Below are positions 1 to 64,000 of a stretch of DNA of 64,000 nucleotides, piece after piece. The notes under the pieces are model-generated. The model worked only from the letters and a program-made list of their open reading frames with translations, was not told the origin of the DNA and searched no databases. The first letter of the stretch is position 1; the number at the start of each line of letters is the position of its first letter. The translations under genes and the position numbers were made by a program. The DNA comes from Niabella yanshanensis (lineage in GTDB: Bacteria; Bacteroidota; Bacteroidia; Chitinophagales; Chitinophagaceae): contig NZ_CP139960.1 in the NCBI RefSeq assembly GCF_034424215.1, positions 1,116,001-1,180,000 of the forward strand, written 5' to 3'.

Positions 1-1080
1 TCTTGAAACGGGTATATTTTCTGGCATCTGGTTTATGTAAGACTGCCAGAAGGGGACCTGGGCCCCAATAGCATTTAGTACAAGGGAACGCAGGTTAATA
101 GTTGTTTCGTCACCATATACGTTGATACCATCATAGTTAGGATCGGTTTCGCGGGTTCCGTCTTTTATGACACCATTGGTACCCACTCTTCCATAATTAC
201 GGTAGTCGCGGGCTAACCAGTCTCTTGCATGTATATATTCTGATGTGATCTTATAGGCAAACTTATCGGATACCTTCTGTGCCCATCGCGCAGCAAAATT
301 ATAGTAAGGTGAAGTACCCCTGTAATCATTACCCACGTTCATTACCCCGCTTTTAGCCTGAAAAGAAAGGCCTGTATAGTTAAATGGATTTTTACTATTG
401 ATCAGCAAGGTGCCGTTCATACCGCCCGAGCCGTACAGCGCAGAAGACGCACCCGGCAGTAATTCCATACTTTCAACATCTAATTCAGACAAACCCACCA
501 CGCTTCCTACAGCAAAATTCAACGCTGGAGCCTGGTTGTCGATACCATCCACCTGTTGATTGAACCGGGTATTACCACTACCTGCAAACCCACGTGTGGT
601 AGGTGAAGTAAAGGTTAGTGATGCGTTCACTATATCCACGCCTTTCAGTTTACCTATTATATCATAGTAGCTGGCCGCCGGTGTATTTTTAATAGCTGCA
701 GCACTTACCCGTTCTACTGTAACAGGCGATTCCAGCAAACGCTCGCTAAACCGGGATGCCGACACTACAATCTCCTGTCCCAACATTGGTTTCAGAGATA
801 CTATCAGGAACGAACTACCCGTTACCGATATATCTTGTGTTTCAAAATTTACCGAACTGATCGTTAAGGTAACCGGTAAAGAAGAAACAGTAATCTGGAA
901 TTCTCCCTGTTCATTGGCAACCGCCCCCTGTGTGCTGCCTTTTAGTATAATGGAGGCGGCAGAAATGCCCTCACCATTCTCAAGGTTTTTTACTACTCCC
1001 TTAATAGTTTGAGCAAAGGAAATGGTTGCAACAAGACATAGGAAGCCGGTTATGGCAGGCAATCGTAATGCAATTCTCAT
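1..1080 (-). CDS. TonB-dependent outer-membrane receptor, N-terminal 360 residues (runs off the window)
   Basis: The gene begins at ATG 1078-1080 on the minus strand and is still open at base 1, so only the N-terminal part is visible. It starts with a signal peptide ending around SFAQ (residues 20-24). A carboxypeptidase-regulatory-like beta domain follows (GVVKNLENGEGISAASI, about 28-110), then a TonB plug domain containing VVSASR, TRGFAGSG and LPGASSALYGSGGMNG. This is the layout of Bacteroidota TonB receptors, which import a ligand across the outer membrane. The plug lacks the classic SusC signature, and no SusD is visible next to it, so it is more like a CirA/FepA-type receptor. The substrate cannot be told from this part. 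Confidence 0.88.
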   Translation of the reverse strand, partial: MRIALRLPAITGFLCLVATISFAQTIKGVVKNLENGEGISAASIILKGSTQGAVANEQGEFQITVSSLPVTLTISSVNFETQDISVTGSSFLIVSLKPMLGQEIVVSASRFSERLLESPVTVERVSAAAIKNTPAASYYDIIGKLKGVDIVNASLTFTSPTTRGFAGSGNTRFNQQVDGIDNQAPALNFAVGSVVGLSELDVESMELLPGASSALYGSGGMNGTLLINSKNPFNYTGLSFQAKSGVMNVGNDYRGTSPYYNFAARWAQKVSDKFAYKITSEYIHARDWLARDYRNYGRVGTNGVIKDGTRETDPNYDGINVYGDETTINLRSLVLNAIGAQVPFWQSYINQMPENIPVSR

Positions 1081-1286
1081 AAAATACTGATTTGTTTGGA
1101 CAATTGTTCTGTTAAAGTAACACTTGTTAGTTTAATTTCAAAAAAATTATATGGACGGATACCGGGATGGGGATTCTGGTTTCGTGACGCGGGTGGTGGA
1201 TGCTTGGATACTACGGGATGCCGGATACTGGTTAAATGGTTAACTTGTTAACTAATGGCTGTATGCCCGATAGTGTGGACATGATG

Positions 1287-1320
1287 TTTGATATTTGTTA
1301 TAGGGTTTCTGTTATTTTTG
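1287..1320 (+). promoter_or_regulatory. Bacteroidota promoter of purC
   Basis: TTTG at 1287-1290 and TATTTTTG at 1313-1320 are spaced 22 bp apart and match the -33/-7 consensus of the phylum. The -7 box ends only 4 bases before the purC ATG at 1325, so the transcript should be leaderless or nearly so. Confidence 0.6.
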
Positions 1321-1324
1321 CGCA

Positions 1325-2248
1325 ATGTCTGAATTAAACTTTCCCCAACAAACTAATTTCTACCGCGGTAAGGTTAGAGATGTATATACCATAGATAACC
1401 GCTTGCTGGTGATGATCGCCTCTGATCGTATTTCGGCATTTGATGTCATATTACCCGAACCTATTCCCTTTAAAGGACAGGTATTAAACCAGATCGCTGC
1501 ATACATGCTGAATGCAACCAAAGACATTTGCAAGAACTGGCTGCTGGAAACGCCTACGGTGAATAGCTCTGTGGGACAAAAATGCGATCCATTTAAGATT
1601 GAGATGGTAGTGCGCGGCCATTTAACAGGACACGCCTGGAGAACTTACAACAGTGGTAAAAGGATCTTGTGTGGCGTTGCCCTGCCGGAGGGACTGAAAG
1701 AAAATGACGCCTTTCCAACCCCTATCATCACACCAAGTACCAAGGCCAGTGAAGGACATGATGAAGACATCAGTAAGGAAGAAATTATCGCGCAGGGACT
1801 GGCAACTGCCGGTGAATGGCAGCAACTGGAAGAGCTGGCATTGTCTTTATTTAAACGCGGCCAGGAGCTGGCATTAAAACAGGGATTGATACTGGTGGAC
1901 ACCAAATATGAGTTTGGCAAACTGCAGGATGAAATTGTATTGATGGATGAGATACATACACCTGACAGCTCCCGCTATTTTTATGCAAATGGCTTTGAAG
2001 AACGCCAGCAGGCAGGAGAAAAACAAAAACAGTTAAGCAAGGAATTTGTAAGAGAGTGGCTGATTGAAAATAATTTTATGGGTAAGGAAGGACAACAGGT
2101 TCCGGAGATGAAAGAAGACTGGATCAATACCATTTCCAAACGCTATATAGAGCTATACGAAAAAGTAATTGGCGAAGCATTTCAACCTCAGAAAGTAAGC
2201 CAGGAAGAGCAGCTAGAAAAAATATCAAATGCATTGAGTAAATACTAA
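1325..2248 (+). CDS. purC: Phosphoribosylaminoimidazole-succinocarboxamide synthase (SAICAR synthetase)
   Basis: This enzyme joins CAIR and L-aspartate using ATP in step 8 of de novo purine synthesis, in the cytoplasm. The 307-residue protein carries the family hallmarks in order: GKVRDVY near residue 16, SDRISAFDV near 34, VVRGHLTGHAWR near 97, the substrate loop TPSTKASEGHDE, LILVDTKYEFG and the signature MDEIHTPDSSRYF. It is longer than the roughly 237-residue E. coli enzyme and matches the longer type of yeast and Bacteroidota. The ATG lies just behind a good -7 box. The gene stands alone and is closed by a strong bidirectional hairpin. The assignment is secure. Confidence 0.97.
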   Translation: MSELNFPQQTNFYRGKVRDVYTIDNRLLVMIASDRISAFDVILPEPIPFKGQVLNQIAAYMLNATKDICKNWLLETPTVNSSVGQKCDPFKIEMVVRGHLTGHAWRTYNSGKRILCGVALPEGLKENDAFPTPIITPSTKASEGHDEDISKEEIIAQGLATAGEWQQLEELALSLFKRGQELALKQGLILVDTKYEFGKLQDEIVLMDEIHTPDSSRYFYANGFEERQQAGEKQKQLSKEFVREWLIENNFMGKEGQQVPEMKEDWINTISKRYIELYEKVIGEAFQPQKVSQEEQLEKISNALSKY

Positions 2249-2254
2249 CGAACA

Positions 2255-2284
2255 AGGGCCGCAAAATTTGCGGCCCTGTTTTAT
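2255..2284. terminator. Intrinsic terminator between convergent genes
   Basis: A perfect 11-bp stem (2255-2265 with 2267-2277, built on GGGCCGC/GCGGCCC) is followed by TGTTTT. It sits between purC and the convergent lipoprotein gene, and the stem can serve both strands. Confidence 0.8.
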
Positions 2285-2302
2285 AGAGAACGGATAAACT
2301 AC

Positions 2303-2749
2303 TTATTTGATCACGGGCGAACGTCTTTGCATCTGGATAGCATTTTTCTTAAAGGAAGCAACATAACCCTCGCTATCTTCTTTACGTATTACAGAGTTAA
2401 TAGCATCATTCCGATATCTGAAAAACTCATCAACTTCCAGCCTGATGTTTCTGCCAAATGTCTTATTGTATACAGAACGGCTTCCTCCGGCTTCAAAATC
2501 GCCGATAAGAACGTCATTAACTTCCGGCCATAACCCCGCATCGCTATCCACACTATACACTACTGCATATTGCCCATCGTAATCCATCTTAACCACCGAG
2601 TAAGGAGAGTTCACCTCCGAAATATAGGTTACTATTCCTGACTCATCATTGTTACGGGGATTATCATCATAATAATCTCTTTTTGTACAACTTGCCAATA
2701 ACACGATTCCGGCAAAAAGCACCAGCGATATAGAAATAAATCTTTTCAT
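2303..2749 (-). CDS. Hypothetical lipoprotein, 148 aa
   Basis: The protein starts with a lipoprotein signal: a basic start, a hydrophobic stretch and a lipobox ending LLASC at Cys21. It should therefore be exported and lipid-anchored. The mature part is short, acidic and mostly beta-type, with a central stretch around YDGQYAVVYSVDSDAGLWPEVNDVLIGDF and an FRYRNDAINSV segment. I do not recognise the family. It is a single gene converging on purC, with a roughly 150-bp AT-rich region upstream. Exported lipoprotein is a firm call; function is unknown. Confidence 0.75.
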   Translation of the reverse strand: MKRFISISLVLFAGIVLLASCTKRDYYDDNPRNNDESGIVTYISEVNSPYSVVKMDYDGQYAVVYSVDSDAGLWPEVNDVLIGDFEAGGSRSVYNKTFGRNIRLEVDEFFRYRNDAINSVIRKEDSEGYVASFKKNAIQMQRRSPVIK

Positions 2750-2898
2750 TTTTATAAGTTTAGTAGTTTTAATTAATATTGTTTGCTTCTTTGTTATATA
2801 GAGTATTAAAAAAGTCCCGGGGTTTGTCGTGCATTGTTAAAAAACTTATAATAAATATTCATGCCAACAGCCCCAATTTGTAAACTTGATTCGGTTAT

Positions 2899-3999
2899 AT
2901 GAAAAAAGTAATTCTATCCATCATTTGTACCAGCTTTATGCTTTCAGCCCATAATTTATTAGCGCAGCGCCTGATTATCGGAACCTATACAAATAATAAT
3001 GCAAGCAAAGGCATCTATGTATTTGATTTTAATGCAGCTACAGGAGAAGGCGAAGAAATAAATGCTGCTCAAGCGGGCAACCCTTCCTACCAGGCCGTAG
3101 ATAAAAAGGGCAATTTCATATACAGTGTTAATGAAAGCAATGAAGGCAAGATATCTGCTTATAAATATGATAGGTCTGCCGGGTCTCTATCGCTGGTCAA
3201 TCAGCAGTCCAATAATGGCAGCGCTCCCTGTTATGTAAGCATTGACAAAACAGGCAAATGGTTGTTTGCAGGTAACTACAGCAGCGGTAATTTAACGGTG
3301 CATCCTATAAAACCAGACGGAAGCATTGGTCCCATTCAGCAGGTGGTACAACACAATGGAAGCGGCCCAAACAAAGGCCGCCAGCAATCACCACATGTGC
3401 ATTGCACCTACCTGTCGCCTGACAACCGTTTTTTATATGTACCCGACCTGGGTATTGATAAAGTAATGATCTATCCTTTTAATGCGCAAACGGGTAGGTT
3501 AGATACAGCGCAAAGCAGTGCGATTGCCATTGCGGCAGGGGGTGGTCCCCGGCATATTGTATTTACTACAAACGGGAAATTCGGCTATATCATTGAAGAG
3601 TTGTCGGGCGCTATTACCGTTGTTACACGCAAGGGCAACCAGCACTCTATTCTTCAACAAATTAACAACCTGCCTGCCCAATTTAATGGCGCCAGTGCTG
3701 ATATTCATTTATCACCCGATGAGCGCTTTCTATATACATCGCACCGCGGAAACAGCACGATACAAATACATAAAATAGATACCAAAACAGGGCGTCTCAG
3801 TTTTATAGCCGAGCAATCTACCAACGGCAATTTCCCGCGTAATTTCACCATTCACCCTTCAGGCAAATGGCTGTTGGCCGCCAATCAAAAATCAAACGAT
3901 ATCACGATCTTTAAAAGAAATGTTCAAACGGGTTTGCTTACTGATACTCAACAGAGTATTTTAGTACCGGCGCCGGTTTGCCTGCAGTGGATTAATTAA
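2899..3999 (+). CDS. Lactonase-family beta-propeller protein (6-phosphogluconolactonase-like), exported
   Basis: The 366-residue protein has an N-terminal signal peptide (MKKVILSIICTSFMLS, cleavage near LLAQ, residues 20-23). A seven-bladed propeller of the lactonase family follows (the family that includes E. coli Pgl). Typical blade motifs are GTYTNNNASKGIYVFDF, PSYQAVDKKGNFIYSVNE, SGPNKGRQQSPHVHCTYLSPDNRFLYVPDLG, GPRHIVFTTNGKFGYIIEEL, NFPRNFTIHPSGKWLLAANQ. Cytoplasmic Pgl hydrolyses 6-phosphogluconolactone, but this copy carries an export signal. A periplasmic sugar-lactone substrate is therefore more likely, as for many Bacteroidota paralogues. It is not in an operon. The family is sure; the reaction is not. 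Confidence 0.88.
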   Translation: MKKVILSIICTSFMLSAHNLLAQRLIIGTYTNNNASKGIYVFDFNAATGEGEEINAAQAGNPSYQAVDKKGNFIYSVNESNEGKISAYKYDRSAGSLSLVNQQSNNGSAPCYVSIDKTGKWLFAGNYSSGNLTVHPIKPDGSIGPIQQVVQHNGSGPNKGRQQSPHVHCTYLSPDNRFLYVPDLGIDKVMIYPFNAQTGRLDTAQSSAIAIAAGGGPRHIVFTTNGKFGYIIEELSGAITVVTRKGNQHSILQQINNLPAQFNGASADIHLSPDERFLYTSHRGNSTIQIHKIDTKTGRLSFIAEQSTNGNFPRNFTIHPSGKWLLAANQKSNDITIFKRNVQTGLLTDTQQSILVPAPVCLQWIN

Positions 4000-4000
4000 G

Positions 4001-4155
4001 GTGCATTCCAATTTGTCGCATTCATTTTTTACCGAAGAGTGCATGAGTTTATTGAGTTTACGCGGAGAAATCTCTGCGTAAGCTCTTGCGTCTCCCTTCT
4101 CCGTAGTTAAATTTATTTATACTTTTTTGCTTAGTTGCAACAAATTGGAATGCGC
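4001..4155. repeat. 155-bp element bounded by 16-bp inverted repeats
   Basis: GTGCATTCCAATTTGT at 4001-4016 matches the reverse complement of 4140-4155 at 15 of 16 positions. The interior carries GCGGAGAAATCTCTGCG-like text related to the CAGAGA-rich repeats further on. It begins 2 bases after the lactonase stop. It has no coding capacity and no clear target-site duplication, so it may be a MITE-like insertion or a long hairpin. Confidence 0.6.
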
Positions 4156-4195
4156 CCATCGATTAAATCGCAGAGATCTACATTTATGGAGTTCG

Positions 4196-4203
4196 TAACT
4201 TTG
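4196..4203 (+). promoter_or_regulatory. -7 box TAACTTTG before queG
   Basis: The box ends 4 bases before the TTG start codon at 4208, again implying almost no 5' leader. This supports the TTG as the real start. Confidence 0.5.
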
Positions 4204-4207
4204 TAGC

Positions 4208-5140
4208 TTGTCACAACAATCGGCTCATACATCGTTCGTTAAACAAACCGCTGCGCAACTGGGGTTTGATTATTGTGGTATTGCTAAAGCAATGCCTTTG
4301 GATGAGGATGCCCGCAAGCTGGAAGCCTGGCTGAGTAAGGGTATGCATGGTCAGATGAAATACATGGAGAATCATTTTGAGCTGCGGGTAGATCCGACCA
4401 AACTGGTGCCGGGCGCCCGCTCTGTCATTACCCTTTTATTCAACTATTTTCCCGACCAGCAACAAAACGGCAATGCGCCTAAAATAGCGAAATATGCTTA
4501 CGGCAATGATTACCACGAAGTGATCAGGGCTAAACTTAATGAGTTCCTTTTTATCATTCGTGAGAAGACCGGCGACATACAGGGCCGTGGATTCGTTGAT
4601 TCGGCCCCCGTACTGGAGCGTAGCTGGGCCAGGAGGAGCGGCATTGGATGGATAGGAAAAAACGGCAACCTGATCACCAAACAAAATGGCTCTTTCTTTT
4701 TTATAGCTACGCTGATCACCGACCTGGAGCTGGATTACGATGATCCCTTTGCCAAAGACTTTTGCGGCTCCTGCACCCGCTGTATTGAAGCCTGTCCTAC
4801 AGATGCGATCCTTCCCAATAAAGTAGTGGATGGCAGCCGCTGTATTTCTTATTTTACCATTGAACTAAAAGAAATGCTGCTACCGCAGGAAATGAGCAAG
4901 CAATTTGACAACTGGATGTTCGGTTGCGATACCTGCCAGGACGTTTGTCCCTGGAACCGGTTTAGCAAGCCACATTCAGAGTCTGCCTTTACACCCATAC
5001 CTGAGATACTAAATTTATCAAATAGCGAGTGGCAGGCAATGACTGAAGAAAGCTTTCGTAAAATATTTAAACATTCTCCTTTAAAAAGAAGCAAGTTTAA
5101 AGGTATCCAGAGAAACCTGAATTTTATAAAGCAGGAATAA
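4208..5140 (+). CDS. queG: Epoxyqueuosine reductase
   Basis: QueG reduces epoxyqueuosine to queuosine in the wobble position of tRNAs with GUN anticodons, using cobalamin and two 4Fe-4S clusters. The 310-residue protein has the DUF1730 N-terminal part (GFDYCGIAKA, PGARSVITLLFNY, KYAYGNDYH) and the cobalamin-site segment VDSAPVLERSWARRSGIGWIGKN. The ferredoxin motifs follow: CGSCTRCIEACP around residues 185-196 and CDTCQDVCPWN around 239-249. All eight cluster cysteines are present. The start is TTG, chosen because the N-terminus aligns with the family and because a -7 box lies directly upstream. It is monocistronic. Confidence 0.95.
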   Translation: MSQQSAHTSFVKQTAAQLGFDYCGIAKAMPLDEDARKLEAWLSKGMHGQMKYMENHFELRVDPTKLVPGARSVITLLFNYFPDQQQNGNAPKIAKYAYGNDYHEVIRAKLNEFLFIIREKTGDIQGRGFVDSAPVLERSWARRSGIGWIGKNGNLITKQNGSFFFIATLITDLELDYDDPFAKDFCGSCTRCIEACPTDAILPNKVVDGSRCISYFTIELKEMLLPQEMSKQFDNWMFGCDTCQDVCPWNRFSKPHSESAFTPIPEILNLSNSEWQAMTEESFRKIFKHSPLKRSKFKGIQRNLNFIKQE

Positions 5141-5389
5141 CAAAGCGTGGCTGAGGTCACACAGAGCGCGCAAAAAACTGAACTTTCGCATAATTGCCGG
5201 ATGCTAATCTTTACAGGGCTTTTATTTCACACAGAGCCCGTAGAGAAAAAGAGGTACAGAGAGATGAACTAAATACTGTATTTTATCTCTAATCGCTGGT
5301 CTCTGTTCTTTACATAGTTTTTATTTCACGCAGAGAGCGCAGAGAAATATTGAACTGTAAATCTTAAACGTTCTCCTGCACACCCCTAA
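5141..5389. repeat. Intergenic CAGAG-rich repeats
   Basis: The 249-bp gap holds two copies of a block of the form TTTATTTCACRCAGAGnnC (about 5220-5247 and 5320-5347), with shorter CACAGAG/CTCTGTT text around 5155 and 5300. Related text appears at 44702-44757. I see no gene or terminator. Confidence 0.6.
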
Positions 5390-5878
5390 TCATTTCTTCA
5401 GATCACGCAACCCGCGGGTAATCAGGTCTCCATAACTTTTATCCAGCATTAAACTTGAAAATTTTTCCCAGGGATACCATTTCAGTTGAAAATCCATATA
5501 TCCCTGCAGGGCCAGCGAGTCGTTGCGTTCATCCTTATTGATCTGCCAGCCACTGATGATGGGACTCGAACCTTTTTGCATGGAGACTACCACGCTACTA
5601 TCGGTAGATTCATTAACGACCAGGCTGATGCCATTTGCGGTAGCCTTCACCACTCTCCCGTTCTTTACCAACTCATCGCTTAAAACCACATTTTCGAAAC
5701 CAGGATACCATTTTTTCCATTGAGCGAGATCACGCACCTGGTTTAACACGCTATCGCGGTCATTGGCGAGACTGGTCATTCTAAAAACCCGTATACGGGA
5801 TGGAATAAAAAACGCCACTATACAAGCCATTGCAAAAAAAACAACAGCGCTGATTATTATCAATTTAATATATCGCAT
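5390..5878 (-). CDS. SRPBCC-family membrane-anchored protein
   Basis: The 162-residue protein has one N-terminal membrane segment (residues 4-25, LIIISAVVFFAMACIVAFFI). A START/polyketide-cyclase-like domain follows: VFRMTSLANDRDSVLNQVRDLAQWKKWYPGFENV, a central beta region, and the typical C-terminal helix MLDKSYGDLITRGLRDLK. SRPBCC domains bind hydrophobic ligands in a deep pocket, but the ligand cannot be inferred here. It is downstream of the ABC permease on the same strand with a 125-bp gap of low-complexity GGATAC/CCAGTATC text, so it is probably a separate unit. Family call is good; role unknown. Confidence 0.8.
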   Translation of the reverse strand: MRYIKLIIISAVVFFAMACIVAFFIPSRIRVFRMTSLANDRDSVLNQVRDLAQWKKWYPGFENVVLSDELVKNGRVVKATANGISLVVNESTDSSVVVSMQKGSSPIISGWQINKDERNDSLALQGYMDFQLKWYPWEKFSSLMLDKSYGDLITRGLRDLKK

Positions 5879-6003
5879 AATTCTAAAAACAATTCAATAC
5901 ATCCAGTATCCATATACGGAATACGATCTACGCCCTTGCATCCAGCATCAGGCATCCCACATTCAGCATCCAATAGCCAGTATCGAGTAACCCGCACCGG
6001 TCC

Positions 6004-7101
6004 CTATTCCCATTTCATCACTTTCATCACGATCAGGTAGACAATGACGATCCAGATACCGAGTATCCCTATTTCTTTCCAGCAGTCGAATAAGTGTAAT
6101 CCCTCAAAAGATATTTTACGCATGGCATTGTTGAACTGCGTCAGTGGCAAAGCCTGGCAAAGGTTTTGGAGCCATGGAGGAAAAACATTGATAGAAAAGA
6201 AAGTCCCGGATAATAATATTTGCGGGAACCCAAAAAGGTTGATTAGTAACGGTATGCTCGTATCGGTTTTTGCCAGGCTGGCAAAGATCAAACCCACACC
6301 CATAAGCAAAAATAACATATACACAGTGAGCAGAATCATTTCAAAGAACGTGAGCGCTCCGTTGATCAATGTAAACTTCAAAAAGAAATGACCAAAAAGA
6401 ATTAACACAATAACGTTGATCAGCTGGAAAACAAGGCGACTGGCGCCAATACCAATCAGGATGTTGATCTTTCTGACGGGCGATGCATAAAACCTTTTCA
6501 ACACCAATTGTTCCCGCAGGTTAAAGAAAACAAAGGCGATCCCAAACATAGTGGCGAATAAAATAGAAAAACCTAACTGTCCGGGTAATACAAAATCAAT
6601 TTGCCTGTACTTTTTACCGGGAACGATTTGCGGGATAAACGCATATTCCCGCTGTAATTTATGTGCGTCATCCAACTCTATTTTCAAGGCCTGGTAATCG
6701 AGTGTACGCATCAAATTATATACTGCTCCACCACTGGCTTCGCTCGACAATAACTTAACCTTATAGTATTTGGAAGAGTCCATATTATAGGGCGCTATAT
6801 TCAGCACTGCAGCAATATTGCCTTTGATTAAATCTTCATGTTGCTTTGCGGTATCGGCATAGGGAACGATTTTAATCCTGGGATTCAGCCTGAGGCTGTC
6901 AAATAAAACGCTTGCAGTATCGCTATAGGGGCTTATTGCTACTTTATACGCTTCCGGCGGGCGCTCACTCAATGCACCAAAGATGAGGATAAAAATGATG
7001 GGGAAAAGGAAACTGAAAAACAAAGAAGAAGGCTGACTAAAAATGGCTTTAAAACTCGCTTTGGTAATCGCCCACAATGCTCTTGACTGACTATAAGACA
7101 T
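6004..7101 (-). CDS. ABC-2 type transporter permease
   Basis: The 365-residue integral membrane protein has one membrane segment near residues 22-42, a large extracytoplasmic domain (about 45-175), then five or six helices to the C-terminus. This is the layout of ABC2_membrane_3 permeases (YhhJ/YadH-like). The segments FSFLFPIIFILIFGALSERPP and FGFPQILLSGTFFSINVFPPWLQ are characteristic. It would export a substrate with an ATPase partner, but no ATP-binding cassette gene is adjacent in the window. It lies 46 bp after sppA on the same strand and may be co-transcribed with it. Substrate unknown. Confidence 0.88.
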   Translation of the reverse strand: MSYSQSRALWAITKASFKAIFSQPSSLFFSFLFPIIFILIFGALSERPPEAYKVAISPYSDTASVLFDSLRLNPRIKIVPYADTAKQHEDLIKGNIAAVLNIAPYNMDSSKYYKVKLLSSEASGGAVYNLMRTLDYQALKIELDDAHKLQREYAFIPQIVPGKKYRQIDFVLPGQLGFSILFATMFGIAFVFFNLREQLVLKRFYASPVRKINILIGIGASRLVFQLINVIVLILFGHFFLKFTLINGALTFFEMILLTVYMLFLLMGVGLIFASLAKTDTSIPLLINLFGFPQILLSGTFFSINVFPPWLQNLCQALPLTQFNNAMRKISFEGLHLFDCWKEIGILGIWIVIVYLIVMKVMKWE

Positions 7102-7147
7102 TTAATGATTCTAAATTTGACAAAATTTTTAAGAGCCCACGATGAGA

Positions 7148-8902
7148 CTAGTTGATAGTAAAATCAAAAGGTAATTTAGCCTGTGCGCCCTGAGTCATAG
7201 CTTTTACCTCTATCAATTGCCTGTATACATTATAGTATTCTAAACCTAATTCTTTTCTCATTCTCGTGCCGGCCATTTCCGTTTTATCCATACCCAGTAT
7301 CCTTTCTATCATTCCCCCCTGTTTCGGAAATTCTTTAATTTCATAGCTATCCAGCTTTGCCTTTTTTGCAGCCGCTGCAATAGCAGTTTTTAATCCTCCA
7401 TAAGCATCAATTAGCCCAACATCTTTTGCCTTCAAACCAGTCCAGACCCGCCCCTGGGCAATGGTTTCAACATAAGCGGTATCCTTTTTACGTCCCTGGG
7501 CGACACGGTGTTTAAAATCCGCATATATTTTTTCAATACTCGCCTGTACTAACTGCCTCTCCTGTTCAGTCATTGGATGATCTACGCTACCTGCATTTGC
7601 TAAAGGACCGGTTTTCACACCATCAAATGTAACACCCAGTTTATTTTTAAAGAAGGTACTCATATCCGGCACAATACCAAATACTCCGATAGAGCCGGTA
7701 ATAGTATTTTTAGAAGCGAAAATACTGTCGGCCGGGGCCGCTATATAATAACCACCCGAAGCAGCTACATCTCCAAAACTCACCATCAATGGTTTTGCCT
7801 GTTTCGCTAATGACATTTCCCTCCATATATTTTCACTGGCCAATGCGCTACCACCCCCGGAGTTAATTCTAACCACAATTGCTTTAATAGATTTATCTAA
7901 CCTTGCTTTACGCAACAGGTCAATATAATCGGCACTACCAATATTATCTTCGCCGCCCTTACCATCAATAATATTACCGGTAGCATATATAACTGCAATA
8001 TTGTCCCCTTTACCTCCCAGGTCGCTATTGGAAGACGCATACTTTTCAACACTTAAAAAGTTGATCTTCTTATCTGCATCAATTTTTAAACGTTTTTTGA
8101 TCTCATCCTTTATTTCATCGTCGTATTTTACACCGTCAATCAACTTATGAGCAGCAGCATCTTCAGGCGTTTTAATCGTTCCGGCATCAGCCAGCTGATG
8201 TAGTGTGGCAGTGTCCGTTTTACGGGCTTCCGCTGTTTTTACCAGGAAATCATTGTAAATATCATTGAGCCAAACCGTTGTCTGCAGCCTGTTTTCGTCT
8301 GTCATTTTTTCGGCCCTCAAAGGTTCGGTAGCGCTCTTGAATTTACCAGCATAAAATATCTGTGGTTTAATCTCCAGCTTTTCGAGCGTGCCTTTCAAAA
8401 ACATATAATTGACACTAAACCCCATCCATTCAAAAAAACCTTTTGGGGTTACATATATCTTATCAGCTACATTGGCGATGCTGTAAGCATTCTGAGACAT
8501 TACATCTGCATGCGCTATGATAAATTTTTTAGACGATTTAAAATCGATCAGTGCATTCCTGATCTCATCGCTGTTACCAAAGCCGTTGGCGTTACCATTT
8601 GCTTTTAAAAGAATACCTTCTATATTGTTATCCTCCTTTGCTTTTTCAATCAAACGGATCAGGTCGTAAAAAGAAGGGGTTTCCTCCAGCGACCGGGCTT
8701 GCAGCACTGATTGAAAATCTGTCATAGGTCTTTCATCGAATTTCTTGCTTAAATCGATCTCCAATACCGATTTTTCGGCCACTACAGGAGCTGACCTGGA
8801 CAAGGCGCTTCCGGCCAGGCCGGCAAAAAAGAAAAATATTACAAAACAAAATACTACCAGCGCTAAAAAAGAAGCCAGAAAGATCTTAAAAAAGGATTTC
8901 AT
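7148..8902 (-). CDS. sppA: Signal peptide peptidase SppA, 67K type
   Basis: SppA degrades cleaved signal peptides in the inner membrane. The 584-residue protein has an N-terminal membrane helix (residues 5-27) and two tandem S49 domains, as in the long E. coli type. The catalytic dyad is visible: Lys189 in KFKSATEP of the first half and Ser382 in VAASGGYY of the second. The loop VRINSGGGSALASE also matches. It is probably first in a unit with the ABC permease 46 bp downstream. Nothing is missing or shifted, and the assignment is secure. Confidence 0.95.
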   Translation of the reverse strand: MKSFFKIFLASFLALVVFCFVIFFFFAGLAGSALSRSAPVVAEKSVLEIDLSKKFDERPMTDFQSVLQARSLEETPSFYDLIRLIEKAKEDNNIEGILLKANGNANGFGNSDEIRNALIDFKSSKKFIIAHADVMSQNAYSIANVADKIYVTPKGFFEWMGFSVNYMFLKGTLEKLEIKPQIFYAGKFKSATEPLRAEKMTDENRLQTTVWLNDIYNDFLVKTAEARKTDTATLHQLADAGTIKTPEDAAAHKLIDGVKYDDEIKDEIKKRLKIDADKKINFLSVEKYASSNSDLGGKGDNIAVIYATGNIIDGKGGEDNIGSADYIDLLRKARLDKSIKAIVVRINSGGGSALASENIWREMSLAKQAKPLMVSFGDVAASGGYYIAAPADSIFASKNTITGSIGVFGIVPDMSTFFKNKLGVTFDGVKTGPLANAGSVDHPMTEQERQLVQASIEKIYADFKHRVAQGRKKDTAYVETIAQGRVWTGLKAKDVGLIDAYGGLKTAIAAAAKKAKLDSYEIKEFPKQGGMIERILGMDKTEMAGTRMRKELGLEYYNVYRQLIEVKAMTQGAQAKLPFDFTIN

Positions 8903-9070
8903 AAGAAAAAAAATTGATACATGCCGGGCTTTGATGACTGGCCCTTTAATACCGTCAAAATTAAAGATATTTCGGATGCAAACTTTCCGTCAGCCATTGG
9001 ATGCAGGGTTCCGTCTATATTTCTTTCCCTTTTAGTAAAGGCTTCTGTAAATTTACCGCCCTAAATAAAT

Positions 9071-9592
9071 GTGTACAGCGTGTTTATCAATCAAAAAATA
9101 AAAGAGACTTTTTTAATTATAGGTACCAATTTAGGTGACCGGCCAGCTCATTTGCAACAGGCTATTGCCCAAATTGAAGAAAATGTTGGTAAGATCCTCC
9201 ATCGCTCATCTGTTTATGAAACCGAACCCTGGGGTATAACCGATCAACCCAGTTTCTATAACCAGGTGTTGAAAGTTGCCACAACCCTTAACCCATTACA
9301 ACTGCTTACCGCAACGCTGGCTATTGAAAAAGAGATGGGCAGGGTAAGGGCTGAGCGATATGGGGCACGGATCATAGATATCGATATCCTGTTTTTTGAT
9401 GATTTAGTGATAAATACAGGCGAATTAACCATTCCTCATCCGCGAATTACTGAAAGGAATTTTGTGTTGGCGCCGCTGGCTGAAATAGCACCCCACCTGG
9501 TTCACCCCGTGTTGCATCAAACTATTTCGGAAATCTGGAGTGCCGGCAATGATCAGTTGGGTGTAAAAAAAATAGCTTCCAACGAACGGTAG
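9071..9592 (+). CDS. folK: 6-hydroxymethyl-7,8-dihydropterin pyrophosphokinase
   Basis: FolK transfers pyrophosphate from ATP to hydroxymethyl-dihydropterin in folate synthesis. The 173-residue protein shows the N-terminal IIGTNLGDRPAHLQQA, the middle motif VYETEPWGITDQPSFYNQVL, and the family signature EKEMGRVRAERYGARIIDIDIL with its catalytic basic residues and Asp pair. IPHPRITERNFVLAPLAEI follows. The start is a GTG; a second GTG 9 bases later is equally possible, and I see no strong ribosome-binding site for either. The gene is followed 53 bp later by a deoxynucleoside kinase, a pairing I recall from other Bacteroidota. Confidence 0.94.
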   Translation: MYSVFINQKIKETFLIIGTNLGDRPAHLQQAIAQIEENVGKILHRSSVYETEPWGITDQPSFYNQVLKVATTLNPLQLLTATLAIEKEMGRVRAERYGARIIDIDILFFDDLVINTGELTIPHPRITERNFVLAPLAEIAPHLVHPVLHQTISEIWSAGNDQLGVKKIASNER

Positions 9593-9645
9593 AATTATAT
9601 TTGCCCGGCATGGTCATTATCGGGCCCATATTATTTTAATTTGAT

Positions 9646-10278
9646 TTGCGTTACGAATTTATCACCATAGAGGGAAATATCGGAGCCGGTAAAACTACAT
9701 TGGCTACATTGCTCAGCAAGCATTATAATGCCAAGCTGGTATTGGAAGCTTTTGCAGACAATCCTTTCCTGCCCCGGTTCTATGAAAATCCCAAACAGTT
9801 TGCCTTCCCGCTGGAATTGTTTTTTATGGCCGAACGTTATAAACAATTACAGGAGATGCTGGTGCAGAAAAATATGTTCCACCAATTAACCATCAGCGAT
9901 TACCTGTTTACAAAATCTCTGTTATTTGCCAAAGTAACTTTAAGCGAGGATGAGTATAAGCTGTACCAACGGCTGTTTGACATTGTGCAGCAACAGCTTA
10001 TTCACCCGCAGCTACTGGTTTATCTTCATGCGCCTGTATCCAAGCTGCAGCAAAATATAAAGAAGCGGCAAAGAGCCTATGAGCAAAAAATACCTGACGA
10101 GTACCTGCAAAGCATCCAGGAAACCTACCTGCAATATATCAGGCAGCTAAAGTTGCCGGTGTTATTTGTAGATGCGTCTAATGCAGATTTTCTATCTAAT
10201 GATCAACACCTGCAGGTAATTCTTGATGCACTCGATCATGATTATGAGGCAGGGCTTCACCCGATTGCATTGCCTTAA
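9646..10278 (+). CDS. Deoxynucleoside kinase (deoxyadenosine/deoxyguanosine kinase family)
   Basis: The 210-residue protein phosphorylates deoxynucleosides for nucleotide salvage. It carries the P-loop GNIGAGKTT at residues 10-18, FADNPFLPRFYENPKQFAFPLELFFMAERYKQ (substrate-site region), SDYLFTKSLLFA (the DRS-like position), and the basic lid segment KRQRAYEQKIPDEYLQ. The start is TTG, chosen because the family N-terminus (MxYxFITIEGNIGAGKT) begins exactly there. It is the second gene of a probable folK-dNK unit. Which deoxynucleoside it prefers cannot be read from the sequence. Confidence 0.9.
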   Translation: MRYEFITIEGNIGAGKTTLATLLSKHYNAKLVLEAFADNPFLPRFYENPKQFAFPLELFFMAERYKQLQEMLVQKNMFHQLTISDYLFTKSLLFAKVTLSEDEYKLYQRLFDIVQQQLIHPQLLVYLHAPVSKLQQNIKKRQRAYEQKIPDEYLQSIQETYLQYIRQLKLPVLFVDASNADFLSNDQHLQVILDALDHDYEAGLHPIALP

Positions 10279-10404
10279 AAGGTTTGCAGATGATAGCTGA
10301 CCGATGATAGATAATAGTTCAGAGACAATAGCGCTGTACGTTTGATTAAAAGATTCCATCACCATGGGAAGCGCACTTATTACTCACCATTGATCACTCA
10401 TCCT

Positions 10405-10412
10405 TACCTTTG
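10405..10412 (+). promoter_or_regulatory. -7 box TACCTTTG before the MFS gene
   Basis: The box ends 8 bases before the ATG at 10421. The region just upstream (10290-10400) is degenerate ACTCACCATT-type intergenic text common in this phylum. Confidence 0.5.
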
Positions 10413-10420
10413 CATACCTA

Positions 10421-11716
10421 ATGGCAAGCGCAAATACCCCCGAAGTACAATTAATTAATGACCCTTTTGCAGCAGTTCGAATTCCTGAATACCGAAACCT
10501 GATGATTGGCCGATTTACATTCGTAATGGCTATGCGCATGATTACCACAGTAGTAGGTTGGTGGATCTACCAAATAACCAAAGACCCATTGGCAATAGGT
10601 ATGATCGGGCTTTCAGAAGTAATACCCGCGCTAACCCTTGCCCTGTATTCCGGCCATATGGTGGATACTAATGACAAGAGAAAACTCATTTTAACAGGCA
10701 TTGCCGGATATTGTATTGCAGCCCTAGTATTATTTACGCTATCTACTTCAAAAACGCAACAGCTCCTGCACACTACGCATATTTCCTGGTTTATTTATAG
10801 CGTCTTCTTCTTTACCGGTATATTACGATCTTTTGTGGGACCGTGTTTTAGCGCCATGATCGCTACTATCGTTCCCAAAAACCTGTTGCAAAATGCTACT
10901 ACCTGGAACCAGGGAACCTGGCTTTCTGCTTCGGTAACCGGCCATGCTACAGGAGGCTTCCTGATTGCCTTCATCGGTATTTCTTCAACACTGATTGTGA
11001 TCAGTTGTCTTGTTTTCCTAAGCCTGCTGTTTCTTTATCAACTGAAACCCAAACCGCCCATAAAAATTGAGATAGCAGGCGATGATAGCAGCCTCACCCA
11101 GGCTCCCGAAAAAAAGACCTGGGCCAGTATTAAAGAAGGCCTGTCTTTTGTATTTCAAACAAAAGCTTTATTAGCTGCCATGGCACTGGATATGTTCGCC
11201 GTTTTGTTTGGTGGAGCGGTGGCTATGATTCCTGTGTTTGCGAGCGATATACTAAAAATAGGGCCCAAAGGCTTTGGCTGGCTGAATGCAGCAACTGATA
11301 TCGGCGCTATTTTTATTGTTATTATTCTTACTTTATGGCCTATGAAAAGAGGCCAGGGACGCAAAATGTTGATTGCCGTGGCCGGTTTTGGCACCTGTAT
11401 TATTTTGTTTGGCTTGTCCAAATGGTTCTGGCTCTCGTTTTCTGTGTTAGTTGTAGCAGGCATACTGGATGGCGTAAGTGTTGTGGTCCGCGGCACCGTA
11501 ATGCAACTATTAACACCCGATCATATGCGTGGCCGGGTTAGCAGTGTGAGTGGCATGTTTGTACTAAGCAGTAACGAACTGGGGCAATTTGAAAGTGGCG
11601 TCATGTCGCGTGCTTTTGGTGTAATTCCGTCGGTAATTATTGGCGGATGTATGACTGTAGCAGTTGTTGTTACCACCTGGCTAAAAGCGCCCACTTTGAG
11701 GAAGTTTGAGTATTAG
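10421..11716 (+). CDS. MFS transporter, EntS-like exporter
   Basis: The 431-residue protein has about 12 predicted membrane helices in two six-helix halves with a cytoplasmic loop around residues 205-235. It resembles the EntS/MFS_3 branch, with an N-terminal MIGRFTFVMAMRMITTVVGWWIYQITKDPLAIG and the internal loop DTNDKRKLILTG (the motif A region). Late in the protein, GRVSSVSGMFVLSSNELGQFESGVMSRAFG is typical of that branch. Members export siderophores or drugs by proton antiport. No siderophore synthesis genes are nearby, so the substrate is open. It is followed 25 bp later by a GNAT gene on the same strand, probably co-transcribed. Confidence 0.9.
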   Translation: MASANTPEVQLINDPFAAVRIPEYRNLMIGRFTFVMAMRMITTVVGWWIYQITKDPLAIGMIGLSEVIPALTLALYSGHMVDTNDKRKLILTGIAGYCIAALVLFTLSTSKTQQLLHTTHISWFIYSVFFFTGILRSFVGPCFSAMIATIVPKNLLQNATTWNQGTWLSASVTGHATGGFLIAFIGISSTLIVISCLVFLSLLFLYQLKPKPPIKIEIAGDDSSLTQAPEKKTWASIKEGLSFVFQTKALLAAMALDMFAVLFGGAVAMIPVFASDILKIGPKGFGWLNAATDIGAIFIVIILTLWPMKRGQGRKMLIAVAGFGTCIILFGLSKWFWLSFSVLVVAGILDGVSVVVRGTVMQLLTPDHMRGRVSSVSGMFVLSSNELGQFESGVMSRAFGVIPSVIIGGCMTVAVVVTTWLKAPTLRKFEY

Positions 11717-11741
11717 TTGATCATTCTCTCCCCTATACTTT

Positions 11742-12194
11742 ATGACTATACAAAGAATTACTGCTGACCAGGTATTGCTGGTAGCCGACTTATTCAATCA
11801 ATACCGGATCTTTTATAAACAAGCTTCGGACATAGCACTGGCTGAAAAATTTCTTACGGAAAGGCTGGCGAATAATGAATCCGTAATTTTCGTAGCTATG
11901 ATAAACGAACAACCGGCAGGCTTCACGCAGCTCTACCCTACTTATTCTTCCATGCGTGTTTCAAAAAACTGGATCTTAAATGATCTGTATGTAGAAGCCG
12001 GTCAAAGGAAACAGGGCATTGGAGGCAATCTTATCAAAACAGCTATGAACTTTGCCCGTGAAGACGGCGCTACTTACCTGGCACTTTCCACTGCTGTCGA
12101 CAATTATACCGCGCAGGCATTATATGAATCGATCGGTTTTATAAAGCAGGAGCCGGATACCGCTTTTTTTGACTATCGAATCGCATTAAAATAA
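11742..12194 (+). CDS. GNAT-family N-acetyltransferase
   Basis: The 150-residue protein is a single GNAT domain, which transfers acetyl from acetyl-CoA to an amine. The central strand NWILNDLYVEAGQRKQGIGGNLIKTAMNFAREDGATYLALSTA contains the acetyl-CoA loop (Q/RxxGxG/A, here RKQGIGG). A typical C-terminal YESIGFIKQ follows. It lies 25 bp after the MFS exporter, so it may modify the exported compound or a toxic substrate, which is only a guess from position. The acceptor is unknown. Confidence 0.88.
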   Translation: MTIQRITADQVLLVADLFNQYRIFYKQASDIALAEKFLTERLANNESVIFVAMINEQPAGFTQLYPTYSSMRVSKNWILNDLYVEAGQRKQGIGGNLIKTAMNFAREDGATYLALSTAVDNYTAQALYESIGFIKQEPDTAFFDYRIALK

Positions 12195-12196
12195 GA

Positions 12197-12220
12197 AAGC
12201 CGGTACTTTCGCACCGGCTT
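12197..12220 (-). terminator. Terminator of serA
   Basis: AAGCCGGT (12197-12204) pairs with ACCGGCTT (12213-12220). On the minus strand the stem is followed by TTTCTTATTTT, so it mainly serves serA. Confidence 0.75.
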
Positions 12221-12244
12221 CCAACAACTTAAAAACAAGACCAG

Positions 12245-13399
12245 TTATATCACTCTCACGCGTAAAACGCCTTCTATCGCTTTTATTTTAGCGATGCTTT
12301 CTTCGCTGCTTACGCTTTCCAGATCCAAAATAGTATAAGCATAATCGCCACGGCTTTTGTTGATCATATCCTTGATATTGATCTGCGCATCGGCCAAAGC
12401 TGTTGATATTTGCCCTACCATGTTTGGAATATTTTTATGAGCTACCGTAATACGCTGAACACCCGATAAAGGCATTTCGCAATTCGGGAAATTTACCGAG
12501 TTCCTGATATTACCCGTTTCGAGATACACTTTCGTTTGCATAGCGGCCATATGGGCACAATTATCTTCAGATTCGGGTGTAGATGCGCCCAGGTGCGGGA
12601 TAGTAATCACACCAGGCTTATTGATCATTTTCTCATTCGGAAAATCTGTAACATAGCCACCAACTGTTCCAGCTTCGATAGCAGCGAGTATATCATCATC
12701 ATTTACCAGTTCGCCACGGGATAAATTGATCACGCGTACGCCTTTTTTCATTTGAGCAAAGGCTTCTGCGTTTAACGTGCCCTTTGTTTGGGCATTGTAT
12801 GGAATATGCAGGGTGATATAATCTGCTTTCTCAAATATCGTTTTCAGATCAGTAGCTTTCTTAACCGCTCTTGATAATCCCCATGCAGCATCTACCGAAA
12901 TAAACGGATCATAACCTAATACTTCCATACCCAGGTTAACCGCTGCGTTAGCGATCAACACACCAATAGCACCCAAACCAATTACACCCAGCACCTTTCC
13001 TTCGATCTCTGGTCCGACAAACTGCGCTTTTCCTTTTTCTACTTCTTTGGCAACATCCTGCGTAAGACCATTGGCCCAATTGATCCCATCTACAATTTTG
13101 CGGGAAGAGATCAACATAGAAGTGATCGCCAGTTCTTTTACCGCGTTGGCATTAGCACCCGGTGTATTGAACACCACAATGCCTTTTTCAGCACATTTAT
13201 CCGTAGGGATATTATTCACCCCTGCGCCGGCACGTGCGATGCTTAACAGCGATTCAGGGAATTCCATTTCATGCATCGACGCGCTTCTTAAAAGAATTCC
13301 GTCGGGGTTAGCGGCATCATCCGCAATGGTGTAACCTTCACCAAATTTATCTAAACCGGTTTTGGCTATTTTATTTAAAGTCTTAATTGTGTAACTCAT
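12245..13399 (-). CDS. serA: D-3-phosphoglycerate dehydrogenase
   Basis: SerA oxidises 3-phosphoglycerate to 3-phosphohydroxypyruvate, the first step of serine synthesis. From the ATG at 13397-13399 the protein has 384 residues. It has a substrate domain, the NAD-binding GLGAIG at 141-146, INLSRGELVNDDDILAA, and the catalytic region PHLGASTPESEDNCA. A C-terminal ACT domain (about 310-384) probably senses serine. An open frame extends 30 codons upstream, but that stretch is low-complexity intergenic text, so the internal Met is the right start. serC lies 127 bp upstream on the same strand, giving a serC-serA unit. Confidence 0.95.
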   Translation of the reverse strand: MSYTIKTLNKIAKTGLDKFGEGYTIADDAANPDGILLRSASMHEMEFPESLLSIARAGAGVNNIPTDKCAEKGIVVFNTPGANANAVKELAITSMLISSRKIVDGINWANGLTQDVAKEVEKGKAQFVGPEIEGKVLGVIGLGAIGVLIANAAVNLGMEVLGYDPFISVDAAWGLSRAVKKATDLKTIFEKADYITLHIPYNAQTKGTLNAEAFAQMKKGVRVINLSRGELVNDDDILAAIEAGTVGGYVTDFPNEKMINKPGVITIPHLGASTPESEDNCAHMAAMQTKVYLETGNIRNSVNFPNCEMPLSGVQRITVAHKNIPNMVGQISTALADAQINIKDMINKSRGDYAYTILDLESVSSEESIAKIKAIEGVLRVRVI

Positions 13400-13526
13400 T
13401 TTTAAAAAAGTTTTTTTTATGCTGGATACATGTTTCTCGATACCGGATGCTTGAGGTTCAGAGTTCGAACATTTTTTACACCCATTCACTACTTACCATT
13501 AGCTACTCACGATTTACACGCCCGGC

Positions 13527-14609
13527 TTATTTATTCGCCACTTCAAATTGTTTCATAAAGTCAACCAGCTTCTGCACGCCTTCCAGAGAGATGGCATTGT
13601 AGATACTGGCACGCATACCCCCTACAGATCTATGCCCTTTTAATTGAACAAAACCTGCTGCTGTAGCTTCTTTAATAAACTTAGCGTCTATTTCTTCATT
13701 GCCTGTAACAAAAGGAATATTCATTACAGAACGGTCCTTACCCGCCACAGTACTTTTGAATAATGACGATTCATCCAGGAAGTTATATAAAGTGTTTGCC
13801 TTATCGATATTGGTTTTTTCGATTGCGGCAACACCACCCTGCTCTTTCAGCCAGTTTAATACCAACCCAATCAGGTAAATACCAAAAGTAGGAGGTGTAT
13901 TGTACATGCTTCCATTTTCGATATGTTCCTTATAGTTGAACATCGTTGGGGTAAAGTCCATTGCGTTGCCTGCGAGGTCTTCGCGAATGATCACCACTGT
14001 TACACCTGCGGGTCCAAGGTTTTTCTGAGCGCCTGCATATATTAAACCAAACTTAGAAACATCATAATGCTTGGAAAGGATATCAGAAGACATATCGCCT
14101 ACTAAAGGCACATTACCCGTATCAGGCAATTCAGCAAACCGGGTACCATAAATAGTGTTATTGGTAGTGATATGGAAATAGTCTGCATCCTTATCAAATG
14201 TAGCCGGATCCAGTTCAGGAATATAGCTAAAAGTTTTATCTTCAGAAGAGGCTATAACATTTACAGTACCGTAACGTTTGGCTTCTTTGATCGCTTTTTT
14301 TGACCAGGCGCCGGTATTTACATAATCAGCTTTTTTACTTTTGTTCATCAGGTTCAAAGGCACCATCGCAAACTGAGATGAAGCTCCTCCCTGCAAAAAC
14401 AAAACCTTATAGTTATCAGGCACCTGCATTAATTCGCGCAATGAACTTTCTGCCGAATCAAGAATGGACATGAAATCTTTGGAGCGGTGGCTCATTTCCA
14501 TTACGCTCATTCCACTTGTTCCATAGCACAGCATTTCGCTTTGTGCTTTCTTTAAAACCTCTTCCGGTAAAGCAGAAGGGCCGGCCGAAAAATTGTAAAC
14601 TCTTTGCAT
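13527..14609 (-). CDS. serC: Phosphoserine aminotransferase
   Basis: SerC converts 3-phosphohydroxypyruvate and glutamate to phosphoserine, the step after SerA. The 360-residue protein shows the family start VYNFSAGPSALPEEVL, LFLQGGASSQFAMVPLNL (cofactor phosphate site), and the PLP-binding Lys196 in YAGAQKNLGPAG. GHRSVGGMRASIYNAISLEGV is near the C-terminus. It precedes serA on the same strand and is probably transcribed with it. A phosphoserine phosphatase is not in the window. Confidence 0.96.
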   Translation of the reverse strand: MQRVYNFSAGPSALPEEVLKKAQSEMLCYGTSGMSVMEMSHRSKDFMSILDSAESSLRELMQVPDNYKVLFLQGGASSQFAMVPLNLMNKSKKADYVNTGAWSKKAIKEAKRYGTVNVIASSEDKTFSYIPELDPATFDKDADYFHITTNNTIYGTRFAELPDTGNVPLVGDMSSDILSKHYDVSKFGLIYAGAQKNLGPAGVTVVIIREDLAGNAMDFTPTMFNYKEHIENGSMYNTPPTFGIYLIGLVLNWLKEQGGVAAIEKTNIDKANTLYNFLDESSLFKSTVAGKDRSVMNIPFVTGNEEIDAKFIKEATAAGFVQLKGHRSVGGMRASIYNAISLEGVQKLVDFMKQFEVANK

Positions 14610-14845
14610 TGCCTATTAATTATTGTTTAAAATATTGAGGCGCGAATTTAAACTTATCTAACGTAATTACAATCCTGCACTGTCGATTTTTAACAGTTAT
14701 GCACATTTAGTGAATAAAGAGAGGTTATCAAACGGTCTCATAGCTAATAAAAAACGGGCATTCAGCAGGAGTTTTACTCAATAATGATGGACTTTATCAG
14801 CCAATTCCTGAAGCCTCTTAATTATTACTTAAAGGTATATTGAGA

Positions 14846-15229
14846 CTAAAAGGCGGAAAATTGATGGATAATGCGCGGTATAAAAATGATACCGCCCGTA
14901 ATTAAAGCTCCTATAGAAACGATCAGAACTGCGGCAGCAGCCAGATCCTTTACGATCTTTATTTTCTCGTGATATTGAGGAGATACTACGTCGCAGAGCT
15001 TTTCGATAGCCGTATTCATAGTTTCTGCGCCCATTACCGCCGCAATACAGGCAATAATTAACGCCCACTCTACGGTAGATATAGTCAGCAAAAAACCCAT
15101 CAGAACGGCAAGCCCGGCAAATAGTACATGAATACGGAAGTTCTGTTCCGAACGAATCACTGCCTTCAGCCCGTTAACTGCATACCCAAAGCTCTTCAGG
15201 ATTTTTTTTATTGAAAATTGTTGCGTCAT
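14846..15229 (-). CDS. dgkA: Diacylglycerol kinase / undecaprenol kinase family membrane protein
   Basis: The protein of about 127 residues is a small integral membrane lipid kinase with three helices. The hallmark GAETMNTAIEKLCDVVSP (catalytic Glu and Asn) and the N-terminal SFGYAVNGLKAVIRSEQNFRIH are clear. It phosphorylates diacylglycerol or undecaprenol in the inner membrane. The ATG at 15227-15229 is taken as start because the upstream alternative TTG overlaps a TAGATTTG -7 box. It is a single gene. Which lipid it uses cannot be decided here; Gram-positive-like members of this family favour undecaprenol. Confidence 0.9.
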   Translation of the reverse strand: MTQQFSIKKILKSFGYAVNGLKAVIRSEQNFRIHVLFAGLAVLMGFLLTISTVEWALIIACIAAVMGAETMNTAIEKLCDVVSPQYHEKIKIVKDLAAAAVLIVSIGALITGGIIFIPRIIHQFSAF

Positions 15230-15235
15230 CAGCAA

Positions 15236-15243
15236 CAAATCTA
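15236..15243 (-). promoter_or_regulatory. -7 box TAGATTTG of the dgkA gene
   Basis: The box lies on the minus strand, 6 bases before the ATG at 15227-15229. It rules out the TTG starts further upstream and again implies a very short leader. Confidence 0.55.
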
Positions 15244-15367
15244 AACATTTAAGGCCATAGACCTGTTCTCCGGCAGGAACGGGTTATCATCATTTTTCAA
15301 AATGGAACCTAAGTTTAAAAGTATTGAAAGGGAGTAATTCATGAATAATGATTTATTTTGACCACAA

Positions 15368-16867
15368 ATGGCCGATCTGATCAACCGCTGCGTACTCGCT
15401 CTAGCCCTAAGTTTCTGGACAATTGGAGGGATATGCCAGTCAAACGAAGTAGTATTAACCGGCAGGGTAACGGACAAAGAATCCGGCGCTGCGCTGCAGG
15501 GCATTTCAGTATATATCAATAATACAACCTACAGTACTCAAACCCAAAAAGATGGAAGCTTCAGATTATCCAATATTCCTTTATCTAATTTTGAGCTCGT
15601 TTTTTCATCTGTAAACTACGAAACCCAAACTCTTGGTATTGACATTCGCACTCCTATTGCTCCCTTAAACATTCAGATGCAGAAAAGCACCGCTTTGCTT
15701 AACGAAGTGGTGGTAACAGCCAATGTTGATAAAAACGGCTGGGCTCAATATGGCACCACGTTCAGCAAAGATTTCCTCAGTTATTCATCATTTGCCCAAC
15801 AATGCAAAATTGTCAACTATCCCTCAATACGCTTCAGACGAATAAAAAAAGATAATATTCTGAAAGCTTACTCGAAAGAACCACTGAAAATAAAAAATAA
15901 TGCCCTGGGCTACGAACTTACTTACTGGTTGAATGAATATGAACACCAGTTTGCAACTCAATTAGTACTCTATCAAGGCAATACTCAATTTAATGAGATG
16001 AGGGGCAGCAAAAGAAAAATGCAGCATTGGGATAAAAACCGGCAGATTGCCTACCGCGGCTCCCTTACGCATTTTATCCGGTCTGTTTACGAGGGTAATA
16101 CAAAAGAAGAAGGATTTGTGGTTAATCTTATAAAAACCATTCCCTATAAAGACATCAATTTTTACATACCGGCTTTTACGGACACAACCAGCATTCACAG
16201 CTCCGCCGCACTGACGAATTTTATAGCTGGTATATATACTTCCAAAGACAACGTGCTGGCAGCATCACGAGCTAATGACGCGCTTCAATGGCTGGGCAGC
16301 AAACGGGACCAAATGCCCTTTGTTATTTCACTTGCTGTTCCCGACCGAACCGTACAAGCCTATTTCTTTGTAAAAAAGTCCCTGGTATCAGACCAGGTTG
16401 CTGTTTACAGGTTCGATGTAAAAGATACAACGGCCATAAGGCATATTCAATGGGAAACCGCCGGCACCATCATCCCGGATCAAAAATCCCTGAACCGCAT
16501 CAGCGGTTACCAAAGTACGACTCAAGATCAACGCGGATATTTAAAAGTAAAACTGTTTTATTCCCGCCCCCTAAATCCTAATCATTTTATTAGCAAGGTT
16601 GATGATCAATTATTCCTTCACTTTAACGACACCTGGCAAATCACCTATACCAGAGAAGGTAAGGATAAAGCGTATATTGAAGAAAATGCCTTGCAAAATA
16701 ATGATTCGGGTTACCAGGAATCTACGCTTAGCATGACGGGGTCACAACCCGTGATGATCTTACCTAATGGATATTACACCGGCACATACAGTTTTATTAC
16801 CGGTGCTTACTGGTCTTATGAAAAAGTAGATAAAATGCTACCTTTAGATTTTAAGCTATCAAAATAG
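15368..16867 (+). CDS. Exported protein with carboxypeptidase-like regulatory domain, 499 aa
   Basis: After a signal peptide (residues 1-25, ending near GGICQS) comes a CarboxypepD_reg-like beta-sandwich, VVLTGRVTDKESGAALQGISVYINNTTYSTQTQKDG (about 29-115). NEVVVTANV then resembles the start of a TonB plug, but no barrel follows. The remaining roughly 370 residues are beta-rich and resemble the uncharacterised C-terminal parts of other Bacteroidota proteins of this kind. It is probably a periplasmic or outer-membrane-associated protein. A possible TATTTTG box lies just before the ATG. I cannot assign a function. Confidence 0.75.
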   Translation: MADLINRCVLALALSFWTIGGICQSNEVVLTGRVTDKESGAALQGISVYINNTTYSTQTQKDGSFRLSNIPLSNFELVFSSVNYETQTLGIDIRTPIAPLNIQMQKSTALLNEVVVTANVDKNGWAQYGTTFSKDFLSYSSFAQQCKIVNYPSIRFRRIKKDNILKAYSKEPLKIKNNALGYELTYWLNEYEHQFATQLVLYQGNTQFNEMRGSKRKMQHWDKNRQIAYRGSLTHFIRSVYEGNTKEEGFVVNLIKTIPYKDINFYIPAFTDTTSIHSSAALTNFIAGIYTSKDNVLAASRANDALQWLGSKRDQMPFVISLAVPDRTVQAYFFVKKSLVSDQVAVYRFDVKDTTAIRHIQWETAGTIIPDQKSLNRISGYQSTTQDQRGYLKVKLFYSRPLNPNHFISKVDDQLFLHFNDTWQITYTREGKDKAYIEENALQNNDSGYQESTLSMTGSQPVMILPNGYYTGTYSFITGAYWSYEKVDKMLPLDFKLSK

Positions 16868-16877
16868 CCGGCAGTAC

Positions 16878-17726
16878 TTATTTGGTTTTGGCTGCTGATT
16901 TTTTAGCAGGGGCTGTCTTATTTTTCTTTTCCAGCTTCATGGCTTCTGCTTCCAGCTCCATACTAAACAAAGCCATAGCACACTTGCCGCAGCCTACTTC
17001 CTGGCCTGCTTCCAAAGACTCACGGGCCGCTTGAATATCTCCTATTGCCGCGTAATAGCCGCCTAACACTTCATAACCGTTCGTATCTCCCAGGTCAATA
17101 GCCCGATATATAATATCTAAAATCTCCTGATTGGGCGCACGTTTCTTAATTTGTTTTTCGGAACTATACAATGCGGCAATGCCACCCATGTCTTCCAGGG
17201 TTTTCAAGCCTGCATAATCCAAACAAGCTTTTGACAGGCCGCTATCACACAAATTCTTCAGTGTACTTGCATAAGTGCTATCAGGACCTTCAAAAAGCAG
17301 GGAAAGCTCACTACTTCTTCTTTTGATACTATAGTATTGGTATAGCAAACCGGCGATCCTGTCAGACGCTACGGGATCGGTACGTAAAGTTTCAACGGTG
17401 GTATCTTTTACCTTTTCCCAAACACAGCCATCCACCCAGTCTGAAGCACCGTATAATTTATCGCCTTTAATCACAAATTTGAAGATGCTCTTATCCGGAT
17501 ACACAATAAGGCTATCGTCTTTTTGAAAATAATAACCATTGCCGATGCCCATAATATCTACCCTGCCATTACCATCAAAAGTAAAATATTCGTACATCGC
17601 GGTATCGGAACTGGCTTTAAAATATCCTTGCAGCTCATTGGTGATCTTTTGCGCAGAAAGTACCTGTATACCGCCAATTATCAAAAGGCAAAGCACATAA
17701 AAAAACTTACGATTCACTGATTCCAT
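16878..17726 (-). CDS. Hypothetical exported protein with Sel1/TPR-like C-terminus
   Basis: From the ATG at 17724-17726 the product has 282 residues. A signal peptide covers FFYVLCLLIIGGIQVLSAQ (residues 6-25). The middle is beta-rich, and the C-terminal third contains helical repeats (DTNGYEVLGGYYAAIGDIQAARESLEAGQ) resembling TPR or Sel1 units. It ends in a Lys/Ala-rich tail, KTAPAKKSAAKTK. An upstream TTG in frame overlaps a TATATTTG -7 box and is rejected as start. It follows pgk but has its own promoter, with a terminator between. Function unknown. Confidence 0.7.
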   Translation of the reverse strand: MESVNRKFFYVLCLLIIGGIQVLSAQKITNELQGYFKASSDTAMYEYFTFDGNGRVDIMGIGNGYYFQKDDSLIVYPDKSIFKFVIKGDKLYGASDWVDGCVWEKVKDTTVETLRTDPVASDRIAGLLYQYYSIKRRSSELSLLFEGPDSTYASTLKNLCDSGLSKACLDYAGLKTLEDMGGIAALYSSEKQIKKRAPNQEILDIIYRAIDLGDTNGYEVLGGYYAAIGDIQAARESLEAGQEVGCGKCAMALFSMELEAEAMKLEKKNKTAPAKKSAAKTK

Positions 17727-17735
17727 TTTAAGCGG

Positions 17736-17743
17736 CAAATATA
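17736..17743 (-). promoter_or_regulatory. -7 box TATATTTG of the 282-aa gene
   Basis: It lies on the minus strand, 9 bases before the ATG at 17726, and decides the start codon. Confidence 0.55.
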
Positions 17744-17748
17744 TACAA

Positions 17749-17781
17749 ACAAAAAAATGCGAAGCACTTTGCCCCGCATTT
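17749..17781 (-). terminator. Terminator of pgk
   Basis: AAATGCG (17756-17762) pairs with CGCATTT (17775-17781). On the minus strand the stem is followed by a run of T. Confidence 0.7.
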
Positions 17782-17803
17782 TACAATAATTATTACCGGT
17801 ATT

Positions 17804-19003
17804 TTACGCTTCGTTTACTGCTGCAATACCCGGAAGTGTTTTGCCTTCAAAAAACTCAAGCATAGCACCGCCACCGGTGGACACATAGCTTACTTTCTCT
17901 GCATATCCGAATTTGTTAACTGCCGCCACACTATCGCCGCCCCCTACTAAGGAGAAAGCACCGTTCTCTGTAGCTTCAGCCACCGCATCTGCTATTGCCT
18001 TGGTACCGCCCTGGAACTTCTCCATTTCAAAAACACCCATTGGACCGTTCCATAAGATAGTTTTTGATTTTTTGATCACATTGGCAAATTGCCCTCTCGA
18101 CTCGCCTGCGATATCCAGTCCCATCCAGCCTTCCGGTATGTTGTTGCTGGGCGCTTCTGATGTATCAGCGTCAGCCGCAAATTTATCAGCGATCAGGCTT
18201 TCACCCGGCAGGTGAATACACACATTCTTCTCTTTTGCCTTCTCTAAAATCTCTTTAGCAGTGTCCAAACGCTCTTCTTCACAAAGAGAAGAACCTATAT
18301 TACCACCCATCGCCTTAAAGAAAGTATAAGCCATACCACCACCGATGATGATGTCAGTAGCTTTATCCATCAGGTTTTCGATGATCAGGATTTTGTCGGA
18401 CACTTTGGCTCCCCCTAAAATAGCTGTAAATGGCTTTTGAGAGTCGCTCAATACTTTTTGTGCGCTGTTCACTTCTGCTTCCATTAGCAAACCAAACATT
18501 CTTTTTTCTGAAGGGAAGAATTTTGCGATCACAGCAGTAGATGCATGCGCACGGTGAGCTGTACCAAACGCATCGTTTACATATACATCGCCCAGTTTGC
18601 TTAATTGTTCAGCAAAAGCTTCATCACCTTTTTCTTCTTCTTTATAAAAGCGAAGATTTTCCAGCAACAGCACTTCACCTTCGCGCATCATATCGGCAGT
18701 AAGATAAGCCTGCTCACCAATACAATCATTGGCAAATAATACCGGCGCCCCTTCCAACAGATCGCTTAAATGTTTTACCAGGTGCTTTAATGAAAATTTA
18801 TCTTCCGGACCGGTTTTAGGACGCCCCAGGTGAGACATTAATATTACTTTACCGCCATCAGCCAATATTTTTTTGATGGTGGGTACAACTGCTTTCATAC
18901 GTGCATCAGAAGTAATCTCCAGATTCTCGTTCAACGGAACATTGAAATCTACACGTATCAGGGCTTTTTGCCCTTTAAAATTATATTCTGAAAACTTTGA
19001 CAT
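17804..19003 (-). CDS. pgk: Phosphoglycerate kinase
   Basis: Pgk interconverts 1,3-bisphosphoglycerate and 3-phosphoglycerate with ATP formation in glycolysis. The 399-residue protein shows RVDFNVPLN near residue 17 (family signature), [31 protein letters not shown], the hinge [30 protein letters not shown] and the C-terminal nucleotide motif [11 protein letters not shown]. It lies 147 bp after gap on the same strand, but a terminator stands between, so the two are probably separate units. Length is normal for the bacterial enzyme. Confidence 0.97.
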
Positions 19004-19104
19004 ATAAATATGTTTAGGGTTTTAAATAATATGGAATACATCCAACAACAGTGCCTATATTTTTCGGCATACGAATTATATAAGACGGTCATTAGTTCTA
19101 TAAA

Positions 19105-19132
19105 AATAAAAAGCGGAACGCTTGTTCCGCCT
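19105..19132 (-). terminator. Terminator of gap
   Basis: GCGGAAC (19113-19119) pairs with GTTCCGC (19124-19130). On the minus strand TTTTTATTTT follows. Confidence 0.85.
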
Positions 19133-19150
19133 TTCAATTTGTTATCGCAA

Positions 19151-20164
19151 TTACTTGCTGATTAAGCCTGCAAAATATTTCACAGTACGAACCAGCTGAG
19201 AAACATAGCTCATTTCGTTATCATACCATGATACAGTACGAGCAATATGCTTGTCGCCCACGTTCATTACTTTAGTTAAAGTAGCGTCAAACAGAGAACC
19301 GTAGCTGGTTCCGATTACGTCGCTGCTTACGATCTCGTCTTCGTTATAACCAAAGCTTTCGTTAGCTGCTGCTTTCATTGCTGCATTGATTTCTGCTGCG
19401 GTAGTTGGTTTACCCAGGATCACGTTCAATTCAGTGATAGAACCAGTGATAGTTGGTACACGCTGAGCGCTACCGTCTAATTTACCTTTTAAGTTAGGTA
19501 ATACCAGGCCAATTGCTTTAGCAGCACCAGTGCTGTTAGGAACGATATTAGCAGAAGCTGCACGTGCACGACGAAGATCTCCTTTAGGATGTGGCGCATC
19601 CAGAGTGTTCTGGTCGTTAGTGTATGCGTGGATGGTAGTCATGATACCGATTTCGATACCATAAGTATCATCTAATACTTTAGCCATTGGCGCTAAACAG
19701 TTAGTAGTACAAGATGCACAGCTAATGATTGTTTCGCTACCGTCTAAGATATCGTGGTTTACGTTAAATACAACTGTTTTCAGATCACCTGTAGCAGGAG
19801 CTGAAATTACAACGCGTTTTGCGCCTGCAGTAATGTGTGCCTGAGCTTTATCTTTATCTGTAAAGAAACCGGTGCACTCTAATACTACATCCACATCATG
19901 CTCACCCCATGGAATTTGAGCAGGATCTTTTTGTGCATAGATCTTAATTTCTTCACCTTCTACTATAATAGAGTTTTCTGTATGAGATACATTTTTATTG
20001 AAAGGGCCCTGTGCAGAGTCGTACTTTAATAAGTGTGCCAATGTGGCGGGGCTTGTAAGATCATTAATGGCTACTACATCAATGCCTTGTTGATTGTAGA
20101 TCTGACGGTAAACTAAACGTCCGATTCTACCGAAACCATTGATGGCTACTTTTACTGTGCTCAT
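19151..20164 (-). CDS. gap: Glyceraldehyde-3-phosphate dehydrogenase, type I
   Basis: GAPDH oxidises glyceraldehyde 3-phosphate to 1,3-bisphosphoglycerate with NAD. The 337-residue protein has the Rossmann start [15 protein letters not shown] (residues 6-20) and catalytic Cys152 in [37 protein letters not shown]-type phosphate-site text and the end [20 protein letters not shown] are also present. Its codon choice is strongly biased, as expected for a highly expressed gene. pgk follows on the same strand. Confidence 0.98.
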
Positions 20165-20298
20165 GATTTTTTAGTAATTTAATTTATAAGTACTTTTTTT
20201 GGAGGCGTGAAGTTAACGATTTTATGGGATTTAGTGTACCGGATACATCTTATTTTTTGTTCACGTATAAAAGTGGAAAAACATTTTTGAAAAAAAGT

Positions 20299-20330
20299 TT
20301 TGGCTGTTACAAAACCGCAACCTATATTTG
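20299..20330 (+). promoter_or_regulatory. Promoter of the first tRNA-Glu
   Basis: TTTG at 20299-20302 and TATATTTG at 20323-20330 are spaced 20 bp apart, an excellent match to the phylum consensus, 18 bp before the mature tRNA. Confidence 0.75.
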
Positions 20331-20348
20331 CACTCCCAAAACGGATAT

Positions 20349-20420
20349 GCCGCGTTGGTCAAGGGGTTAAGACGCATCCCTTTCACGGATGAATCACGGG
20401 TTCGATTCCCGTACGCGGTA
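20349..20420 (+). tRNA. tRNA-Glu (TTC)
   Basis: The 72-nt cloverleaf folds cleanly: acceptor GCCGCGT/ACGCGGT, D stem GTC/GAC, anticodon stem CATCC/GGATG with loop CTTTCAC (anticodon TTC), and T stem ACGGG/CCCGT around TTCGATT. The first acceptor pair is G-U. CCA is not encoded. A promoter and an immediate terminator frame it as a single-gene unit. An identical copy lies at 23304-23375. Confidence 0.95.
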
Positions 20421-20425
20421 CGAAG

Positions 20426-20449
20426 GCCAGCTTTTAAGCTGGCTTTTTT
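20426..20449 (+). terminator. Terminator of the first tRNA-Glu
   Basis: GCCAGCTT (20426-20433) pairs with AAGCTGGC (20436-20443), followed by six T. Confidence 0.9.
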
Positions 20450-20683
20450 AATGCCCTGAATTGCAACATTGATGCAGGCCGATCTAGAATCAGGTTGAAA
20501 GTTGAAGGACTGGTGAGCTCAAGCATAAATTTTGGCTAATCGAAAAGGAAGAAGTTGCTATTCCTGATATTTCTTGCAGCGCTATATTAACGATTTGCGT
20601 GGAAAAAGATCTCCCTACAATAGAAACCAGCTCAACGACATTAAGATAACGTTCGGCAAAAAACACTCCCCGCTTCAAACCGG

Positions 20684-21502
20684 CTAATAGCCAATATTTT
20701 TATCATACAGGTGGCTGGGGGCGTACCCAAATCGTTTTTTAAAAGCAAAGGAAAAATGAGAGAGGTTCTCAAATCCCACTTCATAGCAAACGTCCAGCGG
20801 CTTTTTCTTCTTTTCTGCAAGTTGATAGTGTGCCAGCTCCAGCCGCTTTTGAATTAACCAGCGTTGTGGTGTGGTGCTGAAGGCTTTTTTAAAATCACGT
20901 TTAAAAGTGGTGAGGCTCCTGCCCGTGAGGTAACCGAATTGCTCCATAGGCAGGTTGAACATGAAATGCTTTTCCATATAGTCTACCAGGCTGATCTTTC
21001 CCGGCTCTTCAAAATTAGCCAGCACCTGATCTATCTCCTGGTCCAGGGTTCTGAGAATACTTATAGCTTCGGTGATCTTAATAGAGGCAATATCTCCCGG
21101 TATATCCTTCATGTCGAAATATGGGATAAGCGAGGCCAGGCAGCTTTCCAGCAAGGGATGATTACTGAAATGATAGATCTTCTGACACTTAGGGGATTGG
21201 GGTTTTATATTTTTGCCGGCATAAAAATCCCTGAGCCGCTCTACTGATAAATGCATCACCACCGTTTTATGCGGCTGCCCCTCTTTGGGGTAGTTAATAA
21301 TAGTGGCCAGCTGATTTCTTGGGATCAGAAAAATGTCACCTTCCCTGAAAAAATAAGTTGCATCGGCCTGCACGATCTTGGTTTCGCCGGAGAGAAACCA
21401 TACCAGCATATGCTGGTCGAACATAATATCCGACTTAAAGAACTTGTCCTCGTAACTGGAAAGCTTTATGTCTTCAGTAATATACCGTGCGCTGTATTCC
21501 AT
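20684..21502 (-). CDS. AraC-family transcriptional regulator
   Basis: The 272-residue protein has an N-terminal cupin-like sensing part (QHMLVWFLSGETKIVQADATYFFREGDIFLIPRNQ). Its C-terminal AraC DNA-binding domain has two helix-turn-helix units: LPMEQFGYLTGRSLTTFKRDFKKAFSTTPQRWLIQKRLELAHYQL and PLDVCYEVGFENLSHFSFAFKKRFGYAPSHL. It is probably a local activator responding to a small molecule. The short-chain dehydrogenase gene lies 527 bp upstream on the same strand and is a plausible target because such pairs are frequent. That link is inferred from position only. Confidence 0.92.
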   Translation of the reverse strand: MEYSARYITEDIKLSSYEDKFFKSDIMFDQHMLVWFLSGETKIVQADATYFFREGDIFLIPRNQLATIINYPKEGQPHKTVVMHLSVERLRDFYAGKNIKPQSPKCQKIYHFSNHPLLESCLASLIPYFDMKDIPGDIASIKITEAISILRTLDQEIDQVLANFEEPGKISLVDYMEKHFMFNLPMEQFGYLTGRSLTTFKRDFKKAFSTTPQRWLIQKRLELAHYQLAEKKKKPLDVCYEVGFENLSHFSFAFKKRFGYAPSHLYDKNIGY

Positions 21503-21742
21503 GTTCCTGTATTTTTAAAGAAAGAAATCACTAATTACAAAAATATCAAATAGATTGCCCCTATCCCCTAAAAGGGGTGTAATTCAAATTTTCGCTTCAT
21601 GCTATACTTCTTTTTGCAGGTTCTTTCAAGCCCGTCTGGAAATTTCCGGTGATCGCATCAATTCCTTTGTGCTTGAAATAAAATATATCACTGCTACGCA
21701 GCTCCGGCAACTAAAGAATTATTATGACTTCTATCAATATGA

Positions 21743-21838
21743 TGCCGTTATGCGGCAATGATCACTATCAATAAAGCAGCGTAGCTGCGACATATTAGTA
21801 AAAAAACAGCCATCAAGGCAACAGAGCTGCATCGCAGC
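21743..21838. repeat. Cluster of three short palindromes in a 527-bp intergenic region
   Basis: TGCCG/CGGCA (21743-21757), GCAGC-GTA-GCTGC (21776-21788) and GCTGC-ATC-GCAGC (21826-21838) form three hairpins in a row. The last two share the same GCAGC/GCTGC arms in opposite arrangement, as in REP/BIME-like elements. The rest of 21503-22029 shows no convincing gene. Confidence 0.55.
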
Positions 21839-22029
21839 GATATATGAATGATTTGATGCGTCTGTCCTGAAGAAATCTCCACTATTAAGGAGATGTTTTT
21901 CACTTCCGCTGGCATGACTTTAACGAAAAATTGAATGGCATCACTAAAAGTTGATGCCTGTGATAAAGGCAATTTTATTTTTAAGATGCTCCATCTTGTT
22001 TTGTTAGCGGTTAAAACTTTGAGCCAATC

Positions 22030-23022
22030 TTATACATCAAACTTTAAATCCGTCATTTCCTCGGTAAGCGCCCATAGCTTTTTGGCAGCGGCTTCATCCA
22101 GGGAATAAGGATTCACCCCTTTTTGATTAGAAATGTCTGAAGACAATACGGCGATATCCCCGTCTTCGCAGTACACCCCGCCTATATTGTTCAATAAGGG
22201 ACTGGTAGCGCACCAAACCGTTGTAGCTGCTCCCTGGGGAATTGTTTTTAATGCCGCAGCCACTTCAGGCAGCATATTACCGGCTGCATTTACAAAACCC
22301 ATTTTCTGAAACAGCTCTAAGGGGGCTTCTCTTCCTAACTCGGTGCCGCCAATAGATCCTGGATGCACAGCATACACCCTGACATTAGATGCGCGGGCAC
22401 GATGGTCCAGTTCCATAGAAAAAAGATTAACTGCCGTTTTCGACTGCCCGTAACCTTGTAAGGTTTCGTATTCCCTGTGCAGAAAATTAGGATCGTCAAA
22501 GTTGAACAGGGCGAAATGATGCCCTTGGGAAGAGACATTGACTACCCTGGCGCCGTTTGCTTTTTTCAATGACGGCCATAATTTTAAGGTAAGCCGGAAG
22601 AGCGCCAGGTAGTTAGTAGCCAGCTGCGATTCTATACCATTTTCATCCCGGCGTAGCGGTACCCACATAATACCTGCATTATTGATCAGTATATGTAACG
22701 GTCTTCCGGAAGCAAGAAAATGGTTGGCAAATGCGTTAATAGATGACGGCGACATCAGGTCCATTGCTACTATTTCTACATTTGGAATGTCCTGCAGGTT
22801 TCTGCCGGCCTTCTCTACATCCCGCGCGGGTACAATAACAGTTGCACCGGCTGCAGCAAGAGTGCGGGTGGTTTCCAGGCCGATACCTGTATTACCGCCG
22901 GTTACTATGGCTATCTTGCCGGTAAGATCAATACCTTTTATTACATCAGTGGTGGTTGATCTTGCATCGAAGCCGGAACCGATTGGATGTTGCAATGCTC
23001 CCTGGTAATTGTTTTGTTTCAT
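22030..23022 (-). CDS. Short-chain dehydrogenase/reductase
   Basis: The protein (about 330 residues from the ATG at 23020-23022) is a classical SDR with TGGNTGIG at residues 41-48 for the nicotinamide cofactor. It also has ILINNAGIM, the catalytic Ser in VNVSSQGHH, and the YxxxK pair in GYGQSKTAVN. It resembles the retinol-dehydrogenase-like/oxidoreductase group with a long C-terminal extension. An upstream ATG 8 codons earlier is possible but has no better support. The AraC regulator on the same strand downstream may control it. Substrate unknown. Confidence 0.9.
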   Translation of the reverse strand: MKQNNYQGALQHPIGSGFDARSTTTDVIKGIDLTGKIAIVTGGNTGIGLETTRTLAAAGATVIVPARDVEKAGRNLQDIPNVEIVAMDLMSPSSINAFANHFLASGRPLHILINNAGIMWVPLRRDENGIESQLATNYLALFRLTLKLWPSLKKANGARVVNVSSQGHHFALFNFDDPNFLHREYETLQGYGQSKTAVNLFSMELDHRARASNVRVYAVHPGSIGGTELGREAPLELFQKMGFVNAAGNMLPEVAAALKTIPQGAATTVWCATSPLLNNIGGVYCEDGDIAVLSSDISNQKGVNPYSLDEAAAKKLWALTEEMTDLKFDV

Positions 23023-23277
23023 TTTTAATTTGTTTTGTTGAAACAAAAGTAGAACGCTTTACACCCGGCCACTTTGTTGAAAAGGCCTAATTTACTTTGT
23101 TTAAAAGACCGGCCTGCCTGGTAGCGCTACACCGGCTACAACCCCAAACCTGTTATCGGCAAAGAACAGGATCTTGATGAGATTGCAAGACCCATAGCCT
23201 GAAACCTGCACCTATCCTTACAATTACTTTTTTATTAAAAATTTACCCGTTTAGTTACACTCTTCAACACAGCTCCC

Positions 23278-23285
23278 TATATTTG
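23278..23285 (+). promoter_or_regulatory. Promoter (-7 box) of the second tRNA-Glu
   Basis: TATATTTG is 18 bp before the tRNA and shares the text CTATATTTGCACTCCC with the first copy. The -33 side is weaker (TTTAG near 23250). Confidence 0.65.
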
Positions 23286-23303
23286 CACTCCCCAAACCAA
23301 GAA

Positions 23304-23375
23304 GCCGCGTTGGTCAAGGGGTTAAGACGCATCCCTTTCACGGATGAATCACGGGTTCGATTCCCGTACGCGGTA
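23304..23375 (+). tRNA. tRNA-Glu (TTC), second copy
   Basis: It is identical over all 72 bases to the copy at 20349-20420, with anticodon TTC. It has its own promoter and terminator, so it is a true gene copy and not merely an attachment-site relic. A truncated recombinase lies directly downstream on the opposite strand, which marks the tRNA 3' end as a probable past integration site. Confidence 0.95.
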
Positions 23376-23380
23376 CCAAA

Positions 23381-23420
23381 ATGGGAGTTTTCAGTAGAAT
23401 ATTGAAAACTCCCATTTTTA
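23381..23420 (+). terminator. Terminator of the second tRNA-Glu
   Basis: A 13-bp perfect stem (23381-23393 with 23403-23415, arms ATGGGAGTTTTCA/TGAAAACTCCCAT) is followed by TTTATTTT. Confidence 0.88.
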
Positions 23421-24040
23421 TTTTCAACGTATTTCCTTGAAAATTCGCAAGTTACCAAAACAAAACCATTGATTTTTTTGGTTAGATATTCGTGATTTTC
23501 GACATCATAATAAAAGCCTTCAGGAAACAGTATTTTTTGTATTTTTCGCTTATTTTCTAAACCGCTAAAACCACATAAAACACTAAGTTTTTTAAGTTTC
23601 TCAAGGGATTTTTCAAGCAAATTTTCGAGGTTAGATATTTTTCCCGAACAGGTATTGATTTCCTTATAAATTATTTGAATTTCACTGGTCAGGTGATCTA
23701 AAGTCAGTTCGCAAGTTTCCTTATCGATCTCTCCCAAACCCAGACGAATTGTCAGATCTCGCTTCTTTTTTTCAAAATCATTTAGACGTAATTCCAAGGA
23801 GCGTTCAGCTTCTATAACTTCATGTTGGAAATGTTCAAACAATTTCACCAATTGCATTTTAATTAACGGCTCCATTGCTCCAGGCAAAGTATACTTTTGC
23901 AACAGATCGAAAAACAAACCTTCGCCACCTCTTCTTTTAGATCTGGTAGTGGTATGGGCATTCAGGCTAACACCGGCGCATTTTAGGCACCTATAGTAAC
24001 GGAGATTCTTTTTATGTACTAAATATCCAACAAGAAAATT
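23421..24040 (-). pseudogene. Serine site-specific recombinase, C-terminal remnant
   Basis: Reading minus-strand from about 24040, the frame encodes FLVGYLVHKKNLRYYRCLKCAGVS. This is the zinc-ribbon start typical of large serine recombinases. A long coiled-coil follows (FEHFQHEVIEAERSLELRLNDFEKKKRDLTIRLGLGEI), ending in LVTCEFSRKYVE. The catalytic N-terminal resolvase domain and most of the recombinase domain are missing, so it is inactive. The open frame runs on through the tRNA terminator and antisense through the tRNA-Glu, giving the spurious tail YGNRTRDSSVKG; the true end is before that. It is the trace of a lost integrative element at the tRNA. Confidence 0.82.
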
Positions 24041-24044
24041 CCCG

Positions 24045-24715
24045 ATGGATAAAATTAATAGTGCTGTTGATGCATTAGTTAATGAAACAAATAAATTACC
24101 GGCTGACCAGCTAGTTTTAAGATTAGGGCTTGGTGTGATAAATATACCAGAGGACCTTTTTAAAAAACAAATAGAAAATATGGCAGAAGGAACCTTTTAT
24201 CAGAACTTTTTTAAAGATAGAGTTTCTAAACTATGATTGGAAGAATATAAGCTATGAAAACGAACCTGATATTTATTTGAAAAAAATGAATAAGCTATTT
24301 ATTGATAAAATTGGTATTCTTCCTTATTTTATTCAACAGCTAAAAGGAGAGCAATTTGGCTTCACTGTGTACAGAGTTCTCACATCCACCTCGTAATATG
24401 GCAACAAAGATGATGCGAGCCAATTTACCTCTATATCCAGTCTTTTATTGCTTGCCAAGTGCTAGCGTTGCAATGCTCGAAACCTTCCAAGACAATTATA
24501 ATAAAGATAATGACAATAGGTATTTTATTTCCGAATGGAAGTTCAGAAAGGAGTACAATTACAATGTTGTTCCTTTTGTATATAAAAACACAAGCGAAAA
24601 AAATTTTTTTAGAAAGCTCGGAGAAAATGTATTGGTTCAACTTAAAAAACAATCCCCAGAGCTAACTTCCGAGGAACTTGAAGTCATACATGAATCTCTA
24701 AAGCTTCTATCATAG
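24045..24715 (+). pseudogene. RES-domain protein gene broken by two frameshifts
   Basis: Three consecutive reading frames join into one RES-domain protein of about 223 residues. Segment 1 starts at ATG 24045 (MDKINSAVDALVNETN, to FKDRVSK). Segment 2 (YDWKNISYENEPDIYLKK to GFTVYRV) is shifted +1 near 24230. Segment 3 (FSHPPRNMATKMMRANLPLYPVFYC to the stop at 24715) is shifted +1 again near 24375. The YRV, PPR..RAN and PVFYC motifs are those of RES-domain NAD-degrading toxins. No Xre-type antitoxin gene is adjacent. Decay here fits the neighbouring remnants. The joining of segment 1 is less certain than that of 2 and 3. Confidence 0.72.
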
Positions 24716-24723
24716 ACGAAGAT

Positions 24724-25572
24724 ATGGTAGAACAGTGGATTCTACCTCATTTAAGCAAAGGAAAACGCGGCTTTAAAACAAGATGGGATTTAACCAAAGT
24801 GATTAAATTAATTTTAAAACGCATGAAGACAGGCTGCCGGTGGCGGGAGCTGAGTGTGAAAGAATATTTTGGGGATGATGGCCCCGGTTGGCAAACGGTG
24901 TATTATTATTTTCACAAGTGGAGTAATGACGGTTCATTTAAAGCAGCCTGGGTTCATTTACTGTCATTAAACAAAGGGCATATAGACTTTCAAGTGCCCA
25001 ATTAGATGGTAGTCATACGCCCGCCAAACGAGGTGGAGAAGCGGCAGGTTATCAAGCGAAAAAGCCACCAAAACCAGTAACAGTCTATATTTGAGCGACA
25101 ATACGGGACAGATGTTGGTAGTAGGAGCACCGAAGCAAGGACAGCATAATGCTTGTATGATATCGAATCTATCCTCAAAGAAATGATATCAGTTTTAGAA
25201 CAGGCAGGAATTGATATGAATGTTTTTTTTAAAATACAGATCCCGGATTTGATAGTGAATCAATGCGACAATTATGTGAGCAAAACGGCATAGAACTAAA
25301 TGCAAAAACGAATAAGCGAAATATTAACAGGATGATTTGGAATAAGATACTTTGATGAAGTGCTTTACAAGCAAAGAACAAAAATTGAACATGCCAATGC
25401 ATGGCTTGATGCTTATAAAGCCATGCTGGTGCGGTATGAGAGGAAAATTACTACATGGATGGCTTTACATTGGCTCGCTTTTACTACCCTATTATATTCA
25501 AAAATTAAAAGTTTAAACAACTTTTCTATAACTCCAAATTGCATGGTTATTCTTATGGGAAGTTGCTCCTAA
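24724..25572 (+). mobile_element. Degraded IS5-family transposase
   Basis: The first 93 codons (24724-25005) encode a DUF4096-type N-terminus: MVEQWILPHLSKGKRGFKTRWDL, then TGCRWRELSVKEYFGDDGPGWQTVYYYFHKW. After the stop, other frames continue the transposase: AQLDGSHTPAKRGGEAAGYQ near 25010-25060, LSDNTGQMLVVGAPKQGQHNAC near 25100, and KQRTKIEHANAWLDAYKAMLVRYERKITTWMALHWLAF from 25366. At least three frame breaks make it inactive. I could not define terminal inverted repeats. It abuts the RES pseudogene and lies just upstream of the SusC operator. Confidence 0.85.
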
Positions 25573-25615
25573 AGATAATTCCAATACTTTATTAATAATT
25601 GCATTGAATACCTTG

Positions 25616-25683
25616 AAGTCGGATTTGTATAATGCAAAGTCGTTTTACTGTAAAAAAAAACGCTGTGTGCTGTTTTACATTTG
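25616..25683 (+). promoter_or_regulatory. AraC-type operator and promoter of the first SusC operon
   Basis: AAGTCGGATTTGTATA begins at 25616 and a second AAGTCG begins at 25637, a direct repeat with 21-bp period. TACATTTG at 25676-25683 lies 39 bp after the start of the second half-site. The same layout recurs at 39498 and 40282. It leaves a leader of about 135 nt before the SusC ATG. Confidence 0.7.
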
Positions 25684-25824
25684 CGCATATAAACAGATTG
25701 CATATAGGAAGCGATTGCTTGGATAAATTGGTATAAAAATACTTAGCTCTGTTCTATATCTATTTTGTCCGCTTTTGACATATACTCAAACGAGATAAAC
25801 TTAATTAACTAAATTAAAATTGAA

Positions 25825-28800
25825 ATGCTTGTAGAAAAAATGAAATGTCTACTCTGTGGCAGAGGGCTGCATGTTATGCTTTCTTCTGCGGTTAAAGTTC
25901 ACAAACTGTTCCATACGCTGGTTCAGTCTTTTGACTGTAAGTTTTTGAAAAGAGATAGCATATTGGTGTTGATGTTTCTCTTTTTGTTGCCGGACAATAC
26001 CTTTTCTCAAAGTCAAACAGTATTCTCTGGTAAAGTAGTTGACAGTTTGAGCGGTTTACAGTTGGCTGGGGTTACGATAAGTGTAGACGGATCATTACAG
26101 GGAACCAGTACTAATACAGAAGGTGAGTTCTCACTTGAACTTGCGCAGAATAAGGCGACACTGATATTTTCATATGTTGGGTATATTGATAAAAAGATTA
26201 CCCTGGACAAAGGTGTTCCAGCGCTGGTTCAGTTGAATATGATTTCCAATTCTATGGAGGACGTTGCTGTCGTAGCTTATGGAAGTCAAAAGAAATCAAG
26301 TATGGTTAGCTCAATTACTTCAATAGATCCGAAAGAATTGAAAGTACCATCAAGTAATTTAACAACTGCCCTTGCCGGAAGGTTAGCAGGTGTTATAGCC
26401 TACCAGAGAACAGGAGAGCCTGGATTGGACAATGCATCTTTTTTTATAAGAGGAGTTACCACCTTCGGGTATAAAAAAGACCCTTTGATTATGGTTGATG
26501 GTGTTGAGGTTACTGCTACAGATCTGGCACGGCTTCAACCAGATGATATAGGAAGTTTTTCCATTATGAGGGATGCTACAGCTACAGCATTATATGGCGC
26601 AAGAGGTGCCAATGGAGTTATATTAGTAACGACCAAGGCTGGTGCGGAAGGCCCGGCAAGAATTACGATACGTATTGAAAATTCCCGTTCTTCAAATACG
26701 CGAGATATTGCAATGGCAGATCCGGTGACATATATGAAGCTGCATAATGAAGCTGTATTGACGAGAGACAGATTAGGCATTTTGCCATACTCCAGCAATA
26801 AAATTGATAACACCATTTCAAATGTCAATCCTTATGTTTTCCCGGCAAATGATTGGCTGGGCCAACTAATAAAAAGCAGTACCAATAACCAACGCATGAA
26901 TTTTAATGCGAACGGAGGCGGTAAAATTGCGCGATACTATATAGCGGGTACTTATAATAAGGATAATGGAATTCTGCAAGTTGATAAGCGAAATAATTTC
27001 AACAGTAATATTGCTTTGAAATCATATCAGCTACGATCCAATATTAACATAGATATGACCAAAACTACAGAAGTGATCGTACGTTTGTCTGGTAGTTTTG
27101 ATGACTATAGGGGCCCTTTGGATGGAGGTAGTGGCGTCTATTCCAAAATATTACGTTCTAATCCTGTATTGTTTCCTGCTTATTTTCCAAGCGACCTTCA
27201 ACCCACTACAAAACATATACTTTTTGGAAACGCAGATCAGGGAACCTATATCAATCCCTATGCGGATATGGTAAAAGGATATAAAGATTATTCCCGATCT
27301 ACTATGAATGCCCAGTTTGAGGTTAAGCAAGACCTGAATTTTATAACCAAAGGATTATCGGCCCGGATGCTCTTCAATACGTCTCGTTATTCATATTTTG
27401 ATGTATCCCGGTTCTATAACCCTTTTTATTACCAAAGTTATGGGTATGACAGGATAACTAATACTTACAACATTGGTTTGTTAAATGAAAATACCGCTAC
27501 AGAGTATTTAAATTATAATGAGGGAGCCCGTGATATAAATACTGCAACTTATCTGGAAGCAGCGGCTAATTATAACAAACGTATCGGACGCAAAGGTGAG
27601 TTTGCAGGTTTACTTGTTTATCAACGCAGGCAACAACTTTTTGCTAACCAGGGAACCTTGCAGAAATCTCTTCCATATCGGAATCAGGGCTTTTCGGGCA
27701 GATTCACTTATTCATTCGATACCCGTTATTTGGTGGAAGCCAATTTTGGTTATAATGGATCAGAAAGGTTCTATAAAACAGAACGATACGGATTCTTTCC
27801 TGCTGCTGGTATCGGATGGTTTATTTCAAACGAAAAATTTTGGGAAAATATCAAACCTGTTGTTAGCAAACTTAAGTTGAAAGCAACGTATGGTATTGTT
27901 GGGAACGATGCGATTGGAAGTGCTGATGATAGATTTTTCTATCTCAGTGATATTAATATGAATAACACAGGTGTTGGCGCAACATTTGGTGAAAACCTTA
28001 ATACATTTATTCCTGGTATAACAGTTAATCGTTATGACAACCGAAATATAACCTGGGAACGTTCTTACAAAACTAACTATGGAATCGAGTTAGGGCTGTT
28101 TCAGGACTTAGAACTTCAGGTGGATTACTTTACCGAAAAGAGAGATAATATTTTGATGGATCGTTCAGCAATTCCCGTCTCTATGGGTCTGACCGCTCCT
28201 GTTCGCGCAAATGTGGGAGAAGCTAAGGCGTTTGGAGTTGACGCATCAGCCAGCTACAAAAAGAATTTTACAAATGACCTTTGGCTTCAATGCCAGGGCA
28301 ATTTCACATTCGCCAGGAGTGAATTTACAAAATATGAAGAGCCCCAATATGCCGAATCGTATAAATATCATACAGGGCAATCGCTCAATCAGGTATATGG
28401 CCTTATAGCAGAACGGCTATTCATTGATCAATATGACGTTGAAAATGCACCTAAACAAAACTACGGCCTGTATCAGGCGGGAGATATTAAGTACAGAGAT
28501 GTGAATGGAGATGGACAGATCACAGATTTGGACCAGGTGCCTATAGGCTTACCGACAGTTCCTGAAATAATTTATGGATTTGGTTTTTCGACCGGCTATA
28601 AAGGAGTTGATTTTTCAATGTTTTTTCAAGGATCAGCCCGTTCGTCCTTTTGGATTGATGCAAGAGCGACAAGTCCTTTTATTACAGAAAATGTGTCGGG
28701 AACTCTTGCTCAAAATGCACTTTTAAAGGTATATGCAGACAATCATTGGTCTGAGGATAATAATAACATTTATGCGCTTTGGCCGCGTTTGAGTGACAAT

Positions 28801-29061
28801 TTGATCCAGAATAATATTCAAACAAATACCTGGTTTATGCGCAGGGGTGACTTTCTCCGGCTAAAATCCGCGGAATTAGGTTACTCCCTCAGTGATAAGA
28901 CGATGCGAAAATTACATATGAATACCTGCCGGGTTTACTTAAGTGGAACCAATCTGTTAAATATAAGCGGATTTAAGTTGTGGGACATTGAAATGGGAGG
29001 CAATGGCCTGGCATATCCCGTACAACGAGTAATCAACATAGGTTTACAAGTAGGTTTTTAA
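25825..29061 (+). CDS. SusC/RagA-type TonB-linked outer-membrane transporter
   Basis: The 1078-residue protein imports oligosaccharides with its SusD partner. A long N-terminus ends in a hydrophobic signal segment (about residues 44-62, SILVLMFLFLLPDNTFSQS). A carboxypeptidase-regulatory domain follows (VFSGKVVDSLSGLQLAGVTI), then the plug with IMVDGVEVTATDLARLQPDDIGSFSIMRDATATALYGARGANGVILVTTK (the SusC signature region). The beta-barrel ends in an aromatic C-terminus, VINIGLQVGF. The start may lie further in, because the first 40 residues are unusual. It heads a six-gene operon and is preceded by an AraC-type operator. Confidence 0.95.
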   Translation: MLVEKMKCLLCGRGLHVMLSSAVKVHKLFHTLVQSFDCKFLKRDSILVLMFLFLLPDNTFSQSQTVFSGKVVDSLSGLQLAGVTISVDGSLQGTSTNTEGEFSLELAQNKATLIFSYVGYIDKKITLDKGVPALVQLNMISNSMEDVAVVAYGSQKKSSMVSSITSIDPKELKVPSSNLTTALAGRLAGVIAYQRTGEPGLDNASFFIRGVTTFGYKKDPLIMVDGVEVTATDLARLQPDDIGSFSIMRDATATALYGARGANGVILVTTKAGAEGPARITIRIENSRSSNTRDIAMADPVTYMKLHNEAVLTRDRLGILPYSSNKIDNTISNVNPYVFPANDWLGQLIKSSTNNQRMNFNANGGGKIARYYIAGTYNKDNGILQVDKRNNFNSNIALKSYQLRSNINIDMTKTTEVIVRLSGSFDDYRGPLDGGSGVYSKILRSNPVLFPAYFPSDLQPTTKHILFGNADQGTYINPYADMVKGYKDYSRSTMNAQFEVKQDLNFITKGLSARMLFNTSRYSYFDVSRFYNPFYYQSYGYDRITNTYNIGLLNENTATEYLNYNEGARDINTATYLEAAANYNKRIGRKGEFAGLLVYQRRQQLFANQGTLQKSLPYRNQGFSGRFTYSFDTRYLVEANFGYNGSERFYKTERYGFFPAAGIGWFISNEKFWENIKPVVSKLKLKATYGIVGNDAIGSADDRFFYLSDINMNNTGVGATFGENLNTFIPGITVNRYDNRNITWERSYKTNYGIELGLFQDLELQVDYFTEKRDNILMDRSAIPVSMGLTAPVRANVGEAKAFGVDASASYKKNFTNDLWLQCQGNFTFARSEFTKYEEPQYAESYKYHTGQSLNQVYGLIAERLFIDQYDVENAPKQNYGLYQAGDIKYRDVNGDGQITDLDQVPIGLPTVPEIIYGFGFSTGYKGVDFSMFFQGSARSSFWIDARATSPFITENVSGTLAQNALLKVYADNHWSEDNNNIYALWPRLSDNLIQNNIQTNTWFMRRGDFLRLKSAELGYSLSDKTMRKLHMNTCRVYLSGTNLLNISGFKLWDIEMGGNGLAYPVQRVINIGLQVGF

Positions 29062-29081
29062 AATTAAAAGCAAATCACTAT

Positions 29082-30989
29082 ATGAAATCATATATATTCT
29101 ATACTTGGGTTATACTTTTAGCATGCATGAGTAGCTGCAAAAGAGATTATCTTGATATTGTTCCGGATAATGTTGCAACAATTGAAAACGCATTTGCGAA
29201 CAGAAATGAAGCCCAGAAATATTTGGCAACTTTATATTCAAAGCTTCCGCAGGAAAGCTACATTTATGAAAATCCGGGTTTATTGGCCGGGGACGAATTT
29301 TGGACTTATTGGCCTATAACATCTCTAAGCAGATTACCATCAACGCCTCAAAATATTGCCCGGGGAAATCAAGGTGTTAACGATCCCTTATTGAGCTATT
29401 GGAGTGGAACCCAGAATGGAAAGCCGACATTTATAGGCATTCGTGATTGTAATATTTTTCTTGAAAATGTAAGTAATTCTGATAAAATATCAGATTTAAC
29501 AGCAGATATGAGACAACGTTGGATTGGGGAAGCCCAGTTCTTAAAGGCATACTATCATTTCTATTTGCTACGGATGTATGGGCCGATACCAATTATAGAC
29601 AAAAATCTGCCGATAGATGCGACTACAGAGGAGGTTCGGGTTGAAAGACAACCTATAGATGAAGTAGTGAATTATATTGTTAAATTACTTGATACCGCTG
29701 CTTCTAACTTACCGGTGGTAATTCAGAATCGCACAACTGAATTGGGTAGAATAACTAAACTAATAGCACTTTCCACCAAAGCCAGAGTTTTGACAACTGC
29801 CGCCAGTCCGCTTTTTAACGGGAATACAGACTATAGGTCTTTTACTACAGAAGACGGCACTTCTTACTTTTCGCAAACAATGGATATTTCTAAATGGGAA
29901 AGGGCAGCAAGAGCATGTAAAGAAGCGATAGAGGCTTGTGAAGCAGCAGGTTTAAAGCTTTATTATTTTAATGACCCATTGGTCAATGTTTCCTCACGTG
30001 TTCGAAAGGAAATGGACATAAGGAATGCTATTGGTGAAAAATGGAACCAGGAACTAATTTGGGGCTTTACAAACGGAACGGGATCTTCAATTCAGGAGCA
30101 ATGTATGCCAAGGCTGGATCCGAACCGGTTGAGTAATGAAAGTAATTTTGGGCAGCTTGCTCCAAGCTTTAAAATGGCTGAGCTTTTTTACACCAAAAAT
30201 GGTGTTCCCATAAATGAAGACAAAACCTGGGATTTTGGTAACAGGCTGGAGTTGAAAACTGCCGCTCCGGCGGACTCTCACTATATTCAGGATGGTTATG
30301 TAACTGCGGGCCTCAACTTTGAACGAGAACCACGGTTTTATGCAAACATGGCTTTTGATGGTTCCCTTTGGTATATGCAGAACGGAACCTTTAAGGTACA
30401 GGCAAAGGCAGGCCAACTACAGTCGAGAAAAGCTGCTTTTGGGTATTCAATAACCGGGTATTTTACTAAAAAGTTAGTAAGCTGGAAATACGTTATTCAG
30501 GATGGTCAGGCACATTCTACCGAACAGTACCCATGGCCAGTTATAAGATTGGCTGATTTATACCTGATGTATGCAGAATGCTTAAATGAGTGGCAAGGAC
30601 CTGGTGCCGCTGATATTTTACTTTACCTGGACCGCGTAAGGCTCCGTGCTGGTTTACCGGGGGTAATTGAGTCCTGGACAAACTTTTCTACTGATCCTGC
30701 CAAGTATTTAAATAAACAAGGGCTTCGTTCCATTATACATCAGGAAACGCTGATAGAGTTTGCTTTTGAAGGCCACCGTTTTTGGGATCTGCGCCGATGG
30801 AAAGAAGCCGCAACAGTGTTAAATACACCACAGTATGGATGGGATATTGAGCAATCGGATGCGGCTTCCTATTATCGTAAAAAATTGCTATTTCAGCAAA
30901 AATTTCAGGCGCCAAGGGATTATTTCTGGCCTTTACGGCAGTATGATCTTATTGTAAATCCAAATCTAATTCAAAACCCAGGTTGGTAA
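29082..30989 (+). CDS. SusD/RagB-type nutrient-binding lipoprotein
   Basis: The 635-residue surface lipoprotein (lipobox MSSC at Cys19) caps the SusC barrel and binds the glycan. It has the helical TPR-like SusD fold: an N-terminal AFANRNEAQKYLATLYSKLP, RWIGEAQFLKAYYHFYLLRMYGPIPII in the first half, and the C-terminal VIRLADLYLMYAECLNE plus FEGHRFWDLRRWKEA. It ends FWPLRQYDLIVNPNLIQNPGW, as typical for the family. It starts 21 bp after susC, clearly the same operon. The ligand is not known from the sequence. Confidence 0.95.
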   Translation: MKSYIFYTWVILLACMSSCKRDYLDIVPDNVATIENAFANRNEAQKYLATLYSKLPQESYIYENPGLLAGDEFWTYWPITSLSRLPSTPQNIARGNQGVNDPLLSYWSGTQNGKPTFIGIRDCNIFLENVSNSDKISDLTADMRQRWIGEAQFLKAYYHFYLLRMYGPIPIIDKNLPIDATTEEVRVERQPIDEVVNYIVKLLDTAASNLPVVIQNRTTELGRITKLIALSTKARVLTTAASPLFNGNTDYRSFTTEDGTSYFSQTMDISKWERAARACKEAIEACEAAGLKLYYFNDPLVNVSSRVRKEMDIRNAIGEKWNQELIWGFTNGTGSSIQEQCMPRLDPNRLSNESNFGQLAPSFKMAELFYTKNGVPINEDKTWDFGNRLELKTAAPADSHYIQDGYVTAGLNFEREPRFYANMAFDGSLWYMQNGTFKVQAKAGQLQSRKAAFGYSITGYFTKKLVSWKYVIQDGQAHSTEQYPWPVIRLADLYLMYAECLNEWQGPGAADILLYLDRVRLRAGLPGVIESWTNFSTDPAKYLNKQGLRSIIHQETLIEFAFEGHRFWDLRRWKEAATVLNTPQYGWDIEQSDAASYYRKKLLFQQKFQAPRDYFWPLRQYDLIVNPNLIQNPGW

Positions 30990-31007
30990 AATCTAAAACT
31001 ACAGATT

Positions 31008-32174
31008 ATGCAGAAGATACAAATATTGGCACTTGCGGGTATACTTGTTTTTACAAGCTGCAAAAAAGATAAGCTCGGACCTATCGAAAATAATGAAGCT
31101 ATGCCGCAACCGGTATCTAACGTAAGTTTTGAAAGTATGCCCGGTGCGATAAAACTAACATACGATCTTCCTTCTAACTCAGATATATTATATGTTGAAG
31201 GAGATTATACTAATAAACAGGGTGACACTAAAAGCGTGAAGGCATCCTATTATACCAACAATTTAATATTAGAGGGCTTTGCAGACACTGACGAATATGT
31301 AGTAAATATCCGTACAGTCAGCCGCAGTGAAGTTCGATCTGAACCTAAGACTATTAAAGTTAGGGCATTGACACCTCCTGTCTTATCGATCTTCCAAACG
31401 CTTGCGGCCAGAGAAGACTTTGGGGGAATCAATGTTACTTTTTCCAATCCTACAGCAGCTGATGTGGCTGTTGTCATTTGCTATAAAGATTCAACCGGCG
31501 AGTTTGTGAATAATGAAACATTTTACACGAAGGTCAGGAATGCAAATTTTACCTCAAGAGGGTTTGAATCAAAACAAACAACGTTTGGAGTTTATTTGAG
31601 AGACAGGTGGAATAATTTAAGCGATACACTTCAGACGACAGTTACGCCAATTTTTGAGAAGCAATTGGATAAAGGGTTGTTCAGGCAAGTCTTATTACCA
31701 ACAGATATCGCGGATGGCTGGGGGTTACCTATTCCTAATCTTTGGGACGGTAAGGTAGCCCCAGATGGCGTAATGTGGCATTCTGCTGACGGACAAATGC
31801 CGATGCATATTACATTTGATCTGGGGGTACTTGCTAAATTGAGCCGTTTTACTTTATGGCAGCGCTCCGGTTCCTATTTATACAATCATGGTAATCCCAA
31901 AAGATATGAAATCTGGGGGTCAGATGCACCGCCTGCTGATGGCAGTTGGAATAACTGGACGCTTTTAGCTTCATGTGTATCTGTAAAACCCTCTGAAAAT
32001 TCACTTGGAGATAATACTGCGGAAGATATTGCAGCCGCTGCTTTAGGCGAACAAACCAATATTCCTTTATCGGCGCCTAAAGTTCGGTATATAAGAGTAA
32101 AAATACTGGAAACCTGGAGTGGTGGTATTGCTAGTCATATTTCTGAAATGACTTTCTGGGGCAATGCTCAATAA
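31008..32174 (+). CDS. Surface lipoprotein with DUF4959, DUF5126 and DUF5000 domains
   Basis: The 388-residue protein has a lipobox VFTSC (Cys18). An N-terminal fibronectin-like DUF4959 (PGAIKLTYDLPSNSDILYVEGDY), a middle DUF5126-like part (GINVTFSNPTAADVAVVICYKD) and a C-terminal DUF5000 galactose-binding-like sandwich follow (FDLGVLAKLSRFTLWQRSGSYLYNHGNPKRYEIWGS). Such proteins follow SusD in many Bacteroidota loci and probably act as accessory surface glycan-binding proteins. It starts 18 bp after susD. The family is recognised; the specific ligand is unknown. Confidence 0.88.
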   Translation: MQKIQILALAGILVFTSCKKDKLGPIENNEAMPQPVSNVSFESMPGAIKLTYDLPSNSDILYVEGDYTNKQGDTKSVKASYYTNNLILEGFADTDEYVVNIRTVSRSEVRSEPKTIKVRALTPPVLSIFQTLAAREDFGGINVTFSNPTAADVAVVICYKDSTGEFVNNETFYTKVRNANFTSRGFESKQTTFGVYLRDRWNNLSDTLQTTVTPIFEKQLDKGLFRQVLLPTDIADGWGLPIPNLWDGKVAPDGVMWHSADGQMPMHITFDLGVLAKLSRFTLWQRSGSYLYNHGNPKRYEIWGSDAPPADGSWNNWTLLASCVSVKPSENSLGDNTAEDIAAAALGEQTNIPLSAPKVRYIRVKILETWSGGIASHISEMTFWGNAQ

Positions 32175-32217
32175 CTAGCAAGTACAATCTCGTTAATAAC
32201 AATTAAATGACAGAAGA

Positions 32218-33429
32218 ATGCTTATAATGAATCTTAAAAACTTAGGCGTATGTGCCTGCCTGGTTTGCTTTATGCTGGTTGGAGCGAATAGCTGCACTAA
32301 ATATGACGCTTACAATCAGTATATGAACGGAAAAGATTTAGTATATACTGGAAAGGCTGATTCAGTACGTACATTTCCAGGCAGAAATCGTGTGTTAATG
32401 CAGTGGTTGATAACCGCAGATCCTAATGTTAAATCAGCACATGTGTACTGGAATGGTGGTGCAGATTCAGTGGTGGTGCCTATAAAGCGTACGGTGGGCG
32501 TTGACACAATTCGCACCATGATTTCAAATCTTCCTGAAGGCAATCTTAATTTTCAAATTATAACATTTGACGGGAATAGTAACCATTCTGTAAAAGTAAA
32601 TCATCAGGCATCAGTTTATGGTAATACCTATGAGGAGGCCCTTTTAAATCGGCTGGTTAAGCGGGCAGAAAAAGTAGAGTCTGACGTGCTCATATCCTGG
32701 TACGCACCAGATCAATCTGCCCTGGCAACAGAAGTGACATACTTTTCTGCTGAAGGACAAACAGAAAAAGTGCTGGTACCACCTGATGAAATGTTTACTA
32801 CTCTTGCTAATTATAAAAGCGGCAGTCAATTCTCAATGCGAACTTTATATAAGCCTGAGCCCTATTCCATTGATACTTTTTATTCAACCAGTCAAGTCAA
32901 AAGTGTGATAGCAGATGTTACGTCCATATATTTAAAAAATCCTGGATTTTCTTTTATTTCTTCAGAACTAAATCCTGGAGGGCGGTTTGGCAATCTTAAA
33001 GATTGGGTAACAAATGATGCGGTTAAAAATCAGGGAGGTTTTGGTGGATTCGATAATATTCCAGGATATGGCACATTGTCGCTGGAATACTGGGGTACAC
33101 CTCCGATAAGCAATGGAAAAATTTATCAAACGGTTAACCTTCCACCTGGGAAGTATACTTTTTCTGCAACGGTGCAGAATATTGATTTTGAAATTTCTTC
33201 CAGCTATTTAACTGCCGCTATAGGAAACTCGTTGCCTGACGTTGCATATTTCCAATCGGGTTTAGGCTATGCAAAGTTTACCGATAACTCTTTGAACGGA
33301 AAGGATATTGGCTTTAGCTTTACAATTAATAACGAAACCGAGGTGTCGTTAGGCGTAATTTCTACTATGAACTCAGGAACTCAAAGTCTGCGCCTAAAAG
33401 GTTTTAAGTTAGTATTTGAACCCCTTTAA
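32218..33429 (+). CDS. Surface lipoprotein with DUF4998 and DUF5013-like domains
   Basis: The 403-residue protein has a lipobox NSC near residue 26. DUF4998 lies in the N-terminal half (AHVYWNGGADSVVVPIKRT, ISNLPEGNLNFQIITFDGNSN). A C-terminal DUF5013-like carbohydrate-binding sandwich is marked by GKIYQTVNLPPGKYTFSATV and ends MNSGTQSLRLKGFKL. It is the fourth gene of the operon, 43 bp after the DUF5000 protein, a pairing usual in this phylum. It probably helps hold polysaccharide at the cell surface. An internal ATG three codons in is an equally good start. Confidence 0.82.
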   Translation: MLIMNLKNLGVCACLVCFMLVGANSCTKYDAYNQYMNGKDLVYTGKADSVRTFPGRNRVLMQWLITADPNVKSAHVYWNGGADSVVVPIKRTVGVDTIRTMISNLPEGNLNFQIITFDGNSNHSVKVNHQASVYGNTYEEALLNRLVKRAEKVESDVLISWYAPDQSALATEVTYFSAEGQTEKVLVPPDEMFTTLANYKSGSQFSMRTLYKPEPYSIDTFYSTSQVKSVIADVTSIYLKNPGFSFISSELNPGGRFGNLKDWVTNDAVKNQGGFGGFDNIPGYGTLSLEYWGTPPISNGKIYQTVNLPPGKYTFSATVQNIDFEISSSYLTAAIGNSLPDVAYFQSGLGYAKFTDNSLNGKDIGFSFTINNETEVSLGVISTMNSGTQSLRLKGFKLVFEPL

Positions 33430-33558
33430 ATCCGGTCAGCTATTAAATCCATGATATGTTCCTTGGTTAGAAAAGAAGTTATATAACGAAACAATTCATG
33501 TTGAATTGATCAAAACGTTCATGCCCTTATTAAGTTAAAATAATTCGTCAATAATAAT

Positions 33559-35763
33559 TTGCGTATGCCCAGATTCTCAAATAACACGGCCCTGGTATGT
33601 ATTGTATTTCCAATCTTATTCCAGATTTCTGCAATAAAAAGTATAAAGCATAAAGTTCCGGAAAATCCAAATTTTATTTGTGAAAAATCATTTTGGGGGA
33701 GTTCTGATTCAGGCTACCTTTTTACTTATTTTACAGGTAACAGTAAAGAGGATGAAGCCATCCGTTTTGCGATCAGTACCGATGGCTACCATTTCCAGGC
33801 ACTCAATAATAACCAGCCGGTAATAGCATCTTCAGCTATCAGCGCTACGGGAGGCGTACGTGATCCGCATATTTTGAGAGGCGCAGATGGTAAGACCTTT
33901 TATATGGTTGCTACCGATATGGTGTCTGCCAATGGCTGGGATTCTAACCGGGCGATGGTATTGCTTAAATCAACCAACCTGGTAAACTGGACCTCAGCAA
34001 TAATTAATATTCCGCAGACCTTCAAGGCTTTTGAAAAAGTAAACAGGGTCTGGGCGCCTCAAACTATTTACGATGCTCAAAAGGGTAAATACATGGTTTA
34101 TTGGTCGATGCGGGCTGGTAATGATCCTGATGTGATTTACTACGCGTATACTAATAAAGAATTTACAGCATTAGAAACAGAACCTAAACAGTTATTTTTT
34201 AGTCCGAACAACGGCGCCTGCATTGACGGAGATATTGTAGAGAAAAACGGCAGGTTCCACCTGTTCTTTAAAACTGAAGGCCAGGGCGCTGGTATAAAAG
34301 TGGCCGTTTCGGACAAACTAACGGAAGGATATACGCTGCGCGACTCCTATGTACAGCAAACCAAAGACCCGGTTGAAGGGGCTGGTGTGTTTAAGCTCAA
34401 TGATGGCAGCGGGTATATTTTAATGTATGATGTGTATACCAAAGGGCGTTACCAGTTTACTAAAACAACAGATCTTGAAAATTTTAAAGTGGTGGATGAG
34501 CAGGTATCTATGAACTTTCATCCGCGGCACGGAACAGTGTTGCCCATTACCCGGCAGGAAATGGAGCGTTTAACGGCGAAATGGTTGAGTGTTGCGGATG
34601 TGTTAGGCTCCGCGCAATCCAAACAAATTAAAAAGAACAACATCGTGCTGGACACGGTGGCTAAGAAATTATGGTTGCCTGTTTTGGATAATACCGCACT
34701 CAACCCATTCGATCCGCAGTTCAAGAATTTCCCGGGGGTAAAGATCTCGGCGTCTGGCTCAGATTTTTCCAAAAAACCGGTGGCTTATACTGTTTCGATA
34801 ACAGGCCGCAAGCCCGAGACCTGGCAGGTACAGGTATTACAGAACGGGAATCCGGTATTAGCCGGTTACTATGCTGATCCCGAGATCCTGTATTCCGAAA
34901 AAACCAAAAGGTATTATATCTATCCTACCAGTGATGGTTTTACGGGGTGGGCAGGCAATTATTTTAAAGTATTTTCATCAGCTGATCTCACTAACTGGAA
35001 AGATGAAGGCGTGATGTTGGATCTGCCCAAACAGGTGAGCTGGGCCAACCGCAATGCCTGGGCGCCCTGTATTATTGAAAAGAAGATTAATGGTCAATAT
35101 AAATACTTCTATTATTTCACAGCAGCCCAGAAAATAGGCGTTGCCGTGGCGGATGAGCCAACGGGACCATTTGTTGATTCAGGCAAGCCACTGGTGGCAG
35201 CCAAGCCCGCCGGAATAAAAGGGGGGCAGGAAATTGACCCGGATGTTTTTACAGACCCTCAAACCGGCAAAAGCTACCTCTACTGGGGGAATGGCTATAT
35301 GGCGGTAGCGGAGCTGAATGAGGATATGACCTCATTTAAAACGGACGCCCCTCAAATTATTAAGGTAGATAAAACCTACCGCGAAGGAACTTATGTTTTC
35401 TACAGGAAGGGAACTTATTACTTCATGTGGAGCGAAGATGATACCCGTAGCCCTAATTACCGGGTACGATACGGCACGGCTACCTCACCAACCGGCCCGC
35501 TGACGATACCTGCTGATAATATCGTGATACAAAAAAATGAAGCGGAGGGTATTTATGGAGCCGGTCATAACTCGGTAATACAAATTCCAGGAACGGACGA
35601 CTGGTATATCGTCTATCATCGCTTTACTTATCCTAACGGTATAAAAATGGGCAGTGCTGCCGGGTATAACCGCGAGGTATGCATCGATAAGCTGGTATTT
35701 AATGCAGATGGCTCTATACGGCAAACGATTCCTACACATAAAGGAGTAACTGCCATAAAATAA
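33559..35763 (+). CDS. Tandem glycoside hydrolase family 43 protein
   Basis: The 734-residue protein has a hydrophobic export segment (residues 9-26) and two five-bladed GH43 propellers. Each half shows the family's Asp-Asp-Glu triad. In the first these are GGVRDPHILRG, CIDGDIVEKNG and PVEGAGVFKL. In the second they are YYADPEILYSE, EIDPDVFTDP and YREGTYVFYRKG. GH43 enzymes remove arabinose, xylose or galactose residues from plant polysaccharides. Two intact active sites in one chain suggest two linkages cut in turn. It lies 129 bp after the DUF4998 gene and is probably in the same operon. Confidence 0.88.
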   Translation: MRMPRFSNNTALVCIVFPILFQISAIKSIKHKVPENPNFICEKSFWGSSDSGYLFTYFTGNSKEDEAIRFAISTDGYHFQALNNNQPVIASSAISATGGVRDPHILRGADGKTFYMVATDMVSANGWDSNRAMVLLKSTNLVNWTSAIINIPQTFKAFEKVNRVWAPQTIYDAQKGKYMVYWSMRAGNDPDVIYYAYTNKEFTALETEPKQLFFSPNNGACIDGDIVEKNGRFHLFFKTEGQGAGIKVAVSDKLTEGYTLRDSYVQQTKDPVEGAGVFKLNDGSGYILMYDVYTKGRYQFTKTTDLENFKVVDEQVSMNFHPRHGTVLPITRQEMERLTAKWLSVADVLGSAQSKQIKKNNIVLDTVAKKLWLPVLDNTALNPFDPQFKNFPGVKISASGSDFSKKPVAYTVSITGRKPETWQVQVLQNGNPVLAGYYADPEILYSEKTKRYYIYPTSDGFTGWAGNYFKVFSSADLTNWKDEGVMLDLPKQVSWANRNAWAPCIIEKKINGQYKYFYYFTAAQKIGVAVADEPTGPFVDSGKPLVAAKPAGIKGGQEIDPDVFTDPQTGKSYLYWGNGYMAVAELNEDMTSFKTDAPQIIKVDKTYREGTYVFYRKGTYYFMWSEDDTRSPNYRVRYGTATSPTGPLTIPADNIVIQKNEAEGIYGAGHNSVIQIPGTDDWYIVYHRFTYPNGIKMGSAAGYNREVCIDKLVFNADGSIRQTIPTHKGVTAIK

Positions 35764-35804
35764 AAATCAACAACTAGTTTCATTCATTCAATCAAAACCT
35801 TACA

Positions 35805-38240
35805 ATGGCCCGCTTTCTTTTTCTCTTTACGCTCCTCGTTGCAACAAACTGCTTCGCTCAACCCGGATTTGGCGATGCTCATAAGATCAACAACGGTTGG
35901 CAATTTACTTTGAATAGTACAGACTCTGTAGCTGAAAAGCCCGCTCAGTCTGCGTCCTGGCAAACTGTAGACCTGCCTCATGACTGGAGTGTACGGCAGA
36001 AGCTGGACCCCAAAAATGCCAGCAGCATGGGCTACCTGCCCGGAGGCATCGGCTGGTATAAAAAAGACGTAGTAATACCCACATCGGATAAAAAGGTATA
36101 CCTCTATTTCGAAGGAGTGTATAATCGCAGCGAGGTTTTGGTGAACGGGCAATCGGTAGGTAAACGGCCTAATGGCTATATCTCTTTTATGTATGATATT
36201 ACTCCGTTTATAAAAGCAGGCAAGACTAATGAAATATTGGTGAAAGCTGATCATCACCGCGATGCGGATTCGCGCTGGTATACGGGATCCGGTATTTACC
36301 GGGATGTGTGGCTGGTATATGCCAACCCGGTACATATAGCGCAGTGGGGCGTTTACGCTTACCCGCAGGTAGCAGATGCGTCCGCTGTGTTGAATATTGA
36401 AACGGCTATTGAAAATAAAGATGCTAAAGAACAACAACTAACAGTAGTGCAGGAACTGGTAGGACCTGATAAAAAAGTGGTTGGCAAAAGCAGTACTGCT
36501 GTTACAGTGGCGGCTAATAGTTTGGGTAAAGCTGTTGCGGCAATAAAAGTGGCAAATCCCAAACTTTGGAGTTTAAACAACCCCACATTATATACACTGC
36601 GCACCAAAGTGCTTCAAGCCGGTAAGCAAATAGATGCATCGGTAACTACTACCGGTTTCAGAAAGCTCAGCTTTGATGCCAATAAAGGGTTTGCCTTGAA
36701 CGATAAATGGATGAAAGTAAAGGGTGTTTGCCTGCATCACGATGCCGGTGTTTTGGGCGCGGCTATGTACAAAGAGGTTTGGCGCCGCCGTTTATTTAAT
36801 TTAAAGGAAGTAGGGGTAAACGCTATCAGAACCAGTCATAATCCGCAGGCAACGGTGGTTTATGAATTATGCGATGAGCTGGGTTTACTGGTAATGGATG
36901 AGGCTTTTGATGAGTGGGAGTTTCCGAAACGTAAATGGCTGGAGGGCTGGAACGCGGGTACACCGGGCTACCAGGGTAATTATGATTTTTTCCCGGAGTG
37001 GGGCGAAAAAGACCTGGCGGATATGGTGCGCAGGGACAGGAACCATATTTCCATATTTGCCTGGAGCATTGGTAATGAGGTAGACTATCCCAACGATCCT
37101 TATTCTCACCCCGTTTTGGATGGCGGTGCGCAAACGGGGTTCACACAAAAAATATTCGGCGGCTATAAGAAAGATGCACCGGACGCGATGCGCCTGGGTG
37201 TGATTGCCAAAAAGCTGGCAGCTGTGGTAAAACAGTACGACCGGTCCCGCCCGGTAACTGCAGGCCTGGCCGGTGTTGCTATGTCCAACGAAACGGAATA
37301 CCCGTCGGCATTGGATATAGCGGGTTATAACTATACGGAAAACCGTTATACCAGCGATCATAAAAAATACCCCAACCGCGTCATATTTGGTAGCGAAAAC
37401 CGGCACGACCTGAGCGCCTGGAAAGCCGTTACAGATAACGAACACATATTCGGACAATTTTTATGGACAGGCATCGACTACCTTGGTGAATCGGGTAGAT
37501 GGCCCTCGCGCGGCTTTTATTCAGGTCTGTTAGACTTTGGCGGATTTATTAAGCCAAGAGGCTTTTTCAGACAATCGCTCTGGGCCGAAAACCCGATGGC
37601 TTATATAGGTACTTACCTGGTAAAGGGTGGCAACAGTTCGCAGGATGTGCTCTCACAATCGGAGGGAAAGAAAGATGAGTATTTGTCGATGGACGCCTGG
37701 GCATCATGGAACTATAAAGAAGGACAAACTGTAAGAGTAGTATGCTATACGAATACAGCGAAAGCAAGATTGCTGCTGGATAATAAAGAGGTAGGAGCTA
37801 TAAAAGAGTACGATGGTAAAACCGGTATTATTTATTGGGACATCCCGTTCAAGCCGGGAAACCTTAAAGTAGAAGGTTTGAATGATGCGGATAAAGTAGT
37901 AGATGCTTATACCGTTGCAACTGCCGGTGAGCCATCTGATTTACAAATCATAAATGAGAGTAAGAAAGATGACCAGATAAAGCAGGTAGCTGTGCAGATG
38001 GTGGATGCCAAAGGAAACCCGGTTTACACGGAAGACGCCAATATTACCTGTACTGTATCAGGGGGTGAGCTGCTGGGACTGGAAGCAGGTGATAACAGCG
38101 ATATGGGCGACTATACCGATAACGTTCAAAGAACCTTCAGAGGCAGGTTGCTGGCTTATGTAAAAAAGAATCAAAAAGCGGGGCCGATTAAAATAACCTT
38201 TAGCACACCCGGCTTAAAAAGTGTAATGATAAACCTTTAA
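35805..38240 (+). CDS. Glycoside hydrolase family 2 protein (beta-galactosidase-like)
   Basis: The 811-residue enzyme has a signal peptide (residues 1-18, ending FAQ). The GH2 jelly roll (WQTVDLPHDWSV, GGIGWYKKDVVIP), the immunoglobulin-like domain and the TIM barrel follow. The acid/base Glu is in WSIGNEVDYP and the likely nucleophile Glu in IFGSENRHDL. GVNAIRTSHNP and LLVMDEAFDEWE are classic barrel motifs. A DUF4982-like domain (SWNYKEGQTVRVVCYTN) and a C-terminal invasin-like domain end the chain. It lies 41 bp after the GH43 gene and closes operon 1. Galactosidase activity is likely, but GH2 also covers glucuronidases and mannosidases. Confidence 0.9.
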   Translation: MARFLFLFTLLVATNCFAQPGFGDAHKINNGWQFTLNSTDSVAEKPAQSASWQTVDLPHDWSVRQKLDPKNASSMGYLPGGIGWYKKDVVIPTSDKKVYLYFEGVYNRSEVLVNGQSVGKRPNGYISFMYDITPFIKAGKTNEILVKADHHRDADSRWYTGSGIYRDVWLVYANPVHIAQWGVYAYPQVADASAVLNIETAIENKDAKEQQLTVVQELVGPDKKVVGKSSTAVTVAANSLGKAVAAIKVANPKLWSLNNPTLYTLRTKVLQAGKQIDASVTTTGFRKLSFDANKGFALNDKWMKVKGVCLHHDAGVLGAAMYKEVWRRRLFNLKEVGVNAIRTSHNPQATVVYELCDELGLLVMDEAFDEWEFPKRKWLEGWNAGTPGYQGNYDFFPEWGEKDLADMVRRDRNHISIFAWSIGNEVDYPNDPYSHPVLDGGAQTGFTQKIFGGYKKDAPDAMRLGVIAKKLAAVVKQYDRSRPVTAGLAGVAMSNETEYPSALDIAGYNYTENRYTSDHKKYPNRVIFGSENRHDLSAWKAVTDNEHIFGQFLWTGIDYLGESGRWPSRGFYSGLLDFGGFIKPRGFFRQSLWAENPMAYIGTYLVKGGNSSQDVLSQSEGKKDEYLSMDAWASWNYKEGQTVRVVCYTNTAKARLLLDNKEVGAIKEYDGKTGIIYWDIPFKPGNLKVEGLNDADKVVDAYTVATAGEPSDLQIINESKKDDQIKQVAVQMVDAKGNPVYTEDANITCTVSGGELLGLEAGDNSDMGDYTDNVQRTFRGRLLAYVKKNQKAGPIKITFSTPGLKSVMINL

Positions 38241-38587
38241 TTAGGACCTGCTGTTTAACTCGGATGATTTCTGAATGTGTTACAAAACCGGAAATCTGCC
38301 ATTCCGATAGCTATCGGAACACGAATAGTTTTTAAAAAGTAAATAAAACAACCATTTATAAGTGTCCTTTTTTTCGTTGAGGATGCAGCAATGCTTTTTT
38401 TGCGCCAAGAGTTTTGTTATTAAACTTCAAATTTGTTTGCAGAAAGATCATAATATCAACATAGAATTTTCGTAGAAAATACATTGTAATACTCTATTCG
38501 TGCCTGTCCGACTGGGTCATCCATGCGGGCATTCGTGGCAGTTAATCAGCAGACTCTAATTAATTGCGAGATTGAGACTTACTGCTC
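38241..38587. other. Intergenic region with an 18-bp palindrome
   Basis: This 347-bp gap holds no gene. TTCCGATAGCTATCGGAA at 38302-38319 is a perfect 18-bp palindrome whose 14-bp core recurs at 63357-63374. No T-run follows it, so it is not a standard terminator. The rest is AT-rich and featureless. Confidence 0.7.
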
Positions 38588-39460
38588 TTAAAAATGATTC
38601 TTAAGAGCATATTCACCAGGGGTTACCCGGGTTAATTTTTTAAAAACTCTAAAAAAATAAGGCAGGTTTTGAAACCCAATATCATCTGCGATTTGCGAAA
38701 AGGATTTTTTTGTTGTCATAATCAGATACTGAGCGCGTTCAATTCGCTTATTTTGAATATATTCCTTCGGCCGCTCTCCGGTATGTTTTGCAAAGATTCT
38801 CGAAAAATGGTCGATTTGCAAGTTCGCTCTTTGGGCTAAATGACTTACTCTAATATCTGATGAAAGGTTTATCTGTATGTATCTGATGGTATCTAATATG
38901 GTTGATGGTATTTTAGAAGTATAATCGGTTGTTAAATTGGTATGTGAAATAAACTGGGCAATTAATTGAAGCAGTATGCCCTGTGTTTCCATGAATTCGG
39001 CTTCTGATTGTTTGTTATTAAGATCCTGGTATTCCCGATAAAATGTGTTTTGTTCATATACTTTTGGATTGTCTGAACGGTATATTTTTCTATTCGGATT
39101 AATCTTTAAAAGCTGCTTAATACTACTTGCATATATTGATTGAGCTTTTATTTTAATAGGCTTCCTGTAATTTTGAAATAGTGACAAACCTGAAGGAGAT
39201 TCCTCGAAGCAATGAATAAAATATTGGCTAAGGGTAGTTACGCATTCAAGATTACACAGCGTGAAGCTGGGAATAATATAAAAATATCCATCTTCCAGTT
39301 TTAGTTTCTCTTCAAAAGTGGAAATGAAACCTTCTCCCTCGTCAATGTAATAAATACGGATATATGGGCTGATTACGTTTTTGTAGTTCCACTTTTTGTT
39401 AAGTAGAACTTTGTCCACATGAAGCAGTGAAAAATTATGGGTTAAAACTCTTCTTGCCAT
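38588..39460 (-). CDS. AraC-family regulator of the polysaccharide locus
   Basis: The 290-residue protein has an N-terminal sensor part of cupin type (VISPYIRIYYIDEGEGFISTFEEKLKLEDGYFYIIPSFT). The C-terminal AraC domain is SSDIRVSHLAQRANLQIDHFSRIFAKHTGERPKEYIQNKRIERAQYL followed by SFSQIADDIGFQNLPYFFRVFKKLTRVTPGEYAL. It stands between the two SusCD operons and is divergent from the mutarotase. A 21-bp-period direct repeat lies 38 bp before its start, and two more copies head the SusC genes. AraC-type dimers typically bind such tandem sites, so this is the likely regulator of all three units and perhaps of itself (inference). Confidence 0.92.
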   Translation of the reverse strand: MARRVLTHNFSLLHVDKVLLNKKWNYKNVISPYIRIYYIDEGEGFISTFEEKLKLEDGYFYIIPSFTLCNLECVTTLSQYFIHCFEESPSGLSLFQNYRKPIKIKAQSIYASSIKQLLKINPNRKIYRSDNPKVYEQNTFYREYQDLNNKQSEAEFMETQGILLQLIAQFISHTNLTTDYTSKIPSTILDTIRYIQINLSSDIRVSHLAQRANLQIDHFSRIFAKHTGERPKEYIQNKRIERAQYLIMTTKKSFSQIADDIGFQNLPYFFRVFKKLTRVTPGEYALKNHF

Positions 39461-39497
39461 TTTTTATTGCAATATACTATAAGGTTGTTATAATGGA

Positions 39498-39564
39498 AAG
39501 TCGGATTTGTATAGTTGAAAGTCGCTTTTATATATCTTTTCCAGGCTGATGGATTTTAAATTTG
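39498..39564 (+). promoter_or_regulatory. AraC-type operator and promoter of the mutarotase unit
   Basis: AAGTCGGATTTGTATA starts at 39498 and the second AAGTCG at 39519, 21 bp later. TAAATTTG at 39557-39564 is 38 bp after the second half-site start, facing the mutarotase gene. The site also sits just upstream of the divergent AraC gene. The leader to the mutarotase is about 180 nt. Confidence 0.7.
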
Positions 39565-39749
39565 TCATCCAAGAGCAAGCGATCTGGATATTCCCTTTTT
39601 ATTTGAAAGCTTCAAATCATAAATGTGTATTTACGAACAGCGCCTGGATATGCTTTGTACTTTTTCAAAAAGTGTTCAATGAATAACTTAACTAAGATTC
39701 GCGGATACTAAATAGGAAATCCCATTTAAACTATATTGATTTTAAAGCA

Positions 39750-40100
39750 ATGAATTTTCAAGAGTATAAAAGATTTTATTTCGCCCTGGATTTAAAAGAT
39801 GATCCGGCATTGATAACAGAATACGAACGGTGGCATAAAAAAGAAAACTCCTGGCCCGAGGTTATACAAAGCATAAAAGATGCGGGAATTGCTAATATGG
39901 AAATTTACAGGACGGGAAACAGGCTTATTATGGTAATAGAGACTACTGAAAATTATGATCATGAACGAAAGGCAAAATTGGATGCAGCAAATCCCAGGGT
40001 ACAAAAATGGGAAGAACTAATGTGGACATTCCAACAGGCATTACCATGGGCGACCAATGGGGAGAAATGGGTGGAGATGAACCGGATATTTCAACTCTGA
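39750..40100 (+). CDS. DUF718-family sugar mutarotase (L-fucose or L-rhamnose type)
   Basis: The 116-residue protein is a RhaM/DUF718 mutarotase, which interconverts alpha and beta anomers of a 6-deoxy sugar. Visible family features are the N-terminal KRFYFALDLKDDPALITEYERWHK and IKDAGIANMEIYRTGNRLIMVIET. The C-terminal WEELMWTFQQALPWATNGEKWVEMNRIFQL has the conserved Trp pair. The downstream gene cluster includes a GH29 alpha-L-fucosidase, so L-fucose is the more likely substrate. That choice is inference. No fucose kinase, isomerase or aldolase is in the window. Confidence 0.88.
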   Translation: MNFQEYKRFYFALDLKDDPALITEYERWHKKENSWPEVIQSIKDAGIANMEIYRTGNRLIMVIETTENYDHERKAKLDAANPRVQKWEELMWTFQQALPWATNGEKWVEMNRIFQL

Positions 40101-40281
40101 ATATAATATCTGGACCTACTTTGGGTTTCTCTATTAATAAATGAAACGATTTTCATGCAGCAGGAACACTCGGCGATTGCTGATAATAACTCAATGGCTA
40201 TTGATAAGTTTGGCAGTATAAGTCTAAATGATCCCCAATAGTTGAGATACTAACCAAATTCTTTGCTTGCCGATTTTAAAT

Positions 40282-40349
40282 TAGTCGGATTTGTATATAA
40301 AAAAGTCGAATTTCCGTAGCGCTCCTATGTTCTATCCGATATAAATTTG
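40282..40349 (+). promoter_or_regulatory. AraC-type operator and promoter of the second SusC operon
   Basis: TAGTCGGATTTGTATA starts at 40282 and AAGTCG at 40303, 21 bp later. TAAATTTG at 40342-40349 is 39 bp after the second half-site start. The ATG of the damaged SusC gene follows 37 bp on, so the control region is intact although the gene is not. Confidence 0.7.
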
Positions 40350-40385
40350 AATTGCGAATTGTTTTGTCTTTTATCACTTCTTATA

Positions 40386-43005
40386 ATGAAAAAACGGTGG
40401 CGCCGCCTTTTACAGCCCTTATTTTGAAAGCGATAATCGGGGATCTGGCCAGCCGGGGAATAATGGCGCTGGTATTACTATCAGAGGTATAGGCTCTTAT
40501 GGTGCCGGTGGCGGTCCTCTGGTGCTTGTAGATGGTTTGGCTACCTCAATTAATGATGTAGATCCCAACAACATTGCCAGTATTTCTGTCTTAAAGGATG
40601 CATCTTCCGCGTCTATCTATGGTAGCCGTGCTGCAAACGGTGTAATTCTAATTGAAACTAAAAAAGGTAAAAGCGGGAAGTTTACCATAAGCTATAATGG
40701 ATATGCGGGTTGGCAAAAAGCAACGAAATTGCCGGAGTTTGTTGAGTCAGCAGAATATGCAGCACTCAGAAATGAAGCCAGTTTGAATGCAGGCGGATCT
40801 AAAGTTTATACAGACGATGAAATACAAAAATTCAGAGACCAATCTGACCCTGACAATTACCCGAATGTACCACATTTCAAAAACCTCCTGACTTCCGGGT
40901 CCGGTTTTCAATCTAATCATTATTTAAGTTTTAGCGGAGGAAACGAGAGGAGCCGCTATGTTTTTGCAAGTAGTTATTTAAATGAACAAGGCATTGTAAC
41001 AAAGAACGGATACGAGAGATTTAATATTTTATTAAACACTGAAAATAATATTACCAGGGACTTGACATTAAAAGTTAATCTTAATGGATATACATCCCGG
41101 CAAGGTTCTCCAAGGCAATACGATGGAGGGATGAATAGTATGATCAATTTTGCCCTAAGGGAAGGGCCCGTTTTTGCCGGGAAGAAATCTGATGGAACTT
41201 ACGGATATCAGGACAACTATAGTCCCGAAGCCTGGCTTGCCAGTAATTCGTTCTTCAGAGGCAATAATAAATACTTTTTAGGTGGGGCTGAATTAGCCTG
41301 GAACATGTTCAAAGGATTTACTTTAAGTGGCAAGGTTGGCTACAGTTTCTCGAGCTCTTATAATAAAGACTATGCAGCCGATTTCCAGTTCGATCCAAAC
41401 AAATATGTAGGCCCTAACAATTTATCTGTTACATCGGGGCAAGGCGCTCAATTAACATTACAATCAATAGCTACATATAACAAAGTGATTCAGCAACACG
41501 CTATAACCATATTGGGAGGCGTTTCGGAGGAGCAATATGAAGATTGGTTTATTTCCGGGTTCAGAAAAGATTTCCCTACATCCCTTCTTTATGAGTTAAA
41601 CGCCGGATCTGCCACCGGGATGACTAATGGAGGCTCTGCTTCACAATGGAAAATGCGGTCTTATTTCGGCAGACTTAATTATTCTTTTGCTGATAAATAT
41701 TTATTTGAAGCAAATATCCGGGCAGATGGTACGTCAAGATTCCCGGGTGCGGGCAGGTGGGGATACTTTCCTTCGTTTTCCGCAGCCTGGCGCTTATCAA
41801 AGGAGCGCTTTATTGCCGACAATATTGACTGGATAGATGAATTGAAAATACGCGCATCGTGGGGTACTTTGGGTAATCAAAATGTGGGTACTTATCCCTA
41901 TCAAAATATTGTCGCGCTTGGTCAAAACTATTCTTTTGGAGGAGCGCTCAGTCCGGGTGCGGCAACAACGAGGCTGAGCAATGCGGATATAACCTGGGAA
42001 ACTACTACCAGTACAAATATCGGATTAGATGTAGCCGTGTTGAAAGGAAAGTTAGGTTTGGTATTTGATGTTTTCGATAAAAATACTACAGGGGTTCTTT
42101 ATACTGTAGCAACGTCGGCCGTGCTCGGAGTTTCAACTTCTCCTGTCAATATCGGTTCGGTTAATAACAAAGGTTTTGAGGCTACTTTGAATTATAATCA
42201 ATCAATTGGGTCATTGAATTTATCGCTTTCCCCCAACTTTACCTACATCAAAAATAAAATAACCTCTTTGGCAAACGGACTGACTCAAAATATCGGCAGT
42301 GGTTTGTTTATGGGTCAGCCTATAGGCGTCATTTATGGTTACGAAGCGGACGGACTATTTGCAGATGCTAATGATATCAGTAGTTACCCTGCTCAACCCT
42401 ATGCTGCTGAACCTGGATTTGTTCGTTACAAAGATATCAGTGGGCCAGATGGTGTTCCCGACGGAACCGTTGATGCTACCTACGATAGAAAAATAATTGG
42501 CAATACTGTGCCTAAGTATACCTATGGCCTTAACCTGGCTGCCAGGTATAAAAACTTTGATCTCTACGTGTTGGCTCAAGGCTTGGGAGGCCATCAAAAA
42601 CAGATTGGATCATATGCTGCTTTTGCTTTTTATAACGGGGGCCAGATTCAGAGATGGCAGGTTGAAAACAGGTGGACCCCCGAAAGCCCCGATAGAAATG
42701 CTGAGTATCCAAAGCTAACTGCATTGAATATGGGTAGTGGTACCATAATGACTTCAACGTACTGGAATAGAGATGGCAGCTTCCTAAGGGTTAAAAGCTT
42801 ACAAGTCGGTTATACTGTGCCAGCTTCAATAGTATCCAAAGCAAAACTCAGCAGGTTGCGCATCTACTTTAGCGGTCAGAACCTTTTTAATTGGAATCAT
42901 TTTTATACAGGTTGGGATCCCGAAATGGGAATGGCTACGGGAGATAACTCAAGTTTTTATCCTTTAACAGCCATCTATACATTTGGAATTAACGCTTCAT
43001 TTTAG
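40386..43005 (+). pseudogene. SusC-type transporter with its 5' end deleted
   Basis: From 40390 one continuous frame encodes 872 codons of a SusC protein. It begins in the plug domain ([19 protein letters not shown], then [40 protein letters not shown]) and runs to the barrel end TFGINASF. The signal peptide, regulatory domain, TonB box and early plug are missing. The ATG at 40386, probably the original start (ATGAAAAAA), is now joined out of frame and reads only 13 codons. The next in-frame ATG is 40522, which would give a protein without an export signal. It is either non-functional or an assembly artefact; the rest is undamaged, suggesting a recent event. Confidence 0.85.
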
Positions 43006-43045
43006 ATTGCCCTACAATAACTAATGTTACCTAAATTATAATCAA

Positions 43046-44677
43046 GTGAAAAAGAATAAAATAATAAACATAAAGATGCCGTGTATTTTAACCGGCATAG
43101 CATTAATAGCCTTTCTTTCCGGTTGTAATAAAGACTACTTTAACAAGCAGCCGCTTGACTCTATTTCTGATGCAACATTCTGGAAAACAGAAAAAGACGC
43201 TACGTTGGCGTTAACCGGTTGCTACAATATAGGGGCGGGTTGGACCGGAGAAAATTTTTGGATGCCCCGAGGAATTTTATATTTGGATTTAATGGCGGGC
43301 TTAGGTTCAGAAAAAGAACTCATTCCGGATCATATAACAGATGGTACATTAACGTCTGCTTATTGGGTAATAGGTTCTTATTGGAGTAACACTTATAATA
43401 AAATAGCCAGATGTAATAACTTTTTGGTTCATGTAGACCAAATTCCAATGGATGAAAACAAAAGGGAGATTATGAAAGCGGAGGTAAGAACTCTCAGAGC
43501 CTACGAATTTTTTAATCTGGCTTTATATTATGGAGATGTTCCCATGCCTCAAAAAATGCTAACAATACAAGAAGCTAATACTATATCGAGAACCCCCAAA
43601 TCTGAGGTATGGGCGTTTGCAGAAAATGAACTTTCTAAAAGTTATCCTTTACTTCCTGCTACCCGGCCAGCTACAGAAACCGGGCGAATTACTAAAGGCG
43701 CTGCACTCGCCATATTAGGACGTGTTCTAATGGCCGAAAAAAAGTGGGCACAGGCAGCAGCAGCATATAAATTGATAATTGATGATAACAATTACTTGAT
43801 TGATCAGAATGGCTTTAAGCAGTTGTTCCTACTTGCGGGGGAAGATAGCAAAGAGATTATCCTTGCTTCACAGTTTCAGGAAGATTTATACAGTCATGTG
43901 ATGCTGCAATATCTATATCCTGAAACCTATGGCGGCTGGCATCAGTTTTCTCCTTATAACGAGCTGGTACAAACCTTTGAGTGTAAAGACGGGAAAACAA
44001 TAGACGAATCGCCTCTGTATAATGCTAATACCCCCTATGATAACAGGGATCCCAGGCTGGATTATACGATCATGATCAACCGGCGCACCTCTTTTAAGGG
44101 AGTTTTATATATTTCTGAGCCAGGTTCTTCATCCCCCGATAGAATGAACAAATACAACTGGAGCGGTTATAGTATAAATAAATTTATGGATTCCACTTTT
44201 TCAGGAAACCTGGCAAATTATGATGGTAATTTTTCTATAATTCGTTATGCCGAAGTATTATTAAGTTATCTTGAAGCGAAGATGGAAGCAGGAGATCCTA
44301 TTGATCAGGCACTGCTTGATGCAACAATAAACAAAGTTAGGGGGCGTTCGGGTGTTAATATGCCTGCCGTAACAGCAGTTGTACCCTCTGCTTTAAGGCC
44401 AATTATAAGGCGGGAACGTGTAGCGGAATTAGCTTTTGAGGGATTACATTATTTTGATATTCTTAGATGGGGAACTGCTGCAGCCGAACTGAACAGGCAA
44501 TTCACTGGGATGAAGTTAACTAACGATCCGGCAAATTATAAGGATTACCCGGTCGATGCCAATGGATTTTTCATCTATCAAAAGCGGAATTTCAAGGCCG
44601 GTATTAATGAACTGTGGCCCATTCCTCAATCAGAGCGTGATGTGAACCCCAATTTAACACAGAATACAGGGTACTAG
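43046..44677 (+). CDS. SusD/RagB-type nutrient-binding lipoprotein
   Basis: The 543-residue protein has a GTG start, a hydrophobic signal and a lipobox LSGC near residue 27. SusD-type features include DATFWKTEKDATLALTGCYN, EVRTLRAYEFFNLALYYGDVPMPQKM, IIRYAEVLLSYLEAKMEAGD and FEGLHYFDILRWGTAA. The end LWPIPQSERDVNPNLTQNTGY is a typical SusD finish. It follows the truncated SusC by 40 bp. The protein itself is complete, though its transporter partner appears broken. It probably binds the glycan on which the GH29 enzyme acts. Confidence 0.94.
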   Translation: MKKNKIINIKMPCILTGIALIAFLSGCNKDYFNKQPLDSISDATFWKTEKDATLALTGCYNIGAGWTGENFWMPRGILYLDLMAGLGSEKELIPDHITDGTLTSAYWVIGSYWSNTYNKIARCNNFLVHVDQIPMDENKREIMKAEVRTLRAYEFFNLALYYGDVPMPQKMLTIQEANTISRTPKSEVWAFAENELSKSYPLLPATRPATETGRITKGAALAILGRVLMAEKKWAQAAAAYKLIIDDNNYLIDQNGFKQLFLLAGEDSKEIILASQFQEDLYSHVMLQYLYPETYGGWHQFSPYNELVQTFECKDGKTIDESPLYNANTPYDNRDPRLDYTIMINRRTSFKGVLYISEPGSSSPDRMNKYNWSGYSINKFMDSTFSGNLANYDGNFSIIRYAEVLLSYLEAKMEAGDPIDQALLDATINKVRGRSGVNMPAVTAVVPSALRPIIRRERVAELAFEGLHYFDILRWGTAAAELNRQFTGMKLTNDPANYKDYPVDANGFFIYQKRNFKAGINELWPIPQSERDVNPNLTQNTGY

Positions 44678-44701
44678 TATCATGCCAGGTATCATCTTTC
44701 G

Positions 44702-44757
44702 CCACAGAAAACACAGAGACACTGAATTTTTCTGTGTTTCAGTGCTTCAGTGGCAAG
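44702..44757. repeat. CACAGA-type inverted repeat
   Basis: Between SusD and GH29, AAACACAGA pairs with TCTGTGTTT, and flanking CACTGAA/TTCAGTG add further pairing. The text is related to the repeats at 5141-5389. It may attenuate transcription between the two genes, but there is no clean T-run. Confidence 0.5.
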
Positions 44758-44860
44758 TTTTAACCGTCAGTTTATGCTTGACTTAACACGAGATATGTCG
44801 TTATATATATAATAATACAACGGTAGTTTTTTGGCAAATTACAAATTGAAAAAATATTAA

Positions 44861-46516
44861 ATGAAACGAAGAACGTTATTAAAGCAAATAGGTATTGGCC
44901 TTCCGGCATTAGCCCTGACACAAAACAGTAATGCAGGATTATTTCTTCAGGACCTGGCAGGCGAGAAAATTATGAAAGGGCCTTTTAAGCCTACATGGGA
45001 TTCTCTGCAGGCATACAAAGTGCCGGATTGGTATCGGAATGCCAAGTTTGGTATCTGGGCTCATTGGGGGCCGCAATGTGAAGCAGAGGCCGGGGATTGG
45101 TATGCCCGCGGCATGTACGAAGAAGGCTCTCATCAGTACAATTATCATATTAAAAAGTATGGACACCCCTCCCGATTCGGCTTCAAGGATGTTATTAATG
45201 AATGGAAGGCTGATCAATGGAACCCTGAAGAACTTGTTGCATTATACAAAGAGGCCGGAGCTAAATATTTTTTTGCTATGGCCAATCACCACGACAATTT
45301 TGATATGTACAACAGTAAGTATCAAAAAAAATGGAACGCTGTTAATCTTGGGCCTAAAAAGGATATAATAGAAGGTTGGGCTAAGGCTGCCAAAAAAGAA
45401 GGACTCCCCTTTGGATGCAGCATACATGCCGCTCATGCGTGGCGATGGTTCGAAACTGCTCAACGCAGCGATAAGTCCGGGTCTTCTGCTGGTATTCCTT
45501 ATGATGGCAAAATGTCAAAAGCTGATGGAAAGGGAAAATGGTGGGAAGGACTGGATCCCCAGGAGCTATATGCTCAAAATCATCCATTAAGTAAAGATAG
45601 TTGGGACAATGGGTCTGTTCACAGGCAATGGCATTGGGGCGAAGGAGTATATCCGCCAAGCAAGGCCTATATTGAAAAATTTGTGAATCGCACCATTGAT
45701 TTAATTAACCGGTATGAGCCGGACCTGCTTTATTTTGATGACTCACAATTACCATTTTGGCCTATTAGCGATGCTGGTTTGCGAATAGCATCTCACCATT
45801 ATAATTTTAGCTTGAAAAAATATGGAGAAATGCGGGCTGTTATCAATGGCAAAATACTTGATGAACAGCAGCGTAAAGCATTAGTATGGGATATAGAACG
45901 GGGGCAGGCTAACGATATTTTACCGCATGTTTGGCAAACCGATACTTGTATTGGTAGCTGGCACTACGACAGAACAATATATGAAAGAAACCGCTATAAG
46001 TCACCACAGATGGTGATTCAAACCTTAGTAGATGTGGTTAGCAAAAACGGGAACTACCTTCTGAATATTCCTGTTCGCGGAAATGGCAGTATAGATGAGT
46101 TGGAAAGAAAAATTGTTAGTGATATTACCAAATGGATGAAATCCAATAGCGAGAGCATTTACGATACCCGGCCATGGCATATTTTTGGTGAAGGTCCTTC
46201 AACTCAAAACCAAGCGGAATTAAGTGCCCAGGGATTTAATGAGGGCAGGACTAAATTTACTAGTGAAGATGTTAGATTTAATACTAAAGGGCAAATAATA
46301 TATGCCACAGTTATGGACTGGCCGAAGGATAACACAGTGCTGATTAAAAATTTAGGTACAGACAGCGTTCACTTTAAGAAAAAAGTTTCAAATGTAGAAT
46401 GGCTGGAAGCAAAGATCTCTTTACCGTTTGAGCAAACTGAGCAAGGATTAAAAGTTACTTTCCCGGATAGAAAGCCTGATTTTTCTTTTGCCCATGTGTT
46501 AAAAATTATAAGCTAA
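44861..46516 (+). CDS. GH29 alpha-L-fucosidase
   Basis: The 551-residue enzyme removes alpha-linked L-fucose from glycans. The N-terminus MKRRTLLKQIGIGLPALAL resembles a Tat signal (twin Arg, TLLK), so export folded is likely. Family motifs include WYRNAKFGIWAHWGPQCEAEAGDWYARGMY, GAKYFFAMANHHDNFDMYNSKY and the nucleophile Asp in LLYFDDSQLPF. It ends with a small C-terminal beta domain (VLIKNLGTDSVHF). It follows SusD by 183 bp and completes cluster 2. With the DUF718 mutarotase it suggests fucose as one product of this locus. Confidence 0.92.
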   Translation: MKRRTLLKQIGIGLPALALTQNSNAGLFLQDLAGEKIMKGPFKPTWDSLQAYKVPDWYRNAKFGIWAHWGPQCEAEAGDWYARGMYEEGSHQYNYHIKKYGHPSRFGFKDVINEWKADQWNPEELVALYKEAGAKYFFAMANHHDNFDMYNSKYQKKWNAVNLGPKKDIIEGWAKAAKKEGLPFGCSIHAAHAWRWFETAQRSDKSGSSAGIPYDGKMSKADGKGKWWEGLDPQELYAQNHPLSKDSWDNGSVHRQWHWGEGVYPPSKAYIEKFVNRTIDLINRYEPDLLYFDDSQLPFWPISDAGLRIASHHYNFSLKKYGEMRAVINGKILDEQQRKALVWDIERGQANDILPHVWQTDTCIGSWHYDRTIYERNRYKSPQMVIQTLVDVVSKNGNYLLNIPVRGNGSIDELERKIVSDITKWMKSNSESIYDTRPWHIFGEGPSTQNQAELSAQGFNEGRTKFTSEDVRFNTKGQIIYATVMDWPKDNTVLIKNLGTDSVHFKKKVSNVEWLEAKISLPFEQTEQGLKVTFPDRKPDFSFAHVLKIIS

Positions 46517-47014
46517 TTTATAGACGAATGACAAAGGCATTAGCATGTTCTTTCAAAACACAGTAAGGGAATAAGCTTCATATTAGTGATGAAAATAATC
46601 ATTTATTTGATGCCTGGGATGCTCGGGAGCATAACCTTTTAATGATGAGTATTAGTTGCATCCTGAATTGGCAAAAATTCGATATAAGTTGTAAGTAACT
46701 CGATATTTACTGATTTTTTGTTGTGAGATTAAATAAAAAGCACACTTCAATGAGCGAACACATTTGTGTTTCAAAATGGTTGCAAGGTCTTTTTTAGTTT
46801 TTTTACAAAAGCATCCTGTACACTTTTAGAAGCAGACGACATTGGTCTTTAATACCTTAGTTGTTGCAAGTTATGCTTAACGGTCGGATGCTTATAAGAA
46901 ACTTTTTATTTAATACGCTCAACGGTTTATAATTTTATATTGTCGTATGAAGCGGACGCAGGCTCTGCTGAAGAGCAACCTGCCAGGAATAATATGACCG
47001 AATTAGCATCTGTC
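46517..47014. other. Gene-poor region with an operator-like relic
   Basis: No gene is convincing here. AATTCG at 46676 and AACTCG at 46697 repeat with the same 21-bp period as the three AraC operators, but no TAnnTTTG box lies at the expected distance. From about 46945 a 17-codon frame (MKRTQALLKSNLPG) and a GCAGG-CTCT/AGAG-CCTGC stem precede the terminator at 47015. This could be the end of a small RNA or of a decayed gene. Confidence 0.5.
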
Positions 47015-47046
47015 AATAGCCATTGGTATCAATGGCTATTTTTTTT
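47015..47046 (+). terminator. Strong orphan intrinsic terminator
   Basis: An 11-bp perfect stem AATAGCCATTG/CAATGGCTATT with loop GTAT is followed by T7. No intact gene ends here, so it may close a small RNA or the remnant of a deleted gene. Confidence 0.85.
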
Positions 47047-47147
47047 GATGCATTTCCGCCGTGCGTCAAAAAAACTAATTCCCGGTTCTTTATCCTCCTA
47101 CTACTGCTTCAACATATTTTTGCTTTGTCTTTAGCACATATCTTATC

Positions 47148-47440
47148 CTAGCAATCAAATGCCTGGCAATGCGTATGGTGGCTTTGTTTCTTTCCCATCA
47201 GCATTGCCGGGTCTTTCCTGATTACGCTCCAACTGCTTTCCACCAGCGCTGTACGCAAAAAATGGTTTTGACGGCCTGTTATACCTTTGACTATTTTGGT
47301 ATCGCCGGTATCGGGCACCAGACCCGAATAACCACACAGGTGATCGAGGTTTTTAAATCGGTTAATATCCTGTAGTTCAAACAAAATAACCACTGCATTC
47401 ACTTCTCCGAAAGCAATTGTAGTTTCTTGCGAAGTCCCAT
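47148..47440 (-). mobile_element. IS110/IS116/IS902-family transposase, C-terminal fragment
   Basis: The minus-strand frame reads ILFELQDINRFKNLDHLCGYSGLVPDTG, then TKIVKGITGRQNHFLRTALVESSWSVIRKDPAML. This is the second (Transposase_20) domain of IS110-type enzymes. The N-terminal DEDD catalytic domain is absent. It interrupts or abuts the HTH gene next to it, whose frame overlaps at 47399. It is a dead fragment. Confidence 0.85.
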
Positions 47441-47948
47441 GTTTGCAAACCTGGTTCCAGAAAGGAAAATAGGTGATCTCTTTTTTAATGCTATCGAAAC
47501 CCTTATATCTAAATTACCTGTCCCAGCATACACAAGCTCAACATCCTTATACCGTTTACTTTTCTGAAGTAGTTCTTTCTGCGCTTTCAACACTAAATTG
47601 TCAGGCTCGTTCAATGCCGATTGAATTACTAAATCAGCACCAAAATCCGCTTCTGTTTGTTGTTGCAATACTGATTGCGAGGAGCGGTCTCCACCACCGC
47701 CCTCCACTCTAAGGGTCAGTTTGATTTGATTTTCATCCGGGCTTTCTTTCTGCAAAGCTTTTACTGCCACTTTTTTGCCAGCAGCTACTTTATTCCAATG
47801 TCCCATCTCTGGCAGAGGAATATTCATACGTTTGCAAGCTTTACGAAGTCCATTGTCAGAGATATCGTATTTTTTTGAAAGTGCCAGCAGTGAATCCGAC
47901 CATACCAGATCATAAAGTTGTTGACGTGAGAAAAATTATCGTTGTCAT
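47399..47948 (-). pseudogene. HTH-domain protein, frameshifted and truncated
   Basis: The frame upstream of 47827 continues as SRQQLYDLVWSDSLLALSKKYDISDNGLRKACKRMNIPLPEMGHW. This is a helix-turn-helix start I recognise from conserved bacterial proteins of unknown role. The ATG at 47946-47948 (MTTI) is in a different frame: one base in a T-run near 47930 breaks it. The rest (KVAVKALQKESPDENQIKLTL, SKRYKDVELVYAGTGNLDIRVSIALKKR) is uncharacterised. The 3' end is replaced by the IS110 fragment. Both ends are therefore damaged. Confidence 0.68.
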
Positions 47949-48050
47949 AGCCTGATTGTTGCAGGTTTTAACTGTTCATAGGCAAATTACGAATAGATTT
48001 CATTAGCGCCATCCTGGCAGTCGGGTAATTCGCAAAATTTCAGGAAATCT

Positions 48051-48346
48051 TCAACAATAGCGTTCGATAATTCTCCCGTACGGGGTACAATAAACCATTT
48101 TGGTTAAATCAGTAAGAGGTTGCTCAGGTTCGGGCAGCCTCTTTCCCTTTAGTAGCGCGGCTTTCGGCAGCAAAACGGAATACATTTCCGGTGTTCGATA
48201 AATGTCGCCATTGTAAGCAATTCCTTTATCGAACACCATCTGCAAAATGGACTATTTTGCCTCCACGCCAGCGGAAGGACAAAGAAACACTTCTTTAGAC
48301 AGCAACACATTTTGCATTTTAAGGCCGCTTTTATTTTCCCAGGCAA
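48051..48346 (-). pseudogene. Unidentified decayed coding fragments
   Basis: Two overlapping minus-strand frames (MQMVFDKGIAYNGDIYRTPEMYSVLLPK and, shifted, MPGKIKAALKCKMCCCLKKCFF) look like pieces of one older gene, with a frame break near 48245. I recognise no family. The lack of promoter and the surrounding relics argue against function. Confidence 0.35.
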
Positions 48347-48634
48347 GTTTTAAATTTTAAAGGTGTTTGATTCTGCGTACACACGTAACTTGCGATGTTG
48401 CGCAGTACATTTCAGTGCATTTACATGTTGTCGCAGTACATCCACCATTGGCGATTACTGCCCGGTCTATCCCCTATTTATGTGAGCTTGGTAGTGTAAA
48501 AATTGTAATACATTTAGTAGCAATTGTTCATAACAACAATCAGAATAACCCAATACTACCGCTGCAGGTTTTGCTCCGCGTATAAGGATGGTAGTTGAAT
48601 TGAAGTAAAAACCGATACAACCTAAACACACTAT
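48347..48634. other. Gene-free region
   Basis: Only short echoes such as CAGTACAT (near 48403 and 48435) are visible. I see no gene and no clear promoter for the next gene. Confidence 0.5.
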
Positions 48635-50362
48635 ATGCAAAAGCTCCTCTTTTTCCTTACCTTATTTGGCCTGAGCACTGCATGCAACAGGCTTCAGAAG
48701 AAACAGCCTGATCCAACCCGGCCGAATACCGCCATTATCGGGTGCATGCCTAAAACTACAGATAAAGCCTGGTATGCTGCCGGTACAAAAGCACCACTGT
48801 TAACGGGGCTTGAAGGCATTGACTTTGACATTTCGACCAGTAACCAAGAAGCGCAGGCTTATTTTAACCAGGGAATGATGCTGGCCTATGGGTTTAACCA
48901 TGCAGAAGCAGCCCGCTCCTTTTTTGAGGTCAGCCGGCTAGACTCCGCCTGCGCCATGGCCTACTGGGGCTTTGCCTATGTGCTGGGGCCTAACTACAAC
49001 GCCGGCATGGAAGAAGATAATTACCAACGTGCCTACCAGTCTGTCCAAAAAGCTATTGCCCTTGCAGGTAACTGCACAGCAAAAGAAAAAGCTTTGATCT
49101 CGGCCTTATCAGCACGGTATGTAGCTGCACCTCCGGCCAACAGGGCTGAGCTTGATAAAGCCTATGCTGCGGCCATGCAAAAAGTATATCATACTTATCC
49201 TGACGATGCAGATATCAGCGCCTTGTATGCTGAATCGCTTATGGATATGCACCCCTGGGACCTATATGATAAAAAGACAAAAGCGCCGAAACCCTGGACT
49301 CCTGAAATCGTAAATATATTGGAGAAACTGATCCAGCAATATCCTAAACATCCCGGCGCTCCGCATTTTTATATCCACGCTGTTGAGGCGTCTGCTCAAC
49401 CGGAACGGGGCTTGGCTGCTGCCGACCTGTTAATGAACCTTGTTCCGGGATCGGGGCACCTGGTACATATGCCATCCCATATTTATATCTGGACGGGCGA
49501 CTACCACAGAGGCTCACTGGCCAATATAGCAGCTATAAAAGCAGATAGCACGTATATCACTTCCTGCCATGCGCAGGGCGCCTATCCGCTGGCATATTAC
49601 CCCCATAACTATCACTATTTGGCGGCTACAGCAACATTGGAAGGTAACTCCAGGCTGGCCTGGGAAGCTGCAAAAGAAGTACAGGAAAAAACAGCAAAGG
49701 ATATTATGCTACAACCCGGGTGGGGAACACTACAGCACTACTATACGGTTCCTTATTTTGTTGCCGTAAAGTTTGCATTGTGGGATAGTATACTAGCCAT
49801 GCCCCTTCCGGCAAAGGATCTGATCTATCCCCGCGCTATCTTACATTATGCCAGGGGCATGGGCTTTTTGGGACAGAACCAAATAACAAAAGCCGAAAAT
49901 GAGTTGGGCCGCCTGAAAGAGCTTGCCGGGGATACCGTATTAAAAACAATGACCATTTGGAACATTAACAATATGCAGGATATTGTACAAATTGCCGTGC
50001 ATGTACTTGGCGGGGAGCTATACAAAAACCAAAAAGAATACAGGAAAGCCTATAAAGAATACCATAAGGCTATTGCCATTGAAGACAACCTGAATTATAA
50101 CGAGCCGCCCGATTGGTTTTTTTCTGTTCGCCATCATTTAGGCAGGGTATTGCTTGAGGCAGGAAGCTATGCAGAAGCGGAAAAAATATACAGGGAAGAC
50201 CTGGATACCTGGAAAGAGAACGGCTGGGCCTTAAGCGGCTTGTATGAAGCGCTTCAAAAGCAAGGCAAGGCTACCGCGGCAGATGTGAAAAAACGTTTTG
50301 ATAAGGCCTGGCAATACGCGGATACGGATATTATCAGCAATTCCCGTATTCCGAAACTGTAA
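48635..50362 (+). CDS. Tetratricopeptide-repeat lipoprotein, 575 aa
   Basis: The protein has a lipoprotein signal (MQKLLFFLTLFGLSTAC, Cys17) and a long helical body with TPR-like units. Examples are EAQAYFNQGMMLAYGFNHAEAARSFFEVSRLDSACAMAYWGFAY near residues 70-115 and a C-terminal set ELYKNQKEYRKAYKEYHKAIAIEDN and VLLEAGSYAEAEKIYREDLDTWKENGWALSGLYEAL. Conserved His/Asp segments (GAPHFYIHAVEAS, HLVHMPSHIYIWTGDY) recur in a family of uncharacterised bacterial TPR proteins. It is a single gene, probably periplasmic. Function unknown. Confidence 0.85.
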   Translation: MQKLLFFLTLFGLSTACNRLQKKQPDPTRPNTAIIGCMPKTTDKAWYAAGTKAPLLTGLEGIDFDISTSNQEAQAYFNQGMMLAYGFNHAEAARSFFEVSRLDSACAMAYWGFAYVLGPNYNAGMEEDNYQRAYQSVQKAIALAGNCTAKEKALISALSARYVAAPPANRAELDKAYAAAMQKVYHTYPDDADISALYAESLMDMHPWDLYDKKTKAPKPWTPEIVNILEKLIQQYPKHPGAPHFYIHAVEASAQPERGLAAADLLMNLVPGSGHLVHMPSHIYIWTGDYHRGSLANIAAIKADSTYITSCHAQGAYPLAYYPHNYHYLAATATLEGNSRLAWEAAKEVQEKTAKDIMLQPGWGTLQHYYTVPYFVAVKFALWDSILAMPLPAKDLIYPRAILHYARGMGFLGQNQITKAENELGRLKELAGDTVLKTMTIWNINNMQDIVQIAVHVLGGELYKNQKEYRKAYKEYHKAIAIEDNLNYNEPPDWFFSVRHHLGRVLLEAGSYAEAEKIYREDLDTWKENGWALSGLYEALQKQGKATAADVKKRFDKAWQYADTDIISNSRIPKL

Positions 50363-50592
50363 AGCGGTCAAATAAAGTGCAGCCTTCGCATAGGAGTTAT
50401 CAGCCAGGTAGTATATAGCAAACATCATGTAAAGATAGAAGAAACATTGCATGGTCGTAAATTCCCTTGCCCTACTTCTATAAACTATCGACAGGCACGC
50501 GTTACCAGGTCAAAGTAAAATACCCAGGCAAGCCAGGCTAATGGGTTGCTCTTGCCTGGCAGTTTACTACCTTTACTCATAAATCTCATTTA

Positions 50593-51339
50593 ATGTTCAG
50601 ACATCACGGTAAGACAAGGACATTAAGCCACAACTTAAAGGTAGCATCTCTCCTATCATTTGTGGCGGGCATTGTAAACGTGGGCGGATTTCTTGCCGTA
50701 CAGCGGTTGACCACTAACGTGACGGGACATTTTGCTTTTTTTGTGGATGAAGTTTTTAAGCTGAATCCATTGCAAAGCTTTATTTACTTTCTCTATATAT
50801 TCTTTTTTTTCCTGGGTTCTTTTGTCTCGGGCCTGCTAACCGAAATGGTAGCCAGAACCAATGAACGCCTTATCTATGTAGCACCTGTTATTACTGAAAG
50901 TATCATACTGTTGACGCTGGGTATACTCACTCCGGAGTTCGTAAAAAATCACCCTGACGTCATAGCGTTCAGTTTGCTGTTCGCAATGGGGTTACAAAAT
51001 TCTTTAGTGACAACTATTTCCAATGCAGTAGTGAGAACAACACATCTTACCGGCCTTTTCACTGATCTGGGTATTGAAATAGCGCAACTTTTCTTTTATA
51101 AATCACGCAAGCAAAAGCACCAACTATCATCGGCTATCCAATTGCGCCTGACAATCATCAGCTTTTTCTTCCTGGGTGGCATTACTGGTGGCATTCTATA
51201 TTCCAGGCTAACCCTTCATATGCTGGTTTTAGCAAGTGTACTTTTAATGACCGGGCTGGTTTATGACAACATTAAATTCAAGGTAATTCAACTCAGAAGA
51301 AGATACAGAAACGGGAAAACCGGAGGCTTTCATCAATAG
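50593..51339 (+). CDS. DUF1275 (YoaK-like) membrane protein
   Basis: The 248-residue protein has about six membrane helices with DUF1275 landmarks. These are the N-terminal SLLSFVAGIVNVGGFLAVQRLTTNVTGHFAFFVDE, FFFLGSFVSGLLTEM and the central FAMGLQNSLVTTISNAVVRTTHLTGLFTDLGIEIAQLFF. Members are conserved inner-membrane proteins of unknown transport role. The C-terminus is strongly basic (RRRYRNGKTGG). It stands alone, convergent with the Crp gene. Confidence 0.9.
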   Translation: MFRHHGKTRTLSHNLKVASLLSFVAGIVNVGGFLAVQRLTTNVTGHFAFFVDEVFKLNPLQSFIYFLYIFFFFLGSFVSGLLTEMVARTNERLIYVAPVITESIILLTLGILTPEFVKNHPDVIAFSLLFAMGLQNSLVTTISNAVVRTTHLTGLFTDLGIEIAQLFFYKSRKQKHQLSSAIQLRLTIISFFFLGGITGGILYSRLTLHMLVLASVLLMTGLVYDNIKFKVIQLRRRYRNGKTGGFHQ

Positions 51340-51381
51340 TAAAATAACTGCCTGTGTATACCTGATACAGGCAGCGCTGAA

Positions 51382-52089
51382 TCATTGGTAGTTTGCAATC
51401 TTCGTCAATTTCATTACGTCATGAATCAGAATCTTACTGCCCTTTGTTTCCAGGATGCCTTCTTCTTTAAATTCAGAAAGTATTCTTATAGCATTTTCAG
51501 TTGCGGTGCCCACCATGCCTGCAAGGTCCTCCCGGTTCATATTGATCACAACCGGCATACCCGGCTGAAAGTCTACTTTATACTTTTCGCGAAGTAAAAT
51601 CAGTTGAAGTGCCATACGCTCCCTGACAGACCTTTGCGTAACCAGGTTCAATCCATTCACGAGAACAGAGAATTCATGACTTAAGGTTCTTAAAAGCCGG
51701 TAATTAAAGGTGGGTGATTGCTGTAGCACTTTTAAAAAATCTTCCCTGGGTATAAAGGCTATTAAACTATCCTCCAGCGTTGCAGCAGTATCGGGATAAC
51801 GTTCCCCGGTGATCACCGCATGATACCCTATCAATGCACCGCTGTTGGCAACATAAAAAATCTGCTCCCTGCTGCGGGCATTTGACTTGAATTTCTTTAC
51901 TACCCCCTCAACAATATAGAAAATTCCACCGGGTAATCCACCTTCTTTAAATATAACCTCTCCTTTCTTATAAACCTGCTCAACGCGGTTTTCCATTAGT
52001 AAGGATAAATCCTCAGCCGGCAGTCCTAAAAGAATTGATTCACGCTTGAAATCCCATTTTTCAATCGGGAAAATATCCTTGATACTCAT
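51382..52089 (-). CDS. Crp/Fnr-family transcriptional regulator
   Basis: From the ATG at 52087-52089 the protein has 235 residues. The cyclic-nucleotide-binding-like barrel (RVEQVYKKGEVIFKEGGLPGGIFYIVEGVVKKFK, about 40-75) and a dimer helix are followed by an HTH_Crp domain (NREDLAGMVGTATENAIRILSEFKEEGILETKG). No Fnr-type cysteine set is seen, so an oxygen cluster is unlikely. It is divergent from the H-like/methyltransferase operon with an 82-bp gap and may control it, which is inference from the arrangement. An ATG 8 codons upstream is possible. Confidence 0.9.
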   Translation of the reverse strand: MSIKDIFPIEKWDFKRESILLGLPAEDLSLLMENRVEQVYKKGEVIFKEGGLPGGIFYIVEGVVKKFKSNARSREQIFYVANSGALIGYHAVITGERYPDTAATLEDSLIAFIPREDFLKVLQQSPTFNYRLLRTLSHEFSVLVNGLNLVTQRSVRERMALQLILLREKYKVDFQPGMPVVINMNREDLAGMVGTATENAIRILSEFKEEGILETKGSKILIHDVMKLTKIANYQ

Positions 52090-52171
52090 CGTTACAAAGG
52101 TATTTAATTTCAAAACTGATAAATCGCAGTTTTTCCAATCGCCCTGGCTTCGAACTTTGCACCCTCAAAGT

Positions 52172-52558
52172 ATGAAAGAAAGTAAGGAGCGAAGGTATAC
52201 GCGGGATCATGAATGGGTTGACTTTTATAGGAGTTACGCAATAACCGGTGTCAGCCGCTTTAAACTGACCGGTATCCGCGAAATAGACAAAATTATATTT
52301 ATTCCCCAGGTATCGGGTTTTATAAGGGAAGGAACTATTTTGGCAGCTATCTTTTGCAGCGACTACCAGATCATGGCCCATATGCCCATAGATGGTTATA
52401 TTATTAAAATTAACGACCAATTAAGCGCAAAGGATCTGCTAGGCAATCCCGAAGGCGAGGGCTGGATAGCCATTATAACGCCCTGGGATGAAGAACACAA
52501 GACAAGGCTGCTTACCGAAAGCTATTATACCCCCAAATATAAAGGTCTACAACTGTGA
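52172..52558 (+). CDS. Glycine-cleavage H-protein-like protein without a lipoyl lysine
   Basis: The 128-residue protein begins KERRYTRDHEWVDFYRSYAITGVSRF, close to the H-protein start (tHEWv). It continues IDKIIFIPQVSGFIREGTILAAIFCSDYQIMAHMPIDGYIIKIND. In true H-proteins the lipoyl-bearing Lys lies in ESVKAxSxIYxPxxG. Aligned on the P-x-x-G, that position here is Asp and no Lys is near. It is therefore probably not a lipoyl carrier. GAACTTTG 13 bases before the ATG may be its -7 box. It overlaps the methyltransferase start by 4 bp, so the two are translationally coupled. Confidence 0.82.
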   Translation: MKESKERRYTRDHEWVDFYRSYAITGVSRFKLTGIREIDKIIFIPQVSGFIREGTILAAIFCSDYQIMAHMPIDGYIIKINDQLSAKDLLGNPEGEGWIAIITPWDEEHKTRLLTESYYTPKYKGLQL

Positions 52559-53193
52559 GTCAAACCAAAGAAACATTGTCGAAAAAAATAAAGGTTCAAA
52601 AAGATGCGGATGCATTGTTCTATTTGCAGTCGGATGAGGCATTTAACACGCTTTACCCTGATTCCATACAGGCACTCGCCAGGTATCATTGGACCCCGCT
52701 CGAAATTGCAGTAAGAGCAACAAAGTTCCTGGCCGTCACAAATAATGTGCGCATATTGGACATAGGCTGCGGCGTGGGAAAGTATTGCCTTGCTGCCGGG
52801 TATTACGCGCCTCACGCTCATATTTTTGGTGTGGAGCAAAGGCGATACCTGCTTTCCCACGCAAATACAGCAAAAGAAAGACTGGGAATACCAAACACCC
52901 ATTTTATACATGCTAATTTTACCCAGCTTGATTTCAACGATTTTGACCATTTTTATTTTTTCAATTCATTTTATGAAAACCTTGATGAAATGGAAAGAAT
53001 TGACAACAAAATTGATCACAGCCCGGAGCTGTTTAATTACTACAACGGATACCTGTACCGCCTGCTGGACCAAAGGCCTGCCGGTACCCGGCTAGTTACC
53101 TTTCATAGCCTTGAGGACGAAATTCCTCCGGGGTATCACACTGTACAAAACACGCCCGGAGATTTTCTTAAATTCTGGATCAAAGCCGATTAA
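52555..53193 (+). CDS. Class I SAM-dependent methyltransferase
   Basis: The 212-residue protein has the SAM-binding motif I NVRILDIGCGVGKYCLAAG (about residues 62-80) and an acidic end of strand 2 at HIFGVEQ. Motif IV-like NDFDHFYFFNSFYENLDE comes later. GTG is the start; it overlaps the upstream TGA. The partner gene encodes an H-protein-like product, so its substrate could be that protein or a cofactor (speculation). Similar small methyltransferases in Bacteroidota are found near respiratory regulators. The substrate is unknown. Confidence 0.88.
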   Translation: MSQTKETLSKKIKVQKDADALFYLQSDEAFNTLYPDSIQALARYHWTPLEIAVRATKFLAVTNNVRILDIGCGVGKYCLAAGYYAPHAHIFGVEQRRYLLSHANTAKERLGIPNTHFIHANFTQLDFNDFDHFYFFNSFYENLDEMERIDNKIDHSPELFNYYNGYLYRLLDQRPAGTRLVTFHSLEDEIPPGYHTVQNTPGDFLKFWIKAD

Positions 53194-53306
53194 ACATAAT
53201 TGGTAAAGAGTGCATACGCAAATGGGGAGCTCCGCAGCCTGATATTGGATTTACGCAGGCGCTGTTGTATTTCGTCAAAAAATATTTTTTTATCTGCAAT
53301 TACTTT

Positions 53307-53322
53307 ATCGTAATATTGCAAT
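53307..53322. promoter_or_regulatory. Candidate ArsR operator 1
   Basis: ATCGTAATATTGCAAT is near-palindromic (12 of 16 positions) and overlaps a TAATATTG -7-like box 18 bases before the arsR ATG. A 15/16 match recurs upstream of the DUF6428 gene. Confidence 0.6.
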
Positions 53323-53335
53323 TAATAGTTAGCGC

Positions 53336-53665
53336 ATGGGTATTACAAAAACTGAAATATTTAATAAGCAGCAAAACCGGCTGGCCACCATTTTAAAGGC
53401 GCTGGCCCACCCGGCGCGTATTGCCATACTCCAGCACATTATTAAATCCCAGGCCTGTATTTGTAACGACCTGGTGGAAGAACTGGGCCTTGCACAGGCC
53501 ACTATCTCCCAACACCTGCGGGAATTAAAAAATACCGGGATTATTAAGGGTAGCATTGAGGGAACCAGTATTTGCTATTGTATTGATGAGAAAGTGTGGG
53601 CACAGGTAAGCAAGGAACTTTCAGGATTCTTTACCTCCTTTACTCCTGTAAAAAGCTGCTGTTAA
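53336..53665 (+). CDS. arsR: ArsR-family metalloregulator
   Basis: The 109-residue winged-helix repressor shows LKALAHPARIAILQHI and the metal-site region SQACICNDLVEELGLAQATISQHLRELKNTGIIKG. The paired cysteines (CIC) are at the position of the classic CxC arsenite ligand, and a CC pair ends the protein. It should release DNA on binding arsenite. It is followed 59 bp later by DUF6428 and then arsC, the usual start of a Bacteroidota arsenic operon. Matching 16-bp operators precede it and the DUF6428 gene. Confidence 0.92.
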   Translation: MGITKTEIFNKQQNRLATILKALAHPARIAILQHIIKSQACICNDLVEELGLAQATISQHLRELKNTGIIKGSIEGTSICYCIDEKVWAQVSKELSGFFTSFTPVKSCC

Positions 53666-53683
53666 AAAAATTTACAATCATTC

Positions 53684-53699
53684 ATCGTAATAATGCAAT
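53684..53699. promoter_or_regulatory. Candidate ArsR operator 2
   Basis: ATCGTAATAATGCAAT differs at one base from operator 1 and lies in the 59-bp gap between arsR and the DUF6428 gene. It may give the downstream genes their own ArsR-controlled promoter. Confidence 0.6.
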
Positions 53700-53724
53700 A
53701 TTATAAACAATAAAAACAACAATT

Positions 53725-54201
53725 ATGAAGCTGTCTGAAATTAAAAGCCTGTTGCCAGGCCTGGATAATGTAGCATTCACATTACCTGACGGCACCCAGG
53801 TGCCGGAACATTTTCATGTAACGGAAGTGGGAATTGTAAATAAACACTTTATAGATTGTGGCGGAACCACCCGCTATGAAACCAAAGTGAACTTTCAGCT
53901 ATGGAATGCCAATGACTACGAACACCGTTTAAAGCCCGGCAAATTGCTACATATTATCAACCTTTGCGAACAGAAACTTTCCATTAACGACAACCTGGAG
54001 GTGGAAGTGGAATACCAGGGCAACACCATTGGCAAGTATGCCCTTGATTTTGACGGGGCATCCTTTGTTTTGGTATCCACCGTTACCGATTGCCTTGCAA
54101 AAGATAATTGTGGCGTACCACCCCAAAAGCAAAAACTATCTTTAAAAGATTTACCGGTTAATACTGAAAGCTGCTGCACCCCCGGGGGTGGCTGTTGTTA
54201 A
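53725..54201 (+). CDS. DUF6428-family protein of the arsenic operon
   Basis: The 158-residue protein (VAFTLPDGTQVPEHFHVTEVGIVNKHFIDCGGTTRYETKVNFQLW) matches the DUF6428 type seen between arsR and arsC in Bacteroidota. It ends in a cysteine-rich tail, ESCCTPGGGCC, and has further Cys in LCEQK and DCLAKDNCG. An arsenic- or metal-binding accessory role is suggested by this and by context, but no reaction is known to me. It has a 59-bp upstream gap with its own operator copy, and arsC follows after 55 bp. Confidence 0.85.
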   Translation: MKLSEIKSLLPGLDNVAFTLPDGTQVPEHFHVTEVGIVNKHFIDCGGTTRYETKVNFQLWNANDYEHRLKPGKLLHIINLCEQKLSINDNLEVEVEYQGNTIGKYALDFDGASFVLVSTVTDCLAKDNCGVPPQKQKLSLKDLPVNTESCCTPGGGCC

Positions 54202-54256
54202 ACATAACAACGCCGGTTACATCATAAAAAATCATTCAATCCAAACAAAAAAATAC

Positions 54257-54670
54257 ATGAAAAAAGTTTTAGTGCTTTGTACAGGAAACAGTTGCCGCAG
54301 CCAGATCGCCGAAGGTTATTTAAGGCATTTTGCCGGTGATAAGGCTGAGATCTATAGCGCCGGTGTGGAAACGCATGGCGTTAACCCCAAAGCCATAGCT
54401 ACTATGAAAGCCGATGGCATTGATATTTCGAGCCATACTTCTAACAACGTTACGGAGTATAGTAATATCGATTTTGACTACGTAATTACCGTATGTGACC
54501 ATGCTAAAGAAAGATGCCCCATCTTCCCTGCTAACGCGGTAAAATTCCATTATAATTTTCCTGATCCTGCAAAATTCCTGGGAACGGAAGCAGCTACTGA
54601 AAAGGAATTTGCAAGAGTAAGGGATATGATTAAAGACTATGCGCAAAACTTTGTTCAAACCCACCTGTAA
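54257..54670 (+). CDS. arsC: Arsenate reductase, low-molecular-weight phosphatase type
   Basis: The 137-residue enzyme reduces arsenate to arsenite. It has the phosphatase P-loop CTGNSCRS at Cys8-Ser15 and CDHAKERCP near residues 79-87 for the disulfide relay. NFPDPAK, the general-acid region, comes after. The ATG at 54257 is chosen over an upstream in-frame start because the P-loop must lie close to the N-terminus. In related operons an ACR3/ArsB efflux pump follows, but here a decayed HEPN gene converges and overlaps the end by 41 bp, so the pump is missing from this locus. Confidence 0.93.
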   Translation: MKKVLVLCTGNSCRSQIAEGYLRHFAGDKAEIYSAGVETHGVNPKAIATMKADGIDISSHTSNNVTEYSNIDFDYVITVCDHAKERCPIFPANAVKFHYNFPDPAKFLGTEAATEKEFARVRDMIKDYAQNFVQTHL

Positions 54671-55448
54671 TGCCTGCAAGCAACGGGCTTAATAATGCCA
54701 ACAGCTTTTCCCGCACTACCTCCAGCTCCTTAAAGCCTACTTCAAAACCTTCATCATACCTCGCTGCACAATACGATTTTTGAAGTAGCCTGAATGCATC
54801 CTTTTCTTTTTGCGTGATGCCCCCAAAGACTGCTGCAACGCCCGGGCTTAAAAAGCTTAGGTATTGATTAAGGTGGCTGATGTTATGCGTATGCAGCGCC
54901 AGCCCGGTTTGAGATTTAATAAAGGCCGTTAACACCAGTTCTGTAGCCTGGTGGTACATAAAAAGGGCCAGCTTATAGTGTTTGCGAATGGAAACCGTTT
55001 TTATCCGTAGCCGGAAGGCTTTGCACCAGCACATCTTTACGCCGCTGCTCCCATTGCGGGTTGGTGTTGTAAATAACCGGGGCGTTTAATACAACGGTTA
55101 CTGCAAAAGCATCCTTGCCTGCAGCCAACGCACAAAGCTGCTGGTTTGCATTACCAGGCAACTAACCGTATGGTAGCGGCCGCAGTGTTGCTCCATTTCT
55201 TCCTGGTAGGTTTTATGCCGCTTATCATCGCCGGTAATTAATACCAGCAGCCAGAATGCGGAGGTGCGCGCAGCGGAAACGCCGGGTGGTGCAAATATAT
55301 TTTGAGCTGTATTGAGCTTTTTACCTAAAACAAAGATGGTGTCCACCTGCGTAATTGTATTGATGGTGTCCACCACCTTTGTGGTTATGGCTTTATCTGC
55401 TTCGGTGAGATAAAGCGCCTGATGGTTAGCAACGGTTAGTTCTTTCAT
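54630..55448 (-). pseudogene. HEPN-type protein gene broken by two frameshifts
   Basis: Three minus-strand frames join into one protein of about 270 residues. The first is MKELTVANHQALYLTEADKAI with VDTIFVLGKKL and FWLLVLITGDDKRHKTYQEEM. The second is NANQQLCALAAGKDAFAVTVVLNAPVIYN. The third is KHYKLALFMYHQATELVLTAFIKSQTGLALHTHNISHLNQYLS, then FRLLQKSYCAARYDEGFEV. Part 3 is a HEPN domain; part 1 may be a nucleotidyltransferase-like domain. Shifts lie near 55155 and 54985. The end runs antisense into arsC, so the 3' part may be truncated too. It overlaps the next gene upstream by 4 bp. Confidence 0.7.
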
Positions 55449-55891
55449 AGTTGGCTGTTTTTAATAGGCCTGGGTTTACGCCGCCATTTTTTAAACCACC
55501 AGTTTTGGTACTGATCCCCCCACCGGGTATAGCGGTTTATCATTTTTCCGCTGCCTTCGCGTGGGAACAACATGCCCACAGCATCCATTTCTTTAAACAG
55601 CTGGCTAATATCCGCCTCTATATACTGCGGCTGCCCGTAGCCGTGGGCCATAAAATAATTGATGAGGTGCTCTTTGGCGGCGCCCCTGCCCTCGCGGTTC
55701 CAACTACCGCAAGCCAGGTTATCCATAAAATCGGTGATCACTTGTTTAGGCGTTACACCCACCAGGCGGCAGAGCAGCAGGAATTGGTATGGAAGAATGA
55801 AATTAAAATTAGCAACACGATCCCAGGCTCCGGTTTGCCATTTTAGCTCCGGCTTAGGCTTGCGTTGTTTGCGGGTGGGCTTCTTTTTCAT
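55445..55891 (-). CDS. Conserved hypothetical protein, 148 aa
   Basis: From the inner ATG (55889-55891) the protein is about 148 residues, rich in Trp and Lys/Arg at both ends: MKKKPTRKQRKPKPELKWQTGAWDRVANFNFILPYQFLLLCRLVGVTPKQVITDFMDNLACGSWNR. A basic WWFKKWRRKPRP comes near the end. I recall similar proteins in Bacteroidota but no function. Its stop overlaps the HEPN gene start (ATGA), so the two formed one unit. An ATG five codons earlier is possible. Confidence 0.7.
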   Translation of the reverse strand: MKKKPTRKQRKPKPELKWQTGAWDRVANFNFILPYQFLLLCRLVGVTPKQVITDFMDNLACGSWNREGRGAAKEHLINYFMAHGYGQPQYIEADISQLFKEMDAVGMLFPREGSGKMINRYTRWGDQYQNWWFKKWRRKPRPIKNSQL

Positions 55892-55997
55892 GGTGTATGT
55901 TTTCATACCCTAAATTTCCACCAGCTACTGCCGCTATCCTATATGAAAAGGCAATAAATTATTGGGTAAATGAGGTATTTTAGCGAAACGGTTTGTT

Positions 55998-56005
55998 TAC
56001 CTTTG
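55998..56005 (+). promoter_or_regulatory. -7 box TACCTTTG of the XRE gene
   Basis: It lies 23 bases before the ATG at 56029, leaving a normal short leader, unlike the near-leaderless genes earlier in the window. Confidence 0.5.
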
Positions 56006-56028
56006 AAAAACGTATAAAATAAAATCTT

Positions 56029-56409
56029 ATGGAGAAAACAATACATCAGGGCAGAAATGTAAAGCGGTTTAGGGAAATGCTGGGTATGAAACAGGAAGCT
56101 TTGGCTTTGGAATTGGGTGACGATTGGAACCAGCGTAAAATATCATTGCTGGAGCAGAAGGAAGAAATTGAAGACCCATTATTAAAGCAAATTGCTGATG
56201 TATTAAAAGTACCAGCTGAGGCCATTAAGAATTTTGACGAAGAAGCTGCTATAAATGTTATTGGCAATAGCTACCATGATAACTCCACAAGTAATGTAAA
56301 CTATCATTGCACCTTCAATCCCATTGATAAAATTGTTGAGCTTTATGAAAAACTGGTAGCGAGTGAAAAAGAGAAAGTGGAACTATTGCAGAAGTTGCTG
56401 GAGAAGTGA
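56029..56409 (+). CDS. XRE-type HTH regulator with C-terminal coiled coil
   Basis: The 126-residue protein has an HTH_3 domain (GRNVKRFREMLGMKQEALALELGDDWNQRKISLLEQKEEI, residues 8-48). A linker, AAINVIGNSYHDNSTSNVNYHC, and a C-terminal coiled coil IDKIVELYEKLVASEKEKVELLQKLLEK follow. This shape is common in Bacteroidota regulators on mobile or defence loci. It precedes the SIR2-like gene by 208 bp on the same strand and may control it. Confidence 0.88.
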   Translation: MEKTIHQGRNVKRFREMLGMKQEALALELGDDWNQRKISLLEQKEEIEDPLLKQIADVLKVPAEAIKNFDEEAAINVIGNSYHDNSTSNVNYHCTFNPIDKIVELYEKLVASEKEKVELLQKLLEK

Positions 56410-56617
56410 AATAAGAATGATTTGCCTATGTTTTTCTAGCCCTATTTCTGGATTATTGAAAAAAGTGGCAGATATGCCTGACTTCGTATGGAATAAAAGT
56501 ATAGATCTACCTTCATACAATTATACTTGTTACTATTTTAAGCTGCTGATAACGGCGCAGAAATGAATGAAACTGACAAAGTACAATAATCATTGCTGCT
56601 ATTAACAACCAAAACAA

Positions 56618-57772
56618 ATGAAAAAAGTCACTTATTTAATTGGCGCAGGAGCCAGTGCGAATGCACTTCCTGTAGTTAACGGCTTAACGGAGAGATTTAA
56701 ACTCTTTTGCTCCCATTATCAGGAATACTTAAGAAACATCGGAAACGGATCTTCCCAAGACTCGGAAAACAGGGTTCAATTAATAAGAAATATAGAAGAG
56801 CATTATACAGTAGATACATACGCTAAGAAATTATACCTTCAAAATAAACATCTACATACCAATAGTGAGTACAACTTATTGATCAATCATCTTTCTGCAT
56901 TCTTCATTTATGAACAGCTTAAAAAAAATTTGGATGATCCTTGCAATAGTTTTCTGAAATCTATAAATGCAAGGCATAACCAAGGCATATTTGGGGCATT
57001 TTCTAAAGATCACGAGGATAGCATTAGGCAAAAGATGAAAAATGATAAACGTTTGCTTGATCTCATGGTTAAGGATTTGGATTACAGGTACGATTCTTTT
57101 TTTGCAAGTGTGTTAACACATAATGAAAAAGAAGAAATAGTAATGCCCTCTGAAATAAGTATTGTTTCCTGGAACTATGATTCCCAATTCGAAAAGGCCT
57201 ATATGAACTTCACTGGTGCATCATACGACCAATCGTTAGATGCACTAAATTTTGTTGGATTAAAAGATGGAGAAACACTGAAAGAAGGTCAATCCGCGTT
57301 TATAAAACTTAACGGCACCGCAGGATTTTATAATAAAGGAAGCAGTTTTGGAGATTTATTCGATTACTCAAAGCATCATGTTAACAAGGAGACTTTTTCC
57401 ATATTTAAAGAAATTTTATCTAGTCCTAGAAGCCGACATGAAAATTCGTTGAGATTTGCCTGGCTAAAGACAGATGCCGCGGAATATGCTATTGAATCTG
57501 CACAAAAGGTTTTATCGGAAAGTGATATAATTGTTGTTGTGGGATATTCTTTCCCTTATTTTAACCGGGAGGTAGATCGAAAAATATTTGAGTTTGTTAA
57601 TCTACCCTTCATGGATCGTCGTATTACAAAAGATAGTCTTCAAAAAGTTTACATCCAAGCACCCAAAGATAATATTGATTCTATTATAAAAAGATTTGAA
57701 AGTATAAAACCGGGGAGGCTCGTAGAAGGATTTTCAGAAACTGATCAGTTTCTGATACCAAATGAAATGTAG
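56618..57772 (+). CDS. SIR2-like domain protein with an Asn at the catalytic His position
   Basis: The 384-residue protein starts with a SIR2-type nucleotide loop, MKKVTYLIGAGASANALPVVNG. The NYD motif appears in ISIVSWNYDSQFEKAY. Where active SIR2-like NADases have K-x-H-G, this one reads FIKLNGTAGF, with Asn in place of His. The C-terminal IIVVVGYSFPYFNREVDRKIF matches the GYSFxD-type strand of the family. Such proteins often deplete NAD in anti-phage defence. The missing His makes catalysis doubtful or different. It lies behind an XRE gene and beside the SIR2-HerA pair. Confidence in the family is fair; activity is uncertain. Confidence 0.8.
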   Translation: MKKVTYLIGAGASANALPVVNGLTERFKLFCSHYQEYLRNIGNGSSQDSENRVQLIRNIEEHYTVDTYAKKLYLQNKHLHTNSEYNLLINHLSAFFIYEQLKKNLDDPCNSFLKSINARHNQGIFGAFSKDHEDSIRQKMKNDKRLLDLMVKDLDYRYDSFFASVLTHNEKEEIVMPSEISIVSWNYDSQFEKAYMNFTGASYDQSLDALNFVGLKDGETLKEGQSAFIKLNGTAGFYNKGSSFGDLFDYSKHHVNKETFSIFKEILSSPRSRHENSLRFAWLKTDAAEYAIESAQKVLSESDIIVVVGYSFPYFNREVDRKIFEFVNLPFMDRRITKDSLQKVYIQAPKDNIDSIIKRFESIKPGRLVEGFSETDQFLIPNEM

Positions 57773-58103
57773 TAGTTATAAATGCATTCCCAGATTCTTT
57801 AAAGTGATTTAAGATTTTTTAGTTTCCTACGAGTAGCCGCTTGTTACTTTACGCTCATAAATAAGATTTCGAAAGACAATTTAAAATTCGTCAATCGAAG
57901 TTCTAATTTTCATATATGATGTCAGGCTAGTTTAAAACCTAACAGAGATGCTGTTGCGATTCATTTATGAGATGCCTGGGTTGATGGAAGAAGCAAATCC
58001 CACTACAAAAATAACTACGGATACTCAGACCAACAACAATTGACTCTCCGATAAAATGATTTTTATTGAGCATCAACCTGAATAAAAAAGCGCATGTTAA
58101 AAA
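57773..58103. other. Gene-free gap between convergent defence genes
   Basis: No gene is supported. One plus-strand stretch near 57985-58050 reads DAWVDGRSKSHYKNNYGYSDQQQ before a stop and may be a relic of an older gene; I recognise no family. No terminator hairpin with a T-run is evident. Confidence 0.5.
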
Positions 58104-60146
58104 TTACAAATCAACGTTAAATTCTTTTTCTCTAAACCAGTTTTTGCTTATTTCATTATTATCACTTTTAGGTTTTGGATTTGCTTCATTGACTACAAAG
58201 GTTGTTGGCAAGTTTACAGCGTGCCCAAAAATTAATGCGTGTTGAGTCGGTATTGATGGCATCCGTCTTAAAATCGTTTCGGAAATATGCGGTGTAATTT
58301 GTCGTATATGTGATAGATCTTCTGGGTTTTGAATCCGATGTACAATAAAATTACTACACTGTGATAAGACTGTTTTTGAGAGCTCACTTGGTCTCTGAGA
58401 AGAAACAAGTAAAAACATGCCATATTTCCTGCCTTCTTTGGCAATTCGCTCAAATATCTTATTAGCATCTCCAAATACCTTTCCAGAGTCCGTTGAAATA
58501 TATCTATGTGCTTCTTCCAATACAAGATTCACAGGATATGTATTTCTTTGCTTGGCAGTTCTAAGCTTTTCAAAAATCAACCTAGATAGAACACAAGATA
58601 TCACTTCTACAGTCTCATCATTGGCAGAATTCAAATCGATAACTGTAACTTGAGCTTTTTTCTCATTGGAAATAAGGGGAGCATCCATCCCTAAGAATTG
58701 ATATATATATTCAAGCGGATCAACATTCGACTTAATCCCCGTTAAGAAATCAAAATCATCTCTCTCCTTTATACTTTTAAATCTGGTTAAAAGCGAGGAG
58801 CAATAATCCCTTATTTGTCGATTTCCGTGCGCTTCTTCGTAAAGTATCGCTATATCTAAGGCGCTTTCGAGTAATCCAAAATCAAAAACCTGATTGGCCT
58901 GATAAGAAGGAAGGTGAAAATTTGATGATAGAAATTTATAGTCCCCTTCATCAGTTTTTTGTTCAAGATAGCCAAATAAATATTGGATACCCTTCATTTC
59001 TCCGAAATGAATAAAAAGACAATTTTCAATGGTGCAATTGACATTTTGGATTCCGTTATGGAATGTAGAATTGTTGCAATTAACTGCTAAATTAATTTCA
59101 CTTGTATTGAATTTCTGTAATATGGATTTAATCCTGTCTTTCTTTGAAGGGCTACTTGTTTCGTCTCTCAAAATCTGAGTAATACAAGACGCAAGTATAT
59201 GGTTTTTTACGGCATTAGTCGCCCCTGATTGAAATAAAACAGCAAGAGCTAAAGCATTTCTCAAAATAGGTAACTGTGATTTTTCACTTGCTTTTAATAG
59301 CAACGCCCATTCTTCGATATTTAAGAACCAATGAGGTAAAGTGAATTTTTGTATTGATGTATTACTTTCTTCTATTTGATCAATCGAAAAATTTCTAACT
59401 TCAATATTCTTATTATGGATTTTAATTTTCCCAAAGGCTTGGCTATATTCTCCATTTACATCAAAGAATATAAAAGTGCTACCTGTCGCACTATATTCGT
59501 CAAATCTATATAGTGTTTGTAGCATGGATGCTATTGTACAGGACTTCCCGCTTCCTGTATTACCGAGTATTGCGGAATGACTTCCAAAAAATTTATCAAT
59601 ATCAACTTTCACCTCATAGTCGGGGAAAATAGTTGATTTCCCAATAGGCAATGCCGTGTACCGATCTTTACACTGGCAGTCTCCATTTTTGCAATCCTCT
59701 TTTTCTTGACACCTTCTTTCCTTTACCCTATCTATTTTAAATATCGTGTCCAGTTCTTGTTCCTTTATATACAGCACATCTGAATACAAAGTAGGGTAAA
59801 CACTCACTCCAAAATCGAAATTTAGCACATCATCTTCTTTAATCTTTATAGTTCCAATAGGCAACACATCGAGGAATTTTCCCGCTTGAACTTTGCTTAA
59901 AATTTGATCTGTTGGGTTTGAAAATGGAACATTCAGATCTTTTTCTCGAACGCCCGAAACCTCAGCTACAATATAATAGTTTTGGTATGGTACGATAACA
60001 TAGCTATTTAACTGCGCGAAATAGTGAATATCATCAAACCCGCTAACATTGAAGTTTTCTAAACCACTCAAAAGTTCAACTGAAAAGCGGTCGGAATTTA
60101 TAGCTACGACTTTTCCAATTACTCTTTGTTTGTCTTCTTTGGTCAT
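58104..60146 (-). CDS. herA: HerA-type ATPase/translocase of a SIR2-HerA defence pair
   Basis: The 680-residue protein has an N-terminal HAS-barrel (residues 1-130), then a FtsK/HerA motor with Walker A GNTGSGKS at 195-202 and Walker B LVLEEAH at 541-547. The sensor/arginine region SSQRPSELSKTVLSQCSNFIVHR follows. A four-Cys insertion (Cys146, 152, 157, 159) sits between barrel and motor. HerA hexamers pump or scan DNA; in defence systems they assemble with an effector. Its start overlaps the SIR2 gene's end by 4 bp (ATGA), giving coupled translation. The family is clear; the Cys cluster is unusual to me. Confidence 0.92.
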   Translation of the reverse strand: MTKEDKQRVIGKVVAINSDRFSVELLSGLENFNVSGFDDIHYFAQLNSYVIVPYQNYYIVAEVSGVREKDLNVPFSNPTDQILSKVQAGKFLDVLPIGTIKIKEDDVLNFDFGVSVYPTLYSDVLYIKEQELDTIFKIDRVKERRCQEKEDCKNGDCQCKDRYTALPIGKSTIFPDYEVKVDIDKFFGSHSAILGNTGSGKSCTIASMLQTLYRFDEYSATGSTFIFFDVNGEYSQAFGKIKIHNKNIEVRNFSIDQIEESNTSIQKFTLPHWFLNIEEWALLLKASEKSQLPILRNALALAVLFQSGATNAVKNHILASCITQILRDETSSPSKKDRIKSILQKFNTSEINLAVNCNNSTFHNGIQNVNCTIENCLFIHFGEMKGIQYLFGYLEQKTDEGDYKFLSSNFHLPSYQANQVFDFGLLESALDIAILYEEAHGNRQIRDYCSSLLTRFKSIKERDDFDFLTGIKSNVDPLEYIYQFLGMDAPLISNEKKAQVTVIDLNSANDETVEVISCVLSRLIFEKLRTAKQRNTYPVNLVLEEAHRYISTDSGKVFGDANKIFERIAKEGRKYGMFLLVSSQRPSELSKTVLSQCSNFIVHRIQNPEDLSHIRQITPHISETILRRMPSIPTQHALIFGHAVNLPTTFVVNEANPKPKSDNNEISKNWFREKEFNVDL

Positions 60147-61534
60147 TTCAATAACTCTTTTAATTTATTAATGGTATCCTCCATTTTTTTATCTAGATCC
60201 TCGGCGGTCAAATCCGGCAAAATTTCCTCAACAAACCTTTTAAAGTAATGAATTGGAATACCTTCCTCATCAGGATGATCCGCTTCACCAATTATCCATA
60301 TTCTTGAATCATTTAGATCTAATAACTGCCCAATTGCACTGCCCTCGGTTGGTTGTCCAATAACTATTAATCTAAACGAGGGGATTGTAAATGCTTGAAA
60401 GATTAAGTTATTGATATGCTCGTCATTAAAACTGTATCCTACAGTTACCAAAATATTATTGTTTTGCATGAGCTTTCGTTGAAACTCACGAAACAAATCA
60501 GAATATGGACTTCCGAGGCTGGCATTGTATTTTAGCGGCGTTGGATGAATCATTATTGTTGACTCATCTTTCAGACGAGCATATTCAGGGTCTTGTATCT
60601 CTTTTACATTAAATAGCTTATTCTGTCTTTGCCCTTTAGCTTCCACCCAATTCACAGACCCATGTACTTTATATAGATAGAAGAAATTATCAATTACACT
60701 CCATTTTGATTGGGACAAATCCATTTTTTCAGCGAGAGCATAATTGAAAATCGCCGGATTAAAAAACTTACTAATTCCTCCTGTAAAACCATTCACATAG
60801 TGTATACCCAGTAAGTCCATTGCCTTCTCTGAGTAAAGGTCATAATTGGTTGTGAAAATGTTCAGTCTTGGCAAAGTCGAATTTCTAGATAAAAGCTTTC
60901 GGTAAAATTGTTTGTATAATTCAATTACAGGAGAGTCATTACTTGGAGTTCCGTTATTTTCTTTTGAATTATTTTCATTTAGGCATTTTTTTAAGAGAAA
61001 ATTTCGAGCTAGAAGCATTATGGAATCGATCTTTTCTGCCTGCGTCAGTTCCTCAAATGGTTTTGAAATCTCTTTTTTCTCTTCATTATCGCTAGATTTA
61101 TCATCCTCAGATTTTTTCGTCTTTCTTAAATGATAAAACGACAAACTATGTAACGTTGATAAAAACATTTCGAGATTCGTTGAAAAGGTTTTATCAGAAA
61201 CGTCTATATTTAATTCTTTATTCAGCCACTCTTTTTGTTCTTTAAAATCATCTAAGTTGTAAAACTCTTTTGCCAATGGAGCCATTACAGGAATTCCTAT
61301 TTGCTTTACCTCCAAGATGGGGGTATCAGGAGTTTCTTCGGGACCAACTTTTTTTTCTTCTCTAACCTCATAAGAAGAGCAGCCGCTACCTAATAAAAAT
61401 GAAAGATTTTTATTATCAAGAACTTTCAAAAAGGAATCCTGAATCTTCTTCTTCCCAGTTTGATCTGATTTCTGACCATTTCCCTTTTCTGATTCCAATA
61501 TATTATCGTTACCCTTATAAAAAAATATTGCCAT
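60143..61534 (-). CDS. SIR2-like effector of a SIR2-HerA defence pair
   Basis: The 463-residue protein shows the full SIR2 set: LSFLLGSGCSS (nucleotide loop, residues 44-54), LNIFTTNYDLYSEKAM, LYKVHGSVNWV with the catalytic His, and NILVTVGYSFNDEHINNLIFQAF. A charged low-complexity insertion (KSEDDKSSDNEEKKE) lies near residues 142-156. SIR2 effectors of this kind hydrolyse NAD when phage infection is sensed, and SIR2-HerA pairs form large complexes. It is first in the two-gene unit. Both genes are AT-rich compared with the core chromosome, in line with horizontal gain. Confidence 0.92.
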   Translation of the reverse strand: MAIFFYKGNDNILESEKGNGQKSDQTGKKKIQDSFLKVLDNKNLSFLLGSGCSSYEVREEKKVGPEETPDTPILEVKQIGIPVMAPLAKEFYNLDDFKEQKEWLNKELNIDVSDKTFSTNLEMFLSTLHSLSFYHLRKTKKSEDDKSSDNEEKKEISKPFEELTQAEKIDSIMLLARNFLLKKCLNENNSKENNGTPSNDSPVIELYKQFYRKLLSRNSTLPRLNIFTTNYDLYSEKAMDLLGIHYVNGFTGGISKFFNPAIFNYALAEKMDLSQSKWSVIDNFFYLYKVHGSVNWVEAKGQRQNKLFNVKEIQDPEYARLKDESTIMIHPTPLKYNASLGSPYSDLFREFQRKLMQNNNILVTVGYSFNDEHINNLIFQAFTIPSFRLIVIGQPTEGSAIGQLLDLNDSRIWIIGEADHPDEEGIPIHYFKRFVEEILPDLTAEDLDKKMEDTINKLKELLK

Positions 61535-61796
61535 GGCTAAAAATTATTGTTTAATGTGAACCACGCCGATTCATAATTGTTTACTACAACTTTCTATAGA
61601 GGTATTTTATGACATATTTTCAAAATGGCTCACTACCCCATAAGCAGATGCTAGACTAAAATACTTCGTTTTTTTGAAATGAAAAAAGATGCTTGGTCTT
61701 ATAATATCTCTCTCAATTAGTTTTACCGGATAAAGTTCAACGTTTTAACACACCAACAGGGTATATATACAAACCAACATAAAGGTACCCCCAACC
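61535..61796. other. Divergent upstream region of the SIR2-HerA unit
   Basis: AT-rich, no gene. It must contain the promoter of the SIR2-HerA unit on the minus strand, but I find no clear TAnnTTTG box there. Confidence 0.5.
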
Positions 61797-61907
61797 GATA
61801 CAGAAACGATACAGCAACGATATACGAAGGATACAGCCAGGATACAGAAACGATACAGAAACGATACAGAAACGATACAGCCGGGATACAGAAAGGATAC
61901 AGAAAAC
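61797..61907 (+). repeat. Tandem array A: ten 11-bp units, consensus GATACAGAAAC
   Basis: Units begin at 61797 and every 11 bp to 61896. Four are exact GATACAGAAAC; the others vary mainly in the last four bases (CAAC, CCAG, CCGG, AAAG), and one reads GATATACGAAG. There is no coding frame through it. It abuts array B after an 11-bp gap and precedes the DUF6266 gene. Confidence 0.95.
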
Positions 61908-61918
61908 CTGCGTTTAGG

Positions 61919-62026
61919 GATCATAAGAGATCACAAGGGATCACAAGAGATCACAAGGGATCAGAAGGGATCAGGAAGGATCATAAGAGATCACAAGGGG
62001 TCAGAAGGGATCACAAGGGATCAAAA
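61919..62026 (+). repeat. Tandem array B: ten 10-bp units, consensus GATCACAAGG
   Basis: Units begin at 61919 and every 10 bp to 62009, with a degenerate eleventh at 62019. Variants are GATCATAAGA, GATCAGAAGG, GATCAGGAAG and GGTCAGAAGG. The period is exactly 10, against 11 in array A. The DUF6266 ATG lies 76 bp beyond the array. Confidence 0.95.
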
Positions 62027-62101
62027 AAACAAAACGGCGCTTTAATAGCCCAATTTTATACCAGCAAACATTCATCTATTCATTTTTTAAAAATTAAAGT
62101 T

Positions 62102-62737
62102 ATGGGAAGAGTGACTAATTCTATTTTAAGCGGCACATCTGGCCGCACGGGGCGCGTTGTTATTGCCAATGTGCACGGTGTGGAGGTAAGCCGCGCCAGG
62201 CCCACAGCGCGCAGCAGCTCCACCGGGCCGCAAAACGCCCACCGGGAGCTGTTTCGTTTTGCAGTAGCCTTTTTAGGTTTGTATAAACCCTTTGCCCGCC
62301 TGTTTTTTGGCAAGCGTAAAGGGCTGGTAACGCCCTATAACCAGGCACAGGCCAATGTGCTGGAAAACACCGGGTACAACGGCAGTGATATTGTTATTAA
62401 CTACAACCAGGTGATGATCTCTAAAGGGCCCCTGCTGGATATGGTTCCGGGCAACATCAGCGCCGGGGCCGCACAGGCTATTACAGTTACCTGGAGCAAT
62501 AATGCGCCGCCGGCCAGCGATAATGAAAACGATTGGTGCACCCTTTTTGTGTACCTGCCCGCGCGCATGAACGGACAGCTTTTTGCCGGCGTGGCGGCGC
62601 GCCGCACCGGCACCGCCACCATCAACATGCTGCCCTTATACGCCGGCGAAGAAGCGCATGTGTGGGCTGCCTTTACGGATGAAACCGGCACTGTGGCCTG
62701 TAACTCGAAATACATGGGCTCTGTTACATTAACCTGA
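62102..62737 (+). CDS. DUF6266-family protein
   Basis: The 211-residue protein has the DUF6266 pattern: an N-terminal GRVTNSILSGTSGRTGRVVIANVHGVEVSRARP, a basic FRFAVAFLGLYKPFARLFFGKRKGLVTPYNQAQANVLENT, and a beta-rich C-terminal half with DWCTLFVYLPARM and GEEAHVWAAFTDETG. No signal peptide or membrane segment is seen. Members are of unknown function and often come in families in Bacteroidota. Its GC content is clearly higher than that of the adjacent defence genes. It is a single gene, framed upstream by two tandem arrays and downstream by a strong terminator. Confidence 0.85.
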   Translation: MGRVTNSILSGTSGRTGRVVIANVHGVEVSRARPTARSSSTGPQNAHRELFRFAVAFLGLYKPFARLFFGKRKGLVTPYNQAQANVLENTGYNGSDIVINYNQVMISKGPLLDMVPGNISAGAAQAITVTWSNNAPPASDNENDWCTLFVYLPARMNGQLFAGVAARRTGTATINMLPLYAGEEAHVWAAFTDETGTVACNSKYMGSVTLT

Positions 62738-62755
62738 TCGTTTAAAAAAACGACC

Positions 62756-62789
62756 AATGCCGGGGGCACCACGTAGCTCCCGGCATTTT
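62756..62789 (+). terminator. Terminator of the DUF6266 gene
   Basis: AATGCCGGG (62756-62764) pairs with CCCGGCATT (62779-62787) and TTTTG follows. Confidence 0.88.
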
Positions 62790-63431
62790 GCTGTACGCCA
62801 ATGCGGGTATTAACAACAAACCATTACAAAGGATACAATTCAAATTCGCTTTAAGCTGTACGCAATCGTCTCCAAAGGAGTCCTTCGGACATTCCTATAC
62901 CAGTGAAGCTGTCGGCGAATCTCCTCTGTTAGGGAGACCCCCGTCCGAACGGATGTTCATCCGGGCGGGTTTCGACTCCACTACCTTCCGCTGTTAATGA
63001 CAAGTGATCTAAAGTGTTAAAAACGAATGTCGTCCTGAGCATGACGAAGGACATCAATATCCTACGCTCAAGGCTTCGTCGAGCTCTCCAAAGGAGTCCA
63101 TTGGACAGCCTGACAACGCTCTTGTCATTCTAAAGAACCTGCTTTTGCCGGCCGGCAGGCTTAACCTATGGTTATTTGTGCCTTAAGGCGACGGTTCTTT
63201 TTGGCATTTCATTATAATTTAAAGTTTGTATATTCATAGTAAGATTTCCGTTTGCTGATCTATGACCGGCTAATCATGATGAACCAAACGGAAACAAGGT
63301 GCGCGTGCTGACTATTGGATCAACATGCTTTCGCCATCGTACCCTGGTCTTCGTCATCCCGATAGCTATCGGGACAGACTGACAATACTATTGACACAGG
63401 CTCTTTTTATAACCTTTTCAAAACATCCAAC
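62790..63431. repeat. Repeat-rich intergenic region
   Basis: Two copies of a 22-bp double hairpin (CTCCAAAGGAG followed by GTCC-N3-GGAC) lie at 62870-62891 and 63086-63107, 20 of 22 bases alike. TCCCGATAGCTATCGGGA at 63357-63374 is a perfect 18-bp palindrome related to 38302-38319. CGTCCTGAGCATGACGAAGG near 63030 is a further familiar intergenic repeat type. No gene is supported. Confidence 0.75.
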
Positions 63432-63719
63432 ATGGCAACCAAAGTAAATCTGTCTGTACACCAATTAGAGCATCTTCAAAAAAAATACGAAGCATCTGAC
63501 GCATTTGAGCTGGTGAACAATAAGGCAATGATGCGTATGCTGCATATTTCTAAAAGCACGCTTTACCGGCTACGTACCGAAATGAATATACCCTATATTA
63601 GAGTGGGCCGGCAAATATTTTATATACGGGGCATGGTAATACGGCAGCTGCTGGCACAACATGAGGGGCTGCCGCTGATGGACCGGAACAATAAGAGGAC
63701 CGCGGGCGAACAGCATTGA
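63432..63719 (+). CDS. Excisionase-like helix-turn-helix protein
   Basis: The 95-residue protein carries a MerR/excisionase-type HTH: NNKAMMRMLHISKSTLYRLRTEMNIPYIRVGRQIFYIRGMVIRQLL (residues 29-74). The YIRVGRQIFYI wing is the usual DNA-binding strand of HTH_17 proteins carried by Bacteroidota mobile elements. No integrase is visible beside it in the window. It may regulate the adjacent element or be a relic of one. Confidence 0.82.
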   Translation: MATKVNLSVHQLEHLQKKYEASDAFELVNNKAMMRMLHISKSTLYRLRTEMNIPYIRVGRQIFYIRGMVIRQLLAQHEGLPLMDRNNKRTAGEQH

Positions 63720-63774
63720 ACAGCTATTAAGGGATGTAAATTTTAAATTGTGTTTAAGCGTGCTACCCCCCTAC

Positions 63775-64000
63775 CTACGCATCAATTGCGTTTGTTTTAT
63801 CATTTATATCCTTAATGGTATTGTCCAGCTCGTGGGCTACATTTAAAATATGCTGTAAAGCCTCTGCGTTGCTGATGTCAGCAATATCTTCAAAATTGAA
63901 AAGGCTAACAAGTCCCATGATTGCAGCCACATGGTTACGCACTTTGTGCGACTGGATCCAGGCTATTTCCCGCAGACGCTCATTCTGTTTTTCTATTTTT
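63775..64000 (-). CDS. Sensor protein with HisKA-like dimerisation region, C-terminal part (runs off the window)
   Basis: The last 74 codons read EKQNERLREIAWIQSHKVRNHVAAIMGLVSLFNFED, then a second helix HILNVAHELDNTIKDINDKTNAIDA and a stop. The IAWIQSHKVR box is the phospho-acceptor helix of Bacteroidota PAS-containing histidine kinases. The frame stops right after the two-helix bundle, so the ATPase domain is absent. The upstream part lies outside the window. It may be a PAS-type signalling protein that relies on a partner kinase. Confidence 0.8.
   Translation of the reverse strand, partial: KIEKQNERLREIAWIQSHKVRNHVAAIMGLVSLFNFEDIADISNAEALQHILNVAHELDNTIKDINDKTNAIDA

What the first reader, a model, noticed from the sequence alone, without database searches (positions are those of the whole stretch)
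25616..40349. Three matching AraC-type operators tie two SusCD clusters and a mutarotase into one regulon
At 25616, 39498 and 40282 a half-site (A/T)AGTCGGATTTGTATA is followed by a second AAGTCG exactly 21 bp later. In each case a TAnnTTTG box follows 39, 38 and 39 bp after the second half-site start. The 21-bp period equals that of AraC araI1-I2. An AraC-family gene (38588-39460) lies between the units and next to the middle site. Seen: the repeats and spacing. Inferred: that this AraC protein binds them and activates all three rightward promoters, and may repress itself.
Basis: partly seen in the sequence, partly recalled or inferred. Interest (0 to 1): 0.85.

Follow-up and report, generated by a model that had tools for sequence, protein, structure and literature searches.

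The report
AraC switch for fucose-sugar genes
Three matching DNA control sites beside one regulator gene most likely switch on two sugar-uptake gene clusters and a sugar-handling enzyme together, and the same regulator-plus-site pair recurs next to fucose-releasing enzymes in many related bacteria.

Summary
In the 5.54-Mb genome only these three places match closely; a diverged fourth lies beside a paralogous regulator. Of 59 distinct upstream regions of AraC orthologues, 51 carry the operator, and 49 have a -7-like box 38/39 bp after the second half-site (36 of 3000 control segments). With the window-only motif, 7 of the 8 other site-bearing genomes have the regulator, against 35 of 393 overall. 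Genes behind the sites point to L-fucose (GH29/GH95 fucosidases, mutarotase, FucP-like transporter). Best reading: a one-component AraC-type activator binds a tandem direct repeat whose proximal half-site reaches the -33 position, and recruits RNA polymerase at three rightward promoters. Binding, inducer and activation are inferred; autorepression is not supported. Caveats: a second AraC/GH29 pair at 5.35 Mb could cross-talk, and the SusC of cluster 2 has lost its N-terminus. New member of a known kind. A possible twist: some relatives carry the operator directly before hybrid two-component regulator genes, which suggests a cascade.

The parts
25616..25652 (+). Operator 1: direct repeat of two 16-bp half-sites, 21-bp period, upstream of SusC1
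25676..25683 (+). -7 box TACATTTG of promoter 1, 39 bp after the start of the second half-site
25825..29061 (+). SusC1 (TonB-linked outer-membrane transporter, 1078 aa)
   Evidence: Pfam and TIGR04056
29082..30989 (+). SusD1
31008..32174 (+). DUF4959/DUF5126/DUF5000 protein, likely surface glycan-binding lipoprotein (inferred)
32218..33429 (+). DUF4998/DUF5013 protein
33559..35763 (+). GH43-domain glycosidase
35805..38240 (+). GH2 beta-galactosidase-like enzyme
38588..39460 (-). AraC-family regulator (290 aa, C-terminal HTH_18), candidate binder of the three operators
39498..39534 (+). Operator 2, 37 bp from the AraC start codon, upstream of the mutarotase
39557..39564 (+). -7 box TAAATTTG of promoter 2 (38 bp)
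39750..40100 (+). PF05336 mutarotase; best solved match (weak, E 1.6e-4) is an L-fucose mutarotase
40282..40318 (+). Operator 3, upstream of the SusC2-SusD2-GH29 run
40342..40349 (+). -7 box TAAATTTG of promoter 3 (39 bp)
40438..43005 (+). SusC2, N-terminally truncated: matches residues 165-1019 of the G015 orthologue
43046..44677 (+). SusD2
44861..46516 (+). GH29 alpha-L-fucosidase-family enzyme

Best explanation
A one-component AraC-family activator (38588-39460) recognises a tandem direct repeat (family consensus AaGTCGGATTTGTATAAaa.AAaGTC...TTtaT..AA, 21-bp period) in front of three rightward promoters: SusC1-SusD1-GH43-GH2, the mutarotase, and SusC2-SusD2-GH29. With the -7 box TAnnTTTG taken as -12 to -5, the proximal half-site spans about -51 to -35, next to or over the -33 position. 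The bound dimer would therefore contact sigma/RNA polymerase and stand in for a -33 element (class-II-like activation). The inducer is probably L-fucose or a fucoside released by the GH29 enzyme. Shown: sites, spacing, uniqueness in the genome, conservation, co-occurrence with the regulator, gene content. Inferred: binding, activation, inducer, and any autoregulation of the divergent AraC gene.
For: Only three close sites in the 5.54-Mb genome, all here. With the motif taken from the window alone, 9 of 394 family genomes have a site at <=1 mismatch (2 control matches); the AraC protein (E<=1e-60) is in 36 of 394; 8 of the 9 are among the 36 (p 1.9e-8), or 7 of 8 against 35 of 393 without the own genome (p 1.9e-7). 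Of 36 AraC-bearing genomes 33 have a site at <=3 mismatches of a refined pattern, of 36 genomes that I picked without it 3 do (p 2e-13; 32 of 35 without the own genome); at <=2 mismatches 31 against 0, counted from the listing. 64 AraC loci, 59 distinct upstream regions: site (<=10 mismatches of 30) in 51 of 59; box at 38/39 bp, not used in scoring, in 49 of 59 (47 of the 51 with a site) against 36 of 3000 random segments. 72 distinct sites: 66 have TAnnTT at 38/39, and 54 precede a run with GH29, GH95, mutarotase, FucP-like MFS, AKR or ADH (GH29 in 42). Within the same loci a site lies within 400 bp upstream of 42 of 126 genes of that set against 20 of 890 other genes (GH29 23 of 51). The MFS passes the TIGR00885 fucP cut-off. 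The regulator profile matches the AraC DNA-binding domain structure 2k9s.
Against: No binding or expression data. A paralogous AraC (53% identity) sits beside another GH29 at 5.35 Mb with a variant site and box, so it could bind these operators too. 8 of 59 upstream regions lack a convincing site. Three genomes with the regulator have none at <=3 mismatches (G145, G242, G333). The pattern was refined on sites first seen in relatives that carry the regulator, so those two counts are not fully independent of it (one search is). Loci were fetched around the regulator or around sites, so gene-content counts carry that selection. The own genome has no fucP over the cut-off, and only two of its nine GH29 genes lie by a site that I found. 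GH29 also matches exo-alpha-L-galactosidases, so L-galactose is not excluded; the mutarotase match to L-fucose mutarotase is weak. Cluster 2 may be impaired by the truncated SusC2.
Confidence: 0.82

Rival explanations
1. The three operators are bound by, or shared with, the paralogous AraC at 5.35 Mb rather than only by the adjacent protein; the two form a cross-talking pair.
For: Paralogue 53% identical, beside a GH29 with a related operator and box at 39 bp; recognition-helix regions look similar by eye in A3.
Against: The window protein forms a clade with other Niabella proteins (support 100/96) whose genes also lie by operators. The paralogue's local operator has diverged to 8 mismatches, which could equally mean insulation.
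Confidence: 0.25
2. The repeats are operators of a hybrid two-component system (HTCS) with an AraC-type domain, whose described motifs have the same 16 + 5 bp architecture.
For: HTCS motifs in Bacteroides are direct repeats averaging 21 bp (PMC3878776, passages). Some relatives have the operator directly before HTCS genes.
Against: No HTCS among the cluster proteins scanned. The operator tracks the small AraC gene across genomes and lies beside it in 51 of 59 upstream regions. HTCS genes look like targets, since the operator is upstream of them.
Confidence: 0.07
3. The regulator is a repressor or dual regulator, and the site's nearness to the AraC start means mainly autorepression.
For: First half-site lies 0-72 bp from the AraC start in most of the 51 regions (exceptions 117 and 157 bp), under 10 bp in several.
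Against: The constant feature is the distance to the box of the outward promoter (38/39 bp), while the distance to the AraC start varies. Extra sites occur with no AraC orthologue in the fetched stretch. No exact AraC-strand box in 40 of 51 regions.
Confidence: 0.1
4. The three repeats are chance or duplicated non-coding sequence carried with the SusCD modules.
For: The two SusCD modules could have brought copies of one promoter region.
Against: In the window the sequences between second half-site and box are unalike while spacing is kept. Linker columns carry little information across 47 sites. The pattern recurs across genera and before non-SusC genes.
Confidence: 0.02

Closest known systems
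E. coli AraC acting at araI1-I2 (operator geometry recalled)
   Same: AraC-type C-terminal domain (2k9s match), direct-repeat half-sites on a 21-bp period, proximal half-site reaching the -33/-35 region
   Different: Below the AraC equivalog cut-off (63.8 against 208 bits); a loop-forming distant site was not tested; the promoter box is the Bacteroidota TAnnTTTG; probable sugar is L-fucose
HTCS regulators of Bacteroides PULs (PMC3878776, passages)
   Same: AraC-type DNA-binding domain; direct repeats about 21 bp apart, for example 16-bp sites with a 5-bp spacer
   Different: The window protein is 290 aa and only the HTH was found; no sensor, kinase or receiver domain
FucR of B. thetaiotaomicron (BT1272; PMC3878776, passages)
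   Same: Controls fucose use
   Different: FucR is GntR family with a single target operon; this is AraC family and its sites precede fucosidases and SusCD
CgrA of Zobellia galactanivorans (PMC5698469, passages)
   Same: AraC-family positive regulator of a polysaccharide locus
   Different: Carrageenan; no operator is described in the 12 of 21 passages shown
RhaR of B. thetaiotaomicron (BT3768; PMC3878776, passages)
   Same: AraC-family regulator of a deoxy-sugar pathway
   Different: Rhamnose; orthology to the window protein not tested
FucR predicted in microbial-mat bacteria (PMC5507952, passages)
   Same: Predicted regulator with sites in fucose loci; the loci compared include one Bacteroidetes, Algoriphagus
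   Different: The passages shown do not name its protein family or motif, nor say in which genomes its sites lie, so I cannot tell whether it is related

Membership tests
AraC/XylS-family regulator | C-terminal AraC-type HTH domain | tested here: met
   HTH_18 75.9 bits over cut-off 33.6, HTH_AraC 38 over 26.6; profile match to 2k9s E 5e-21
AraC/XylS-family regulator | N-terminal ligand-binding/dimerisation domain | tested here: inconclusive
   about 190 conserved N-terminal residues but no Pfam match there; structure prediction never ran
AraC/XylS-family regulator | tandem direct-repeat half-sites on one face of the DNA (criterion recalled) | tested here: met
   16-bp half-sites, 21-bp period
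class-II-type activator promoter | proximal half-site abutting or overlapping the -33/-35 position at fixed distance to the -7 box | tested here: met
   38/39 bp in 49 of 59 upstream regions; box position -12 to -5 from PMC9723704 (passages); no transcription start mapped here
class-II-type activator promoter | activator-dependent transcription | not testable with these tools
   needs RNA or reporter data
E. coli AraC equivalog (NF007860) | score over curated cut-off | tested here: not met
   63.8 bits against 208
HTCS | sensor, histidine kinase and receiver domains fused to the HTH | tested here: not met
   290 aa, only the HTH found
FucR (GntR family) | GntR-type DNA-binding domain | tested here: not met
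   only AraC-type domains matched
polysaccharide utilisation locus | SusC/SusD pair with glycosidases | tested here: met
   cluster 1 complete; cluster 2 has a truncated SusC
L-fucose regulon | conserved association of operator with fucose-related genes | tested here: met
   54 of 72 distinct sites; 42 of 126 genes of the set against 20 of 890 others with a site upstream; MFS over the TIGR00885 fucP cut-off but below NF007524; AKR and ADH are not fucose-specific names; behind the window's three operators only GH29 and mutarotase belong to this set
L-fucose regulon | response to L-fucose | not testable with these tools
   no expression data

The most novel reading that the evidence does not exclude
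This orthologous group is a general L-fucose/fucoside activator of Chitinophagaceae and some neighbours, with one operator-promoter architecture. In several genomes it stands at the top of a cascade, because its operator lies directly before genes of hybrid two-component regulators of other polysaccharide loci. A cytoplasmic sugar signal would then license glycan-specific surface sensing.
Probability: 0.45. Interest if true: 0.6.

Novelty: new member of a known kind. Interest (0 to 1): 0.5.

Why it matters
For Bacteroides the fucose regulator described is the GntR-family FucR (PMC3878776, passages). Here a different regulator class appears to control fucosidase loci in environmental Chitinophagaceae. 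A precise operator plus promoter ruler (38-39 bp) would let regulons be read from raw genomes and let poorly annotated SusCD/GH loci be assigned to fucosylated glycans. It also predicts a testable class-II-like activation geometry on a Bacteroidota TAnnTTTG promoter.

Tried and rejected
The short core AAGTCG-N15-AAGTCG alone is not enriched (29 found, 35 expected), so significance rests on the full half-sites. Two weak extra hits in the own genome (2737530 and 4826941) lack the -7 box and were dropped. The family-scan hit G286 has no box at that distance, no AraC orthologue and no GH29 in the 40 kb fetched (GH95 was not looked for there) and is treated as chance. L061 and L062 (30% and 24% identity) were left out. 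I looked for an AraC-strand TAnnTTTG to support autoregulation and found one in 11 of 51 regions at scattered distances: not supported. A palindrome seen in a few relatives (TTGTATAATACAA) is absent from operators 2 and 3 and was rejected in favour of the direct repeat. A MAFFT alignment of promoter regions was uninformative, partly because I gave one stretch (L019) in the wrong place. Rhamnose as the sugar was considered because of the Pfam name; the L-rhamnose mutarotase equivalog scores far below its cut-off (20.6 against 99.6). A notebook entry of mine says the G335 mutarotase has its own site; that was wrong: in G335 the site beside AraC faces a GH95 gene, and the mutarotase follows GH29.

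Literature: seven searches of the open-access library. In the listings shown (searches were cut at 25 of 185, 15 of 19 and 10 of 43 papers) I saw no title or abstract start on an AraC-type fucose regulator of Chitinophagaceae. No paper was read whole; passages only of PMC3878776, PMC5698469, PMC5507952, PMC11253607 and PMC9723704. Subscription papers and regulon databases were not searchable.
Full report
OBSERVATION. The three sites are exactly as described. AAGTCGGATTTGTATA begins at 25616 and 39498, and TAGTCGGATTTGTATA at 40282. A second AAGTCG begins 21 bp later in each, and TAnnTTTG begins 39, 38 and 39 bp after that. The second half-site is longer than reported: over both half-sites operator 2 fits AAGTCGNWTTTNNNTA twice without mismatch and operators 1 and 3 with one mismatch each. 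The short core is not enriched by itself, but the 16-mer is (6 against 0.83 expected, 0 of 100 shuffles). In the whole 5,543,186-bp genome only these three places match at up to 3 mismatches (reversed-pattern control 2). A longer pattern adds two 3-mismatch places (control 0) without the box.

SURROUNDINGS. Operator 1 precedes SusC1, SusD1, two DUF proteins, a GH43 and a GH2. Operator 2 lies between the divergent AraC gene and a PF05336 mutarotase. Operator 3 precedes SusC2, SusD2 and a GH29 enzyme. SusC2 is truncated: an orthologue in G015 (1019 aa) matches this gene only from residue 165, at 40438 (77% identity), and one in L115 (1034 aa) only from residue 180 at the same place. The ATG at 40386 opens only 13 codons.

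PHYLOGENETIC FOOTPRINT. A scan of 394 genomes of the family with a window-derived pattern at up to 1 mismatch found the site in 9, the own genome included (2 control matches). I fetched 40 kb around the site in the 8 others. Five hold an AraC orthologue (50-70% identity) there: right beside the site in G055, G015, G293 and G002, and about 2.3 kb from it in G335, where a weaker second site lies beside AraC. GH29 is in the run behind the scanned site in G055, G293, G335 and, at the end of a long run, G015, which carries the whole syntenic cluster; G002 has a reductase and a dehydrogenase there. G253, G365 and G286 have no orthologue in those 40 kb. A protein search found the regulator (E<=1e-60) in 36 of 394 genomes: 8 of the 9 site genomes, G253 and G365 included, but not G286 (p 1.9e-8; without the own genome 7 of 8 against 35 of 393, p 1.9e-7). 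With a refined pattern in 72 genomes, 36 with the regulator and 36 without that I chose from the same listing (same genus first, then mostly large genomes; not random), the site occurs in 33 and 3 (p 2e-13). The three in the second group have 3 mismatches each; the reversed pattern gave 11 matches over the 72 genomes. That refined pattern was drawn from sites first seen in relatives with the regulator, so this second test is not fully independent.

Named orthologues come from Niabella, Niastella, Terrimonas, Filimonas, Flavihumibacter, Chitinophaga, Mucilaginibacter, Dyadobacter, Flavobacterium and others (30 loci). G309, of the window's genus, has a contig of the same length as the Niabella record L036, so the window is probably Niabella (inference). 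In 64 loci (59 distinct upstream regions) the best site scores at most 10 mismatches of 30 in 51. A -7-like box (TAnnTT[TC][GA]) stands 38 or 39 bp after the second half-site in 49 of 59, and in 47 of the 51 with a site, against 36 of 3000 random segments of the same loci, 25 of which hold a site themselves. The box was not part of the score. Across 51 sites the 38 columns carry about 43 bits, while the linker to the box carries little.

GENES BEHIND THE SITES. One search took 72 distinct sites (<=7 mismatches) from the AraC loci, four family-scan genomes and 18 distal places that I picked from the 74. 66 have TAnnTT at 38/39. The downstream same-strand run contains GH29 in 42, the mutarotase in 22, an aldo/keto reductase in 16, a zinc dehydrogenase in 12, a FucP-like MFS in 6 and GH95 in 3; 54 of 72 have at least one of these. 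As a baseline in the same loci, a site lies within 400 bp upstream of 42 of 126 genes of this set against 20 of 890 others (GH29 23 of 51). The MFS passes the TIGR00885 fucP cut-off (379 and 390 bits against 280) but not the stricter NF007524 one (363 and 370 against 427). The mutarotase's best solved match is L-fucose mutarotase (E 1.6e-4, weak). GH29 matches alpha-L-fucosidases and exo-alpha-L-galactosidases. The common theme is L-fucose, with L-galactose not excluded. Behind the window's own operators only GH29 and the mutarotase belong to the set, and no fucP in the genome passes the cut-off.

MECHANISM. Published promoter mapping in Flavobacterium places TAnnTTTG at -12 to -5 (PMC9723704, passages). 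The second half-site then starts at about -50/-51 and its last conserved bases fall near -35, next to where a -33 element would be. This is the geometry of class-II activation, as at E. coli araI2 (recalled). I therefore propose that the dimer on the repeat stands in for the -33 contact. The divergent AraC gene starts 37 bp from the operator, so bound protein could also hinder its own transcription, but no exact AraC-strand box was found in 40 of 51 regions: untested.

COMPLICATIONS. The genome has a second AraC (53% identity) at 5.35 Mb beside another GH29, with a diverged operator (8 mismatches) and a box at 39 bp. In the tree the window protein groups with other Niabella proteins (100/96) and the paralogue falls outside. 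Cross-binding is open. Of nine GH29 genes in the genome only these two lie by a site that I found.

COMPARISON. Bacteroides HTCS motifs are direct repeats with an average period of 21 bp, and FucR there is a GntR regulator (PMC3878776, passages). CgrA of Zobellia is an AraC-family positive regulator for carrageenan (PMC5698469, passages). A FucR with predicted sites is mentioned for microbial-mat bacteria (one of the fucose loci compared there is from a Bacteroidetes), but the passages shown do not name its family or say in which genomes its sites lie (PMC5507952). The listings of seven searches showed me no AraC-type fucose regulator in this family (three listings were cut). The finding is therefore a new member of a known kind, well supported by comparison.

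BOLDEST READING. At six sites the first gene of the run is a large HTCS-like gene (L156 and L161 verified by Pfam; L108, L162, L168 and G253 by similarity; the G253 site lacks a box at 38/39); at a seventh (L041) it is only a 145-aa piece. Gene by gene, 7 of 29 HTCS-labelled genes have a site within 400 bp upstream against 6 of 761 unlabelled genes. If the sites work, the AraC protein would switch on surface-glycan sensors, a cascade from sugar to glycan sensing.

Noticed in passing
window 40386-40438: SusC2 lacks about 164 N-terminal residues relative to the G015 orthologue, right behind operator 3; a short ATG-opened frame of 13 codons precedes the join. Real deletion or assembly error.
   Followed up: partly
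G000:C1:5351905-5354209 (L093 9890-12575): Second AraC/GH29 pair in the same genome with a diverged operator (ATGTCGGATTTGTTGTATAAAAGGTC) and box at 39 bp: a natural pair for studying divergence of regulator specificity.
   Followed up: partly
L156, L161, L162, L168, L108, G253:C10:529246: The AraC operator lies directly before large HTCS-like genes in several Chitinophagaceae genomes, suggesting a regulator cascade.
   Followed up: partly
window 58104-61534 (-): Adjacent HerA-type ATPase and SIR2-domain genes, both with strong PADLOC matches: a candidate HerA-SIR2 anti-phage defence pair.
   Followed up: partly
L051-L055 upstream of AraC: In Mucilaginibacter and Dyadobacter relatives the first half-site is kept with 1-4 changes, with the box at 38 bp in 4 of 5, while the second half-site has changed and no GH29 was labelled nearby. 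In L051 a DUF1501 protein and two-component genes lie nearby.
   Followed up: partly
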